A DNA stretch of 64,000 nucleotides from Strigamia acuminata (taxonomy: Eukaryota > Arthropoda > Chilopoda > Geophilomorpha > Linotaeniidae): assembly GCA_949358305.1 (NCBI GenBank), contig OX442314.1, positions 63,063,369-63,127,368 on the forward strand, read 5' to 3'. Position numbers and translations under genes: made by a program. The notes below the pieces were generated by a model. It was not told the DNA's origin, ran no database searches, and saw nothing but the letters and a program-made list of their open reading frames with translations. Below are positions 1-64,000 of the stretch, one piece after another; within the stretch, counting starts at the first letter, position 1; the number at the start of each line of letters is the position of its first letter.

Positions 1-756
1 TGTAACCTTTTTAGATGTTAAAGGTTTCATAATGTCCTCTGAGATTTCTTCTCTTGATTTATACGGTTTCAGTCGCTCCACGTTCACAATATCCATTTTC
101 TTACCCGACGAGCTTCGAATTTCGTAATCATTTGGCGCTGTCCGTCGTACTATCTCATATGGACCAGAGAATTGTGGCAGGAGTTTCTCGCTTAGACCAA
201 CCTTTCTATTTGGTGTTTTCAGGTAAACTAGCTCTCCTGGATCGAATTCCACATGAACTCTGTCCAAATCAAATCTTTTCTTACTTTTTTCACCTTGTTC
301 TTGTATCCGTTCATTAGAAATTCTCCTTGCTTCCCTGATAAATCTGGAAGTACGCAAAGTGAATTCTTTTCAAGGAAGGTTTAAGTTGACATCCACGTTG
401 AGATCAGCTTCATAACCACGCAATAAATAATAAGGAGTGTAACCTGTTGTTTCATGGACTCCAGTATTATAAGAGAAAAGAAGAAAAGGCAAAAATTCAT
501 CCCAATCCGTATGATCTTTATTTACATAATTTTGCAACATTTTTGCAATTGTTGCATTAAATCTCTCGGTAAGCCCGTTTGTTTTTGGGTGGTACCCGGA
601 AGTGCTCTTATGGAGGGATTTGAATAATGCAGATATCTCCTTAATCATCTCATTTCTATACTCCGTCCCCTTATCGCTCAAAATCTCTCGTGGGCTTCCT
701 TCTTTCAGCATGACCTCATAAACAAGGGATTTCGCTGCTTCAAGAGCTGTGCATGC
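1..756 (-). pseudogene. Ty3/gypsy pol fragment: integrase core (C-terminal half) and C-terminal domain, decayed
   Basis: Read on the minus strand, this is the second half of a Ty3/gypsy integrase. It includes the SDKGTEY block with the second catalytic Asp, the NGLTERFN block with the catalytic Glu, and then the C-terminal domain (FDPGELVYLKTP, LPQFSGPYEIV). The sequence is clearly related to the intact gypsy F at 28109-37108 but is a different, older copy. Two lesions are visible near 305-375: an in-frame TGA where F has Gln in the LPQKEF block, and a one-base frameshift about 50 bases further on, in the REARK block. The zinc-binding domain, reverse transcriptase and protease are missing; homology starts abruptly at 756. 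The 3' end of the element runs off the left edge, so no LTR is visible. Confidence 0.9.
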
Positions 757-1299
757 TTGCACCATCTCTGGTTCCAACTGGAATTTTTGAGCAATCTTCA
801 ACATCTGAGGCATGTATGGCATGAGAATGTTCATATAGCAAGAAATGGACAGCATCACCATTTCTCCATAACTTATGAAAAGTTTTTTAACCTCCTCCAT
901 GATTTCAGGGTCGTTAACTAAATCTCTCAACTCGTTTGGGGTTTGAAAAGTAGAAATGGCGGTTATGATGTCTTCGTCTTCACCGATTTCCATAACTTTT
1001 CTCATTTTACTGTCAACCAAGTGACGCAACTTGAAACCCTCCTCTATCACTTCGGCCTGCTTCTTGCTGTTACATTTCATAATTTCTTCTTGCTGGTTGA
1101 ACCAGTACTTGAGTAAGTCCATGATGGTGTGGGAAGTTTCTGGGTCTTGCAGAATTTCGTGTACACGTTGTCCAATGCGCAGGACGGTTCCGATTGCGAC
1201 GGCGTTGACAGAAGTGCCGAATTTCGGACAAGCAGCTTTGGGAAGCGCAGAATTAGTTAGCCCGAAAATGCAGGCACTGACAAAAAGGTATCTAATCAT
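370..1299 (-). CDS. Chimeric ORF: secreted-protein-like N-terminus fused in frame to gypsy integrase
   Basis: This is a single open frame of 309 codons. Residues 1-22 look like a signal peptide: Met-Ile-Arg, a hydrophobic core, then a small-residue region ending SALPKA. Residues about 23-181 form a mostly helical, Cys-poor segment rich in Met, Glu and Lys that I do not recognise and that resembles no part of gypsy F. From about residue 182 (nucleotide 756) the frame continues directly into the gypsy integrase core, and it stops at the integrase nonsense codon at 370-372. The first part could be a host exon into which a truncated gypsy inserted, or an exon captured by an element. I see no introns. 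Whether it is transcribed cannot be told from sequence. The ORF itself is certain; its reality as a gene is not. Confidence 0.45.
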   Translation of the reverse strand: MIRYLFVSACIFGLTNSALPKAACPKFGTSVNAVAIGTVLRIGQRVHEILQDPETSHTIMDLLKYWFNQQEEIMKCNSKKQAEVIEEGFKLRHLVDSKMRKVMEIGEDEDIITAISTFQTPNELRDLVNDPEIMEEVKKLFISYGEMVMLSISCYMNILMPYMPQMLKIAQKFQLEPEMVQACTALEAAKSLVYEVMLKEGSPREILSDKGTEYRNEMIKEISALFKSLHKSTSGYHPKTNGLTERFNATIAKMLQNYVNKDHTDWDEFLPFLLFSYNTGVHETTGYTPYYLLRGYEADLNVDVNLNLP

Positions 1300-1315
1300 C
1301 TAATTGTATAACAAA

Positions 1316-1372
1316 GATTAATACGAATACGATAAATACAATACAATACAATATAATACGATATAATACCGT
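1316..1372. repeat. ATACA/ATATAATACG microsatellite
   Basis: A short, imperfect run of five- to ten-base units (AATAC, ATACA, ATATAATACG) lies just upstream of the chimeric ORF. Confidence 0.75.
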
Positions 1373-1716
1373 AGGTAGGTAATATTGCGTGTCGATTCCA
1401 AACTAACCTTGGTTAATTTGTTCTTTCTGTTGTCTGCTATCCGAGAAATAGCACAACTGATTGCTTCACAAATCCACTCCCAGCTTTCATATTTTCGAGT
1501 GAAAACAAAAGAAAAAGGATTATTTTTAATGTCTATTGTAATACGCTTATTTTTATTTCTTCATTACTCATGCAGGCCCACATTTGCAGATAAAAATCAG
1601 CTTGAAAAAAGGAATTCAAACAATTACAAATCAAAAGAAATATTTTAATTTATTCACATTTCAATTTCTAAAGATTCTACAATTCATCCTCGTTATATAC
1701 ATTTTAACTCTTTATA
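1373..1716. other. AT-rich unannotated interval
   Basis: AT-rich sequence between the chimeric ORF and element G. I see no ORF with recognisable content, no tandem repeat and no transposon end here. It may be host intergenic DNA. Confidence 0.5.
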
Positions 1717-1720
1717 TATA

Positions 1721-1969
1721 TGTGGAGTTTTTCGGGTTTCGACGGGCGATAACGATCGCCAGGGGGCGGGCGGACACGAGGAATATGTTCGCTAGACGTT
1801 TTTGGGGTCAAACAGCCAATCGGGGGCTGTTCCTTGTAGTCAACCAATCAGGGTTGACCAGTGTCATATATGAAGAGGAATTGTTTGTTAATAAAATTAC
1901 TTTTGAATTGAACAAGCGTGTGTCATGTTATTTCTTAGTCAGCTGTCAATTGGTTTTTGATAGTTTACA
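1721..1969 (+). repeat. Element G 5' LTR
   Basis: A 249-bp repeat, TGTGGAG to GTTTACA. It contains a GC-rich patch (CGATCGCCAGGGGGCGGGCGG) unlike the AT-rich surroundings. It matches 3786-4038. Confidence 0.88.
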
Positions 1970-2327
1970 TCAGAAGTGGGATAGACGAATTCAATGCGAC
2001 GATAGACGAATCCGATGCGACGATAGATGGATTTTATGCGACGAAAGTAGACGAAAGTAGAAGAAAAACGAGACGAAATTCGGGTTAACAATTAACTACG
2101 TGGCCGGTTCGGGAATAGAAGAGACGATTCGCTGGAACACCACGCGTTACGAGGGTTAGCCGAGTTACGGGACGAGAAGTAGACAAAAAGTAGAAGAAGT
2201 AGAAAAAGCGACGATTGTTTTTGGCGACGGAAGCGGAGTTCGGGGTAGCAAATAGCGCGTGGACGGTTCGGGAAACGAGAGTCGATTCGCTGGAACAACA
2301 CGTGTTACGAAGGTTAGCCGAATTGCG
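1970..2327 (+). other. Element G leader: primer-binding site and tandem repeats
   Basis: The tRNA-Leu-like primer-binding site is at about 1970-1982. Next come three imperfect 21-base units (GATAGACGAATTCAATGCGAC type, 1981-2043), then a larger duplicated module of about 75 bases. That module begins near 2101 and again near 2260, each copy with GGTTCGGGAA, GATTCGCTGGAACA and GTTACGA. The second copy leads into the ORF start. Confidence 0.6.
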
Positions 2328-3860
2328 ATGGCCGGAACAAAAGCGATTTTAGAGAAATTCCTACGCGAAGAAATTCCAACATCTAGATGGATGAAGATTG
2401 AAGAAGAAGCGGCGCGATTAACAGCAGAATTTACGGCGATATGGAACCAGTCGTTGGAAAAAAAGACGAAAGAAGTGAAGAACACGACGAAGTTGCCACG
2501 TGTTACGAAGATTACGAACGAAAAGAGGGCCGCATCAAAGGCAGTTTTAGCAAAGATCAGACGTAGAGAATTTCCAACTGAGGCTGAGTGGGACAAGTTG
2601 AGAATCGAAGATATCAAGCCACTGTTGGTTGGGCGGAATATTGCGCTGTCGAAACGAAAGCGCAATATGATTATCGCGTTGCGACAAGCCGTAATTACAG
2701 AGTTAGGAGTCGCAGAAGAGGACATGAACGACGAAGAAGATGACGAAAGCGATGAAGAGGAGACGGCTCAAAGCGAAGATGAAATTGCGGCGAAGCCGGT
2801 AACAGGAATCAACGACGGACCGAGGGAAATCGCGATGAACGAGGTCGACACGAAAGCACGAGTAGCTGCCGAAAAAATCAACTCGGGCAAGTCGGTGACA
2901 GCGGAAGAAACGGGGATCGTGTTGGCGATAATTCACGACGAAGACGCAATCGAGACGATTCCAGACGAAGCGACGATTGAAGCAGATCAAAAGGGAGATG
3001 CGATTGGGACGATTCGAAGCGAAGATGAGATCGCGACGGATCGCAACGACGATGCGATTGCGAAGAGACTGGAAGAAGACGAAAATGGCAACGATCTTGG
3101 TGATGTGAACGAGGAAAGTCAAGATACGAGTGAGAACAAATTTAATACGAGTCCAGACGATGCAAGATCGGAAGAATTGGATGCGCAGCCATTGGAATTT
3201 GACGGGAACAACGCGTTGGACGGGCTCCTGCCGGGCAGAGAAGCACGATACGCGACGTTCGAGGGCGGCGGAGATAGACGCGATTTCCGAGCCGAAGAAG
3301 ACGGGACAAATGCCGAAGCATTTAAATCGAATCTAAATGCAAAGACGGATGAATTAGGCGTGAATTTAGATGGAATCGACTTGAGATCTGAAGCGAGGGA
3401 GACGAGTCCGGATGAAATTAACGTAGGCCTAGAAATGGCGGGATCAAACGGCGATGGAGGGATGGAAAACCAACGACAAAAGAACGGAAAACGACGGAAA
3501 ATTAGAATAACGAGCGGCGATGCAACGGGGACGCGAGCGGAAGAGAAGGAGGTGGCGTTGATTCGACCCACGAGAGGCGTAGAGGATCGGAAAATGGGCC
3601 ACGAGAATAAAACGAGCGGTGAGAAAAAGCGCAGGCAAAGAGTTGGAAACAAGACAAATCGAAATCGGCGTACGAGACTCAAATCAAGTGATCGGATGAG
3701 GAAATGGAAGTTCAAAGACGACGCAATGTCGGGAGAAGAGGACAAGGCGTCGGCGAGGACGCCGACGTTTAGTCGGATGACCGAGTGTGGAATTTTTCGG
3801 GTTTCGACGGGCGATAACGATCGCCAGGGGGCGGGCGGACACGAGGAATATGTTCGCTAG
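2328..3860 (+). CDS. Uncharacterised highly charged protein of element G
   Basis: The ATG at 2328 (MAGTKAILEK...) gives 510 residues. The frame is open further upstream, but only with non-ATG codons. Residues 1-145 are mixed and could fold; they contain helical Lys/Glu-rich stretches and a SKRKR basic patch. Residues 145-300 are very acidic and contain degenerate repeats built on DAI-E/G-TI-x-S/D-E-DEI. Residues about 380-480 are strongly basic (KRRKIR, KKRRQR, NRNRRTRLK). The frame runs across the LTR boundary, and its stop lies inside the 3' LTR (3858-3860). There is no zinc knuckle and no recognisable gag fold. By position it should be the structural or RNA-binding protein of the element, but that is inference; I do not recognise the family. 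Confidence 0.6.
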   Translation: MAGTKAILEKFLREEIPTSRWMKIEEEAARLTAEFTAIWNQSLEKKTKEVKNTTKLPRVTKITNEKRAASKAVLAKIRRREFPTEAEWDKLRIEDIKPLLVGRNIALSKRKRNMIIALRQAVITELGVAEEDMNDEEDDESDEEETAQSEDEIAAKPVTGINDGPREIAMNEVDTKARVAAEKINSGKSVTAEETGIVLAIIHDEDAIETIPDEATIEADQKGDAIGTIRSEDEIATDRNDDAIAKRLEEDENGNDLGDVNEESQDTSENKFNTSPDDARSEELDAQPLEFDGNNALDGLLPGREARYATFEGGGDRRDFRAEEDGTNAEAFKSNLNAKTDELGVNLDGIDLRSEARETSPDEINVGLEMAGSNGDGGMENQRQKNGKRRKIRITSGDATGTRAEEKEVALIRPTRGVEDRKMGHENKTSGEKKRRQRVGNKTNRNRRTRLKSSDRMRKWKFKDDAMSGEEDKASARTPTFSRMTECGIFRVSTGDNDRQGAGGHEEYVR

Positions 3861-4038
3861 ACGTTTTTGGGGTCAAACAGCCAATCGGGGGCTGTTCCTT
3901 GTAGTCAACCAATCAGGGTTGACCAGTGTCATATATGAAGAGGAATTGTTTGTTAATAAAATTACTTTTGAATTGAACTAGCTGTGTCGTGTTATGTTAT
4001 TCTCTAGTCAGCTGTCAAGTTGTTTTTGATAGTTTACA
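3786..4038 (+). repeat. Element G 3' LTR
   Basis: A 253-bp copy of 1721-1969. The last 25 codons of the element's ORF and its stop codon fall in this repeat. It ends GTTTACA, followed by the TATA target duplication. Confidence 0.88.
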
Positions 4039-4068
4039 TATAAATATATGAATATATATAAATATATA

Positions 4069-5212
4069 CAGGGTGGAACAAAAGTCTATTCCCCTCAAAT
4101 ATTTCCTCAGCAATTGCATCTAGGCCAACTTTGATGAAGCAATCGTATAGGAAGTTGGGTGAGAGCAATCCAATGATGTAATCAAATTTGACCTTAAAGG
4201 CCATTTTCAAGGTTATTCACTTGCTAACTTCTAAACCAATCAGGTTAGAGCAAAAAAGTCAATTACAAAGTTGTAGAGCACCATCAAATTAGTACTATCC
4301 AACTTATCTTAGTCATCATAAGTTAAATGTTTTCTTTTTAAAAAGGAGACAAATCAGAAAAAAATCAGCAATGTGAAATTTTTTAATCCTTGGAGGCATA
4401 AGGATAAAATGTGCCGTTCTGGTTTAAGCCATTACGGATTTATAGACAATGTTTAAGTCGATTGGTTAAAGCGCCATGTAGTTTGTTTTTAGGTCGGAAC
4501 TAATTTTATTGAGGACGTAATGCCTAAACAATAAAAATAAATAGATTTGAGCCATCTGGAGGTGGTTTTAATCACTACTGGTAAATGCAAAAAGCTGTTC
4601 ACTGAAGCGCTGTTTACAAATACAGCAAAGCCAGCTTAAAAGTTATGCTGGAGTTTTAAGGGGCAGAAAGTTTCTAAGTCACAAATTTTCAGCAGAAAAA
4701 ATTTATAGGAAAAAAAATTTTTCTATTCAAGAAAAAGCTTGTCCATAAATCCGTGTAGCCAAGGGTTAATCTTGTGATAAAATAATTATTGAGGCATTAA
4801 AAAAGGCAGTGGTTTTTCTTGTTTACTTGCATAATGATGCACATTTGAATACGTTTATTTAAGTAATTTAGTATTTTTGTGATAGAAATTTAAGTTTTGT
4901 CACAATGGCTAGCTTTATTTCAGCTGATTTGTCTCCTTTTTAAAAGGAAAACATTTAACTTAAGATCACTAAGATAAGTTGGATAGTACTAATTTGATGG
5001 TGCTCTACAACTTTGTAATTGACTTTTTTGCTCTAACCTGATTGGTTTAGAAGTTAGCAAGTGAATATCCTTGAAAATGGTCGTCAAGGTCAAATTTGAT
5101 GAGATCATTGGATTGCTCTCACCCAACTTCCTATACGATCGCTTCATCAAAGTTGGCCTAGATGCAATTGCTGAGGAAATATTTGAGGGGAACAGACTTT
5201 TGTTCCACCCTG
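4069..5212. mobile_element. Element H: non-autonomous Tc1/mariner-like foldback element
   Basis: The termini CAGGGTGGAACAAAAGTCT and its inverse (ending TTGTTCCACCCTG) are each flanked by TA (4067-4068 and 5213-5214), the Tc1/mariner target duplication. The inverted repeats are exceptionally long: 4069-4357 pairs with 4924-5212, 289 bp each, with a handful of mismatches. The loop of 566 bp (4358-4923) is AT-rich and contains no transposase or part of one. It is therefore a MITE-like or foldback derivative that an autonomous partner would have to mobilise. Confidence 0.85.
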
Positions 5213-5214
5213 TA

Positions 5215-5262
5215 CATAATATATAATATACTGTATAAATATATAATATATAATATTGTGGC
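5215..5262. repeat. AT dinucleotide-rich stretch
   Basis: A run of ATAATATATAATAT-type sequence lies between element H and the short-period satellite. Confidence 0.7.
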
Positions 5263-5643
5263 AAACTTGTGGGCAAAATGTGGCAAAATTATGGCCCAAT
5301 TGTGGCAAAATTGTGGCAAAATTGTGGCAAAATTGTGGCAAAATTGTGGCAAAATTGTGGGAAAATTGTGGCCAAATTCTTGCAAAATTGTGGTAGACTT
5401 GTGGCCAAATTATGGCCAAATTGTGACTAAATTGTGGCCAAATTGTGGATAAATTGTGGCCAAATTGTGGATAAATTCTGGCCAAATTCTGGGAAAATTC
5501 GGGCCAACTTGTGGCAAAATTCTGGCCAAATTGTTGCCAAATTGTGGCCAAATTGTTGCCAAATTGTGGCAAAATTCTGGACAAATTGTTGCCAAATTGT
5601 GGCCAAATTGTTGCCAATTTGTGACCAAATTGTGGCTAAATTG
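5263..5643. repeat. Short-period satellite (AATTGTGGCMAA unit)
   Basis: Tandem units of 11-12 bases, consensus about AATTGTGGCCAA or AATTGTGGCAAA, run for some 380 bases. Variants (TTGTTGCC, TTCTGGCC, GTGGATAA) are interspersed, suggesting longer repeats of several units. It abuts the 20-bp satellite at about 5640 with no other sequence between. Apparent ORFs on both strands come from the periodicity and are not genes. Confidence 0.9.
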
Positions 5644-6345
5644 AAAAAGGCCATATTTTGCTGAAAAATGCCATATTTCGCTGAAAAAGACCATATTTCG
5701 CTGAAAAAGGCCATATTTTGCTGAAAAAAGGCCATATTTTGCTAAAAAGGCCATATTTTGCTTAAAAAGGCCATATTTCGCTGAATAAGGCCACAATTCG
5801 CTGAAAAACGCCATATTTCGCAAAAAAAGGCCATATTTAGCTGAAAAAGGCCATATTTTGCTGAAAAAGGTCACATTTTGCAGGGACTAGTTTAGACGCC
5901 GGGGACTTGGCGACGTTTAATGTACCATGTGCAGCCCCAAACTGAACTGGCCTGAAACTGCTCCGGTCGGAATATTAATAAATGCCCTGGCATTTATTCG
6001 AGTCCTTTCGCTAAATGCGGCTACTTTTCGATAAAAAAGCTCATATTTCGCTGAGAAAGGCCATATTTCGCTGAAAAAGGCCATATTTTGCTGAAAAAAG
6101 CCATATTTCGCTGAAAAAAGGCCATATTTCGGTAAAAAACCCTATATTTTGCTGAAAAAGGCCATATTTTGCTGAAAAAGGCCATATTTTGCTGAAAAAG
6201 GCCATATTTTGCTGAAAAAGGCCATATTTCGCTGGAAAAGGCCATATTTCGCTAAAAAAGGCCATATTTCGCTGAAAGAGGCTATATTTTGCTGAAAAAT
6301 GCCATATTTCGCTGAAAAAGGCCACATTTTGCAGGGACTAGTTTA
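5644..6345. repeat. 20-bp satellite with spacer, segment 1
   Basis: Units GGCCATATTTYGCTGAAAAA of 20-21 bp are interrupted at about 5870-6030 by a spacer of about 170 bp. The spacer runs TCACATTTTGCAGGGACTAG, TTTAGACGCCGGGGACTTGG, CAGCCCCAAACTGA, the small palindrome ATAAATGCC-CT-GGCATTTAT, and CTAAATGCGGCTACTTTTCG. Copia A lies immediately to the right, within the next spacer. Confidence 0.92.
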
Positions 6346-6834
6346 TAAAGAGCATATTCGGACCTGGCATGGACGAAATAAATGTTGACACAGAGTTAAC
6401 GTGGTGCGGGAAACCGTACACAGCGACCGCCATGTTTATTTCCAGAAACGAGAGTAAAACAATACAGTGTTCAAGACTATCATGCACTCGACTTAAAAGC
6501 AGGACAAATCATTACAATACTTTGATGATTTATCCTTTACAATTAATAGTAAAAGCACCGACACATATAATCGATAACTAAAACAAAACAACAATACAGG
6601 ATTTGCTCTTTTGAGCAGACAATTGTTATCAGCGCATGCTACTAAATAGAAATGTTCAATCGCGGTACAAAACCAGCATTAATAAAAATCGAGATCGATT
6701 GAACACGACATTGAGACATTAACTAGCAGCACATTCATTACACATATCCGGAAAGTGTGTAATGTAAATATTCGCAAACAACACAATATGGCGACAAACA
6801 ATCAAACACACAATGTTTCAACCACAACTCAATA
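6346..6834 (-). repeat. Copia A 3' LTR
   Basis: A 489-bp LTR. Its inner two thirds align with the 477-bp copia C LTR (shared blocks GCTCTTTTGAGCAGAC, AAAATCGAGATCGATTGAAC, GTGTGTAATGTAAATATTC). Its outer part differs. The ends are TA...TA instead of TG...CA. Confidence 0.85.
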
Positions 6835-6851
6835 TATCCCCCTTTGTTTGA

Positions 6852-8026
6852 TTATTTGCGCATAACAAACAAGTGCTCGCATAAGTTATTTAACCTGGGC
6901 TTTGCCAACCATTTGGTCATCACATCGGCGACATTTAGGGTTCCTGGAATATGATTAATGGTCAAAGTATCTCGCTCAAACCAGTCCCTGGGAAAATGAA
7001 GCTTTACGTCGATGTGTTTGTTTGCTCGGTTTTCGATACAATTTTTCGCGTATTGAATCGCGGGCATACTGTCGGCGTATATGCAGGGGATGTTCCTTTT
7101 CGTGCTAAACATAATGTCAGCATCGAAGAGCCTCTCAAGCCATGTAATTTCTTTTGCGCCGTCGACCACGGCCAGAAATTCACTTTCCATGATCGACAGC
7201 GACGTCATGGATTGTTTGTGACAATTCCAAGTAATTGGAACGCCACCTAAATAAACTATATGGTCCCCAAAGCTTCGCCTCTTATCCAAATCTAACGCAA
7301 ACGACGCGTCGGTATAAACAGTCAGATTATCATTTCTACAATTAGAAAGATTGATCACATAATCTGACGTGTTTGCTAGATATCGCAAAATCTGCAGTAA
7401 CATTCGAATGTGACGCGTCGAGTGTTTCTCATTGTATTGTGAGAGGACAATGACCGAGAACAAGATGTCCGGTCTTGTCCTACTCGCTAAGAACAATAGA
7501 CTTCCCACTAAGTTGCGATAGTAGAAAGTGGAATCAACCCGCTCTTTTTCCGTCACGCCCTGAATAATCGTTCCTAGCGTCCCAGGCACTTTAATCCGAA
7601 GACATGAGTCGACCCCATACAACTTACAGAGTTTGTCTATATATGCCCTCTGATGGATCCTAATTTGGCCCCCAGACCTGTCAAAGGCTATGCCCAACAA
7701 AAGAGTCACGGGACCCAAATCAACTGTGTCAAATGATTCTCTTATCCAACCAACGACACATTCCTCGACATAGTCATCTTTGGAAAAGAGAACTATGTCA
7801 TCCACGTAAAAGATGATGATAGCGTCGTTGTCTAATGCATAAACACAGTTAAGACCCAACAAAGGCACAAATCCCAGTTGGAGTAGACGGTCGTGGAGGA
7901 CTTGATACCACATTCGTCCACTCTGATGCAGCCCATACAATGACTTTAACAGCATCCAACACTTGTGTTGGTTTTTGGCTGTTCTGTAGCCCTTGGGAAT
8001 CTCCATGAACTGGACCTTATCAAGGT
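6852..8026 (-). pseudogene. Copia A pol remnant: reverse transcriptase (C-terminal part) and RNase H
   Basis: The frame is open from DKVQFMEIPKG (mid reverse transcriptase) through the FYVDD catalytic box to the copia RNase H region (YTDASFA, SIMESEFLA, ADSMPAIQYAKN, HIPGTLNVADVMTK) and stops at 6852. The frame stays open upstream of 8026 only because LTR and satellite sequence happens to read through; those first 33 residues are not pol. Without the first half of the reverse transcriptase it cannot be active. The sequence is nearly identical to the second copy, with a synonymous-looking change at 7157. Confidence 0.9.
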
Positions 8027-8104
8027 GTGTAATGTAAATATTCGCAAACAACACAATATGGCGACAAACAATCAAACACACAATATTTCCACCACAACTT
8101 AATA

Positions 8105-8485
8105 GTTTAGACGCCGGGGACATGGCGACGTTTAATGTATCATGTGTAGCCCCAAACTGACCCGACCTGAAACGGCTCCGGTCGGAATATTAATAAATGC
8201 CCTGGCATTTATTGGAGGCCTTTCGCTAAATGCGGCTACTTTTCGATAAAAAAAGCCATATTTTGCTGAAAAAGGCCATATTTCGCTGAAAAAGGCCATA
8301 TTTCGCTGAAAAAGGCCATATTTCGCGGAAAAAAGGCCATATTTCGGTAAAAAACGCCATATTTCGCTGAAAAAGGCCATATTTTGCTGAAAAAAGGCCA
8401 TATGTCGCTGAAAAAGACCATATTTCGTTGAAAATGCCATATTTTGCTGAAAAAAGGCCATATTTTGCTGAAAAAGGCCATATTT
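8105..8485. repeat. 20-bp satellite with spacer, segment 2
   Basis: Continuation of the spacer interrupted by copia A, followed by GGCCATATTTYGCTGAAAAA units up to the copia B insertion in a unit (target TATTT). Confidence 0.92.
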
Positions 8486-8670
8486 TGTTGATACACCTGG
8501 GAATTAGCCACGACCATTTGAACATTGAAACATAAATATCGCTCATTTAATCATCCATTTTTATACAGTTAGTGTTGTCTGTGACAACCGCGCTCACACA
8601 ATAAAGGTCTCTTGCCTTTTAATCAAAACAATCAATCAATTATTTAACTTAGTGTTTAAATCCACTCACA
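8486..8670 (-). repeat. Copia B 3' LTR
   Basis: 185 bp; the plus-strand sequence runs TGTTGATACACC to CCACTCACA. It is identical by eye to 13033-13217. Confidence 0.95.
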
Positions 8671-8687
8671 ATCTCCCCTTTGATTTT
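8671..8687 (-). promoter_or_regulatory. Copia B polypurine tract
   Basis: On the minus strand, AAAATCAAAGGGGAGAT directly precedes the 3' LTR, as expected for the plus-strand DNA primer. Confidence 0.8.
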
Positions 8688-8756
8688 AACACTCAAAAAA
8701 CCAACTCAAATAAACTATCCGTAAATTCAAACATACAACATCAATATCATAAACAA

Positions 8757-11700
8757 TTATTCAACTTGTCTTTGAAGAATGTTCATCCCTCGCAAACATT
8801 TATCAATGTTCGGCTTGCTGAGCGGTTTTGTTAAAACGTCCGCCCACATCTCCACTCCTGGTACGTGTACAACTTGTATCTTGTCCACCTCGACTTTGGA
8901 CTTGATTAGATGGTACTTTCGGTTAAGATATTTCGTCCGAACTCTTTGCACACCATCCTGCAACATCTGGACTGCCGCTTCGTTGTCATTGTAGAGTGTC
9001 ATCTCCTTGTTGATCGGTGCTCGCAAATCTCCATAAATCCCTTTCACCCAACTCAGTTCCTTGACCGCGTCGGCCACCGCATCTAGCTCGCTCTCGCAAG
9101 AAGACTCCGCCACGTTGCCTTGCTTCTTGCAACGCCAACTTAACAATGATTCCCCGTTCTTCACAACGTATCCCGTGAATGAACGTGCGTTTTGCGTTGA
9201 GTTCCAACTCGCGTCAGCGTAGGAGTGTAGATGGTATTCCCCTTTCGTGTACTTCAATTTGTAATCTAGTGTCCCTCGAATGTATCTTAGTACTCGCTTT
9301 GCTGCAGCCATGTGAATTTCCCTCGGGTCCTTGTTAAATCGGGAAAGTGAGCTCACCGCAAAGCTTAGGTCTGGCCTGGTACTGGTTGCCAAGTACATAA
9401 TACTCCCAATAACTTCTTGATACAGTTTCTGGTCAACTGGCTTGCTGTCTTCAAACTCCTCCAACTTAAGTCCCAATTCCATCGGTGTAGCAACTGAATT
9501 GCATTTATCCAGTCCGAAACGTTTCAAAATTTTCTCTGCGTATTTTCGTTGAAATAGATAAATCTCTCCATCTTTTTGACTGACTTCCAAACCCAAAACG
9601 TAAGTAAGTTTGCCCATTGACACCAATTCCACAAATTTGTTCAAGTCTTTGATCTTTTCATCTCGAACTTTGGCGTTTGAACTTGCCGTTACAAGATCGT
9701 CTACGTAAACTGCTACGTACATTGTTCCATCGTCGCTTCTGTATTGGTAAAGACACGGATCATCTGCCATTCTTTTAAAACCGCAAGCTGTTAAAACTTC
9801 ATGTAGTCTCTCGTTCCAACAACGTCCTGCTTGCTTTAACCCGTAAATACTTCTTAAAAGTCTACAAACAAATTCGATCCCTGCTTCTTCAAATCCTTCC
9901 GGTTGTTCCATAAATATTCTCTCCTTTAACTTGCCGTGCAAGTATGCTGTCTTCACGTCGTGCAAATCCAACAAAAGATCCTCCTTTGCTGCTAAGTCCA
10001 GTAAGATCCTCAGTGATTCAATTCGCACCACTGGTGAAAATGTCTGGTCGTAATCGGTTCCTGGCTTTTGGCTACAACCAACAGCCACCAAACGTGCTTT
10101 GTATCGATTAAGACTCTCATCCGGATTTTCTTTGATTCTAAACACCCATTTAGACTTCACCGGTTTTACATCATTTGGTCTCTTCTCCATTTTCCAGACT
10201 TCGTGCTGATGCATGGAATCAATCTCATCTTGCATCGCTTCCGTCCATTTGTCCGCTTGAGGTAATTTCATCGCTTCCTTTTGCGTAGTTGGCGTTATTA
10301 AAACGTCAGCCATGTTTGCTTGTTCTCTCAACCTCCCCGAACGTCGTACGCCTCGTTGCAATAAGTCCGCTTCAGTCGCTTCTATTCTCGCTTGTTTTTC
10401 AACAGCCAAAACATCTTTGGTTGCGCCGGGTCTCCTTCCTCCCCTCCGAGCGGGGACCTGCGCCGGCACCCGTACTGGCTCCTGTTCCTGCTCCCTTTCC
10501 GGCTCCGGATCCGGCTCTGGTTCCGGTTCGCGTTGCAACTCGGGTTGTACGTGCTCAACTGGTGCAGGTACTCCGATCGGAAGAACCGGCGTGTCGTAAT
10601 GGACATCTAATTCCACCAATTCGTCGGTTTTGGTTTCCTCGGGTACATCTAAATTGCCCAGTCGTGTTTCGTCAAATATCACGTCCCGTGACTCCGTAAT
10701 CCGTCCAGTTTCTTGCATAAAAATCCGATATGCCTTGCGCGTCGCCGAGTATCCGACTAAAAAACCTTCTTTCGTCTTCGCGCTCAGTTTCGTCTGTCTA
10801 AATTTTGGTTCCAGCACATGGGCCACACACCCAAATCGTCGCAAATAAGAAACATCTGGTGGTCGTCCCATCCACATTTCATACGGTGTTTTGCCATGTA
10901 CGCTCGATCTACATCTGTTCCGCAGGTAAGCCGCCGTCAACATCGCTTCGCCCCAAAATGGTAATGCCAATTTCGAGTCCAACATTAACGCTCTCATCGT
11001 TTCTGTGATGGTCCGGTTTGTCCGTTCCGCTAATCCATTAGACATCGGTGTCCAAGGTGTGGTCAATTCGTGATGAATCCCCTTCTGACCGTAAAATTGT
11101 GCCAAATTCTCGTTTAAAAATTCTCCGCCATTATCGGTTCTAATGCGTTTAACTTTCTCTCCCTTTTGTAATTCGTGTCTTGTCAAAAATCCTTTTATGG
11201 CTTCTGCCGCTTGACCCTTCTGTTCCAGCAACTTCACAAAAATCATACGACTGTAGTCGTCAACTATAGTGAGAATAAATCTCGCTCCACCCAATGAATT
11301 CGTTGGCATTGGCCCCATCAAATCCATATGCAGTAATTCCAATATTTGCTGAGATTGTTGAAATGTCACTGTTTTTCGTGATATTTTCGCCATTTTCGCT
11401 TTTATGCATTCAGTGCATTGTTCGACTTGTGTCTTGTTATCCCATGTCATGCCTCTGACCAATCCTTGTTTTTCCATTTCGTCCATGCTTCTGGGGTTTG
11501 GATGCCCTAATCTACGATGCCAAATCGTACGTGTCAGTGCTCCAGTTGCACACGCAATTTCTCCCCTCGACCCCTCGCAATATGTCGCTGACAATAAAAA
11601 CTTGTTGTCCACTCGCTGTGCCGTCATCACCTTATTTCCGGCAGCATCCAGTACGTTTGCGCAATTTTTCGTGAATCTGACTTCCAGTCCGGCGTCCACT

Positions 11701-12902
11701 ATTTTCGGAACTGATAATAAATTGGTTTGCAATGTTGGAACGTATAAAACGTTACTCAAACGCAATCTATTTTCCATTTCGTGCTCTTTTATGACCAATT
11801 GTCCTCGCCCTGGCGATCCCGCTTCGACTTCACCGCTAGCTAATCCTACATTTTGCGGATATTGCTCAAAAACGTGAAAAACCTCTTTGTTTGACACCAT
11901 GTGGCTTGTCGCGCCCGAATCAATTAGCCACTCTTCCTTCTCTTCTTCTTCTTGCGTCGTCACTGCATTTGCGCGTTCGTCCATTCGACTCCTTGGCTTC
12001 ACCCACGCACCAAACGAATATTCGCGTGGTTTGCTCGTAGGAATTGCTTCGCAACGTGCGCTGTGCTCCGTTGGCTTCTTCCCGCCTCGCCACTTCTTGA
12101 ATGGTTTCGCTCCGCCTCCTCGTGTTCGTGCATTTGCACTTCCTGTCGGTCCTTCCTTGCTCTTGTCCTTTGACCAGCAATCTCTGGCAAAATGCCCCTT
12201 TTTATGGCAATTAAAACATTCAATTCCTGTTTTCCCTTTTGGTCGTGCTCTGTAAGCATTTTCGGATCCTTGTCCGCTCTTCCTTTTCTCTCGTTGTCTC
12301 TCCTCTTCTCCTCGTAACATCGTCCTCGCGTCCATCATCGACAAATCGTTTTTCTGGCCATCAAAAATCCTGACATTGTGCTCGAATTCTGCCCGCAATC
12401 CCTGCGCCACATAAGCAACCATTTCTTGGTTAGAATAAATCTTCCCAAGCTCTGCTCCCTTCGCTTTTATTGCTTCGGCTCGATTCACGTACTCGTCCAC
12501 GGATTCTTTCTCTTGCATTTTCAGCTTTGCCAATTCAATTCCGCATTTGACGATCTCGTAGGCATTCCTTGGTCCCATGTCGGCTTCAATCTTGTCCCAC
12601 AAGATTTTTGCGCTTGTCTCGGTACTGTATCGAACAGCCTGCTCCGCCGACAGCGAAATAACCAAAATGTGCATTGCCTCGTCATTCTTTCTTTCCCAGT
12701 CCTCCCAAATTGCCTGCATCTGGGCGTAATTCGCTTGTCCCGGTCGTGCTTTTTCCGGTTCACCTTGCTCGATTGTCGTTTTCCACAAGTGTTGTTTCTT
12801 CAGCGTCGATCTTATGCGCATCTTCCATAAGAAATAATTGCGCTCGGTCAACCTCTCTATCGCCGTTGAATTTGAAGAAATATTGACGATCGCGTCCGCC
12901 AT
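8757..12902 (-). CDS. Copia B Gag-Pol polyprotein
   Basis: 1,381 residues from an ATG at 12902. Residues 1-200 are a copia-type gag (UBN2-like; NYFLWKMRI near the start). The zinc knuckle CX2CX4HX4C is at C229, C232, H237 and C242. The aspartic protease motif is Asp-Ser-Gly at 328-330. Integrase has H462, H467, C496 and C499, and the catalytic triad D527, D590, E626 with the usual 35-residue gap. A Pro/Glu-rich linker with PEPEP repeats lies around 790-830. Reverse transcriptase follows with YVDD at 1066-1069, and then copia RNase H up to the stop. One continuous frame without frameshift is normal for copia. The protein would assemble a cytoplasmic particle, copy its RNA and integrate the DNA. 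There are no lesions. Confidence 0.97.
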   Translation of the reverse strand: MADAIVNISSNSTAIERLTERNYFLWKMRIRSTLKKQHLWKTTIEQGEPEKARPGQANYAQMQAIWEDWERKNDEAMHILVISLSAEQAVRYSTETSAKILWDKIEADMGPRNAYEIVKCGIELAKLKMQEKESVDEYVNRAEAIKAKGAELGKIYSNQEMVAYVAQGLRAEFEHNVRIFDGQKNDLSMMDARTMLRGEEERQREKRKSGQGSENAYRARPKGKTGIECFNCHKKGHFARDCWSKDKSKEGPTGSANARTRGGGAKPFKKWRGGKKPTEHSARCEAIPTSKPREYSFGAWVKPRSRMDERANAVTTQEEEEKEEWLIDSGATSHMVSNKEVFHVFEQYPQNVGLASGEVEAGSPGRGQLVIKEHEMENRLRLSNVLYVPTLQTNLLSVPKIVDAGLEVRFTKNCANVLDAAGNKVMTAQRVDNKFLLSATYCEGSRGEIACATGALTRTIWHRRLGHPNPRSMDEMEKQGLVRGMTWDNKTQVEQCTECIKAKMAKISRKTVTFQQSQQILELLHMDLMGPMPTNSLGGARFILTIVDDYSRMIFVKLLEQKGQAAEAIKGFLTRHELQKGEKVKRIRTDNGGEFLNENLAQFYGQKGIHHELTTPWTPMSNGLAERTNRTITETMRALMLDSKLALPFWGEAMLTAAYLRNRCRSSVHGKTPYEMWMGRPPDVSYLRRFGCVAHVLEPKFRQTKLSAKTKEGFLVGYSATRKAYRIFMQETGRITESRDVIFDETRLGNLDVPEETKTDELVELDVHYDTPVLPIGVPAPVEHVQPELQREPEPEPDPEPEREQEQEPVRVPAQVPARRGGRRPGATKDVLAVEKQARIEATEADLLQRGVRRSGRLREQANMADVLITPTTQKEAMKLPQADKWTEAMQDEIDSMHQHEVWKMEKRPNDVKPVKSKWVFRIKENPDESLNRYKARLVAVGCSQKPGTDYDQTFSPVVRIESLRILLDLAAKEDLLLDLHDVKTAYLHGKLKERIFMEQPEGFEEAGIEFVCRLLRSIYGLKQAGRCWNERLHEVLTACGFKRMADDPCLYQYRSDDGTMYVAVYVDDLVTASSNAKVRDEKIKDLNKFVELVSMGKLTYVLGLEVSQKDGEIYLFQRKYAEKILKRFGLDKCNSVATPMELGLKLEEFEDSKPVDQKLYQEVIGSIMYLATSTRPDLSFAVSSLSRFNKDPREIHMAAAKRVLRYIRGTLDYKLKYTKGEYHLHSYADASWNSTQNARSFTGYVVKNGESLLSWRCKKQGNVAESSCESELDAVADAVKELSWVKGIYGDLRAPINKEMTLYNDNEAAVQMLQDGVQRVRTKYLNRKYHLIKSKVEVDKIQVVHVPGVEMWADVLTKPLSKPNIDKCLRGMNILQRQVE

Positions 12903-13014
12903 TTTGTCTCAAACGAATGCGTGCGGAAAAGAAACGTACGAAAAATTAATTTTCTCTTCTTAATTCCACTAATTTCTACTTGCGCTTCACTGTGTTACAG
13001 CCTGATTTTTCCAA

Positions 13015-13030
13015 CCGTGCTCTGCTACCA
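13015..13030 (-). promoter_or_regulatory. Copia B primer-binding site (tRNA-iMet)
   Basis: On the minus strand, TGGTAGCAGAGCACGG lies two bases after the 5' LTR. The first eleven bases match the complement of the animal initiator tRNA-Met 3' end; the rest diverges. Confidence 0.75.
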
Positions 13031-13032
13031 CT

Positions 13033-13217
13033 TGTTGATACACCTGGGAATTAGCCACGACCATTTGAACATTGAAACATAAATATCGCTCATTTAATCA
13101 TCCATTTTTATACAGTTAGTGTTGTCTGTGACAACCGCGCTCACACAATAAAGGTCTCTTGCCTTTTAATCAAAACAATCAATCAATTATTTAACTTAGT
13201 GTTTAAATCCACTCACA
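13033..13217 (-). repeat. Copia B 5' LTR
   Basis: 185-bp LTR, same as 8486-8670, followed on the right by the TATTT duplication and satellite units. Confidence 0.95.
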
Positions 13218-15672
13218 TATTTCACTGAAAAAGGCCATGTTTCGCTGAAAAAGGCCATATTTTACTGAAAAAACGCCATATTTCGCTGAAAAAAGCCATA
13301 TTTTGCTGAAAAAGGCCATATTTTGCTGAAAAAGGCCACATTTCGCTGTAAAAGGCCATATTTCGGTAAAAAACGCCATATTTTGCTGAAAAAGGTCACA
13401 TTTTGCAGGGACTAGTTTAGACGCCTGGGACTTGGCGACGTTTAATGTACCATGTGCAGCCCCAAACTGACCCGGCCTGAAACGGCTCCGGTCGGAATAT
13501 TAATAAATGCCCTGGCATTTATTCGAGGCCTTTCGCTAAATGCGGCTACTTTTTGATAAAAAAGGCCATATTTCGCTGAAAAAGGCCATATTTTGCTGAA
13601 AAAGGCCATATTTCGCTGAAAAAGGCCATATTTCGCTGTAAAAGGCCATATTTCGCTGAAAAACGCCATATTTTGCTGAAAAAGGCCATATTTTGCTGAA
13701 AAAGGCCATTATTCGTTGAAAAAAAAGGCCATATTTCGATAAAAAACGCCATATTTCGCTGAAAAAGTTCACATTTTGCAGGGACTAGTTTAGACGCCGG
13801 GGACTTGGCGACGTTTAATGTACCATGTGCAGCCCCAAACTGATCCGGCCTGAAACGACTCCGGACGGAATATTAATAAATGCCCTGGCATTTATTCGAG
13901 GCCTTTCGCTAAATGCGGCTAATTTTCGATAAAAAAAGCCATATTTTGCTAAAAAACTCCATATTTCGCTGAAAAAGGCCAGATTTTGTTAAAAAAGCTC
14001 ATATTTCGCTGAAAAAGGCCATATTTCGCTGAAAAAGGCCATATTTCGCTGAAAAAGGCCATATTTCACTGAAAAAGGCCATATTTCGATAAAAAAGGCC
14101 ATATTTTACTGAAAAAACGCCATATTTCGCTGAAAAAGGCCATATTTCGCTGAAAAAAGGCCATATTTCGGTAAAAAACGCTATATTTTTCTGAAAAAGG
14201 CCATATTTTGCTAAAAAAGGCCATATTTTGCTGAAAAACGCCATATTTCGCTGAAAAAGGCCATATTTTGCTGAAAAAGGCCATATTTCGCTGAAAAAGG
14301 TCACATTTTGCAGGGACTAGTTTAGACGCCGGGACTTGGTGACGTTTAATGTACCATGTGCAGCCCCAAACTGACCCTGCCTGAAACGGCTCCGAACGGA
14401 ATATTAATAAATGCCCTGGCATTTATTCGAGGCCTTTCGCTAAATGCGGCTACTTTTCGATAAAAAAGGCCATATTTCGCTGAAAAAGGCCAGATTTTGC
14501 TGAAAAACGCCATATTTTGCTGAAAAAGGCCATATTTTGCTGAAAAAGGCCATATTTTGCAGAAAAAAAGCCATATTTCGGTAAAAAACGCCATATTTCG
14601 CTCAAAAAAGGCCATATTTTGGTTAAAAAACTCGATATTTTGCTGAAAAAAAGCCATATTTCGGTAAAAAACCCCATATTTAGCTGAAAAAGGCCATATT
14701 TCGCTGAAAAAGGCCATATTTTGCTGAAAAAAGCAATATTTCGCTGATAAAAGGCCATATTTCGCTGAAAAAGGCCACATTTCGCTGTAAAAGGCCATAT
14801 TTCGGTAAAAAACGCCATATTTTGCTGAAAAAGGTCACATTTTGCAGGGACTAGTTTAGACGCCTGGGACTTGGCGACGTTTAATGTACCATGTGCAGCC
14901 CCAAACTTACCCGGCCTGAAACGGCTCCGGTCGGAATATTAATAAATGCCCTGGCATTTATTCGAGGCCTTTCGCTAAATGCGGCTACTTTTTGATAAAA
15001 AAGGCCATATTTCGCTGAAAAAGGCCATATTTTGCTGAAGAAGGCCATATTTCGCTGAAAAAGGCCATATTTCGCTGTAAAAGGCCATATTTCGCTGAAA
15101 AAGGCCATATTTCGCTGAAAAACGCCATATTTCGCTGGAAAACGCCATATTTCGCTGAAAAAGGCCATATTTCGTTGAAAAAAGGCCATATTTCGAAAAA
15201 ACACGCCATATTTTGCTGAAAGAGGTCACATTTTGCAGGGACTAGTTTAGACGCCGGGGACTTGGCGACGTTTAATGTACAATGTGCAGCCCCAAACTGA
15301 CCAGGCCTGAAACGGCTCCGGTCGGAATAATAATAAATGCCCTGGCATTTATTCGAGGCCTTTCGCTAAATGCGGCTACTTTTTGATAAAAAAGGCCATA
15401 TTTCGCTGAAAAAGGCCATATTTTGCTGAAAAAGGCCATATTTCGCTGAAAAAGGCCATATTTTGCTGAAAAAGGCCATATTTCGCTGAAAAAGGCCATT
15501 ATTCGTTGAAAAAAAAGGCCATATTTCGATAAAAAACGCCATATTTCGCTGAAAAAGTTCACATTTTGCAGGGACTAGTTTAGACGCCGGGGACTTGGCG
15601 ACGTTTAATGTACCATGTGCAGCCCCAAACTGATCCGGCCTGAAACGACTCCGGTCGGAATATTAATAAATG
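13218..15672. repeat. 20-bp satellite with spacers, segment 3
   Basis: Five or six spacer copies (the GTTTAGACGCC motif near 13426, 13788, 14325, 14862, 15246 and 15587) are separated by variable numbers of 20-21 bp units, giving higher-order periods of about 340-540 bp. Individual unit variants (GGTAAAAAACGC, GATAAAAAAGG, GTTAAAAAACTC) recur in fixed order in different blocks, which shows that multi-unit segments have been duplicated. It is interrupted at AATG of the spacer palindrome by element E. Confidence 0.93.
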
Positions 15673-17566
15673 TGTGACAAATTAATATGGCTATAAATGC
15701 CTATTGTGCCATTATGACGGTAATTTTACTGTATTTGCTTGTAAAACTGATAAGAGTCCTGAATAAAGTTATTTATGATGTTTCAGAAGCAAAGTTGTTA
15801 TATTAATAAATATTAATTAACATTACTTCGTGATATCAAAGTATCACGGCCAAAAATACAAGATTTCGTCTGCTAAAACAGCATTCGTCAATGCGGTATG
15901 TCGCCACTAGAAGGCGCTATCGCAAATCAGCGGTAAATTCGAAATACGGAATTAAATGAATAACATTCAATATATTAAATAAGTATTTAATATATTGGTT
16001 TAGATTATTTAACTTGACAATAATATAAAGTTATATTATTGTATTGAAAGATTGGAAGAAAGAATTGGTCACATTCTTGGAAATGTGACCATGCGGATTA
16101 AAGGATTAAAATGTGTAACTTGGGAATGTGTCCCCGGTATCCATTTCCGGTCCTGAGTATCCAGATCCGGTTTTGCTAAAGGATTAGCATAATCTGAAGT
16201 TGCATCCCCGTATCCACTTCCTGCTGTACGAGATTGGTGGAACTTAATCCCACCAAGTATAAAACTCCCTGACAACAGGAAGTTAGTTAGTTCTTGATTT
16301 CTGGTTATTTGGTATGTTCCGCATGTCAAATAACTGTTTCTTACTCAGGGCATGGGCCTACCGGTCCATGCATAGCATGGCTCTGCTGAGCCATGCAACC
16401 CCCGTCAACTGAAGGCGAAGTTCGGACTGTTAATGTTTCCGTCAAACGGTCTTGCCGAGGAGAAAGCCTCCCGCATAAGTATCCTCGTGGTCGGACAATA
16501 GAATCACGTGTGATACCAAAGTATTTAGTAACCGTTAGTAGCACTGTTACTGAAAGAGATTGACTCCATCACTTGATGGTGCCAAAGCAGTCTGCATGCA
16601 AAACATGCAGTTACCGCCAGTAGCACTATGTGTTTGGGAAAGTTATATCTCTTCGGTGATGGTGCCAAAGCAGTCTACTTATGAGTAGTATCTCGGGTGA
16701 TTAATTCTGTTGTGCAGAACTGCGGGCTATATCCCCCTGAATACCAGTGCCGTCTCTCACCGCACTGTTATTTAGGGCACGCGCGATACTGTTCTGCTCA
16801 GCAAGGCGAACTTTGACGGCAATTGTGTGTTGCGATGTTTAACCTTTATTATATTTTGTAGTTGATAAATACACCTTAATTGTTTAAACTTGGCAACAAG
16901 TTAACAACCGAAGTAAGTCACGAGACTTATTTCACTGTATGACGAATCAAATTCGTAACAATAAATTGAATACAATTTATTGAGTTAATTTATTAAACTC
17001 ACAACATCGCGAATTAAATATAATTCGCAAGCGGAACCTTGGCGAATAAATGACTTCATTTATTCATTACCAATTTCCAACCCTAGTTGTGGCGGTGCAC
17101 ATGAGTCAACCGCACCTCTCGGATCGAACCAAACAGCATTACACGGACCATTACACCAGATACGAACCAGGAACGCGAAGGGACGCGAAGGAACCAGTTC
17201 CACGATTACGAAGCGCCGACGGAAGCCGCGAGGACACAGCCAGCCCGGCTACGCATAGATGACATCTTTATCTCGGTCGAGCGGGCGTTTTGCCGTTCCC
17301 GAACCCAGGATCACCATTAACCGTAATCATATTATTTTAGGGCTGTTTTTACAGCCAATTCATGTATAGTTTAACTTGTATTTAAACTTGCCAAATGTCG
17401 GCATTAGAATTTGTATAACTTTTAGATTTGATTCTATTGTTTGACAACAATAAATGTAGTGTTTTGAGAAACTTGTTGTCTTTATTTTATCTCGTATTAT
17501 TCACTATTTCACGCGACTTATACCCGGTACTATCATGCGATAGGAGTTGTGGTCGTCACCGTCACA
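15673..17566 (+). repeat. Element E 5' LTR
   Basis: 1,894 bp with six-base inverted ends TGTGAC/GTCACA. A core promoter is likely near 16255: TATAAAA followed by AACAGGAAGTTAGTTAG. The same arrangement is found in the LTRs of I and, less clearly, J. Several short inverted repeats occur (for example CATGCATAGCATGG and the GCTCTGCTGAGCC region near 16370-16400). Confidence 0.93.
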
Positions 17567-18376
17567 CGTGGAGGTTCTACCGAGATAGGTTGCAAAGTTT
17601 AAATTTACCGAATTTAAATAAAAGTGAAAATTGAGATAAATAAAGAGTATAACATTTCAAAACATTTTATATGTCTCTGCTTTTGCGAAGTAGGGAATCC
17701 TCTTTAAGAACGTTGGGATTCGTGAGAACTCTAACATTAAAGGGAAAGTTTCGTTGTGTTGAAAAAACACTTAAAATCGAAGTAAAATTAATTTTAATTT
17801 TCACGAAACAAGGCTTGGTAAAATTCCAATGTTAGTTGAATATTTTCGTAAGAAATATCCAATCAGTAACGAGATTGACCAGGCCAAAGTGCGGACGTAG
17901 TAGAAAACTACTAAAATAAAGGATTAGTTTCCATTTTATCATTGGATAAAATAACTTTCCACCAATAAAGTGTCGAGGGATTAAAGGATTATCGATCCTC
18001 GATGCCACGCGGATCCAGACTACAGACGACCATTCGTATCCAGACCAGACCTGCAGACACGTGCTCCAGTAGCCATCTTGACCACGCCGTCCCGTTCAGT
18101 CCCGATTCGAATTTTCCACGCCGTAAACCAGCTAAAGTTAAGTGTATTTCACCTATTATTTTAATAAATAACTTAAAGCGCCTTCTCACCCGACGCTAGT
18201 TTACTTGTAGTAGGATTCATTTGATTGTTTAAAATTTATCGATAGTTTAACACGTTTAACCACCACGTGGAGTTTAAGCTTAACCTTATCGAAGTGTATT
18301 GTTATTTTGAAGTGTATTTTTTTTATATAAAGTGTGTTATCGTTCTTTAGTAATAAAGAATTTAAAAACTTTTATC
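17567..18376 (+). other. Element E primer-binding site and leader
   Basis: TGGAGGTTCTACCGAGAT at 17569-17586, two bases after the LTR, is an exact complement of the 3' end of animal tRNA-Gln including CCA. The remaining 790 bases to the gag ATG are AT-rich. They hold no convincing ORF and presumably carry packaging signals. Confidence 0.8.
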
Positions 18377-20416
18377 ATGTCTGACGAAAACATTCATATG
18401 AATGAACGAGAAGTTGATGACGGAAACTTGGAAAATAGTTACGTCCGACTCGAAGACCAAACGGATTTAATTCCGGACGATTTGACAGAGTATTGTCGAC
18501 TCTATAATCTAAATCGGGCTGATTTCAAAACAATAACCGAAGCGGTTAATCATGTACGCGTACTTGAGAAAAGAAATCAGAGAATTAGACCCGATGAAGA
18601 TGAAAATTCGGAGAACGAAAGTCGGCATTCGCGGACTTCACACCGAACCCCACGAAAAACGATTCCCACGAATCGTAAGCTGGACTTTCCCTCTCCTAAA
18701 AAGAGGTTGGGATATCAAGCCCGGATAGTGTCGACTCCACAGCTAAACGATAGAATGGTACGCGAACCATCGTTTAGCCGATCTCGTAGTCAACAAAGTT
18801 CTGGACAAAGAACACCCAACTCTAATAGTCCTTTAAATCTAGCCAAACCAAGGTCTAGATCGACTAGTGTTAATCGAACGATTAACAATAGTAATTCGGG
18901 TTTTATCCCCCAAACTTCGGGGAATAGACAAAATGTCTCCCAAAACTCTGGACATAGACAGTATGTTACTCCAACATCTGGAAATAGACATTATGTCCCC
19001 CCGACACCGGGGAAAGGACAGTTTGTCCCCCCAACGCAGTCAAAAAGAGTGTCAAATCGAACTCCAAGGAGATCCGATCCGATCTCACCATCCCCCGTTA
19101 TTCAAAATTTACCGGTGGGAAAGACTCGTTCAAATCAGACACCCCCAGAACGAGTACAAAATGAAAGTAGTGTTCCACATGGACAACATGTACCATCTGG
19201 CAATCATACACAGTATGAAAATTATGTTCCTCCAAGGAAAGAAATCCCCCAGGACAATCAGGTCCCTAAGGGAAACCTGCCCAATTTTGAACATAATTCT
19301 GGTTCGGCATCCTCCGCTGGTAGTTCATCTCAAGCGAGATTTTCCACCGACGACTTGGGAGCCATCCTTACCCATGTGCGAAATATTCAAACTGATTGTG
19401 CACAGCAAGTACAACAATTTATGCAGAATAACGCACAGCAAAATAATAATACAAACAATTCGAGCAAAACCTTTTTCAAAGGTCAGGATATGCCTGTTTT
19501 CGATGGAAAACAGAAGGACGTGGCTAAATTTTTAGCTACAGCCAAAACAGTCGCTGTCGCTAAAGGTTTGACTCTGGATGAGATGGTAAAACGCGGAATA
19601 CCAACTTATTTATCTGGTATAGCCCACGAATGGCATACCGATAACCTCGACAAATTTGTTGACTGGAAAACTTTCGAAAAGATGTTTTTGGCGGAGTTTG
19701 ACATGATTCCTGTCACTCGAGCCCGAAAGCTTCGAAATTTAATCCAGGGCCCAGAAGAGCCACTTTATACATTTCTTTTGAGATTTAAACAAGCTCAAGG
19801 ATCTTATTCAAAAAGAGATGAAGCCCCCACTCTTCTCGAGAATTTGAATTTAGTTAGTTACAATCGAATAATCGATAGAGGTCTTTATGAAGAATCATTT
19901 AATGACATATTTCAATTTGTCCGGCAGAATAGGGCTCTTTTCGAAGCCCAAAACGCTAGTGTGGACACTATTGCCAATAAAGAGGACGAAACTGTCCCGT
20001 CAAATACTCAAAGAGGTAAAGACGCCAGGAGTTCGCGCCCACTCATACGATCTACTCAGACGTTGAACGCCGAACCAGAAGTTGTACCTATGGAATCTGA
20101 CGAGACAGACAATCTTGAAAACGATGTTGGATTCAACAACATGGTATGTGCCCTATCGGAGAAAGCAACTGGAAAATGTTTCCATTGCAATCAACCAGGA
20201 CACTTTAAGAGGGAATGTCCTTTGTTACAAAAAAGGAAATTTGCTCAGGACAAACCTCAAGGTAATGGTAATAATACCAATACCAATCCCGCCTCTGATC
20301 TTTTTAAACGACAGAGACAAAATTGGGTAACAGCTGAATCTTTGGATCAAAAACTCGAAAATTTGAATTGGGGAAATGCTGCAACAAATGAAGGTATTTA
20401 CGGAATTGTGATCTAA
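18377..20416 (+). CDS. Element E Gag protein
   Basis: The ATG at 18377 (MSDENIHMNE) gives 679 residues; a longer frame from 18332 would need a GTG start. The N-terminal 90 residues are acidic. Residues about 90-330 are low-complexity, rich in Ser, Pro, Arg, Asn and Gln. They include about five degenerate 12-residue repeats of the form SGNRxxVxPT at about 175-225. Residues about 370-540 fit the retrotransposon gag (capsid) fold, with FKGQDMPVFDGKQKD and the HEWHTDNLDKFVDWKTFEKMF block. A CCHC zinc knuckle lies at C601, C604, H609 and C614. No protease follows in any frame. The protein should form particles and bind RNA, with enzymes supplied by a related complete element. Confidence 0.9.
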   Translation: MSDENIHMNEREVDDGNLENSYVRLEDQTDLIPDDLTEYCRLYNLNRADFKTITEAVNHVRVLEKRNQRIRPDEDENSENESRHSRTSHRTPRKTIPTNRKLDFPSPKKRLGYQARIVSTPQLNDRMVREPSFSRSRSQQSSGQRTPNSNSPLNLAKPRSRSTSVNRTINNSNSGFIPQTSGNRQNVSQNSGHRQYVTPTSGNRHYVPPTPGKGQFVPPTQSKRVSNRTPRRSDPISPSPVIQNLPVGKTRSNQTPPERVQNESSVPHGQHVPSGNHTQYENYVPPRKEIPQDNQVPKGNLPNFEHNSGSASSAGSSSQARFSTDDLGAILTHVRNIQTDCAQQVQQFMQNNAQQNNNTNNSSKTFFKGQDMPVFDGKQKDVAKFLATAKTVAVAKGLTLDEMVKRGIPTYLSGIAHEWHTDNLDKFVDWKTFEKMFLAEFDMIPVTRARKLRNLIQGPEEPLYTFLLRFKQAQGSYSKRDEAPTLLENLNLVSYNRIIDRGLYEESFNDIFQFVRQNRALFEAQNASVDTIANKEDETVPSNTQRGKDARSSRPLIRSTQTLNAEPEVVPMESDETDNLENDVGFNNMVCALSEKATGKCFHCNQPGHFKRECPLLQKRKFAQDKPQGNGNNTNTNPASDLFKRQRQNWVTAESLDQKLENLNWGNAATNEGIYGIVI

Positions 20417-21438
20417 ATATTCATTCATTCGAAAAATTGAAAAGATTTCAACAAACATCTCGTTATTAGAGATAAGGGGGACAAATTATTAAAATTAATA
20501 ATCAAAAAACACGTCCTTCGTAAATAAGAATTAGAGAATTTTTCTCGTAGCAAAATTAAAGGATTTTAACGAATTTGTATTTGTTAAAAAATTTGTTAAA
20601 AAAGGGGGAAATGGATGTTATTAAACAATTATAACTATACTTTTTCACTCGAAAAATGGAATTTAACCCCGGAAAATGTAAAACTGGATCAAATCACTTT
20701 TTTCCTATCGGAAATAAAAAATACACAATGTTGAAAGTTGAAAACTTTATTAAAAACTGTGGTTGGTAATGATATTACAAACAAACAGAATATGTAAAGG
20801 AAAAATATTTTTTTGAAGAAAAATTATTTAATTATTTAAATTGGTAAAAAAAGACCAAATTCCAAGAAGTACGGACTTAGTAGAGAACTACTAATTAAGG
20901 TGAAACGTTGATTACAAACCAATGTTTGCAATCGGCACATGCACACCGAAATGTTCGAATGCCAACTCCAAACCCAGGTTTGCAGTCGCTAGAAACACGA
21001 CATAAGTTCCACTATACATCACCGTGTAACTGTCCAAGAAAAAAGGGCCAAAAATCGTTAAAGCGAGCTTTGAAAGCTCGGGAATTCGCAATTGTGCGAT
21101 ACGATGTCTTTTCTAAAGAATTGACTATAGTCATGACAATTAAGGGGGACGTGATGATACTTAATTGTCAATATTATCGGTAGAAAGTTTTATTGTCTAT
21201 TAATAAACTTAACTAAAATACGTAGAACCAATTCAAATTTGTACTATTGGAAGAAATGTATCAATAAAGTTTAGCAAGAAAATCCTGAACTTAGGCAATC
21301 TAATTGAGTTAAACAACTAAATTCAGAATTGGAAGTCACAGCATCTCCCAAGATATATCAAGCCTCACAAAGGCATTTATATCCATTAGAATAGAAATAA
21401 GTGAAAGTGCAAACACTTCCAATTATTTAAGGGGGATT
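20417..21438 (+). other. Element E 3' noncoding region with repeated polypurine tracts
   Basis: This AT-rich region has no pol homology. It contains four A-run/G5 polypurine tracts: about 20473-20482 (ATAAGGGGGAC), 20598-20610 (AAAAAAGGGGGAAA), 21140-21150 (TTAAGGGGGACG) and the terminal one at 21428-21438, directly before the 3' LTR. The third resembles the polypurine/LTR junction of element I at 63825-63838. Confidence 0.7.
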
Positions 21439-23332
21439 TGTGACAAATTAATATGGCTATAAATGCCTATTGTGCCATTATGACGGTAATTTTACTGTAT
21501 TTGCTTGTAAAACTGATAAGAGTCCTGAATAAAGTTATTTATGATGTTTCAGAAGCAAAGTTGTTATATTAATAAATATTAATTAACATTACTTCGTGAT
21601 ATCAAAGTATCACGGCCAAAAATACAAGATTTCGTCTGCTAAAACAGCATTCGTCAATGCGGTATGTCGCCACTAGAAGGCGCTATCGCAAATCAGCGGT
21701 AAATTCGAAATACGGAATTAAATGAATAACATTCAATATATTAAATAAGTATTTAATATATTGGTTTAGATTATTTAACTTGACAATAATATAAAGTTAT
21801 ATTATTGTATTGAAAGATTGGAAGAAAGAATTGGTCACATTCTTGGAAATGTGACCATGCGGATTAAAGGATTAAAATGTGTAACTTGGGAATGTGTCCC
21901 CGGTATCCATTTCCGGTCCTGAGTATCCAGATCCGGTTTTGCTAAAGGATTAGCATAATCTGAAGTTGCATCCCCGTATCCACTTCCTGCTGTACGAGAT
22001 TGGTGGAACTTAATCCCACCAAGTATAAAACTCCCTGACAACAGGAAGTTAGTTAGTTCTTGATTTCTGGTTATTTGGTATGTTCCGCATGTCAAATAAC
22101 TGTTTCTTACTCAGGGCATGGGCCTACCGGTCCATGCATAGCATGGCTCTGCTGAGCCATGCAACCCCCGTCAACTGAAGGCGAAGTTCGGACTGTTAAT
22201 GTTTCCGTCAAACGGTCTTGCCGAGGAGAAAGCCTCCCGCATAAGTATCCTCGTGGTCGGACAATAGAATCACGTGTGATACCAAAGTATTTAGTAACCG
22301 TTAGTAGCACTGTTACTGAAAGAGATTGACTCCATCACTTGATGGTGCCAAAGCAGTCTGCATGCAAAACATGCAGTTACCGCCAGTAGCACTATGTGTT
22401 TGGGAAAGTTATATCTCTTCGGTGATGGTGCCAAAGCAGTCTACTTATGAGTAGTATCTCGGGTGATTAATTCTGTTGTGCAGAACTGCGGGCTATATCC
22501 CCCTGAATACCAGTGCCGTCTCTCACCGCACTGTTATTTAGGGCACGCGCGATACTGTTCTGCTCAGCAAGGCGAACTTTGACGGCAATTGTGTGTTGCG
22601 ATGTTTAACCTTTATTATATTTTGTAGTTGATAAATACACCTTAATTGTTTAAACTTGGCAACAAGTTAACAACCGAAGTAAGTCACGAGACTTATTTCA
22701 CTGTATGACGAATCAAATTCGTAACAATAAATTGAATACAATTTATTGAGTTAATTTATTAAACTCACAACATCGCGAATTAAATATAATTCGCAAGCGG
22801 AACCTTGGCGAATAAATGACTTCATTTATTCATTACCAATTTCCAACCCTAGTTGTGGCGGTGCACATGAGTCAACCGCACCTCTCGGATCGAACCAAAC
22901 AGCATTACACGGACCATTACACCAGATACGAACCAGGAACGCGAAGGGACGCGAAGGAACCAGTTCCACGATTACGAAGCGCCGACGGAAGCCGCGAGGA
23001 CACAGCCAGCCCGGCTACGCATAGATGACATCTTTATCTCGGTCGAGCGGGCGTTTTGCCGTTCCCGAACCCAGGATCACCATTAACCGTAATCATATTA
23101 TTTTAGGGCTGTTTTTACAGCCAATTCATGTATAGTTTAACTTGTATTTAAACTTGCCAAATGTCGGCATTAGAATTTGTATAACTTTTAGATTTGATTC
23201 TATTGTTTGACAACAATAAATGTAGTGTTTTGAGAAACTTGTTGTCTTTATTTTATCTCGTATTATTCACTATTTCACGCGACTTATACCCGGTACTATC
23301 ATGCGATAGGAGTTGTGGTCGTCACCGTCACA
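21439..23332 (+). repeat. Element E 3' LTR
   Basis: 1,894-bp copy of 15673-17566, identical by eye, followed by AATG and the rest of the satellite palindrome. Confidence 0.93.
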
Positions 23333-26300
23333 AATGCCCTGGCATTTATTCGAGGCCTTTCGCTAAATGCGGCTACTTTTCGATAAAAAAAGCCATATTC
23401 TGCTGAAAAAGGGATATTTCGCTGAAAACGGCCAGATTTTGCTGAAAAACGCCATATTTCGCTTAAAAAGGCCATATTTCGGTAAAAAACGCCATATTTT
23501 GCTGAAAAAAGGCCATATTTTGCTGAAAAAGGCTATATTTCGCTGAAAAAGGCCATATTTTGCTGAAAAAGGCCATATTTCACTGAAAAAGGCCATATTT
23601 CGATAAAAAAGGCCATATTTTACTGAAAAAACGCCATATTTCGCTGAAAAAGGCCATATTTCGCTGAAAAAAGGCCATATTTCGGTAAAAAACGCTATAT
23701 TTTACTGAAAAAACGCCATATTTCGCTGAAAAAGGCCATATTTCGCTGAAAAAAGGCCATATTTCGGTAAAAAACGCTATATTTTACTGAAAAAACGCCA
23801 TATTTCGCTGAAAAAGGCCATATTTCGCTGAAAAAGGCCATATTTCACTGAAAAAGGCCATATTTCGATAAAAAAGGCCATATTTCGATAAAAAAGGCCA
23901 TATTTCGCTGAAAAAGGCCATATTTCGCTGAAAAAAGGCCATATTTCGGTAAAAAAGGCCATATTTCGCTGAAAAAGGCCAGATTTTGCTGAAAAACGCC
24001 ATATTTTGCTGAAAAAGGCCATATTTTGCTGAAAAAGGCCATATTTTGCAGAAAAAAAGCCATATTTCGGTAAAAAACGCCATATTTCGCTCAAAAAAGG
24101 CCATATTTTGGTTAAAAAACTCGATATTTTGCTGAAAAAAAGCCATATTTCGGTAAAAAACCCCATATTTAGCTGAAAAAAGCCATATTTCGCTGAAAAA
24201 GGCCATATTTCGCTGAAAAAAGCAATATTTCGCTGATAAAAGGCCATATTTCGCTGAAAAAGGCCACATTTCGCTGTAAAAGGCCATATTTCGGTAAAAA
24301 ACGCCATATTTTGCTGAAAAAGGTCACATTTTGCAGGGACTAGTTTAGACGCCTGGGACTTGGCGACGTTTAATGTACCATGTGCAGCCCCAAACTTACC
24401 CGGCCTGAAACGGCTCCGGTCGGAATATTAATAAATGCCCTGGCATTTATTCGAGGCCTTTCGCTAAATGCGGCTACTTTTTGATAAAAAAGCCATATTT
24501 CGCTGAAAAAGGCCATATTTTGCTGAAGAAGGCCATATTTCGCTGAAAAAGGCCATATTTCGCTGTAAAAGGCCATATTTCGCTGAAAAAGGCCATATTT
24601 CGCTGAAAAACGCCATATTTCGCTGGAAAACGCCATATTTCGCTGAAAAAGGCCATATTTCGTTGAAAAAAGGCCATATTTTGGTAAAAACCGCCATATT
24701 TTGCTGAAAGAGGTCACATTTTGCAGGGACTAGTTTAGACGCCGGGGACTTGGCGACGTTTAATGTACAATGTGCAGCCCCAAACTGACCAGGCCTGAAA
24801 CGGCTCCGGTCGGAATAATAATAAATGCCCTGGCATTTATTCGAGGCCTTTCGCTAAATGCGGCTACTTTTCGATAAAAAAGGCCACATTTCGCTGAAAA
24901 AAAGCCATATTTTGCTGAAAAAGGCCATATTTTGCTGAAAAAGGCCATTATTCGTTGAAAAAAAAGGCCATATTTCGATAAAAAACGCCATATTTCGCTG
25001 AAAAAGTTCACATTTTGCAGGGACTAGTTTAGACGCCGGGGACTTGGCGACGTTTAATGTACCATGTGCAGCCCCAAACTGATCCGGCCTGAAACGACTC
25101 CGGTCGGAATATTAATAAATGCCCTGGCATTTATTCGAGGCCTTTCGCTAAATGCGGCTACTTTTCGATAAAAAAAGCCATATTCTGCTGAAAAAGGGAT
25201 ATTTCGCTGAAAACGGCCAGATTTTGCTGAAAAACGCCATATTTCGCTTAAAAAGGCCATATTTCGGTAAAAAACGCCATATTTTGCTGAAAAAAGGCCA
25301 TATTTTGGTTAAAAAACTCTATATTTCGCTGAAAAAAGGCCATATTTCGCTGAAAAAGGCCATATTTCGCTGAAAAAAGGCCATATTTCGGTAAAAAACG
25401 CTATATTTTTCTGAAAAAGGCCATATTTTGCTAAAAAAGGCCATATTTTGCTGAAAAACGCCATATTTCGCTGAAAAAGGCCATATTTTGCTGAAAAAGG
25501 CCATATTTCGCTGAAAGAGGTCACATTTTGCAGGGACTAGTTTAGACGCCGGGGACTTGGCGACGTTTAATGTACAATGTGCAGCCCCAAACTGACCAGG
25601 CCTGAAACGGCTCCGGTCGGAATAATAATAAATGCCCTGGCATTTATTCGAGGCCTTTCGCTAAATGCGGCTACTTTTCGATAAAAAAGGCCATATTTCG
25701 CTGAAAAAAAGCCATATTTTGCTGAAAAAGGCCATATTTTGCTGAAAAAGGCCATTATTCGTTGAAAAAAAAGGCCATATTTCGATAAAAAACGCCATAT
25801 TTCGCTGAAAAAGTTCACATTTTGCAGGGACTAGTTTAGACGCCGGGGACTTGGCGACGTTTAATGTACCATGTGCAGCCCCAAACTGATCCGGCCTGAA
25901 ACGACTCCGGACGGAATATTAATAAATGCCCTGGCATTTATTCGAGGCCTTTCGCTAAATGCGGCTAATTTTCGATAAAAAAAGCCATATTTTGCTAAAA
26001 AACTCCATATTTCGCTGAAAAAGGCCAGATTTTGTTAAAAAAGCTCATATTTCGCTGAAAAAGGCCATATTTCGCTGAAAAAGGCCATATTTCGCTGAAA
26101 AAGGCCATATTTCACTGAAAAAGGCCATATTTCGATAAAAAAGGCCATATTTTACTGAAAAAACGCCATATTTCGCTGAAAAAGGCCATATTTCGCTGAA
26201 AAAAGGCCATATTTCGGTAAAAAACGCTATATTTTTCTGAAAAAGGCCATATTTTGCTAAAAAAGGCCATATTTTGCTGAAAAACGCCATATTTCGCTGA

Positions 26301-27192
26301 AAAAGGCCATAGTTTGCTGAAAAAGGCCATATTTCGCTGAAAAAGGTCACATTTTGCAGGGACTAGTTTAGACGCCTGGGACTTGGCGACGTTTAATGTA
26401 CCATGTGCAGCCCCAAACTTACCCGGCCTGAAACGGCTCCGGTCGGAATATTAATAAATGCCCTGGCATTTATTCGAGGCCTTTCGCTAAATGCGGCTAC
26501 TTTTTGATAAAAAAGGCCATATTTCGCTGAAAAAGGCCATATTTTGCTGAAGAAGGCCATATTTCGCTGAAAAAGGCCATATTTCGCTGTAAAAGGCCAT
26601 ATTTCGCTGAAAAAGGCCATATTTCGCTGAAAAACGCCATATTTCGCTAAAAAACGCCATATTTCGCTGAAAAAGGCCATATTTCGTTGAAAAAAGGCCA
26701 TATTTCGGTAAAAAACGCCATATTTTGCTGAAAGAGGTCACATTTTGCAGGGACTAGTTTAGACGCCGGGGACTTGGCGACGTTTAATGTACAATGTGCA
26801 GCCCCAAACTGACCAGGCCTGAAACGGCTCCGGTCGGAATAATAATAAATGCCCTGGCATTTATTCGAGGCCTTTCGCTAAATGCGGCTACTTTTCGATA
26901 AAAAAGGCCGTATTTCGCTGAAAAAGGCCATATTTTGCTGAAAAAAGCCATATTTCGCTGAAAAAAGGCCATATTTCGGTAAAAAACCCTATATTTTGCT
27001 GAAAAAGGCCATATTTTGCTGAAAAAGGCCATATTTTGCTGAGAAAGGCCATATTTCGCTGAAAAAGGCCATATTTCGCTGGAAAAGGCCATATTTCGCT
27101 AAAAAAGGCCATATTTCGCTGAAAGAGGCTATATTTTGCTGAAAAATGCCATATTTCGCTGAAAAAGGCCACATTTTGCAGGGACTAGTTTA
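23333..27192. repeat. 20-bp satellite with spacers, segment 4
   Basis: Spacer motifs occur near 24351, 24735, 25026, 25548, 25845, 26371 and 26755. Sub-blocks recur elsewhere: 26045-26350 matches 13999-14304, 25114-25510 matches 54815-55210, and 24370-24717 matches 14881-15229 with one altered unit. Nothing but repeats is present. Confidence 0.93.
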
Positions 27193-28108
27193 TAAAGAGC
27201 ATATTCGGACCTGGCATGGACGAAATAAATGTTGACACAGAGTTAACGTGGTGCGGGAAACCGTACACAGCGACCGCCATGTTTATTTCCAGAAACGAGA
27301 GTAAAACAATACAGTGTTCAAGACTATCATGCACTCGACTTAAAAGCAGGACAAATCATTACAATACTTTGATGATTTATCCTTTACAATTAATAGTAAA
27401 AGCACCGACACATATAATCGATAACTAAAACAAAACAACAATACAGGATTTGCTCTTTTGAGCAGACAATTGTTATCAGCGCATGCTACTAAATAGAAAT
27501 GTTCAATCGCGGTACAAAACCAGCATTAATAAAAATCGAGATCGATTGAACACGACATTGAGACATTAACTAGCAGCACATTCATTACACATATCCGGAA
27601 AGTGTGTAATGTAAATATTCGCAAACAACACAATATGGCGACAAACAATCAAACACACAATGTTTCAACCACAACTCAATATATCCCCCTTTGTTTGATT
27701 ATTTGCGCATAACAAACAAGTGCTCGCATAAGTTATTTAACCTGGGCTTTGCCAACCATTTGGTCATCACATCGGCGACATTTAGGGTTCCTGGAATATG
27801 ATTAATGGTCAAAGTATCTCGCTCAAACCAGTCCCTGGGAAAATGAAGCTTTACGTCGATGTGTTTGTTTGCTCGGTTTTCGATACAATTTTTCGCGTAT
27901 TGAATCGCGGGCATACTGTCGGCGTATATGCAGGGGATGTTCCTTTTCGTGCTAAACATAATGTCAGCATCGAAGAGCCTCTCAAGCCATGTAATTTCTC
28001 TTGCGCCGTCGACCACGGCCAGAAATTCACTTTCCATGATCGACAGCGACGTCATGGATTGTTTGTGACAATTCCAAGTAATTGGAACGCCACCTAAATA
28101 AACTATAT
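27193..28108 (-). mobile_element. Copia A, copy 2, left part
   Basis: It is almost identical to 6346-7256: the 3' LTR (27193-27681) and the RNase H end of pol, stopping at 27699. The same GTTTA target duplication precedes it (27188-27192). It is cut at AACTATAT by gypsy F; the rest is at 37109-37955. With F and its duplication subtracted, the copy is 1,759 bp, exactly the length of copy 1. Confidence 0.95.
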
Positions 28109-28610
28109 TGTTACGCGGTAGAGCCGTACCGTGTATCGGCTGGCTCTGCTCGCTCTGTTTAGGCATTTAATACAATGAATTCTCACTAGACGGCGCTGTG
28201 CACCTAATAAGATGCACAGACCGTTCAACTTAGTTGATAGGGGGAATAGGAGTTTACTTAGTGAGTTGATTAAGCCAGAGAGCTCAGATCTCTTTTGAGT
28301 CTCAACCTGTTACCTTCACCTACTACTGCCAGCCGGTTGACGGTCAGGCAGGACTAGGTTTTCTAAACTGAATTGAATTGACAACAGCATCATCCTTATT
28401 TAGTTATTTATTTGATTTGAATGAATGATTTATATTTTAGGTTAATAAATGAACAAATGTAATAAGAGCTGTTGACCGAACATTTACATTAGTAAATGTC
28501 CGACTTTGAATAATAAAGCCAGTAGGCATTTTACATATAAAACCCTGTGTCATTCTTGATCAAATTCATGTCACGTAGGACTAAATCAATCCCCATTTAG
28601 CCACGTAACA
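28109..28610 (+). repeat. Gypsy F 5' LTR
   Basis: 502 bp, TGTTACG to CGTAACA. A polyadenylation-type AATAAA lies near 28510, about 100 bases before the end, followed by ATATAAAACCC. Confidence 0.96.
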
Positions 28611-29153
28611 ACTGGTGGAGATGCGGTCTCGATTGTAGCCCGTTTAGAATTAAAATCCCATTAAAATTGGATTAAAATTGCCAAAATAATTTAATAAAAA
28701 TCTAGAAATAAAAACTTGAAAATTGCTGATTTTATAGCAATTATCTTGAATGACTCAAGTTGGTAAAAACAAGTGAAGTCACAGCTTGAATATTTAATGT
28801 CATTGTGTGAAATAATTTGCATTTTGGAAATAAAAATAGAGTTTAATTGTTTATTAGGGATTAATAAATTGATTTACAATTGTTATATTTAGAATAAATA
28901 AAATATATAGTGTATAAATACTAATTTTGATATTTATTTACAGGAAATTTTGTGAATTTATAGGAATTGAAAAATTGTTTTGAAATGTTATTGATGGATT
29001 ATTTTCTTTGTACTTTTGAGTGTAATATTTATGTATTATATGCTAATAACACTTTAAGTTTTCAGGTAATGAATTCGTGTTAGTGTATTCAGTGTTTAGA
29101 AAGTGAATCAGTGCTAGTGAAAGTGATAAAAAGCGCAATATAAAGGCTTCAGT
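28611..29153 (+). other. Gypsy F primer-binding site and leader, with candidate 5' splice site
   Basis: TGGTGGAGATGC at 28613-28624 matches the complement of the tRNA-Ala 3' end (CCA plus acceptor stem); the following bases match less well. The leader is AT-rich. CAG|GTAATG at 29063-29071 is a good 5' splice donor that could serve a spliced message for ORF3 (inference). Confidence 0.65.
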
Positions 29154-30485
29154 GTGGATAAGCCAGTAAAATTGTCGCAGTTCAATACGGATAATCTTCA
29201 AGATTTGCAAAATTGGGAATTGCCCGAACCGGATTTGAAATTTATCGCTACTAGAAAGAAAAGGAACACTGGATCTGAATCTGACACTGAACTTCAGAAG
29301 GAAGATAAAGAAGTCCGATCTCAACCTCAATCAATCCTACAGAAGTTGGATTTCGCTACTCCGTTAATAAAATTAATTCCACAAAAAGGTTTAGAAGAAA
29401 TAATAAAGACATTTACACCAGTAAAAACTAAACCAGTTCCAATACCAATTGAACCAAATTTTCCAAAAATGACATCATCACAGACTCCAACGGACGTATT
29501 GACCGACTTACTGAAGAGTTTGGTAGTGCAGAAGCGACCTGTTGTCACTTATGATACAGAAAAGGGCAACATCGACCAATGGCTTGTGGCATATGAAGCT
29601 ACAATAGGAACAGATGATGAGAGAGTAAAACATCTAGCATTAGCCTTAAAGACTGATGGATTGGCATGGTTTGTGGAACAACTAAAGAAGAATCCGACAT
29701 GGAAATGGACGGATTGGAAACCACAGATCGAGAAAAAATTTAGAAGAAGCCAAGAAAATGTTTACAATACTCTCCACTTCATGAAACACAAAGAGGGTAC
29801 AGCAGATGCCTTCATGAAGAAAGTCTTGGCCGAATGTGCGTTTATTCTACCAGAAATGACTGAAACTCAGAAAATAAATTATGTTTACCAAGGTTTGAAG
29901 CCTGCAATGCAGAAGATGATGATAACGGTATTTCCATCGACGTTAGAAGAAATGGAACAGAGACTTAAATTGTATGAAAGTCACAAAACAGAAGAACCAG
30001 CGGATCTACTGCTCACAATGTTCAAAAAAGTTGTAGATGAAAAGGTGAACCCTACGACAACAGGTATACTGTCTGGAACAGGGGGATCCCCAGTAAGCTA
30101 CGCCGAGTTATTAGCTGAAAATATTAAATTAAAACAGCAAAAGCTCGTGAGTGAGTCAGTAGAGCCACAACAATTGGTTCCATTATTCATACAAGGCGAG
30201 TGGTATATTCCAGCATCGCAGCGCGGACAGAACTTTAGAGGTAGATACAACAGAGGTAGACAGCGGTCAAATAGCAGTCCGACAACAACGCGTCCATGTG
30301 GATGTTGGCATCGTTATGGTTGTGAACATAACACATCAGTGCCACAGGAGCAACAATCTCAGGAAAATAGAGGGAACCCAAACAATAGAAGGTGGTTTAA
30401 GAAGAAAAGGACACAAGGGGGTGGTAAAACTAACCCTAATCCTAAGCAGAACCCACAACAAGGTCAACAAGAAGAGGAAAACTAG
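29154..30485 (+). CDS. Gypsy F Gag
   Basis: The frame is open from 29130 to the TAG at 30483-30485. The first in-frame ATG is at 29469, and upstream only non-ATG codons such as GTG 29154 are available. Gag therefore either starts at 29469 (338 residues), uses a near-cognate start, or gains an ATG by splicing. The capsid-like region follows that ATG (DTEKGNIDQWLVAYEA, LALKTDGLAWFVEQL, WKWTDWKPQIEKKF, NYVYQGLKPAMQ), a retrotransposon gag fold. There is no CX2CX4HX4C knuckle. Instead the C-terminus has an Arg/Gly stretch (FRGRYNRGRQRS), a small Cys/His cluster (CGCWHRYGCEH) and a basic Gln/Asn-rich tail. It should form the particle and bind genomic RNA through these basic segments. Confidence 0.88.
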   Translation: MDKPVKLSQFNTDNLQDLQNWELPEPDLKFIATRKKRNTGSESDTELQKEDKEVRSQPQSILQKLDFATPLIKLIPQKGLEEIIKTFTPVKTKPVPIPIEPNFPKMTSSQTPTDVLTDLLKSLVVQKRPVVTYDTEKGNIDQWLVAYEATIGTDDERVKHLALALKTDGLAWFVEQLKKNPTWKWTDWKPQIEKKFRRSQENVYNTLHFMKHKEGTADAFMKKVLAECAFILPEMTETQKINYVYQGLKPAMQKMMITVFPSTLEEMEQRLKLYESHKTEEPADLLLTMFKKVVDEKVNPTTTGILSGTGGSPVSYAELLAENIKLKQQKLVSESVEPQQLVPLFIQGEWYIPASQRGQNFRGRYNRGRQRSNSSPTTTRPCGCWHRYGCEHNTSVPQEQQSQENRGNPNNRRWFKKKRTQGGGKTNPNPKQNPQQGQQEEEN

Positions 30486-33400
30486 TGGGTCGGCCACAAA
30501 GAAGATGTCACCATCAACAAGGAAGATGTTGCCATCCAAAGAAGAAAAGAAAAAGTAGAAAAGAAAAGATAATCGTAGTCGAAATGAACATTTCAGAATC
30601 TCTATTGGAAATTCCAGTAATAGTGAACAACATGGAAGTCAAGGCAGTTATGGACACTGGAGGAAAACGCAACGTTATCAGCGAAGAGCTTGCTGAAGCT
30701 TTACAGTTGAAGTACCCGCCAAGCCCAAATATACGATTACAAGGGGTAAGCGGAGAACTTGTGACTCCAATAGGAAAAACCAAGATGAACATTACAATTG
30801 GTGAATTAACATACAGGATCGAGGTCCTGATTGTTAAAGGATTTCATTATGAACTACTGCTAAGTGACCCATTCATGCTGTTCGCGAAGTGCGTATTAGA
30901 CTACGATAAACAAAAAATCTTTGTGGGCCGAACTAGTGGAAAGGAAGTGTCATTTCCAATGAATAAAACTTTTGTTGATCAGAATTATGTTGCGAGGGTA
31001 ATGAAGAACATCACAATTCCACCAATGCATGAGTGCATTGTTCCCATCTATTTGAATAAAGCAATAACATTGGACATGTTTGTACAACCATTACATAATG
31101 TCACTGATAGATTTGCTGTGATAGGTTGTAAAACTTTAACAGATTTCAAGAACGGAAAAGGCATCATTCGAGTGGCTAACCCAACCAAGAAGACAGTCTT
31201 TCTGAAGGAGAAGTCAGCAATCGCAAAAGCTTATTATGTGGTTGATGTTGGGGTGTTTGACGAAAAACAGGTACACTGTTTTGACTTTGACTCCTCAATA
31301 GCAAAAGACAAAATGAATAAAGACCAACAAGAGCAAATGCGACAACTTCTTCAAAAGAATCAAGACAGATTTGCTGTTTCTGACAAGGATTTGGGAAGAG
31401 TTCAAGTGTATAAGCATAAAATCGATACTGGAGACCATGAACCAATACATTTGCAACCGTATCGTCGTTCTATGAAGGAAAAAGAAGTCGAAGCTGAGGA
31501 AACAAAGAAATTGCTTGATATGGGAGTGATAAGGGAATCAGAAAGTCCCTGGAGCGCGCCTGTATTGCTAATAAAGAAAAGAGATGGTAAGTGGAGATTT
31601 TGCGTCGACTGGAGACGTTTGAATGCGATAACAAAGAAAATGGTGTACCCATTGCCAAGAATAGATGACACTTTAGATCAGCTGGCAGGTGCACAATTCT
31701 TCTCCATGATGGATCTTATTCAAGGATATTATCAAGTCGAAATAGATGAACAAGATCGCGAAAAAACAGCATTTACCACTTCAAGCGGACATTTTGAGTT
31801 TAACGTCCTAGGAATGGGATTATGCAATAGTCCAGCGGCTTTTCAAAAGTTAATGAATAAAGTTTTAGGCAACCTCCTAGGCAAAGTTTGTATAGCGTAC
31901 ATTGATGACCTTATCATTTTCTCTAAAACATTCGATCAGCATTTGAAAGATCTAGACAACGTTTTCGACAAGCTTAGACAATCTAACTTAAAGGTGAAGT
32001 TGAGCAAGTGCACATTTGGGACGAACACCATCAAGTATTTGGGACATGTCGTGGACTCTGAGGGTATATCACCAGACCCTAGGAATCTGGAATCCGTAGC
32101 TAAGTTTCCAGTTCCTACTAACCTCAAACTTCTTCGAGGATTCATAGGGCTCTGTTCGTATTACAGGAAGTTCATTCCAAGTTTTGCGGACATATCCAAG
32201 CCCTTAGTCAATTTGACGAAGAAGGACGAGAAATTTGATTGGGGCCCACCTCATGATAAGGCCTTCAAAACATTGAGGACCGCCCTTATCACCGTGCCAG
32301 TGCTTGCGCACCCTAATTTTGAAGAACCCTTCATGGTATCGACAGACGCGAGCGCATATGGTCTTGGAGCAGTGTTGAAACAGAAGATAAACAAACAAGA
32401 ACATGTGATAGCTTATGCCAGCAGACTTCTCAGCCAAGCAGAACAGAATTACACAGCCACGGAAAGGGAATGTCTGGCTATTCTGTTTGGAATTGAAAAG
32501 TACCGACCTTATCTGTATGGTAAGAAGTTCCAGATAATTACAGACCATTCGGCACTTCAATGGCTAAAATCAGTCAAAAACCCCAATGGCAGACTAGCTA
32601 GATGGAGCCTACAGCTAGTAGACTTTGATTTCGATGTGATCTACAAGAGCGGAAAAGCGCACAAAGATGCCGACGCCTTGAGTAGAATTCCAGAAGATTT
32701 AAGCGAGGAAGAAAACAAAATAGTTCCCTCACTTTTACTCGAACAGCTCGACCTTCCTGCTGAGCAGCGTAAGGACAAGAAGCTACTGGAATTGATCACC
32801 GCAATGAATCAAGTAGAGCAACTTCCGAAGAAGAGAAGACGTCCTCTAAAGCAGTTCGTCCTTCTCGATAACGTGTTGTTTAGGAAGAAAAATTCTCTGA
32901 ATTCCCTAGACACGGAAGTAAATCTGTTATACGTTCCACAGCATTTGAAAACGGCCGTTCTTGAAGAAATGCATGATGGACTGACGGGTGCTCACTTGGG
33001 CCTAAACAAAACATGGAAGAGAATGAGAACAAGATTCTTCTGGCCCCGGATATATAAAGACGTTAGAAATTACGTACTTTCTTGTCCACATTGCGCGAGC
33101 TCGAAATCAATGACGACAGCGCCAAAAGGTTTAATGCAGCCGTGGTCTACGATATCTAAGCCTTTCGAGAGGATTGGAATCGACACACTGGGAAGTTTTC
33201 CGACCTCCGACAAGGGCAACAAGTATGTTTTCGTAATGACAGATTATTTGTCGCGGACAGTGATTGCTAGAGCAGCTCCAGCATCAACAGCGTTGGAAGC
33301 AGCTAGAACTCTGCTTTATGAGTTAATGTTGAAGGAAGGCAGTCCGAGAGAAATCCTGAGCGATAGAGGCACAGAATACAGAAACAAAATGGTGGAAGAA

Positions 33401-34429
33401 GTATCAAATATGTTTAAAGCCCTACACAAAACCACTTCAGGGTACCATCCAAGGACCAATGGCCTCACAGAAAGATTCAATGCGACGTTTGCAAAAATGT
33501 TGCAGATTTATGTTGATAAGGACCAGAGGGACTGGGATGATTTTTTGCCATTTTTGCTTTTCTCGTATAATACCGGTGTGCACGAGACGACGGGATATAC
33601 ACCTTATTATCTTTTGAAAGGATATGAAGTTGATTTGAACGTGGACGTAAACCTCAACTTACCTCAAAAAGAATTTACCTTGCGAACCTCAAAATTCATC
33701 AGAGAAGCTAGGAAAATAGCAAATGAAAGGTTGGAATGGCAAGGAGAAAAAAGCAGAAAAAGATTCGATCAAGGCCGAGTTCATGTGGAATTTGACCCAG
33801 GAGAATTAGTATATCTCAAAACACCCAATAGAAAAGTTGGGTTAAGTGAAAAACTCCTGCCACAATTCTCAGGCCCATACGAAATAGTAAGAAGAACCGC
33901 GCCAAATGACTACGAAATTAGAAGTTCAAATGGAAAGAAAACAGATATTGTTAATATTGAACGATTAAAACCGTATAAACCCAGAGAAGAAATTCCAGCG
34001 GAGATATTAGAAGAATTGACAGCTAAAAAAGTCACATTTGCTGATGAAACTGCAACACAAAGTGAAAAACAACAAGAAATTGAAGAAAACACGTCAATTT
34101 CGCCAATTCCGATCGCTAAAGAACGATTTATTAGCGATGACGATCAAATTTCGTTAAAAACACTCTTTGAACCTGAAGAAAATACAACAAAAGTGTCAAA
34201 TTTCCCAATTCCAAGTGAAAAAGAGCGATTAAAAGCGCTCTATGGACCGAAAGAAATTATGGAAAGATGGCAAAACGAAGACGAACGGAAAAACAAAGAA
34301 AATCAATTGCAAAAACCGCCGACAGGTGTCGTTGACGCAGTCGATGACGCGTCGCCGCCTGAAATCGAGAGTTTCCGGTCACGTCGCCTTCGCAAACAGG
34401 CTCGTCGTGACTACAGTGGATTGTGTTAA
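30446..34429 (+). CDS. pol: Gypsy F Pol: protease, reverse transcriptase, RNase H, integrase
   Basis: This frame is -1 relative to gag and open from 30446, overlapping the gag end by 40 bases. It has no early ATG, so expression as a Gag-Pol fusion is likely. Counting from 30485, the aspartic protease Asp-Thr-Gly starts at D57 and reverse transcriptase YIDD is at 472-475. RNase H begins at STDASAYGLGAVL, with TERECLAI and TDHSALQWL. The integrase HHCC finger (HDGLTGAHLGLN, CPHC) precedes catalytic D900, D960 and E996 with a 35-residue gap. A GPY/F-type C-terminal domain (LPQFSGPYEIV) follows, then a hydrophilic tail of about 180 residues with no chromodomain. All catalytic residues are present and there are no stops. 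Confidence 0.96.
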   Translation, partial: AEPTTRSTRRGKLVGRPQRRCHHQQGRCCHPKKKRKSRKEKIIVVEMNISESLLEIPVIVNNMEVKAVMDTGGKRNVISEELAEALQLKYPPSPNIRLQGVSGELVTPIGKTKMNITIGELTYRIEVLIVKGFHYELLLSDPFMLFAKCVLDYDKQKIFVGRTSGKEVSFPMNKTFVDQNYVARVMKNITIPPMHECIVPIYLNKAITLDMFVQPLHNVTDRFAVIGCKTLTDFKNGKGIIRVANPTKKTVFLKEKSAIAKAYYVVDVGVFDEKQVHCFDFDSSIAKDKMNKDQQEQMRQLLQKNQDRFAVSDKDLGRVQVYKHKIDTGDHEPIHLQPYRRSMKEKEVEAEETKKLLDMGVIRESESPWSAPVLLIKKRDGKWRFCVDWRRLNAITKKMVYPLPRIDDTLDQLAGAQFFSMMDLIQGYYQVEIDEQDREKTAFTTSSGHFEFNVLGMGLCNSPAAFQKLMNKVLGNLLGKVCIAYIDDLIIFSKTFDQHLKDLDNVFDKLRQSNLKVKLSKCTFGTNTIKYLGHVVDSEGISPDPRNLESVAKFPVPTNLKLLRGFIGLCSYYRKFIPSFADISKPLVNLTKKDEKFDWGPPHDKAFKTLRTALITVPVLAHPNFEEPFMVSTDASAYGLGAVLKQKINKQEHVIAYASRLLSQAEQNYTATERECLAILFGIEKYRPYLYGKKFQIITDHSALQWLKSVKNPNGRLARWSLQLVDFDFDVIYKSGKAHKDADALSRIPEDLSEEENKIVPSLLLEQLDLPAEQRKDKKLLELITAMNQVEQLPKKRRRPLKQFVLLDNVLFRKKNSLNSLDTEVNLLYVPQHLKTAVLEEMHDGLTGAHLGLNKTWKRMRTRFFWPRIYKDVRNYVLSCPHCASSKSMTTAPKGLMQPWSTISKPFERIGIDTLGSFPTSDKGNKYVFVMTDYLSRTVIARAAPASTALEAARTLLYELMLKEGSPREILSDRGTEYRNKMVEEVSNMFKALHKTTSGYHPRTNGLTERFNATFAKMLQIYVDKDQRDWDDFLPFLLFSYNTGVHETTGYTPYYLLKGYEVDLNVDVNLNLPQKEFTLRTSKFIREARKIANERLEWQGEKSRKRFDQGRVHVEFDPGELVYLKTPNRKVGLSEKLLPQFSGPYEIVRRTAPNDYEIRSSNGKKTDIVNIERLKPYKPREEIPAEILEELTAKKVTFADETATQSEKQQEIEENTSISPIPIAKERFISDDDQISLKTLFEPEENTTKVSNFPIPSEKERLKALYGPKEIMERWQNEDERKNKENQLQKPPTGVVDAVDDASPPEIESFRSRRLRKQARRDYSGLC

Positions 34430-34822
34430 GGTTTTCTGAGACGAACCGGGTTTACTGTGTGACTCAAAGAAACCTAAAGCATTAATAACAGCAGCAGTTG
34501 ATTTGTGTGTGATTCCGTAAGTGAAGAGAGTGAAATTTAGAACGAATTTGGCGAGCAAATAGCTTAAAAACGAAACGAATAACATCGCGAAATGGAAATT
34601 TAGGCTTAAATAATTGTGTTAAAACTTCAAAATGAAATTTTAGTGTGTGCATACATTATCAAGTGACTAATTAGTTAAAAAATTGTTAAATTTAGTGTAA
34701 ATTAGTGCAACATGAAATTTTAAATGAAATAACGAATGGAAATTGAAAAAATTTTTGTGAAAATTTTGAATTAATGAAGTAATTGATTTTATTTTTTTTT
34801 CAAACAATATATTAGGATCCGA
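34430..34822 (+). other. Pol-ORF3 spacer with candidate 3' splice site
   Basis: An AT-rich, noncoding interval of 393 bases. Its last part has a ten-base T run (34791-34800), then CAAACAATATATTAG|G with the AG at 34814-34815, eight bases before the ORF3 ATG. This is a textbook 3' splice site and fits expression of ORF3 from a spliced subgenomic RNA, as for env in retroviruses and errantiviruses. The splice itself is inferred. Confidence 0.6.
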
Positions 34823-36196
34823 ATGGACGAAATGGCAAGCAAATTTGATCGGATGGATGTGCGTAGTGACAGTGACAGCGATGCGGATTCGGTTTGCTCG
34901 ATGCAAGTGGGCGATCTTTTGGAACGTCAACTTAAGAAAGGCGATGACTTGGAAATTTATTTAGCAAATAAGCCGAGCACAAGTAAAACTTTGGACGAAT
35001 TGGTTAACTGCCCACGCCCGTTTACTGAAGGAAAGCGGAAGGCGGAGGAAGATAAAAAGAAATATGCAGGACCATTAACAAAGGGTGAAGAAGGCTTATT
35101 GCGTCGTCGTCGTAAGAATCGACAATTGAAACGAGATAAGAAAGCACAAAAGAAGAAAGTGTTTGACGAGCAATCGAAAAGGATCCGGGAAGAAGAAATG
35201 CGTCACACCGTTGATCGAAACAAACGCCGATTAGATGATTTGCGAATGGAGCACCGTAATATGGTCAACGCCATTAGAGCCAGGAAATTAAAAGGAGTGA
35301 TGGGATTGCCCGACTACCAGTTGCTGAGAACAGGGGCGAATGCTTTGCTGATCCAGGAGGCGAAGATAAGAAAAAATATTTTAAAAGCCATCGCCCTAGC
35401 GAGAAGAGAGTCCTTCCAGGACCCTAGTGTAGTGTTTCCCACTCCTATACGGGTATACCGTGTGGAGTTGGACGCTGCACGACAGGTCCAGGCTCTCGGA
35501 CTTGCATTAGACTATAGTAATGCGCCAAAATATGACTTAGCATTCGACGCCGTAGGTTGTCCGCCGATTAAAGTCATGAACTATCAGATGGCAGCATTAG
35601 GCGACCTAACGCCGGGACGACAGAGCTGGACGTATGACAGCGTCGTTGATCATTACCTCCAACTGTTAGAAGAGCGATATCCCATATTGGCACCAATTCA
35701 ATCTGAGTGGGTCTTCAAAATGGTGGACCCAGCTAAACGAAAGGAAGCGATCTATTGGCTAATGAAGAGACTTCCAAGTGCTCAAAAGAAGATTTGGGTG
35801 TTTCCAGTTCCTATTGAAGAGCATTGGCAGCTTTTCATAGTGGATTGGCGGAAAAAGCCAACCCAATACGTGCTTTATGACCCAAGCGGACCAATAGAGC
35901 GCACATATCCAAAGTGGGAATCTTTAAGATACTCGTTGATGGATGCAGGAGTAAAGTTTCCAAACAAATTCATACGTTGGGACCCGCCACGTATGCACCA
36001 ATTGGATAATGACAGCTGTGGCCCAACCATACTCTACTTCGTTAGAAGATACGTTGAAGACCGGGACTTAATGCAGTTTGGGGAGCCGTGTGAGTTACGC
36101 TTACGATTTGTGTATGAGATTGCAAATCGTGAAATTCTCCCATTCGAGTTGATCAAAGAAGAGGATAAGAAGGATCAAGCGGAAGGAGGAGAGTGA
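34823..36196 (+). CDS. Gypsy F ORF3: Ulp1/SENP-like (C48) cysteine protease
   Basis: 457 residues from an ATG at 34823. Residues 1-70 are acidic and Ser/Asp-rich. Residues 90-160 are very basic and probably coiled-coil (RRRRKNRQLKRDKKAQKKK at 94-112), a possible nuclear signal. Residues 265-440 fit the C48 fold. H334 lies in EEHWQLFIVDW, D353 in LYDPSG, Q393 and C399 in HQLDNDSCGPT; the Gln-Cys spacing of six equals that of SENP/Ulp1 enzymes. Known members cleave SUMO or related ubiquitin-like proteins, or act as adenovirus-type maturation proteases. Either could apply here: deSUMOylation of host or element proteins, or Gag processing. There is no transmembrane or signal sequence, so it is not an envelope protein. 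Frame and catalytic residues are intact in a recent copy, which implies selection. Confidence 0.88.
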   Translation: MDEMASKFDRMDVRSDSDSDADSVCSMQVGDLLERQLKKGDDLEIYLANKPSTSKTLDELVNCPRPFTEGKRKAEEDKKKYAGPLTKGEEGLLRRRRKNRQLKRDKKAQKKKVFDEQSKRIREEEMRHTVDRNKRRLDDLRMEHRNMVNAIRARKLKGVMGLPDYQLLRTGANALLIQEAKIRKNILKAIALARRESFQDPSVVFPTPIRVYRVELDAARQVQALGLALDYSNAPKYDLAFDAVGCPPIKVMNYQMAALGDLTPGRQSWTYDSVVDHYLQLLEERYPILAPIQSEWVFKMVDPAKRKEAIYWLMKRLPSAQKKIWVFPVPIEEHWQLFIVDWRKKPTQYVLYDPSGPIERTYPKWESLRYSLMDAGVKFPNKFIRWDPPRMHQLDNDSCGPTILYFVRRYVEDRDLMQFGEPCELRLRFVYEIANREILPFELIKEEDKKDQAEGGE

Positions 36197-36606
36197 AGTG
36201 AACTTTAACTTCTTTAAGTGAATAAGTGTAAAATCAACACGAACTTTGAACATTTTTTTTTGTGTGTGTGTTTTTTTTTTATTTTATAGAAAATTGAAAA
36301 CTGAAAAAAAAGTAATATAAAACAAAAAACCAAAAAGTGTTATCATTGATGAAAAGTGTTAATTTTATTTAATTTTAAACTTTGAATATTATTTCCAATG
36401 TAAAAGTGTAATAAAAAGTGACTATGACATTTATAAACATTGAAAAGTGAGTTATATGATATTTTTGTAAAAATAAGGATGATGAAAAGAGATTCTCAAA
36501 ATTGTAAAATTGAGTTTATGATTTGAATTTTTTAATGTGAAAGGAGATGCGTTAGTTAGAACAATTCATTGTTTTTCGAGAGACCGAAAAAATTAAAGGG
36601 GGGGGC
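36197..36606 (+). other. Gypsy F 3' untranslated region and polypurine tract
   Basis: AT-rich noncoding sequence with a T/GT-rich run at about 36245-36282. The polypurine tract AAAGGGGGGGG at 36595-36605 is one base from the 3' LTR. No further ORF. Confidence 0.85.
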
Positions 36607-37108
36607 TGTTACGCGGTAGAGCCGTACCGTGTATCGGCTGGCTCTGCTCGCTCTGTTTAGGCATTTAATACAATGAATTCTCACTAGACGGCGCTGTGCA
36701 CCTAATAAGATGCACAGACCGTTCAACTTAGTTGATAGGGGGAATAGGAGTTTACTTAGTGAGTTGATTAAGCCAGAGAGCTCAGATCTCTTTTGAGTCT
36801 CAACCTGTTACCTTCACCTACTACTGCCAGCCGGTTGACGGTCAGGCAGGACTAGGTTTTCTAAACTGAATTGAATTGACAACAGCATCATCCTTATTTA
36901 GTTATTTATTTGATTTGAATGAATGATTTATATTTTAGGTTAATAAATGAACAAATGTAATAAGAGCTGTTGACCGAACATTTACATTAGTAAATGTCCG
37001 ACTTTGAATAATAAAGCCAGTAGGCATTTTACATATAAAACCCTGTGTCATTCTTGATCAAATTCATGTCACGTAGGACTAAATCAATCCCCATTTAGCC
37101 ACGTAACA
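36607..37108 (+). repeat. Gypsy F 3' LTR
   Basis: 502 bp, no difference from 28109-28610 seen by eye; followed by the ATAT duplication and the rest of copia A copy 2. Confidence 0.96.
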
Positions 37109-37955
37109 ATATGGTCCCCAAAGCTTCGCCTCTTATCCAAATCTAACGCAAACGACGCGTCGGTATAAACAGTCAGATTATCATTTCTACAATTAGAAAG
37201 ATTGATCACATAATCTGACGTGTTTGCTAGATATCGCAAAATCTGCAGTAACATTCGAATGTGACGCGTCGAGTGTTTCTCATTGTATTGTGAGAGGACA
37301 ATGACCGAGAACAAGATGTCCGGTCTTGTCCTACTCGCTAAGAACAATAGACTTCCCACTAAGTTGCGATAGTAGAAAGTGGAATCAACCCGCTCTTTTT
37401 CCGTCACGCCCTGAATAATCGTTCCTAGCGTCCCAGGCACTTTAATCCGAAGACATGAGTCGACCCCATACAACTTACAGAGTTTGTCTATATATGCCCT
37501 CTGATGGATCCTAATTTGGCCCCCAGACCTGTCAAAGGCTATGCCCAACAAAAGAGTCACGGGACCCAAATCAACTGTGTCAAATGATTCTCTTATCCAA
37601 CCAACGACACATTCCTCGACATAGTCATCTTTGGAAAAGAGAACTATGTCATCCACGTAAAAGATGATGATAGCGTCGTTGTCTAATGCATAAACACAGT
37701 TAAGACCCAACAAAGGCACAAATCCCAGTTGGAGTAGACGGTCGTGGAGGACTTGATACCACATTCGTCCACTCTGATGCAGCCCATACAATGACTTTAA
37801 CAGCATCCAACACTTGTGTTGGTTTTTGGCTGTTCTGTAGCCCTTGGGAATCTCCATGAACTGGACCTTATCAAGGTGTGTAATGTAAATATTCGCAAAC
37901 AACACAATATGGCGCCAAACAATCAAACACACAATATTTCCACCACAACTTAATA
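37109..37955 (-). mobile_element. Copia A, copy 2, right part
   Basis: This resumes exactly where 28108 left off (after the duplicated ATAT). It carries the reverse transcriptase part of pol with FYVDD, the same deletion junction to the 80-bp 5' LTR remnant, and GTTTA at 37956-37960. Compared with copy 1 there are isolated substitutions, for example GGCGCCAAAC in place of GGCGACAAAC near 37911. The RNase H and reverse transcriptase halves of the frame are now 9 kb apart, so this copy is doubly broken. Confidence 0.95.
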
Positions 37956-38336
37956 GTTTAGACGCCGGGGACATGGCGACGTTTAATGTATCATGTGTAG
38001 CCCCAAACTGACCCGACCTGAAACGGCTCCGGTCGGAATATTAATAAATGCCCTGGCATTTATTCGAGGCCTTTCGCTAAATGCGGCTACTTTTCGATAA
38101 AAAAAGCCATATTTTGCTGAAAAAGGCCATATTTCGCTGAAAAAGGCCATATTTCGCTGAAAAAGGCCATATTTCGCGGAAAAAAGGCCATATTTCGGTA
38201 AAAAACGCCATATTTCGCTGAAAAAGGCCATATTTTGCTGAAAAAAGGCCATATGTCGCTGAAAAAGACCATATTTCGTTGAAAATGCCATATTTTGCTG
38301 AAAAAAGGCCATATTTTGCTGAAAAAGGCCATATTT
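37956..38336. repeat. 20-bp satellite with spacer, segment 5
   Basis: A 381-base copy of 8105-8485 with a single difference noticed by eye (CGAGG against GGAGG after the palindrome). Confidence 0.94.
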
Positions 38337-40028
38337 TGTTGATACACCTGGGAATTAGCCACGACCATTTGAACATTGAAACATAAATATCGCTCATTTA
38401 ATCATCCATTTTTATACAGTTAGTGTTGTCTGTGACAACCGCGCTCACACAATAAAGGTCTCTTGCCTTTTAATCAAAACAATCAATCAATTATTTAACT
38501 TAGTGTTTAAATCCACTCACAATCTCCCCTTTGATTTTAACACTCAAAAAACCAACTCAAATAAACTATCCGTAAATTCAAACATACAACATCAATATCA
38601 TAAACAATTATTCAACTTGTCTTTGAAGAATGTTCATCCCTCGCAAACATTTATCAATGTTCGGCTTGCTGAGCGGTTTTGTTAAAACGTCCGCCCACAT
38701 CTCCACTCCTGGTACGTGTACAACTTGTATCTTGTCCACCTCGACTTTGGACTTGATTAGATGGTACTTTCGGTTAAGATATTTCGTCCGAACTCTTTGC
38801 ACACCATCCTGCAACATCTGGACTGCCGCTTCGTTGTCATTGTAGAGTGTCATCTCCTTGTTGATCGGTGCTCGCAAATCTCCATAAATCCCTTTCACCC
38901 AACTCAGTTCCTTGACCGCGTCGGCCACCGCATCTAGCTCGCTCTCGCAAGAAGACTCCGCCACGTTGCCTTGCTTCTTGCAACGCCAACTTAACAATGA
39001 TTCCCCGTTCTTCACAACGTATCCCGTGAATGAACGTGCGTTTTGCGTTGAGTTCCAACTCGCGTCAGCGTAGGAGTGTAGATGGTATTCCCCTTTCGTG
39101 TACTTCAATTTGTAATCTAGTGTCCCTCGAATGTATCTTAGTACTCGCTTTGCTGCAGCCATGTGAATTTCCCTCGGGTCCTTGTTAAATCGGGAAAGTG
39201 AGCTTACCGCAAAGCTTAGGTCTGGCCTGGTACTGGTTGCCAAGTACATAATACTCCCAATAACTTCTTGATACAGTTTCTGGTCAACTGGCTTGCTGTC
39301 TTCAAACTCCTCCAACTTAAGTCCCAATTCCATCGGTGTAGCAACTGAATTGCATTTATCCAGTCCGAAACGTTTCAAAATTTTCTCTGCGTATTTTCGT
39401 TGAAATAGATAAATCTCTCCATCTTTTTGACTGACTTCCAAACCCAAAACGTAAGTAAGTTTGCCCATTGACACCAATTCCACAAATTTGTTCAAGTCTT
39501 TGATCTTTTCATCTCGAACTTTGGCGTTTGAACTTGCCGTTACAAGATCGTCTACGTAAACTGCTACGTACATTGTTCCATCGTCGCTTCTGTATTGGTA
39601 AAGACACGGATCATCTGCCATTCTTTTAAAACCGCAAGCTGTTAAAACTTCATGTAGTCTCTCGTTCCAACAACGTCCTGCTTGCTTTAACCCGTAAATA
39701 CTTCTTAAAAGTCTACAAACAAATTCGATCCCTGCTTCTTCAAATCCTTCCGGTTGTTCCATAAATATTCTCTCCTTTAACTTGCCGTGCAAGTATGCTG
39801 TCTTCACGTCGTGCAAATCCAACAAAAGATCCTCCTTTGCTGCTAAGTCCAGTAAGATCCTCAGTGATTCAATTCGCACCACTGGTGAAAATGTCTGGTC
39901 GTAATCGGTTCCTGGCTTTTGGCTACAACCAACAGCCACCAAACGTGCTTTGTATCGATTAAGACTCTCATCCGGATTTTCTTTGATTCTAAACACCCAT
40001 TTAGACTTCACCGGTTTTACATCATTTG
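38337..40028 (-). mobile_element. Copia B, copy 2, left part (3' LTR and reverse transcriptase/RNase H)
   Basis: A 185-bp 3' LTR (38337-38521) and pol from the stop at 38608 up to residue about 960, cut by copia C with target ATTTG (40024-40028). YVDD and RNase H motifs are intact. One transition is visible against copy 1 (GAGCTTACC against GAGCTCACC near 39200). The frame reads a few codons into the C LTR, but the interrupted gene cannot make a full polyprotein. The N-terminal part is at 47054-49778. Confidence 0.95.
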
Positions 40029-40505
40029 TAAAGCGATTTCCTGGCCAAAACATCGGTTAGAAAGGAGTTGACGAGTGTCTAAACAGGTGCGCGACACCGA
40101 CATGCGTGCGCCATGTTTAATATCACATAAAAGTGTACACGCTTCGAGGCTAACAACTGCACTCGGAAAAATAGGATAAATCATTGTTGGATTTCAATGA
40201 TTTGTCCTTTACATTATAAAATAAAAGCAATGACATTCATAATCGATAACTAAGCAATAATAACAATACAGGACTCGCTCTTTTGAGCAGACGATGTTAT
40301 CAGCGCATGCTGCTAAATGGAAACGTTCAACCGCGGTACAGAACCAGCATTAATAAAAATCGAGATCGATTGAACGCGACATCGAGACATTAAATAGCAG
40401 CACATTCATTACACATATCCGGAAAGTGTGTAATGTAAATATTCACAAACTATACAATATGGCGACAAACAACCAAACACACAATATTTCCACCACAACT
40501 CAATA
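40029..40505 (-). repeat. Copia C 3' LTR
   Basis: 477 bp, plus strand TAAAGCG to CTCAATA. On the element strand the polypurine tract AACAAAGGGGGA lies at about 40508-40519. Confidence 0.93.
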
Positions 40506-40522
40506 TATCCCCCTTTGTTTGG

Positions 40523-43500
40523 TTATTTGCGCCTTACAAATAAATGCTCACACAAGGTGTTAAGTCTGGGCTTGGGTAACCATTTGGTCATCACATCGGC
40601 GACATTCAGGGCCCCTGGAATATGCTTAATAGCAAACGTTCCGCGCTCAAACCAGTCCCTGAGGAAATGAAGCTTTACGTCGATATGTTTATTCGCCCTA
40701 TTCTCTATTCGGTTTTTGGCGTATTGTATCGCGGGCATACTGTCCGCGTACACGCATGGGGTGTTCCGATTGATGCTGAACATGATGTCGGCATCGTAAA
40801 GCCTCTCTAGCCATATAATCTCCTTTACGCCATCGACCACGGCCAGAAATTCACTCTCCATGATCGATAACGCAGTCATTGACTGCTTATGGCAGTTCCA
40901 CATGATCGGAACGCCACCCAAATAGACTATGTGACCCCCGAAGCTTCTCCTTTTGTCTGCATCGAGGGCAAACGACGCGTCGGTATACACAGTTAGATTA
41001 TCATTTCGGCAATTGGAAAGATTAATCATATAATCCGACGTATTTGCCAGATATCGCAAAATTTGCAATAACATACTAATGTGACGCGTCGAATGTTTCT
41101 CATTGTATTGTGAGAGGACAATGACCGAGAACAGGATGTCTGGCCTTGTCCTGCTCGCCAAGAACAAGAGACTTCCCACTAAGTTGCGATAGGGGAAAGT
41201 GGAATCAACCCGCTCCTTTTCCGTCACGCCCTGAATAATCGTTCCTGGCGTCCCAGGTACTCTAATCCGAAGGCATGAGTCGACCCCATACAACTTACAA
41301 AGTTTTTCTATGTATGCCCTTTGATGGATCCTAATTTGGCCCCCAGACCTATCAAAGGCTATGCCTAACAAGAGGGTCACGGGACCCAAATCAACCGTGT
41401 CAAAGGATTCCCTAATCCATCGAACAACGCATTCCTCGACGTAGTCATCCTTGGAGAAGAGAACTATGTCGTCCACGTAAAAGATAAGAATTGCGTCGTT
41501 GTCTAACGCATAAACACAGTTAAGACCCAACAAGGGCACAAATCCCAGTTGGAGTAGACGGTCGTGGAGGGCTTGGTACCACATCCGTCCACTCTGATGT
41601 AGTCCATATAATGACTTCAACAGCATCCAACACTTATGTTGGTTTTCGGCTGTTCTGTAGCCCTTGGGAATCTCCATGAATTGGACCTTATCAAGGTCCC
41701 CGTACAAGTACGCGGCCTTGATGTCAAGGTGGACATCTCTCCAACCTTTCAGTATCACCAAGGTACAGAAAAACACTATAACGAGGACGAAATTGACTAC
41801 GGGGGAAAATACCTCCGTAAAGTCAATGCCCGGCCTCTGTTTGAAGCCTTGTGCTACCAAGCGAGCCCGGTAGCGCGCGACTGCACCCGACTGGTCCCTT
41901 TTCATTTTATAAATCCATTTTGATCCCAAAAGCAACTCTCCTTCGGGCTTATCAATTTCTTTATAGACAGTTCGATCGTCGAAGATATCTGTCTCTTCTT
42001 TCATCGCCTTTTCCCAGTCCCGTTTGTTGGTGTGCCTCATTGCCTCCTCGTAGGTATCAGGCTCTACGGCACAGAAACCGGCAAAAGGGAGTTCGGGTTC
42101 TTCACCCTCTAAGGTTTTGAAGTCAAAAAGATCTGGGTCGTAGTGGTAACCCTCTGCGTCGCACCATCGCGCAACGTCAGTCCGACTTCTAAGTTTGTCT
42201 TCATTGGGCGAGAAATAAACCACATCAATTTTCCCAGCCGTTGCCCCGGCTTTCCGGACAGACTGGACCCGTCTCCACTTAGTCATATCCAGCGGCAGCG
42301 ACAAAGGATCTTTGACCTTCTTTCCCTTTTTGCCCGAACCACGACGAGCTTGTATCGTAGGAGGAAGATCAACCTCCTCATCGTCGTCAGGATAAACATT
42401 GAAGTAATTCTCGCCATCGCCGTTATCCCCCTTCGCCCCACCAATTTCTTCAACTGGATTATCCCCAGCACCAGCATCCCCAACCAAGTCACCTTCAACA
42501 GTTTCTATCGCAGGCTGTTGTATCGCTTGTTTTACAAGCGGCCTCAATTCAGGTCTGAAAACAGGCTTTGGGGTTGTGGGTAAAGGAGGCTTCTCCTTCG
42601 GAACCGGGGGTTCAACAGGGGGCGGAATAGGAGGTGGTAGTGCCTCTTGCACTTCCTCAACAATTTCAGGGATAGGGGCAACGGAATCATCATCATCTCC
42701 CTCGGTGTCCGAGGAAGAATCCCCAAAATGTTTCAATTGGCCACCCTGCGGTTGCTTGATGGGCTGTTGTAGCCGTTTGCCAATCTCATACCAATATGAG
42801 TCTTCGAAAATTCGGACATGTTTGGACGCAAAAACTTGGTTCCGTACAGGATCCCAAACCCTGTAGCCCCTAGTTGATATTGCGTATCCAATGAGTGCTC
42901 CCGCCCAAGCCCTTCCTTCCAGTTTGCCCTTTCTGACCTGGGACGGGATATGTACAAATGTCTTCGACCCAATACACCTGATGTGTCGCAAAGACAATTT
43001 CTTGCCGAAAAACACGGTATAGGGCACTTTTCCTCCAAGCCCTTCATGGGGGAATCGGTTCTTTAAGTAAACTATGGTCGTCGCTAATTCAGCCCAAAGG
43101 GGATAGGGGAAATCATTTTCCAACATTAAAGCTCTGACGCCACCGACAATGGTACGGTTTGCACGTTCTGCAACAGAATTCATTTCCGGGCTATATGTAT
43201 TCGTACGAATACATTTCAAACCAATTTTGGATGCATAATCATCCCAATTCCGCGAAATAAATTCTCCTCCATTATCAGTTTTAATGCATTTCACTTTCCG
43301 TGATGTCGTTCTTTCGACTTCCGTCAACCAACGTTTAAAATGGCCCAAAACTTCCCCTTTGGTCTTCATCGTTATGATCCACATATAACGTGAATAATCA
43401 TCAACCAATATAAAGTAAAAATTAGCCCCACCCAAGGAAGTAGCTTGTGATGCCCCCCAAACATCCATGTGCACTAAATCTAATACTCCCTTAGTGGAAA

Positions 43501-45370
43501 TGGTAATTATCGGGGGAAAACTCGCCCTAGTGCTCTTAGCACGGGCACATGCGTCACAAGTGGATAATTCTTTGTTAGACAAATTGATCCCAAAAACGTC
43601 CTCGGATTCGGTTAATTTAATAATGCCTTTAGCATTATGGTGGCCCATTCTGGAATGCCACGTGTCCATACTCTGGGATATTTCTTTCTTTCTCATTTTG
43701 ATCCCAGTATCCCCGCTTTTGTTAACTTTCGCAGTCGCATTAGCTTCGGGAACAATAGCAGGAGGTGTCTGAACCTCATTCACTGTTTTCTGTAAATTAA
43801 TCGCCGCAGGCGCATTCGCTTTGGTTGGCTCGCTTACTTGCGTACTCAAATTAGATGCGGATTTTCCCATATCCGGCTTACAGAAACTTTTTAGTAAAGC
43901 TGACTTAAAATCTAAAATGGTTAGTAGCGGTTGTACAAATTTTTCATCCTTCACGGATGATTTGATTAAATCGAGGACAGCAGCTGTATCCTGTTGCGCA
44001 GTTAATGCAGCTGTGTTTACAGAATTAACCTCGACCCGGCAGTTGACTTTGTACAGCCTGTCGCTAGTCCGAACTGCCGAAATCAATGGTTCCTCGATTT
44101 TATCTTTGAAAATACTCATCTTCCCATCTTTAACAATTGTGCACAACCCAGCCTCATCGGTGCGCCCGAGCGAAATAAGGTTTTTCCGAAAATTCGGTGC
44201 GAAGAATACATTCGTCAAAGTTATTTTCCTCGTTCTTTGTCCATAGAGCGAAGTGAGGACGATGTTGCCCACACCTTCAATCTTCGATTTTCCTTCTCCT
44301 TGTAGAACGCTGAAGTTAGACAACGGTTTGAAGTTTGAAAACCAATTCCGGTTGAAGGAAAAGTGGTCGGTCGCTCCCGTGTCCACGTACCACTGTGAAT
44401 CGTAGTTTCCGTGCGACACAAGAGATAAGGGCACTGTGGGCTTCTCTTCCGACACCGCAGAATACAAAGTGTAGGGCTCATCTGTATAGGGGTCCAGTTG
44501 TGTGAGATTTGCTCTCTGTGGACCCCTTCTGCCTCGTCCTTTGCCACGGGTGCCTCCACGATTCAATTGGGCTGGCGAGCCAGCGCTGGCGGGGAAAGTC
44601 CCTTGCTGTTTCGGCGGCGATGGGCACTCCCTGGCGAAGTGTCCCGACCCACCGCAAGTAAAACATGTTCCACGCGAAGTTCCGGGGGAATTTGGGGTTT
44701 TTCCACGAGGTTTCCATTTCCCTTTAGTATAGAAAGCGGTAGTATTGTCTGCCAATACAGGTGGGACGCCAAATTCATTGGTCTGTTCATAAAGGCGATT
44801 GTACTCGCCAAGTAAACGTTCTTTAACGTTTTTCGCTGTGAATTCCGTATCCGACCAGTGATACGCGGTCTGTTTCACAGCCTCGTATTGTGGGGGCAGA
44901 AGATCTAAATATTGGAATGCCTGGAATTCATCGGTGACCTCAATTTTAACGTCCTTCAGTTCGACGATTTTGCGGTCGACCCGCCCGGTGAAAACTAGCA
45001 TTTCCTCATTATCTCGAAGTTTCATGTTGAGGAATTCACGTCGCAACCGAGCACGACGTGCCCTCGTCGTCGGTTGATAAGCGTCCTTTAGGGCTTCCCA
45101 AACTTTCGCAGCGGTGGGGCAGGCAACAGCTATCACTTGCTGCGGCTCAGCGCAACTCATGCAGATAGTGGACATTGCCTTGTCCTCTCGAGCGTTAAAC
45201 TCTCGCTTCTCTTTTGCAGTGGCTGTTGCAGCCAGTGGTGGCTCAGAGCCACTAACATGTCCCCAAACGCCGTTGTATTTGAGCAATAACTGGACCTGCA
45301 CGGACCAGGTGGCATAGTTCGTGCCATCGAGCTTTTTAATATCCTTGTAATCGTCGTGCTTTGAAGCCAT
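40523..45370 (-). CDS. Copia C Gag-Pol polyprotein
   Basis: The likely start is the ATG at 45370 (MASKHDDYKD), giving 1,615 residues; the frame is open for a few codons upstream. The N-terminus KLDGTNYATWSVQVQLLL is the typical copia gag opening. The zinc knuckle is C236, C239, H244 and C249. Protease has Asp-Thr-Gly at 330-332. The integrase finger is H571, H576, C604 and C607, with catalytic D635, D698 and E734 (35-residue gap). A long Pro- and acid-rich linker lies at about 850-1010 (polyproline PPPIPPP, several Asp/Glu runs). Reverse transcriptase YVDD is at 1298-1301, with copia RNase H to the end. It is longer than copia B mainly through the protease-integrase spacer and the linker. No lesions are seen. 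Confidence 0.96.
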   Translation of the reverse strand: MASKHDDYKDIKKLDGTNYATWSVQVQLLLKYNGVWGHVSGSEPPLAATATAKEKREFNAREDKAMSTICMSCAEPQQVIAVACPTAAKVWEALKDAYQPTTRARRARLRREFLNMKLRDNEEMLVFTGRVDRKIVELKDVKIEVTDEFQAFQYLDLLPPQYEAVKQTAYHWSDTEFTAKNVKERLLGEYNRLYEQTNEFGVPPVLADNTTAFYTKGKWKPRGKTPNSPGTSRGTCFTCGGSGHFARECPSPPKQQGTFPASAGSPAQLNRGGTRGKGRGRRGPQRANLTQLDPYTDEPYTLYSAVSEEKPTVPLSLVSHGNYDSQWYVDTGATDHFSFNRNWFSNFKPLSNFSVLQGEGKSKIEGVGNIVLTSLYGQRTRKITLTNVFFAPNFRKNLISLGRTDEAGLCTIVKDGKMSIFKDKIEEPLISAVRTSDRLYKVNCRVEVNSVNTAALTAQQDTAAVLDLIKSSVKDEKFVQPLLTILDFKSALLKSFCKPDMGKSASNLSTQVSEPTKANAPAAINLQKTVNEVQTPPAIVPEANATAKVNKSGDTGIKMRKKEISQSMDTWHSRMGHHNAKGIIKLTESEDVFGINLSNKELSTCDACARAKSTRASFPPIITISTKGVLDLVHMDVWGASQATSLGGANFYFILVDDYSRYMWIITMKTKGEVLGHFKRWLTEVERTTSRKVKCIKTDNGGEFISRNWDDYASKIGLKCIRTNTYSPEMNSVAERANRTIVGGVRALMLENDFPYPLWAELATTIVYLKNRFPHEGLGGKVPYTVFFGKKLSLRHIRCIGSKTFVHIPSQVRKGKLEGRAWAGALIGYAISTRGYRVWDPVRNQVFASKHVRIFEDSYWYEIGKRLQQPIKQPQGGQLKHFGDSSSDTEGDDDDSVAPIPEIVEEVQEALPPPIPPPVEPPVPKEKPPLPTTPKPVFRPELRPLVKQAIQQPAIETVEGDLVGDAGAGDNPVEEIGGAKGDNGDGENYFNVYPDDDEEVDLPPTIQARRGSGKKGKKVKDPLSLPLDMTKWRRVQSVRKAGATAGKIDVVYFSPNEDKLRSRTDVARWCDAEGYHYDPDLFDFKTLEGEEPELPFAGFCAVEPDTYEEAMRHTNKRDWEKAMKEETDIFDDRTVYKEIDKPEGELLLGSKWIYKMKRDQSGAVARYRARLVAQGFKQRPGIDFTEVFSPVVNFVLVIVFFCTLVILKGWRDVHLDIKAAYLYGDLDKVQFMEIPKGYRTAENQHKCWMLLKSLYGLHQSGRMWYQALHDRLLQLGFVPLLGLNCVYALDNDAILIFYVDDIVLFSKDDYVEECVVRWIRESFDTVDLGPVTLLLGIAFDRSGGQIRIHQRAYIEKLCKLYGVDSCLRIRVPGTPGTIIQGVTEKERVDSTFPYRNLVGSLLFLASRTRPDILFSVIVLSQYNEKHSTRHISMLLQILRYLANTSDYMINLSNCRNDNLTVYTDASFALDADKRRSFGGHIVYLGGVPIMWNCHKQSMTALSIMESEFLAVVDGVKEIIWLERLYDADIMFSINRNTPCVYADSMPAIQYAKNRIENRANKHIDVKLHFLRDWFERGTFAIKHIPGALNVADVMTKWLPKPRLNTLCEHLFVRRK

Positions 45371-46571
45371 CACGACGACACCAGGAAAATGCACAATAAT
45401 AATTGGTTATGCACAGAGAGAACACAATTTCGGAATTTATTCCGCACACACACTTCACAGGAGCACTTAATCACACAATGCACAATTGTCTCTAGTCCCA
45501 AAAACCAAAAAGGAAGGCGAAAATACAGTTTCAACCCGGGGAATCTCAATAAGTGAGATTGGAAAACCTTGACTGGCAATCCACCAACTCTTCCGTCCGA
45601 CCTCCTGGGGTCGCGGGATGGTTGGGGGCCCTGGATAAGCCCAGCCAAGAATACAGTGCTACGTGCCCGACTGGACGTAGGGTAGCACCGAATCTAACAA
45701 GGGACCAACAACAAAAACTTAAAACTATACAGAGTTTCACGAAAGTATGCAAATAAATCAAAACAGTCTAGATGTGAAGTTGGCCAATTACAGGATCCTT
45801 GCGCCGTAATCGGTTCCCACGATGTGTTCAACGTCGGCTTCACGTGTCGAATTAACTCACACGCACGCCGGGGTGCTAATGTGAGGAGAAACCCTCTCAA
45901 CTGGTGCACCCTGCGTGCAAAACCAGGGTTTCCTCTTGAAATCGTCGTTGCGCACGTCCGCGCCTTCGTAATTCCACGTCGGGTGGAAATCACGGCTCTT
46001 CGTGCTAAATATGGCTGTGTACGTGGACTTACACGTAAACACAGCTCCAAAACGAATATTCACCGTCGATGGCGATGAAAAACGATCAAAATGGTCGCCA
46101 CAGAACAAATCTTCGTCCTCGACGATCCTACGACAAATATCGGTCGTTTTGCGTCGAAACTCCGTCGTGTCGACGTGAATGGGCGTCGTCTCGCTGGCAA
46201 TACTGATTGCCTCGGCAAAATAACGTCGTATTGGCGTGTATCGGTTCAGATGCACGTCTGGGCTGCGATTCGCTTCACGGCCGAATCCAAAATGGCCGCC
46301 GCAGGAAAATTTCACAACGACGTCGGAAAAAGTGCTTATTTCGCACAGAAAAATTTCGAAATAAAGCTGCTTACACACTAAAATGTCCGTAGTAATGTCC
46401 GCACACGTTGCCGATCGTTTCCAATCGATTTGGCGAAGAAAATCCGTCTGCGTCGGTCGGTTTGCGTTTGCGGCGAAGTCGGGCGACGTCTTGGCTTCGT
46501 CTCGCGTCCAAAAAGGTCGGAAATCCTTTACAAACTGGTCAGGCCGTCGAGAACCATCCTCTGCTACCATA
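45371..46571 (-). other. Copia C leader with tRNA-iMet primer-binding site
   Basis: The primer-binding site is at 46554-46569. Its plus-strand sequence, CCATCCTCTGCTACCA, equals the 3' end of animal initiator tRNA-Met, two bases from the 5' LTR. The remaining leader of about 1.18 kb is much longer than in copia B (130 bp). It contains several CpG-rich stretches and an open frame on the element strand (45857-46591) that crosses the primer-binding site and into the LTR, and has no recognisable domain. Confidence 0.85.
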
Positions 46572-47048
46572 TAAAGCGATTTCCTGGCCAAAACATCGGT
46601 TAGAAAGGAGTTGACGAGTGTCTAAACAGGTGCGCGACACCGACATGCGTGCGCCATGTTTAATATCACATAAAAGTGTACACGCTTCGAGGCTAACAAC
46701 TGCACTCGGAAAAATAGGATAAATCATTGTTGGATTTCAATGATTTGTCCTTTACATTATAAAATAAAAGCAATGACATTCATAATCGATAACTAAGCAA
46801 TAATAACAATACAGGACTCGCTCTTTTGAGCAGACGATGTTATCAGCGCATGCTGCTAAATGGAAACGTTCAACCGCGGTACAGAACCAGCATTAATAAA
46901 AATCGAGATCGATTGAACGCGACATCGAGACATTAAATAGCAGCACATTCATTACACATATCCGGAAAGTGTGTAATGTAAATATTCACAAACTATACAA
47001 TATGGCGACAAACAACCAAACACACAATATTTCCACCACAACTCAATA
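46572..47048 (-). repeat. Copia C 5' LTR
   Basis: 477-bp LTR matching 40029-40505, followed by the ATTTG duplication. Confidence 0.93.
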
Positions 47049-47053
47049 ATTTG

Positions 47054-50000
47054 GTCTCTTCTCCATTTTCCAGACTTCGTGCTGATGCATGGAATCAATC
47101 TCATCTTGCATCGCTTCCGTCCATTTGTCCGCTTGAGGTAATTTCATCGCTTCCTTTTGCGTAGTTGGCGTTATTAAAACGTCAGCCATGTTTGCTTGTT
47201 CTCTCAACCTCCCCGAACGTCGTACGCCTCGTTGCAATAAGTCCGCTTCAGTCGCTTCTATTCTCGCTTGTTTTTCAACAGCCAAAACATCTTTGGTTGC
47301 GCCGGGTCTCCTTCCTCCCCTCCGAGCGGGGACCTGCGCCGGCACCCGTACTGGCTCCTGTTCCTGCTCCCTTTCCGGCTCCGGATCCGGCTCTGGTTCC
47401 GGTTCGCGTTGCAACTCGGGTTGTACGTGCTCAACTGGTGCAGGTACTCCGATCGGAAGAACCGGCGTGTCGTAATGGACATCTAATTCCACCAATTCGT
47501 CGGTTTTGGTTTCCTCGGGTACATCTAAATTGCCCAGTCGTGTTTCGTCAAATATCACGTCCCGTGACTCCGTAATCCGTCCAGTTTCTTGCATAAAAAT
47601 CCGATATGCCTTGCGCGTCGCCGAGTATCCGACTAAAAAACCTTCTTTCGTCTTCGCGCTCAGTTTCGTCTGTCTAAATTTTGGTTCCAGCACATGGGCC
47701 ACACACCCAAATCGTCGCAAATAAGAAACATCTGGTGGTCGTCCCATCCACATTTCATACGGTGTTTTGCCATGTACGCTCGATCTACATCTGTTCCGCA
47801 GGTAAGCCGCCGTCAACATCGCTTCGCCCCAAAATGGTAATGCCAATTTCGAGTCCAACATTAACGCTCTCATCGTTTCTGTGATGGTCCGGTTTGTCCG
47901 TTCCGCTAATCCATTAGACATCGGTGTCCAAGGTGTGGTCAATTCGTGATGAATCCCCTTCTGACCGTAAAATTGTGCCAAATTCTCGTTTAAAAATTCT
48001 CCGCCATTATCGGTTCTAATGCGTTTAACTTTCTCTCCCTTTTGTAATTCGTGTCTTGTCAAAAATCCTTTTATGGCTTCTGCCGCTTGACCCTTCTGTT
48101 CCAGCAACTTCACAAAAATCATACGACTGTAGTCGTCAACTATAGTGAGAATAAATCTCGCTCCACCCAATGAATTCGTTGGCATTGGCCCCATCAAATC
48201 CATATGCAGTAATTCCAATATTTGCTGAGATTGTTGAAATGTCACTGTTTTTCGTGATATTTTCGCCATTTTCGCTTTTATGCATTCAGTGCATTGTTCG
48301 ACTTGTGTCTTGTTATCCCATGTCATGCCTCTGACCAATCCTTGTTTTTCCATTTCGTCCATGCTTCTGGGGTTTGGATGCCCTAATCTACGATGCCAAA
48401 TCGTACGTGTCAGTGCTCCAGTTGCACACGCAATTTCTCCCCTCGACCCCTCGCAATATGTCGCTGACAATAAAAACTTGTTGTCCACTCGCTGTGCCGT
48501 CATCACCTTATTTCCGGCAGCATCCAGTACGTTTGCGCAATTTTTCGTGAATCTGACTTCCAGTCCGGCGTCCACTATTTTCGGAACTGATAATAAATTG
48601 GTTTGCAATGTTGGAACGTATAAAACGTTACTCAAACGCAATCTATTTTCCATTTCGTGCTCTTTTATGACCAATTGTCCTCGCCCTGGCGATCCCGCTT
48701 CGACTTCACCGCTAGCTAATCCTACATTTTGCGGATATTGCTCAAAAACGTGAAAAACCTCTTTGTTTGACACCATGTGGCTTGTCGCGCCCGAATCAAT
48801 TAGCCACTCTTCCTTCTCTTCTTCTTCTTGCGTCGTCACTGCATTTGCGCGTTCGTCCATTCGACTCCTTGGCTTCACCCACGCACCAAACGAATATTCG
48901 CGTGGTTTGCTCGTAGGAATTGCTTCGCAACGTGCGCTGTGCTCCGTTGGCTTCTTCCCGCCTCGCCACTTCTTGAATGGTTTCGCTCCGCCTCCTCGTG
49001 TTCGTGCATTTGCACTTCCTGTCGGTCCTTCCTTGCTCTTGTCCTTTGACCAGCAATCTCTGGCAAAATGCCCCTTTTTATGGCAATTAAAACATTCAAT
49101 TCCTGTTTTCCCTTTTGGTCGTGCTCTGTAAGCATTTTCGGATCCTTGTCCGCTCTTCCTTTTCTCTCGTTGTCTCTCCTCTTCTCCTCGTAACATCGTC
49201 CTCGCGTCCATCATCGACAAATCGTTTTTCTGGCCATCAAAAATCCTGACATTGTGCTCGAATTCTGCCCGCAATCCCTGCGCCACATAAGCAACCATTT
49301 CTTGGTTAGAATAAATCTTCCCAAGCTCTGCTCCCTTCGCTTTTATTGCTTCGGCTCGATTCACGTACTCGTCCACGGATTCTTTCTCTTGCATTTTCAG
49401 CTTTGCCAATTCAATTCCGCATTTGACGATCTCGTAGGCATTCCTTGGTCCCATGTCGGCTTCAATCTTGTCCCACAAGATTTTTGCGCTTGTCTCGGTA
49501 CTGTATCGAACAGCCTGCTCCGCCGACAGCGAAATAACCAAAATGTGCATTGCCTCGTCATTCTTTCTTTCCCAGTCCTCCCAAATTGCCTGCATCTGGG
49601 CGTAATTCGCTTGTCCCGGTCGTGCTTTTTCCGGTTCACCTTGCTCGATTGTCGTTTTCCACAAGTGTTGTTTCTTCAGCGTCGATCTTATGCGCATCTT
49701 CCATAAGAAATAATTGCGCTCGGTCAACCTCTCTATCGCCGTTGAATTTGAAGAAATATTGACGATCGCGTCCGCCATTTTGTCTCAAACGAATGCGTGC
49801 GGAAAAGAAACGTACGAAAAATTAATTTTCTCTTCTTAATTCCACTAATTTCTACTTGCGCTTCACTGTGTTACAGCCTGATTTTTCCAACCGTGCTCTG
49901 CTACCACTTGTTGATACACCTGGGAATTAGCCACGACCATTTGAACATTGAAACATAAATATCGCTCATTTAATCATCCATTTTTATACAGTTAGTGTTG

Positions 50001-50093
50001 TCTGTGACAACCGCGCTCACACAATAAAGGTCTCTTGCCTTTTAATCAAAACAATCAATCAATTATTTAACTTAGTGTTTAAATCCACTCACA
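47054..50093 (-). mobile_element. Copia B, copy 2, right part (5' LTR, gag, protease, integrase)
   Basis: This continues copia B copy 2 after copia C. It carries residues 1 to about 905 of Gag-Pol (ATG at 49778), with zinc knuckle, protease and integrase motifs as in copy 1; then the leader, primer-binding site and 5' LTR at 49909-50093, followed by TATTT. Copy 2 has the same net length as copy 1, 4,732 bp. Insertion of C separates gag, protease and integrase from reverse transcriptase and RNase H, so this copy is inactivated although no coding base was lost. Confidence 0.95.
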
Positions 50094-53000
50094 TATTTCA
50101 CTGAAAAAGGCCATATTTTGCTGAAAAAGGCCACATTTCGCTGTAAAAGGCCATATTTCGGTAAAAAACGCCATATTTTGCTGAAAAAGGTCACATTTTG
50201 CAGGGACTAGTTTAGACGCCTGGGACTTGGCGACGTTTAATGTACCATGTGCAGCCCCAAACTGACCCGGCCTGAAACGGCTCCGGTCGGAATATTAATA
50301 AATGCCCTGGCATTTATTCGAGGCCTTTCGCTAAATGCGGCTACTTTTTGATAAAAAAGGCCATATTTCGCTGAAAAAGGCCATATTTTGCTGAAAAAGG
50401 CCATATTTCGCTGAAAAAGGCCATATTTCGCTGTAAAAGGCCATATTTCGCTGAAAAACGCCATATTTTGCTGAAAAAGGCCATATTTTGCTGAAAAAGG
50501 CCATTATTCGTTGAAAAAAAAGGCCATATTTCGATAAAAAACGCCATATTTCGCTGAAAAAGTTCACATTTTGCAGGGACTAGTTTAGACGCCGGGGACT
50601 TGGCGACGTTTAATGTACCATGTGCAGCCCCAAACTGATCCGGCCTGAAACGACTCCGGACGGAATATTAATAAATGCCCTGGCATTTATTCGAGGCCTT
50701 TCGCTAAATGCGGCTAATTTTCGATAAAAAAAGCCATATTTTGCTAAAAAACTCCATATTTCGCTGAAAAAGGCCAGATTTTGTTAAAAAAGCTCATATT
50801 TCGCTGAAAAAGGCCATATTTCGCTGAAAAAGGCCATATTTCGCTGAAAAAGGCCATATTTCACTGAAAAAGGCCATATTTCGATAAAAAAGGCCATATT
50901 TTACTGAAAAAACGCCATATTTCGCTGAAAAAGGCCATATTTCGCTGAAAAAAGGCCATATTTCGGTAAAAAACGCCATATTTTGCTGAAAAAAGGCCAT
51001 ATTTTGCTGAAAAAGGCTATATTTCGCTGAAAAACGCCATATTTCGCTGAAAAAGGCCATATTTTGCTGAAAAAGGCCATATTTCGCTGAAAAAGGCCAT
51101 ATTTCGGTAAAAAACGCCATATTTTGCTGAAAAAAGGCCATATTTTGCTGAAAAAGGCTATATTTCGCTGAAAAACGCCATATTTCGCTGAAAAAGGCCA
51201 TATTTCGCTGTAAAAGGCCATATTTCGCTGAAAAAGGCCATATTTCGCTGAAAAACGCCATATTTCGCTGGAAAACGCCATATTTCGCTGAAAAAGGCCA
51301 TATTTCGGTAAAAAACGCCATATTTTGCTGAAAAAAGGCCATATTTTGCTGAAAAAGGCTATATTTCGCTGAAAAACGCCATATTTCGCTGAAAAAGGCC
51401 ATATTTTGCTGAAAAAGGCCATATTTCGCTGAAAAAGGTCACATTTTGCAGGGACTAGTTTAGACGCCGGGACTTGGTGACGTTTAATGTACCATGTGCA
51501 GCCCCAAACTGACCCTGCCTGAAACGGCTCCGAACGGAATATTAATAAATGCCCTGGCATTTATTCGAGGCCTTTCGCTAAATGCGGCTACTTTTCGATA
51601 AAAAAGGCCATATTTTGCTGAAAAAGGCCAGATTTTGCTGAAAAACGCCATATTTTGCTGAAAAAGGCCATATTTTGCTGAAAAAGGCCATATTTTGCAG
51701 AAAAAAAGCCATATTTCGGTAAAAAACGCCATATTTCGCTCAAAAAAGGCCATATTTTGGTTAAAAAACTCGATATTTTGCTGAAAAAAAGCCATATTTC
51801 GGTAAAAAACCCCATATTTAGCTGAAAAAGGCCATATTTCGCTGAAAAAGGCCATATTTTGCTGAAAAAAGCAATATTTCGCTGATAAAAGGCCATATTT
51901 CGCTGAAAAAGGCCACATTTCGCTGTAAAAGGCCATATTTCGGTAAAAAACGCCATATTTTGCTGAAAAAGGTCACATTTTGCAGGGACTAGTTTAGACG
52001 CCTGGGACTTGGCGACGTTTAATGTACCATGTGCAGCCCCAAACTTACCCGGCCTGAAACGGCTCCGGTCGGAATATTAATAAATGCCCTGGCATTTATT
52101 CGAGGCCTTTCGCTAAATGCGGCTACTTTTTGATAAAAAAGGCCATATTTCGCTGAAAAAGGCCATATTTTGCTGAAGAAGGCCATATTTCGCTGAAAAA
52201 GGCCATATTTCGCTGTAAAAGGCCATATTTCGCTGAAAAAGGCCATACTTCGCTGAAAAACGCCATATTTCGCTGGAAAACGCCATATTTCGCTGAAAAA
52301 GGCCATATTTCGGTAAAAAACGCCATATTTTGCTGAAAAAAGGCCATATTTTGCTGAAAAAGGCTATATTTCGCTGAAAAAGGCCATATTTTGCTGAAAA
52401 AGGCCATATTTCACTGAAAAAGGCCATATTTCGATAAAAAAGGCCATATTTTACTGAAAAAACGCCATATTTCGCTGAAAAAGGCCATATTTCGCTGAAA
52501 AAAGGCCATATTTCGGTAAAAAACGCTATATTTTACTGAAAAAACGCCATATTTCGCTGAAAAAGGCCATATTTCGCTGAAAAAAGGCCATATTTCGGTA
52601 AAAAACGCTATATTTTACTGAAAAAACGCCATATTTCGCTGAAAAAGGCCATATTTCGCTGAAAAAGGCCATATTTCACTGAAAAAGGCCATATTTCGAT
52701 AAAAAAGGCCATATTTTACTGAAAAAACGCCATATTTCGCTGAAAAAGGCCATATTTCGCTGAAAAAAGGCCATATTTCGGTAAAAAAGGCCATATTTCG
52801 CTGAAAAAGGCCAGATTTTGCTGAAAAACGCCATATTTTGCTGAAAAAGGCCATATTTTGCTGAAAAAGGCCATATTTTGCAGAAAAAAAGCCATATTTC
52901 GGTAAAAAACGCCATATTTCGCTCAAAAAAGGCCATATTTTGGTTAAAAAACTCGATATTTTGCTGAAAAAAAGCCATATTTCGGTAAAAAACCCCATAT

Positions 53001-56000
53001 TTAGCTGAAAAAGGCCATATTTCGCTGAAAAAGGCCATATTTTGCTGAAAAAAGCAATATTTCGCTGATAAAAGGCCATATTTCGCTGAAAAAGGCCACA
53101 TTTCGCTGTAAAAGGCCATATTTCGGTAAAAAACGCCATATTTTGCTGAAAAAGGTCACATTTTGCAGGGACTAGTTTAGACGCCTGGGACTTGGCGACG
53201 TTTAATGTACCATGTGCAGCCCCAAACTTACCCGGCCTGAAACGGCTCCGGTCGGAATATTAATAAATGCCCTGGCATTTATTCGAGGCCTTTCGCTAAA
53301 TGCGGCTACTTTTTGATAAAAAAGGCCATATTTCGCTGAAAAAGGCCATATTTTGCTGAAGAAGGCCATATTTCGCTGAAAAAGGCCATATTTCGCTGTA
53401 AAAGGCCATATTTCGCTGAAAAAGGCCATATTTCGCTGAAAAACGCCATATTTCGCTGGAAAACGCCATATTTCGCTGAAAAAGGCCATATTTCGGTAAA
53501 AAACGCCATATTTTGCTGAAAAAAGGCCATATTTTGCTGAAAAAGGCTATATTTCGCTGAAAAAGGCCATATTTTGCTGAAAAAGGCCATATTTCACTGA
53601 AAAAGGCCATATTTCGATAAAAAAGGCCATATTTTACTGAAAAAACGCCATATTTCGCTGAAAAAGGCCATATTTCGCTGAAAAAAGGCCATATTTCGGT
53701 AAAAAACGCTATATTTTACTGAAAAAACGCCATATTTCGCTGAAAAAGGCCATATTTCGCTGAAAAAAGGCCATATTTCGGTAAAAAACGCTATATTTTA
53801 CTGAAAAAACGCCATATTTCGCTGAAAAAGGCCATATTTCGCTGAAAAAGGCCATATTTCACTGAAAAAGGCCATATTTCGATAAAAAAGGCCATATTTT
53901 ACTGAAAAAACGCCATATTTCGCTGAAAAAGGCCATATTTCGCTGAAAAAAGGCCATATTTCGGTAAAAAAGGCCATATTTCGCTGAAAAAGGCCAGATT
54001 TTGCTGAAAAACGCCATATTTTGCTGAAAAAGGCCATATTTTGCTGAAAAAGGCCATATTTTGCAGAAAAAAAGCCATATTTCGGTAAAAAACGCCATAT
54101 TTCGCTCAAAAAAGGCCATATTTTGGTTAAAAAACTCGATATTTTGCTGAAAAAAAGCCATATTTCGGTAAAAAACCCCATATTTAGCTGAAAAAGGCCA
54201 TATTTCGCTGAAAAAGGCCATATTTCGCTGAAAAAAGCAATATTTCGCTGATAAAAGGCCATATTTCGCTGAAAAAGGCCACATTTCGCTGTAAAAGGCC
54301 ATATTTCGGTAAAAAACGCCATATTTTGCTGAAAAAGGTCACATTTTGCAGGGACTAGTTTAGACGCCTGGGACTTGGCGACGTTTAATGTACCATGTGC
54401 AGCCCCAAACTTACCCGGCCTGAAACGGCTCCGGTCGGAATATTAATAAATGCCCTGGCATTTATTCGAGGCCTTTCGCTAAATGCGGCTACTTTTTGAT
54501 AAAAAAGCCATATTTCGCTGAAAAAGGCCATATTTTGCTGAAGAAGGCCATATTTCGCTGAAAAGGCCATATTTCGCTGTAAAAGGCCATATTTCGCTGA
54601 AAAAGGCCATATTTCGCTGAAAAACGCCATATTTCGCTGGAAAACGCCATATTTCGTTGAAAAAAGGCCATATTTTGGTAAAAACCGCCATATTTTGCTG
54701 AAAGAGGTCACATTTTGCAGGGACTAGTTTAGACGCCGGGGACTTGGCGACGTTTAATGTACCATGTGCAGCCCCAAACTGATCCGGCCTGAAACGACTC
54801 CGGTCGGAATATTAATAAATGCCCTGGCATTTATTCGAGGCCTTTCGCTAAATGCGGCTACTTTTCGATAAAAAAAGCCATATTCTGCTGAAAAAGGGAT
54901 ATTTCGCTGAAAACGGCCAGATTTTGCTGAAAAACGCCATATTTCGCTTAAAAAGGCCATATTTCGGTAAAAAACGCCATATTTTGCTGAAAAAAGGCCA
55001 TATTTTGGTTAAAAAACTCTATATTTCGCTGAAAAAAGGCCATATTTCGCTGAAAAAGGCCATATTTCGCTGAAAAAAGGCCATATTTCGGTAAAAAACG
55101 CTATATTTTTCTGAAAAAGGCCATATTTTGCTAAAAAAGGCCATATTTTGCTGAAAAACGCCATATTTCGCTGAAAAAGGCCATATTTTGCTGAAAAAGG
55201 CCATATTTCGCTGAAAAAGGTCACATTTTGCAGGGACTAGTTTAGACGCCGGGGACTTGGTGACGTTTAATGTACCATGTGCAGCCCCAAACTGACCCTG
55301 CCTGAAACGGCTCCGAACGGAATATTAATAAATGCCCTGGCATTTATTCGAGGCCTTTCGCTAAATGCGGCTACTTTTCGATAAAAAAGGCCATATTTTG
55401 CTGAAAAAGGCCAGATTTTGCTGAAAAACGCCATATTTTGCTGAAAAAGGCCATATTTTGCTGAAAAAGGCCATATTTTGCAGAAAAAAGGCCATATTTC
55501 GGTAAAAAACGCCATATTTCGCTCAAAAAAGGCCATATTTTGGTTAAAAAACTCGATATTTCGCTGAAAAAAAGCCATATTTCGGTAAAAAACCCCATAT
55601 TTAGCTGAAAAAGGCCATATTTCGCTGAAAAAGGCCATATTTCGCTGAAAAAAGCAATATTTCGCTGATAAAAGGCCATATTTCGCTGAAAAAGGCCACA
55701 TTACGCTGTAAAAGGCCATATTTCGGTAAAAAACGCCATATTTTGCTGAAAAAGGTCACATTTTGCAGGGACTAGTTTAGACGCCTGGGACTTGGCGACG
55801 TTTAATGTACCATGTGCAGCCCCAAACTTACCCGGCCTGAAACGGCTCCGGTCGGAATAATAATAAATGCCCTGGCATTTATTCGAGGCCTTTCGCTAAA
55901 TGCGGCTACTTTTCGATAAAAAAGGCCATATTTCGCTGAAAAAAAGCCATATTTTGCTGAAAAAGGCCATATTTTGCTGAAAAAGGCCATTATTCGTTGA

Positions 56001-56185
56001 AAAAAAAGGCCATATTTCGATAAAAAATGCCATATTTTGCTGAAAAAGTTCACATTTTGAAGGGACTAGTTTAGACGCCGGGGACTTGGCGACGTTTAAT
56101 GTACCATGTGCAGCCCCAAACTGATCCGGCCTGAAACGACTCCAGTCGGAATATTAATAAATGCCCTGGCATTTATTCGAGGCCT
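50094..56185. repeat. 20-bp satellite with spacers, segment 6
   Basis: The longest uninterrupted stretch, about 6.1 kb. Spacer motifs occur near 50206, 50585, 51456, 51998, 53181, 54356, 54727, 55244, 55780 and 56070. Two adjacent blocks of about 1.18 kb (52000-53180 and 53183-54355) are near-identical tandem copies, a recent local amplification. The array ends at GGCCT of a spacer, where LTR J begins. Confidence 0.94.
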
Positions 56186-57192
56186 TGTGATGATTACAAA
56201 TCCGTATTTATCAATGTTCACAATAGATGGCGCTGTTTACCAAACGCGCGTAATTCAAACTCGATAAAACTAAAAAAAGTGTGATAAATAATTATTTAGA
56301 CACGGTGAATAAAATATAACTATTTTATTCGACATAAATTAAGTATTATTTACTTGACAAGTTGATTCTATCGAATCAATATTCACATTACTTACCTGTC
56401 GAAGGGAACCAATTGGACCCTTCCTGCCCCCAACTGGGCCCATCTGGACATAGTCATATATTAGGTCCGGACTAGTGACCCACGAATCCGCCGATTCGTA
56501 CGCTGATTGGCTGTCGCCAATCTAGTAGTTCTACAGAACTATATAAGCTCCAGTTTCTCACCCACTAACCCCCCTGGCTTGATAACTGAACTTGTATATT
56601 GTCTGTAGTTGAATTGTTATCGTTTGATTTCATTATTCTCTATCGACACATCAGGCCACCTCAGCTCTCCACAGTTAGTATTCATTACTATTTGTTATTG
56701 CTGTTGTAGGGCTATTTCGGGAAGGCTAACTCCGGTAATAGACATGCATTCGCATGAAATGGCCCCGTAACGTTAGCCAGCTGTTCTACGGGACAGTAGG
56801 ACGGTGGCTTAATATAACGGTCGTATACAGTACGACCTTGCTAAATGAAAGTAGGTCCCTCAGCTAACTGGCCACAGTCCGCTGCAGGATGGTTGTTGTA
56901 AACAGCCCACGCAGGTTCCCGTCTTTCTACGATTGGTCCTTCCGCTCGTTAAAAGTCGGTAAAGGCCTAATGCACAGGTAACACGCCGGGTTGGTAGCCC
57001 GTGAGTAATATCTTCAAGATGTTGCGATAAATAACTACCTGAATAATGGTAATCCAACGGCAGTGGCCAAATAATATTTTACCCGGTGCTCGATCATTGG
57101 ATCCCGCCTGTTGAAAGTGTTTATTCACTTGTGCAGAATGCATAAAACAGCAATGGTGTGGAAAAGATCCAGTTGAGCAATAAAAAGTCAGG
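56186..57192 (+). mobile_element. LTR J: partial long LTR of a gypsy-like element
   Basis: It begins TGTGATGATTAC inside a satellite spacer (GGCCT|TCGC site). Like the LTR of element E it has, in the same order, a block with an AGATGGCGCT motif, a promoter-like region (CTATATAAGCTCC near 56540), and a long GC-richer transcribed part. It is cut at about 57192 by copia D and no second copy is present in the window. Assignment as a gypsy LTR rests on this layout and the TGTGA start, not on coding sequence. It holds no ORF I can support. Confidence 0.55.
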
Positions 57193-57426
57193 TGTTCTCA
57201 GGTGTGAACCAAAACATAGAGTGAGAGTTTATTGTCAAGTCATGTGACTCCCAAGGTATACAGAGCCACCTATAGGCATAATATATAACATATATATGTG
57301 AAAATATAGCAAACACTCGTAACGTTAAATGCAACAATCGGTAAATATATACAGAACAATGTGTAGCATTATAGCTTGATGATACGACATAAATATAGTA
57401 CATTTGGCAAATATCACAATTCAACA
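57193..57426 (-). repeat. Copia D 3' LTR (probable)
   Basis: 234 bp with TG...CA ends, placed by the polypurine tract 18 bases after the pol stop. The outer end at 57193 is inferred from TGTTCTCAGG mirroring TGTTGAATTG. No partner LTR is visible to confirm it. Confidence 0.55.
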
Positions 57427-57444
57427 ATCGGCCCCCTCGTATAA

Positions 57445-57894
57445 TCAAGCACGTAGAGTGTTGAGATCAATTAGAAAACGATTACAGAAGCTAACAAGGT
57501 CAGTCTTATCGACTGACTTCGTGAATATATCAGCAAGATTACATTTAGTTCCCACATGGGCGATTTGGAGGTTATCTCTCCTTACCAGCTCTCGGATAAA
57601 ATGATACCTAATATCGATGTGTTTCGTTTTGCGATTTTCTATATTCGACTTAGTAAAATCTACAGTAGAGATGTTATCGCATAGGACGTGATGGTAAAAC
57701 TTATCCGCCAAATTGGGAACAATCTCATGCAATACTCGAACAATCCAAATGTAGTCCTTCACCGTTTCTGTGAGGGCTACATATTCCGCTTCCATGGTGG
57801 ACAGCGTAACGTTTCGTTGCTTGAAGGTCCTCCAGTAGATAGGAGCATTTCCCAATGTCACTAGAGTCCCTCCAACGGAAATCCGATCGTCTCT
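57445..57894 (-). pseudogene. Copia D pol, C-terminal RNase H part
   Basis: This contains RNase H sequence from DDRISVGGTLV through TMEAEYVALTE, DNISTVDFTKS and KHIDIRYHFIREL to the stop at 57445. It is the direct continuation of the pol frame at 59067: removing element K and one TCT restores NNRDDRISVGG. The gene is broken by K only, with no other lesion in this part. Confidence 0.88.
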
Positions 57895-58350
57895 CACTGG
57901 AAAAAAAATCAGATTTACTCATTTGTAAAAAATTGTAAATATATAGGTAGATGGATTTTACAAGTTTGTAAATTAGATTTACAAACAATTGAAAATAAGT
58001 CTTTTCCAAACATATTTACAATCTGGAAAGAGACCATTTCCGTGACTTTTTTTACAATAACTTTACAAACATTTTCAATTGTGAAAATTTGAAATTTCAC
58101 AATATATTCCCTATAAATTTCCAATATATTTCCAATATATTTCCAATATATTTCCAATAAAAAAATCTACTACCCTCCATTTTGAAAAATTTAAACACAT
58201 GAACTCAATTTTTTTTTTTAAACTGTTTGATTTTTTTTTCAAACACCAATCAACAATTAGTTTTCATTGATTTGATCACAATTTGCATGTTTTATTAACA
58301 GTTTTATTTCAATTTATTTTAATCTTATAGTTTTCTTTTTTCTTACCTTG

Positions 58351-58421
58351 ACCTCTGCTGGAATTGAACCTGCGACCCTTTGTTCTAAAGACCACTGCCC
58401 TATCCACTAGGCTAGTATGGC
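58351..58421 (-). other. tRNA-derived sequence (degenerate) inside element K
   Basis: On the minus strand there is an A-box-like TAGCCTAGTGG and a B-box GGTTCAATTCC at tRNA spacing, plus a near-complete T arm (GCAGG/CCAGC). The acceptor and anticodon stems do not pair well, so it is a tRNA relic or the head of a tRNA-derived SINE, not a working tRNA gene. Confidence 0.5.
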
Positions 58422-58523
58422 TTGTAATAGTTTTATGCATAACTTCCTATAAATAGTAACTTCTTTGTTAAATAATCTATTTGAGATTCATTGTATTAAA
58501 AATACAATCAATCTCACATTGAT

Positions 58524-58576
58524 TACCGTCGATGAAACAATCCGACTCCTGGAGACGGATTGTTTCATCGACGGTA
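58524..58576. repeat. Perfect 21-bp hairpin inside element K
   Basis: Arms 58524-58544 (TACCGTCGATGAAACAATCCG) and 58556-58576 are exact reverse complements around an 11-base loop. The arm sequence GTTTCATCGAC recurs once more directly after it, at about 58579-58588. Confidence 0.85.
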
Positions 58577-59063
58577 CGTTTCATCGACACGAGATTTTCC
58601 GTCCCTGCGCCCTGATTGGCCCGATTTCATATTGTCCATGTCGGTTCGAAATTGGACCGTTTTATACATTATTTTCTCTTCTGAGTTCAAATTTGATACA
58701 ATTTTATTGTTTCTGACTGTATTTTACCTTGTTCTTGTTACATTTCAGATATTTAAATGTTACATTTAAATTTCAGGTATTTTCATGCTTTTACATTATT
58801 TTTACAGTCATTGTGAAATGAAGTTTACAATACATTTCCATCCAAAAGAAAATTGATTGGAAACAACATTTCAAACAACAGATTTACAACTAATTGAAAA
58901 TATGACTTTTCATCTCTAGGATTTACTACACATTTTCAGAAGTTTGGAAATATATAAATATTTCCAACATATTTCCAACAAATTTCCGCATCATAGTAAA
59001 TTCAACTTTTCCATATAAATTTTCAACTTGGAAATGTTTGGAAATATGCTTTTTTTTCCAGTG

Positions 59064-62000
59064 TCTGTTGTTAGCGTAATCTGAGTCGCTATAGCCAACA
59101 ACTTCAATTCGACTGTTTGGGAAAAGCATCAGTCCAAGATTTCTTGTTGTTCTCACGTAGCTAAGCAAATCCAGTAATGTGATCCAGTGTTCCCATCCTG
59201 GGTTAGCTTGGAATTGGCTGAGAATATTGATGGCATACGTCAAATCTGGTCTGGTTCGCGATGCAAGAAATGCCAAACACCCAAGTAGGTTTCGATAAGG
59301 GATTCCTTCCATTATTTTGAAATCCTCTAGTGTGTCCGGGCATTGTCTTTTGGTGAGTATTGTCGATTTAACCATTGGTTGCGACCTGATTCTCACGGGT
59401 TCCAAATGGTCTTTGAACTTCAACAAGACTTTATTGACGTACGACCTCTGGTGTAGAATCATCTGTTGATTGTGTGAGTGAAATTCTACTCCTAGAAGCT
59501 TCTTCGTTTGGCCCAAGATAACAATGTCGAATTGTGTCTTAATCAAGTCGAGTACATGTATTGCGTCTTCGTGTCGCTTCCCGAAAACAACAATATCGTC
59601 GACGTAAACGATGAGATAAGCAACGTTTCCAAACTTGTAAACACAGTTACACCAGTTTACGTGTTGTAGTCCAAGTTTCAATAGGGTGTCTTCTAATTCA
59701 ATGCCCCATTCTCTGCCTGACTGGTGCAGTCCATATATTGCGCGAATAAGTCTACAAACGTAGTTTTCTTTACCTTGGCAAATAAAACCTTTCGGTTGAC
59801 GCATGTATATGGTCTTGTGCAGCGTTGCGTATAGATAGGCGCATTTAACATCCGCTTGGATATAAGTCCATTTCAGCATGCAGACCAAGAGCGTAAACAT
59901 AAAGCGAACAATGGAGAAATCCACCACTGGCGAGAAGGTTTCCTCGTAGGACTCTCCATAGACTTGCGAAAAGCCCTGCGCAACAAGTCTTGCCTTATAT
60001 CTCGCGATTTCCCCCTTGTCATTTTGCTTGATGGTATAAACCCACTTGCTTCCGATTGGTTTTACGTCGGGTGGCGGTGGGACCAATTCCCATACCTCGC
60101 GTTCGTGCATTGTGTCTATTTCATCGCACATAGCCTGATTCCACTCTTCTTTTTCTGGAAGATCAGCTATTTGCTCAAAACGTGCGGGTATGAAAACTTC
60201 AAGATGATTGGCTTCAAAGTCGAGTGTTAACTCATCAAAAATGCTCATGTCCAAATCATCTTGTGTCACATTTGATTCGGATTGCTTCTTTTTCCTCTTG
60301 TCTTCGAAGAGGTGCTCTGGGACTTGAAGATTATGATCCGTGCAATATCGCTTGACATCTGGTATTGATCGCAACTTTGGCTTGTCATACCCCTCAATGG
60401 TGTATTCATAATCCTTCTGTCCTGTCGCTCTTGTCTTCTCCGTCTTCTTCCAAACGAGTGCGGGTATCGTTGCAACGGGGTTTGGAAGTACTTGTCCAAG
60501 TTGTGGTAAAGGCTTTTGAAAATTGACTCCTGGTAAATTATGTTGTAGTTTTTCTTCAGGCTGTCGAAACTTCAACTTGACTGGAGGCAGTTCCGGTTCT
60601 GGATCTCCTCTTTTCATAATTGGCTGTGGCGGGGGTAGCGGTGGCCTATTGTCCTCGTCGGAGTAATATTGACGGTCGTCGTTCTCCAAATTGTCATTCA
60701 AACTGTCGATGTACGTGGTGTACTTCTCCGGTAGGCCCAGCACGCCTTCAACTCCGCGCTTGCTTTCCACGAATTTAACGTCGTTTGTTTCTATGACTTT
60801 AGAAAATTCTGGCAGCCAAATCCTGTATCCTTTGGTAATTCTGGAATACCCGAGCATAATTCCATATATGCCCTTATTGTCTATTTTTCCGTCTCGTACT
60901 TTCTTCTGCACAAAGCAGAGACTTCCAAACTTTCTCAAATGACGCAATGATGGTTTTTGTCCATAATAGAGTTCCATTGGCGTCTTCTCGGAATTCAGCT
61001 TGGCAATCCTATTTCTCAAGTAGTTGAACGTTAGGATGGCCTCTCCCCAAAATCGATGTTCCAGTTGTGCATCGTACACGAGCGCTCGCATCCCATTGGC
61101 TAACGTTTGGTTTAGTCTTTCAGAAACTCCGTTCCGGGCTGGTGTGTACGCGTTCGTTCTCTCGTGTGCAATCCCCTGTTCCTCAAGGTACTGTCCGAAT
61201 TTGTTGGAACAGAACTCCATGCCATTATCTGTTCGTATGGCTAAAATCGATTTTCCGAGCAGGCGCTCAATTCGTTTCACATGCTTCTTAAACAATTCGA
61301 ATACTTCGTCCTTTTGTTTCATCAGATAAACTGTCGAGTACCGTGAATAGTCATCTGTGATGGTGAGAAAATATCGGTTTCCAGATAGTGTGGGAGTTCC
61401 AAACGCCCCGCACACATCCATGTGCAAAAGTTCAAGCGGTCCTTTTGACCTAATCCCCGAAATTGACTTGTGCGACACAGATTTCTTCTTTGCAAGTGTG
61501 CACACATCACACTGTGTGATTGGCACGTCGAGCACGGGCAGTCCAATCACCGCTTCTGTCTTGCTCATTTGTTGCACGCTAGGAAAATGGATATGTCCAA
61601 GTCGCTCGTGCCAAAGTCGTGCTTCTTCTGGATTGGAAGCTGTCTTGCTTGATTGAGGAGATTGTTGTTTCTTCTCTTCACACGTATTGGCCTTGTTTCT
61701 CTCTTTTTGTTTCAATTTCTCGATGTCGGGTTTTTCACCGCTGAGTTGGATATAATAGAGTCTGTCCTTCTTGACTCCTTGCATTAACTGCCGTTTCCAT
61801 TGTGGGTCGTAAATCTTTACTAATCCCGCACCCACAGCTACTCGACATCTCGCCTCATCAATGCACGGCCCCGATAATAAGTTTCTTCGCAAGTCCGGCG
61901 CATAATAAACCTTTTTTAGTGTGATGGGAATTGTCTCTGTCCCAACCAGGCACATGATGCAGACATCTCCAACTCCTTGGATCTGGATGAGTGTCTTTTT

Positions 62001-62126
62001 GTCAGCTTGACTGATCGTTCCCGTCATCTCTCGAAAATTGTGAAATTGATTTCTGTCTTTGCAGAAATGTCCGGTGGCCCCAGTGTCATAAATCCAGCAG
62101 TTGTTGGTTCCGCTGCACTGTAACAT
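59064..62126 (-). pseudogene. Copia D pol: protease, integrase, reverse transcriptase, start of RNase H
   Basis: The frame is open on the minus strand from 62126. Counting from there, protease Asp-Thr-Gly starts at D14, so only the very start is missing. The integrase finger H173, H178, C206, C209 is followed by D237, D300 and E336 (35-residue gap). A Pro/acidic linker lies at about 465-560. Reverse transcriptase has the block KARLVAQGFSQ and a YVDD box near nucleotide 59600. RNase H starts at YSDSDYANN and is cut there by element K; the frame then reads into K to 58926. The upstream gag is not present because element I interrupts at 62142. This copy cannot be active in its present form. Confidence 0.9.
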
Positions 62127-62141
62127 CTCTTGTTCACTTTG

Positions 62142-63824
62142 TGACGATGACCTTTCGATGACGCTATCCGCTCAAAATGTGTATTTTGGCATAACAAGCA
62201 AGTCTATCAATTCTAGTAGTTGAGAGATAAGTTAACAAACCTAAAGTGTGAACTGGGTAAAATAATGAAACCGGTGGTTATCAAGACATAACATATTTAT
62301 TGATATCTAAATATAATCACCGAAAAGTGATTATATTAATCAATTTTGCATCAAATATAATTATACAATAATTATGCCGACAAATGGCCAAATTACTATC
62401 GATTAAACTATACATATAGTTGCCTGTGCGGCGCTATAATAGTATCAATCGGCTTCGTCCTGGTAAGATGTCGTCTGAATCGGTTGATTATTTGGTCCTG
62501 GTTCGAATCTGTAATGAAAAGGTTAGTATCCGAGGACTTCCGGTTGACTGTATCTGCATCGCCACAACCTTGGGGCGGTTATTGGTTTAAATGGCCTGTG
62601 AGAGCCATTTACCAATTGACCTCTTATAGATGTTTTAAGACATCTATAATTGGTGTGATACGTCAAATGGTTCTTCATACGAGAGTAAACTGTTGCAAGT
62701 TTACAATCATAACTTCTGGTTCCGTGCAATGGATGCATTTATTAGAGTATTACTTTTCAGTAAATACTCGTAATAATTCTGCTTACATAAAGTTGGCAAT
62801 TTAGCTACACATTTACTGGCAAGTAAATGCTAATGTAGCTAGTCTTCAGTTTTGTACAGTTCTGGAAGAAGTATCCATGTTTATGCACAATGCTGAGTTG
62901 TGACATAAACTAGCTGGGGATTTAATCTAACTAAACTTTTCCGAGTTTAGTTATTTCAACCCTAATGTTACATTTTCGACACGCTGTTCGGCAGCCGTGG
63001 TTTACTGTAACTGGCAGGCCTTGTGGAACACTTGTTGAATTATATCCGGCCCGACGGGATTCTTACTACTCATCGCCGCGACCTGATCTCCTCACGGCCA
63101 CACAGCCGTCATCGGGCACCCGGACATGGAGGCATCATATCACCCATCTCCACGTCAAGTGTACGCCGTATGTAGGTTGTCATAGGCCCGCAGTATAAGG
63201 GGCATTGACTGCGCAATCAACAGACAAGCAAGTGTCTGCGCAATCAACATGACAACCGGAGTAGTAGAATGGGCTCAAGAAAACATATAGTCAAATATCT
63301 GGTCAAGAGCGAGTTACTTCCTGTTGCAAGGAAATATATACTCATGGTGGACAATAGCTTGACCATTGCTCCAATGAGAGCAATGGTCCTGCAAATCCCC
63401 CCAATCACTGGTCCAGGTGATGGGATACTCAGGACACATTTTCAGTCCAGGTGGTCAGCTAGACAGACCATAGCTCTCTGCTAGGTCGGGACAGGAACTG
63501 GATAGCGAGGAACACTTTTGGATTAAGTCTTTCAACTTGATCCGCGGGGGTCCACGCTTGGAGCAGGTGCGAGGGGGAGATTTAATCCCCTAGGCCTAGT
63601 TTTGGGGTAACTTTGCAGAGTTACCACAAAACAACCTAATATCTATATTTATTGCCATAAACATAAGATAACGTTGATTTTCTGCCTTAAAATCACATAA
63701 AAGTTGTATTTTATGTGGTTTTACGTCAAGTGACAAATTCTATTCGAATTTGCCGCTTTTGGTCGTCAGCGCCATCTATTGGCGTAATTTGTCGCTATAT
63801 CGATGAGCGACTGCATGATCGTCA
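62142..63824 (-). mobile_element. Element I: long LTR of a gypsy-like element, minus strand
   Basis: 1,683 bp with inverted ends: TGACGAT at 62142 and ATCGTCA ending at 63824. In minus orientation a polypurine tract (TTAAGGGGGACG, 63827-63838) lies immediately upstream, so this is a 3' LTR whose element body continues past 64000. It resembles the element E LTR in layout: an AGATGGCGCT block near the start, a promoter-like TATATAT followed by AACAGGAAGTAA near 63325-63345, and an end reading GGTCATCGTCA against GGTCGTCACCGTCACA in E. The small open frames at 62484, 62965 and 63269 on the plus strand show no coding content. The left boundary lies within copia D. Confidence 0.65.
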
Positions 63825-64000
63825 TACGTCCCCCTTAATCACTGAAATTATGTAAATAATTACACGTGATTCTGCCTATAATCGTCTCGATATACGACAC
63901 TGTTCATCGTGGATCAGCAAACATCATTTATCTTTATACAAGATGCCTAACATTTGCAAATATAATAATGAGCGAGGTTTTATTCGTCTCAGATTATATT
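63825..64000 (-). other. Internal 3' end of element I
   Basis: AT-rich noncoding sequence to the right of the element I LTR, starting with the polypurine tract. No coding sequence is recognised before the window ends. Confidence 0.5.

Follow-up and report, generated by a model that had tools for sequence, protein, structure and literature searches.

A Ty3/gypsy element with a third open reading frame

The 64,000-nucleotide stretch of Strigamia acuminata DNA analyzed here, referred to as the window, contains a Ty3/gypsy element (positions 28109 to 37108) whose host site is a copia ORF. The element is bounded by two identical forward-strand LTRs of 502 bp, TGTTAC...GTAACA (5′ LTR, 28109 to 28610; 3′ LTR, 36607 to 37108); the exact match between them covers 503 bases, the last of which is the flank on both sides. 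The TG...CA ends of the LTRs and a target-site duplication, ATAT (left copy, 28105 to 28108; right copy, 37109 to 37112), are features of Ty3/gypsy LTR retrotransposons. Joining of the 40 flanking bases from each side gives an 80-base empty site that agrees at every base with the intact copia copy (positions 7222 to 7301). The identity of the LTRs and the target duplication, both proposed earlier from the sequence, were confirmed. A candidate primer binding site, a stretch beginning with TGG, lies two bases past the end of the 5′ LTR, and a polypurine-rich tract was recognized by eye before the 3′ LTR (36587 to 36605, forward strand). No inverted repeats of 60 or more bases were found within positions 24000 to 44000 of the window.

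The internal part shows the typical Ty3/gypsy order, gag followed by a pol frame with protease, reverse transcriptase, RNase H, and integrase, all on the forward strand. The gag ORF (29154 to 30485) has a weak match to the Ty3_capsid domain (Pfam ID PF19259; E = 7.6e-4, 19.4 bits versus the Pfam cut-off of 29.1). The pol ORF (30485 to 34429) encodes a retroviral-type aspartic protease with a DTG motif (30611 to 30838, pol residues 43 to 118; PF13650, E = 1.1e-8), and its other domains match RVT_1 (1e-36), RT_RNaseH (1.2e-38), Integrase_H2C2 (2.4e-21), and rve (1.2e-9). Both genes had been described as intact, which holds for the pol frame with all its domains; the gag frame is open but its listed start is a GTG, and the first in-frame ATG comes at position 29469.

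The third intact frame that had been noted inside the LTRs, ORF3, occupies positions 34823 to 36196 of the forward strand. It starts with an ATG, comprises 457 codons, and is separated by 393 bases from the pol stop codon and by 410 bases from the 3′ LTR. In the predicted secondary structure, residues 1 to 207 (34823 to 35443) form an acidic start with low pLDDT followed by long charged helices; no known family was identified in this region. Residues 212 to 439 (35456 to 36139) have the predicted fold of a C48 catalytic domain. A weak candidate 3′ splice site, an AG dinucleotide preceded by a pyrimidine tract, is found 7 nt before the ATG (34814 to 34815, forward strand). Splice-acceptor-type sites are present in 9 of 14 chosen ORF3 upstream regions, compared with 4.1 expected from shuffled sequences, which hints that ORF3 might be expressed via a splice acceptor.

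Assignment of ORF3 to the C48 family

The four residues that the original prediction had placed in the C48 arrangement, His334 (codon at 35822 to 35824), Asp353 (35879 to 35881), Gln393 (35999 to 36001), and Cys399 (36017 to 36019), align with the SENP1 residues H533, D550, Q597, and C603, respectively; Gln393 presumably occupies the oxyanion-hole position. In one alignment (A1), these residues are invariant and in this order in all 18 ORF3 sequences. In another one (A2), Asp, Gln, and Cys are invariant in all 16 ORF3 copies and His is present in 14, the remaining two having Ser. Both tryptophans of the SENP1-type tunnel are also retained. D272, which aligns with D468 of SENP1, is not conserved across all lineages.

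The ORF3 profile matches SENP1 with an E value of 1.2e-11, and the domain from the window alone yields a C48 match in phmmer (E = 9.1e-5). Comparison with PF02902 had a mixed outcome: 11 of the 18 ORF3 members match it at E ≤ 0.1 (best E = 1.2e-4), but the domain from the window scores 14.0 to 14.7 bits, below the curated cut-off of 20.7, and the whole ORF3 protein gives no match at E ≤ 1. Accordingly, the assignment rests on the profile, the motif, and the fold. No env family was found among the Pfam matches of ORF3.

Residues 212 to 439 were modeled as a C48 catalytic fold by AF2 from 16 sequences (with a single sequence, pLDDT in the protease half is mostly 20 to 45). Fold alignments, including the comparison with SENP2, show ∼17 to 21% sequence identity to SENP1 and SENP2, and the modeled fold is closer to the cellular deSUMOylases than to the viral maturation proteases listed. 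Adenain is not among the 50 matches listed, an absence that is no test of likeness. Taken as predicted, ORF3 is an SENP/Ulp1-type C48 protease preceded by a charged helical N-terminal region, in agreement with the original prediction of a Ulp1/SENP-type enzyme.

ORF3 in other copies of the element

A search of the source genome (237,517,015 bp) revealed at least 94 ORF3 matches in several lineages, a lower bound obtained with 93 of 505 candidates scored and with a few places giving two matches. They include 41 full-length matches with at least 91% identity, 37 of them without stop codons (hand count); most of the remaining matches show 34 to 47% identity and a few show 61 to 77%. Overall, 80 of the 94 have no stop. 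A search with a distant ORF3 member produced at least 103 matches and uncovered additional lineages.

A same-strand pol piece precedes ORF3 in 27 of the 28 loci L001 to L028, the exception being L025; this piece is limited to the C-terminal part in L019 and L020 and to the part before the integrase in L028, and is broken in L013. In all of the loci L001 to L008, ORF3 is followed by a 3′ LTR. An LTR piece from a second lineage gave at least 40 matches (40 of 138 candidates scored), which form 19 same-strand neighbor pairs. All 5 pairs spaced 8.45 to 8.99 kb apart have ORF3 inside, and 9 pairs spaced 7.30 to 7.84 kb apart contain no listed ORF3. Two of the 5 pairs that are more than 13 kb apart contain it as well, these widely spaced pairs being probably nested or mispaired. 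The 5 second-lineage LTR pairs that bracket ORF3 rule out a host gene caught in one copy, and the number of genome matches, together with the dN/dS values given below, rules out a chance open frame. ORF3, located between pol and the 3′ LTR, is best explained as an accessory gene carried by a Ty3/gypsy clade.

No ORF3 relatives were confirmed in a set of 5.8 billion proteins, which may contain few eukaryotes and was scored in part for the 7,998 candidates with the most shared words, and no relatives of ORF3 or pol were confirmed in viral contigs; these results are not proof that ORF3 is limited to the source genome.

Selection on ORF3

Selection was estimated from pairwise dN/dS values (NG86) in 30 copies chosen for an open ORF3 of at least 445 codons, with pairs having fewer than 6 differences excluded; the choice of open copies biases these values towards constraint, and the pairs share history and are not independent tests. 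The ratios were 0.00 to 0.13 in family A, 0.04 to 0.10 in family B, 0.06 in family F (one pair), and 0.10 to 0.16 in family G. In group CD, the pair L017-L018 had dN/dS of 0.09 and the pair L013-L015 had 0.39 (12 differences; 1.41 in the N-terminal part, on 6 differences), and in the other pairs synonymous sites were saturated or nearly so. ORF3 is constrained, but generally less than the integrase, whose dN/dS in the same elements is ∼0.00 to 0.08 where measurable. Two copies, L050 and L051, have a full-length open ORF3 with Ser in the catalytic His position; this pair shows dN/dS of 0.88 on 29 differences and apparently represents an inactive lineage under relaxed constraint.

The original prediction had named two findings that would speak against it, the lack of a C48 match and a lone capture without purifying selection. 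Both were looked for; ORF3 turned out to have the C48 match and to occur in many gypsy copies of several lineages, bracketed by LTR pairs, with dN/dS of 0.00 to 0.16 in four lineages, which indicates purifying selection.

Loss of ORF3 and spread of ORF3-less copies

An integrase search of the source genome produced at least 125 matches (125 of 5,378 candidates scored). Compared with 125 listed ORF3 places, ORF3 lies 0.5 to 2.8 kb downstream of at least 63 of these integrases, including at least 42 of 50 in the family of the window element and at least 21 of 75 in the others. Four of the 54 nonfamily integrases without a listed ORF3 were inspected (L060 to L063), and ORF3 proved to be deleted in all four, with a C-terminal remnant still recognizable by tblastn in three. 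The breakpoints relative to the ORF3 ATG are approximately −192/+1221, −104/+1236, +5/+1242, and −107/+1317; the first of these deletions reads +1116 when compared with L027, which carries an inner deletion of its own. Given the four differing junctions, there must have been at least three, and probably four, deletion events.

The junction pattern of L060 is found in 12 places (11 exact and one with a mismatch), that of L062 in 7 exact places (plus one with 2 mismatches), and that of L063 in 1 place; reversed junction controls gave none. When these places were compared by eye with the listed integrases, an integrase was seen to precede 9 of the 12 L060-type junctions, 8 of them in open pol frames of at least 1,309 codons, and 6 of the 7 L062-type junctions, 3 with frames of 1,360. 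The recurrence of these junctions beside integrase genes means that the ORF3-less copies moved after the loss of ORF3. Because such copies were amplified, an element can do without ORF3 in cis, which means that the gene either works in trans or can be dispensed with in certain circumstances.

Exchange of ORF3 between elements

The history of ORF3 differs in part from that of pol. The integrases of L022 and L024 are 98% identical (dS, 0.38), while their ORF3s share 63% identity and are saturated at synonymous sites; for L014 and L015, the integrase dS is 0.15 and ORF3 is again saturated. The DNA identity between L022 and L024 falls from ∼90% in pol to ∼40 to 67% over ORF3, with one stretch of 93% near position +1850. 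In trees of 22 loci, pol and ORF3 have 7 splits in common, and there are conflicting splits with support above 0.9, such as L014+L015 (0.94, pol tree) and L022+L023 (0.99, ORF3 tree). For the listed pairs from different main lineages, ORF3 identity is 33 to 42% where integrase identity is 77 to 86%. The ORF3 cassette is mosaic, having been exchanged among elements whose integrases are nearly the same, and recombination is the simplest explanation.

Comparison with known systems

ORF3 has the catalytic residues and the predicted C48 fold of SENP1, SENP2, and Ulp1 but differs from them in its low identity (see above), its own helical N-terminal region, its location in an LTR retrotransposon, and the unfixed equivalent of D468. 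Among mobile elements, the NeSL and Utopia retrotransposons of nematodes carry an Ulp1-like cysteine protease (PMC4640811). These are non-LTR retrotransposons with the protease in the N-terminal part of the reverse transcriptase protein, whereas ORF3 is a separate frame after pol in an element that has LTRs and an integrase; the combination of reverse transcriptase with a restriction-like endonuclease and no LTRs, characteristic of NeSL and Utopia, is not seen here. Ulp1 domains are also known from the Mutator and Ginger1 DNA transposons (PMC2836005). In those elements, which have terminal inverted repeats and no reverse transcriptase, the C48 domain and the transposase are parts of one protein; the ORF3-bearing element, in contrast, has LTRs, reverse transcriptase, and RNase H.

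The order of gag, pol, third ORF, and LTR is shared with the errantiviruses, the env-bearing gypsy elements. Third ORFs of gypsy elements often code for a coat protein (env), and those of errantiviruses can be lost or exchanged. In errantiviruses this ORF encodes the envelope protein, whereas here a C48 protease fold is predicted at residues 212 to 439. A precedent for the proposed role of ORF3 is provided by VANC of the Arabidopsis VANDAL transposons: VANC is reported to be a transposon-encoded, sequence-specific anti-silencing protein, whereas ORF3 encodes a protease of an LTR element. In the open-licence PMC literature, covered mostly as titles and beginnings of abstracts, no report of a C48 gene in an LTR retrotransposon was found. 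No animal LTR element is known to us to carry a gene directed against a SUMO-dependent silencing step.

Possible functions of ORF3

A diffusible SENP-like enzyme that frees host proteins of SUMO, to the benefit of all related copies, would account both for the constraint on ORF3 where it is present and for the spread of copies that lack it. The preferred reading, which has about an even chance of being correct, is that ORF3 is an accessory, trans-acting SUMO protease of this Ty3/gypsy clade, perhaps with an anti-silencing function. The protein would diffuse and act in trans, so that ORF3-less copies could use protein supplied by ORF3-bearing ones; its substrate would be SUMO or a SUMO-conjugated host protein, and removal of SUMO would weaken the SUMO-dependent transcriptional silencing of the elements. 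SUMO does participate in silencing pathways: in worms, Argonaute-directed silencing requires SUMOylation of HDA-1, and in flies, the SUMO E3 ligase Su(var)2-10 interacts with Piwi (PMC8131101). In yeast, the Nup84 complex limits Ty1 transcription through Ulp1 tethering (PMC8585004), and Ty1 rises upon loss of this tethering rather than with more Ulp1, so that it is not straightforward in which direction a SUMO protease would act. The variable position of D272 leaves a SUMO preference unsecured and would allow another ubiquitin-like substrate, the spread of ORF3-less copies also fits plain dispensability, and the full-length open ORF3 with Ser in place of His in L050 and L051 counts against this reading. 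In the fullest form of the proposal, which is less likely than not to be correct, the SUMO-deconjugating enzyme encoded by the clade would be diffusible and exchangeable and would relieve host silencing in trans; the genome would then harbor a small ecology in which ORF3-deleted cheaters that retain open pol frames live on the enzyme of the producers.

With the same predicted fold and tunnel residues, the enzyme could instead act on the Gag or integrase of the element itself; stripping these of SUMO, ubiquitin, or another ubiquitin-like protein would shield them from breakdown or aid nuclear entry and integration rather than oppose silencing. The Ulp1 domains of Ginger and Mutator have been suggested to function in transposition or in later DNA repair (PMC2836005). 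No observation separates this rather unlikely alternative from anti-silencing, and the survival of copies deleted in cis fits both. The original prediction had also considered processing of the element's own proteins. Such an enzyme would take part in particle maturation and trim Gag, Pol, or a Gly-Gly site encoded by the element. Adenain and ASFV pS273R are such particle maturation proteases, yet pol has an aspartic protease of its own, the predicted fold is nearer to the cellular deSUMOylases than to the listed viral enzymes, and ORF3-deleted copies have multiplied, all of which makes this role improbable; interference with host SUMO appears to be the better idea. The location between pol and the 3′ LTR, the faster divergence of ORF3 compared with integrase, the cassette exchange, and the repeated loss would all suit an env-like cargo with an incidental protease fold, conditionally useful for spread or in particles and lost when unneeded, much as errantivirus lineages lose env. 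The retained catalytic residues and tunnel tryptophans suggest selection for enzymatic activity, and with no env family among the Pfam matches, such a cargo is quite unlikely.

If ORF3 is indeed a trans-acting SUMO protease, a conserved SENP-like gene, with catalytic-loss and ORF3-deleted lineages as natural controls, would make the conflict between transposable elements and SUMO-dependent silencing testable, would bring to light a system of cheaters and producers among LTR elements, and would represent another route of Ulp1-type domains into mobile DNA, in addition to Mutator, Ginger, and NeSL/Utopia.

Other C48 loci and minor observations

The source genome encodes C48 domains of other types. 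A 1,075-codon ORF with C48 is found in six listed places (L034 to L039); L034, the one analyzed with Pfam, has a C48 match with E = 1.1e-12 and weak matches, below the cut-off, to PHD and Mutator transposase. This type passes the PF02902 cut-off, whereas ORF3 from the window does not. Two further loci, L041 and L042 (C1:22252003 and C1:33635212), have a 1,828-codon open frame with C48 (E = 2.1e-11 in L041) and, in the part of L041 examined, no other Pfam match. Against six-frame translations of 20 C48 loci (L029 to L048), a small search space, the ORF3 profile gave at best the weak E value of 1.4e-6 (L030), followed by 2.4e-6 and 2.6e-6 for the 1,828-codon type (L042 and L041, respectively). 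The host SENP1-like gene L029, which is split between frames as if by introns, had E = 2.4, and the Mutator-like type L034 to L039 gave no match at E ≤ 10.

A PF11976 search for the SUMO gene of the host produced 23 matches without pinning that gene down; 11 of them form two arrays with regular spacing that resemble polyubiquitin. Of three places read, L068 has the appearance of what we take to be a Rad60/NFATC2IP-type domain, and the other two are ubiquitin-like. Single ubiquitin-unit ORFs are found in L069 and L070 (C3:1901100-1901460 and C13:1385600-1385960), presumably diverged from ordinary ubiquitin, with further candidates at C5:11213750 and C5:11682418. Although located on different contigs, L069 and L070 have flanking sequence in common, as would be expected for parts of a mobile element. 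A cluster of six ORF3-related fragments is found at C1:47990089-48098941, three of them with identical scores and ∼31 to 32 kb apart; this cluster is a segmental duplication or a local array.

Elsewhere in the window, the minus strand encodes a 1,623-codon copia polyprotein (40523 to 45394) with a methyl-CpG-binding domain (PF01429, E = 1.8e-10; ∼42113 to 42280) between the integrase and the reverse transcriptase; to our knowledge, this domain is unusual in a copia element. A minus-strand ORF at 370 to 1299, with an N terminus that looks secreted by eye, runs into a gypsy integrase piece, and positions 756 to 1 match the integrase of the gypsy element described here in tblastn (82.5%). Tandem repeats with a step of ∼20 bases occupy positions ∼23777 to 27092; there and at 50794 to 55719, minus-strand open frames of up to ∼220 codons encode a repeated peptide, and both regions are satellite-like and not a gene. 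One contig of the host ends in (TTAGG)n repeats, presumably an arthropod-type telomere.
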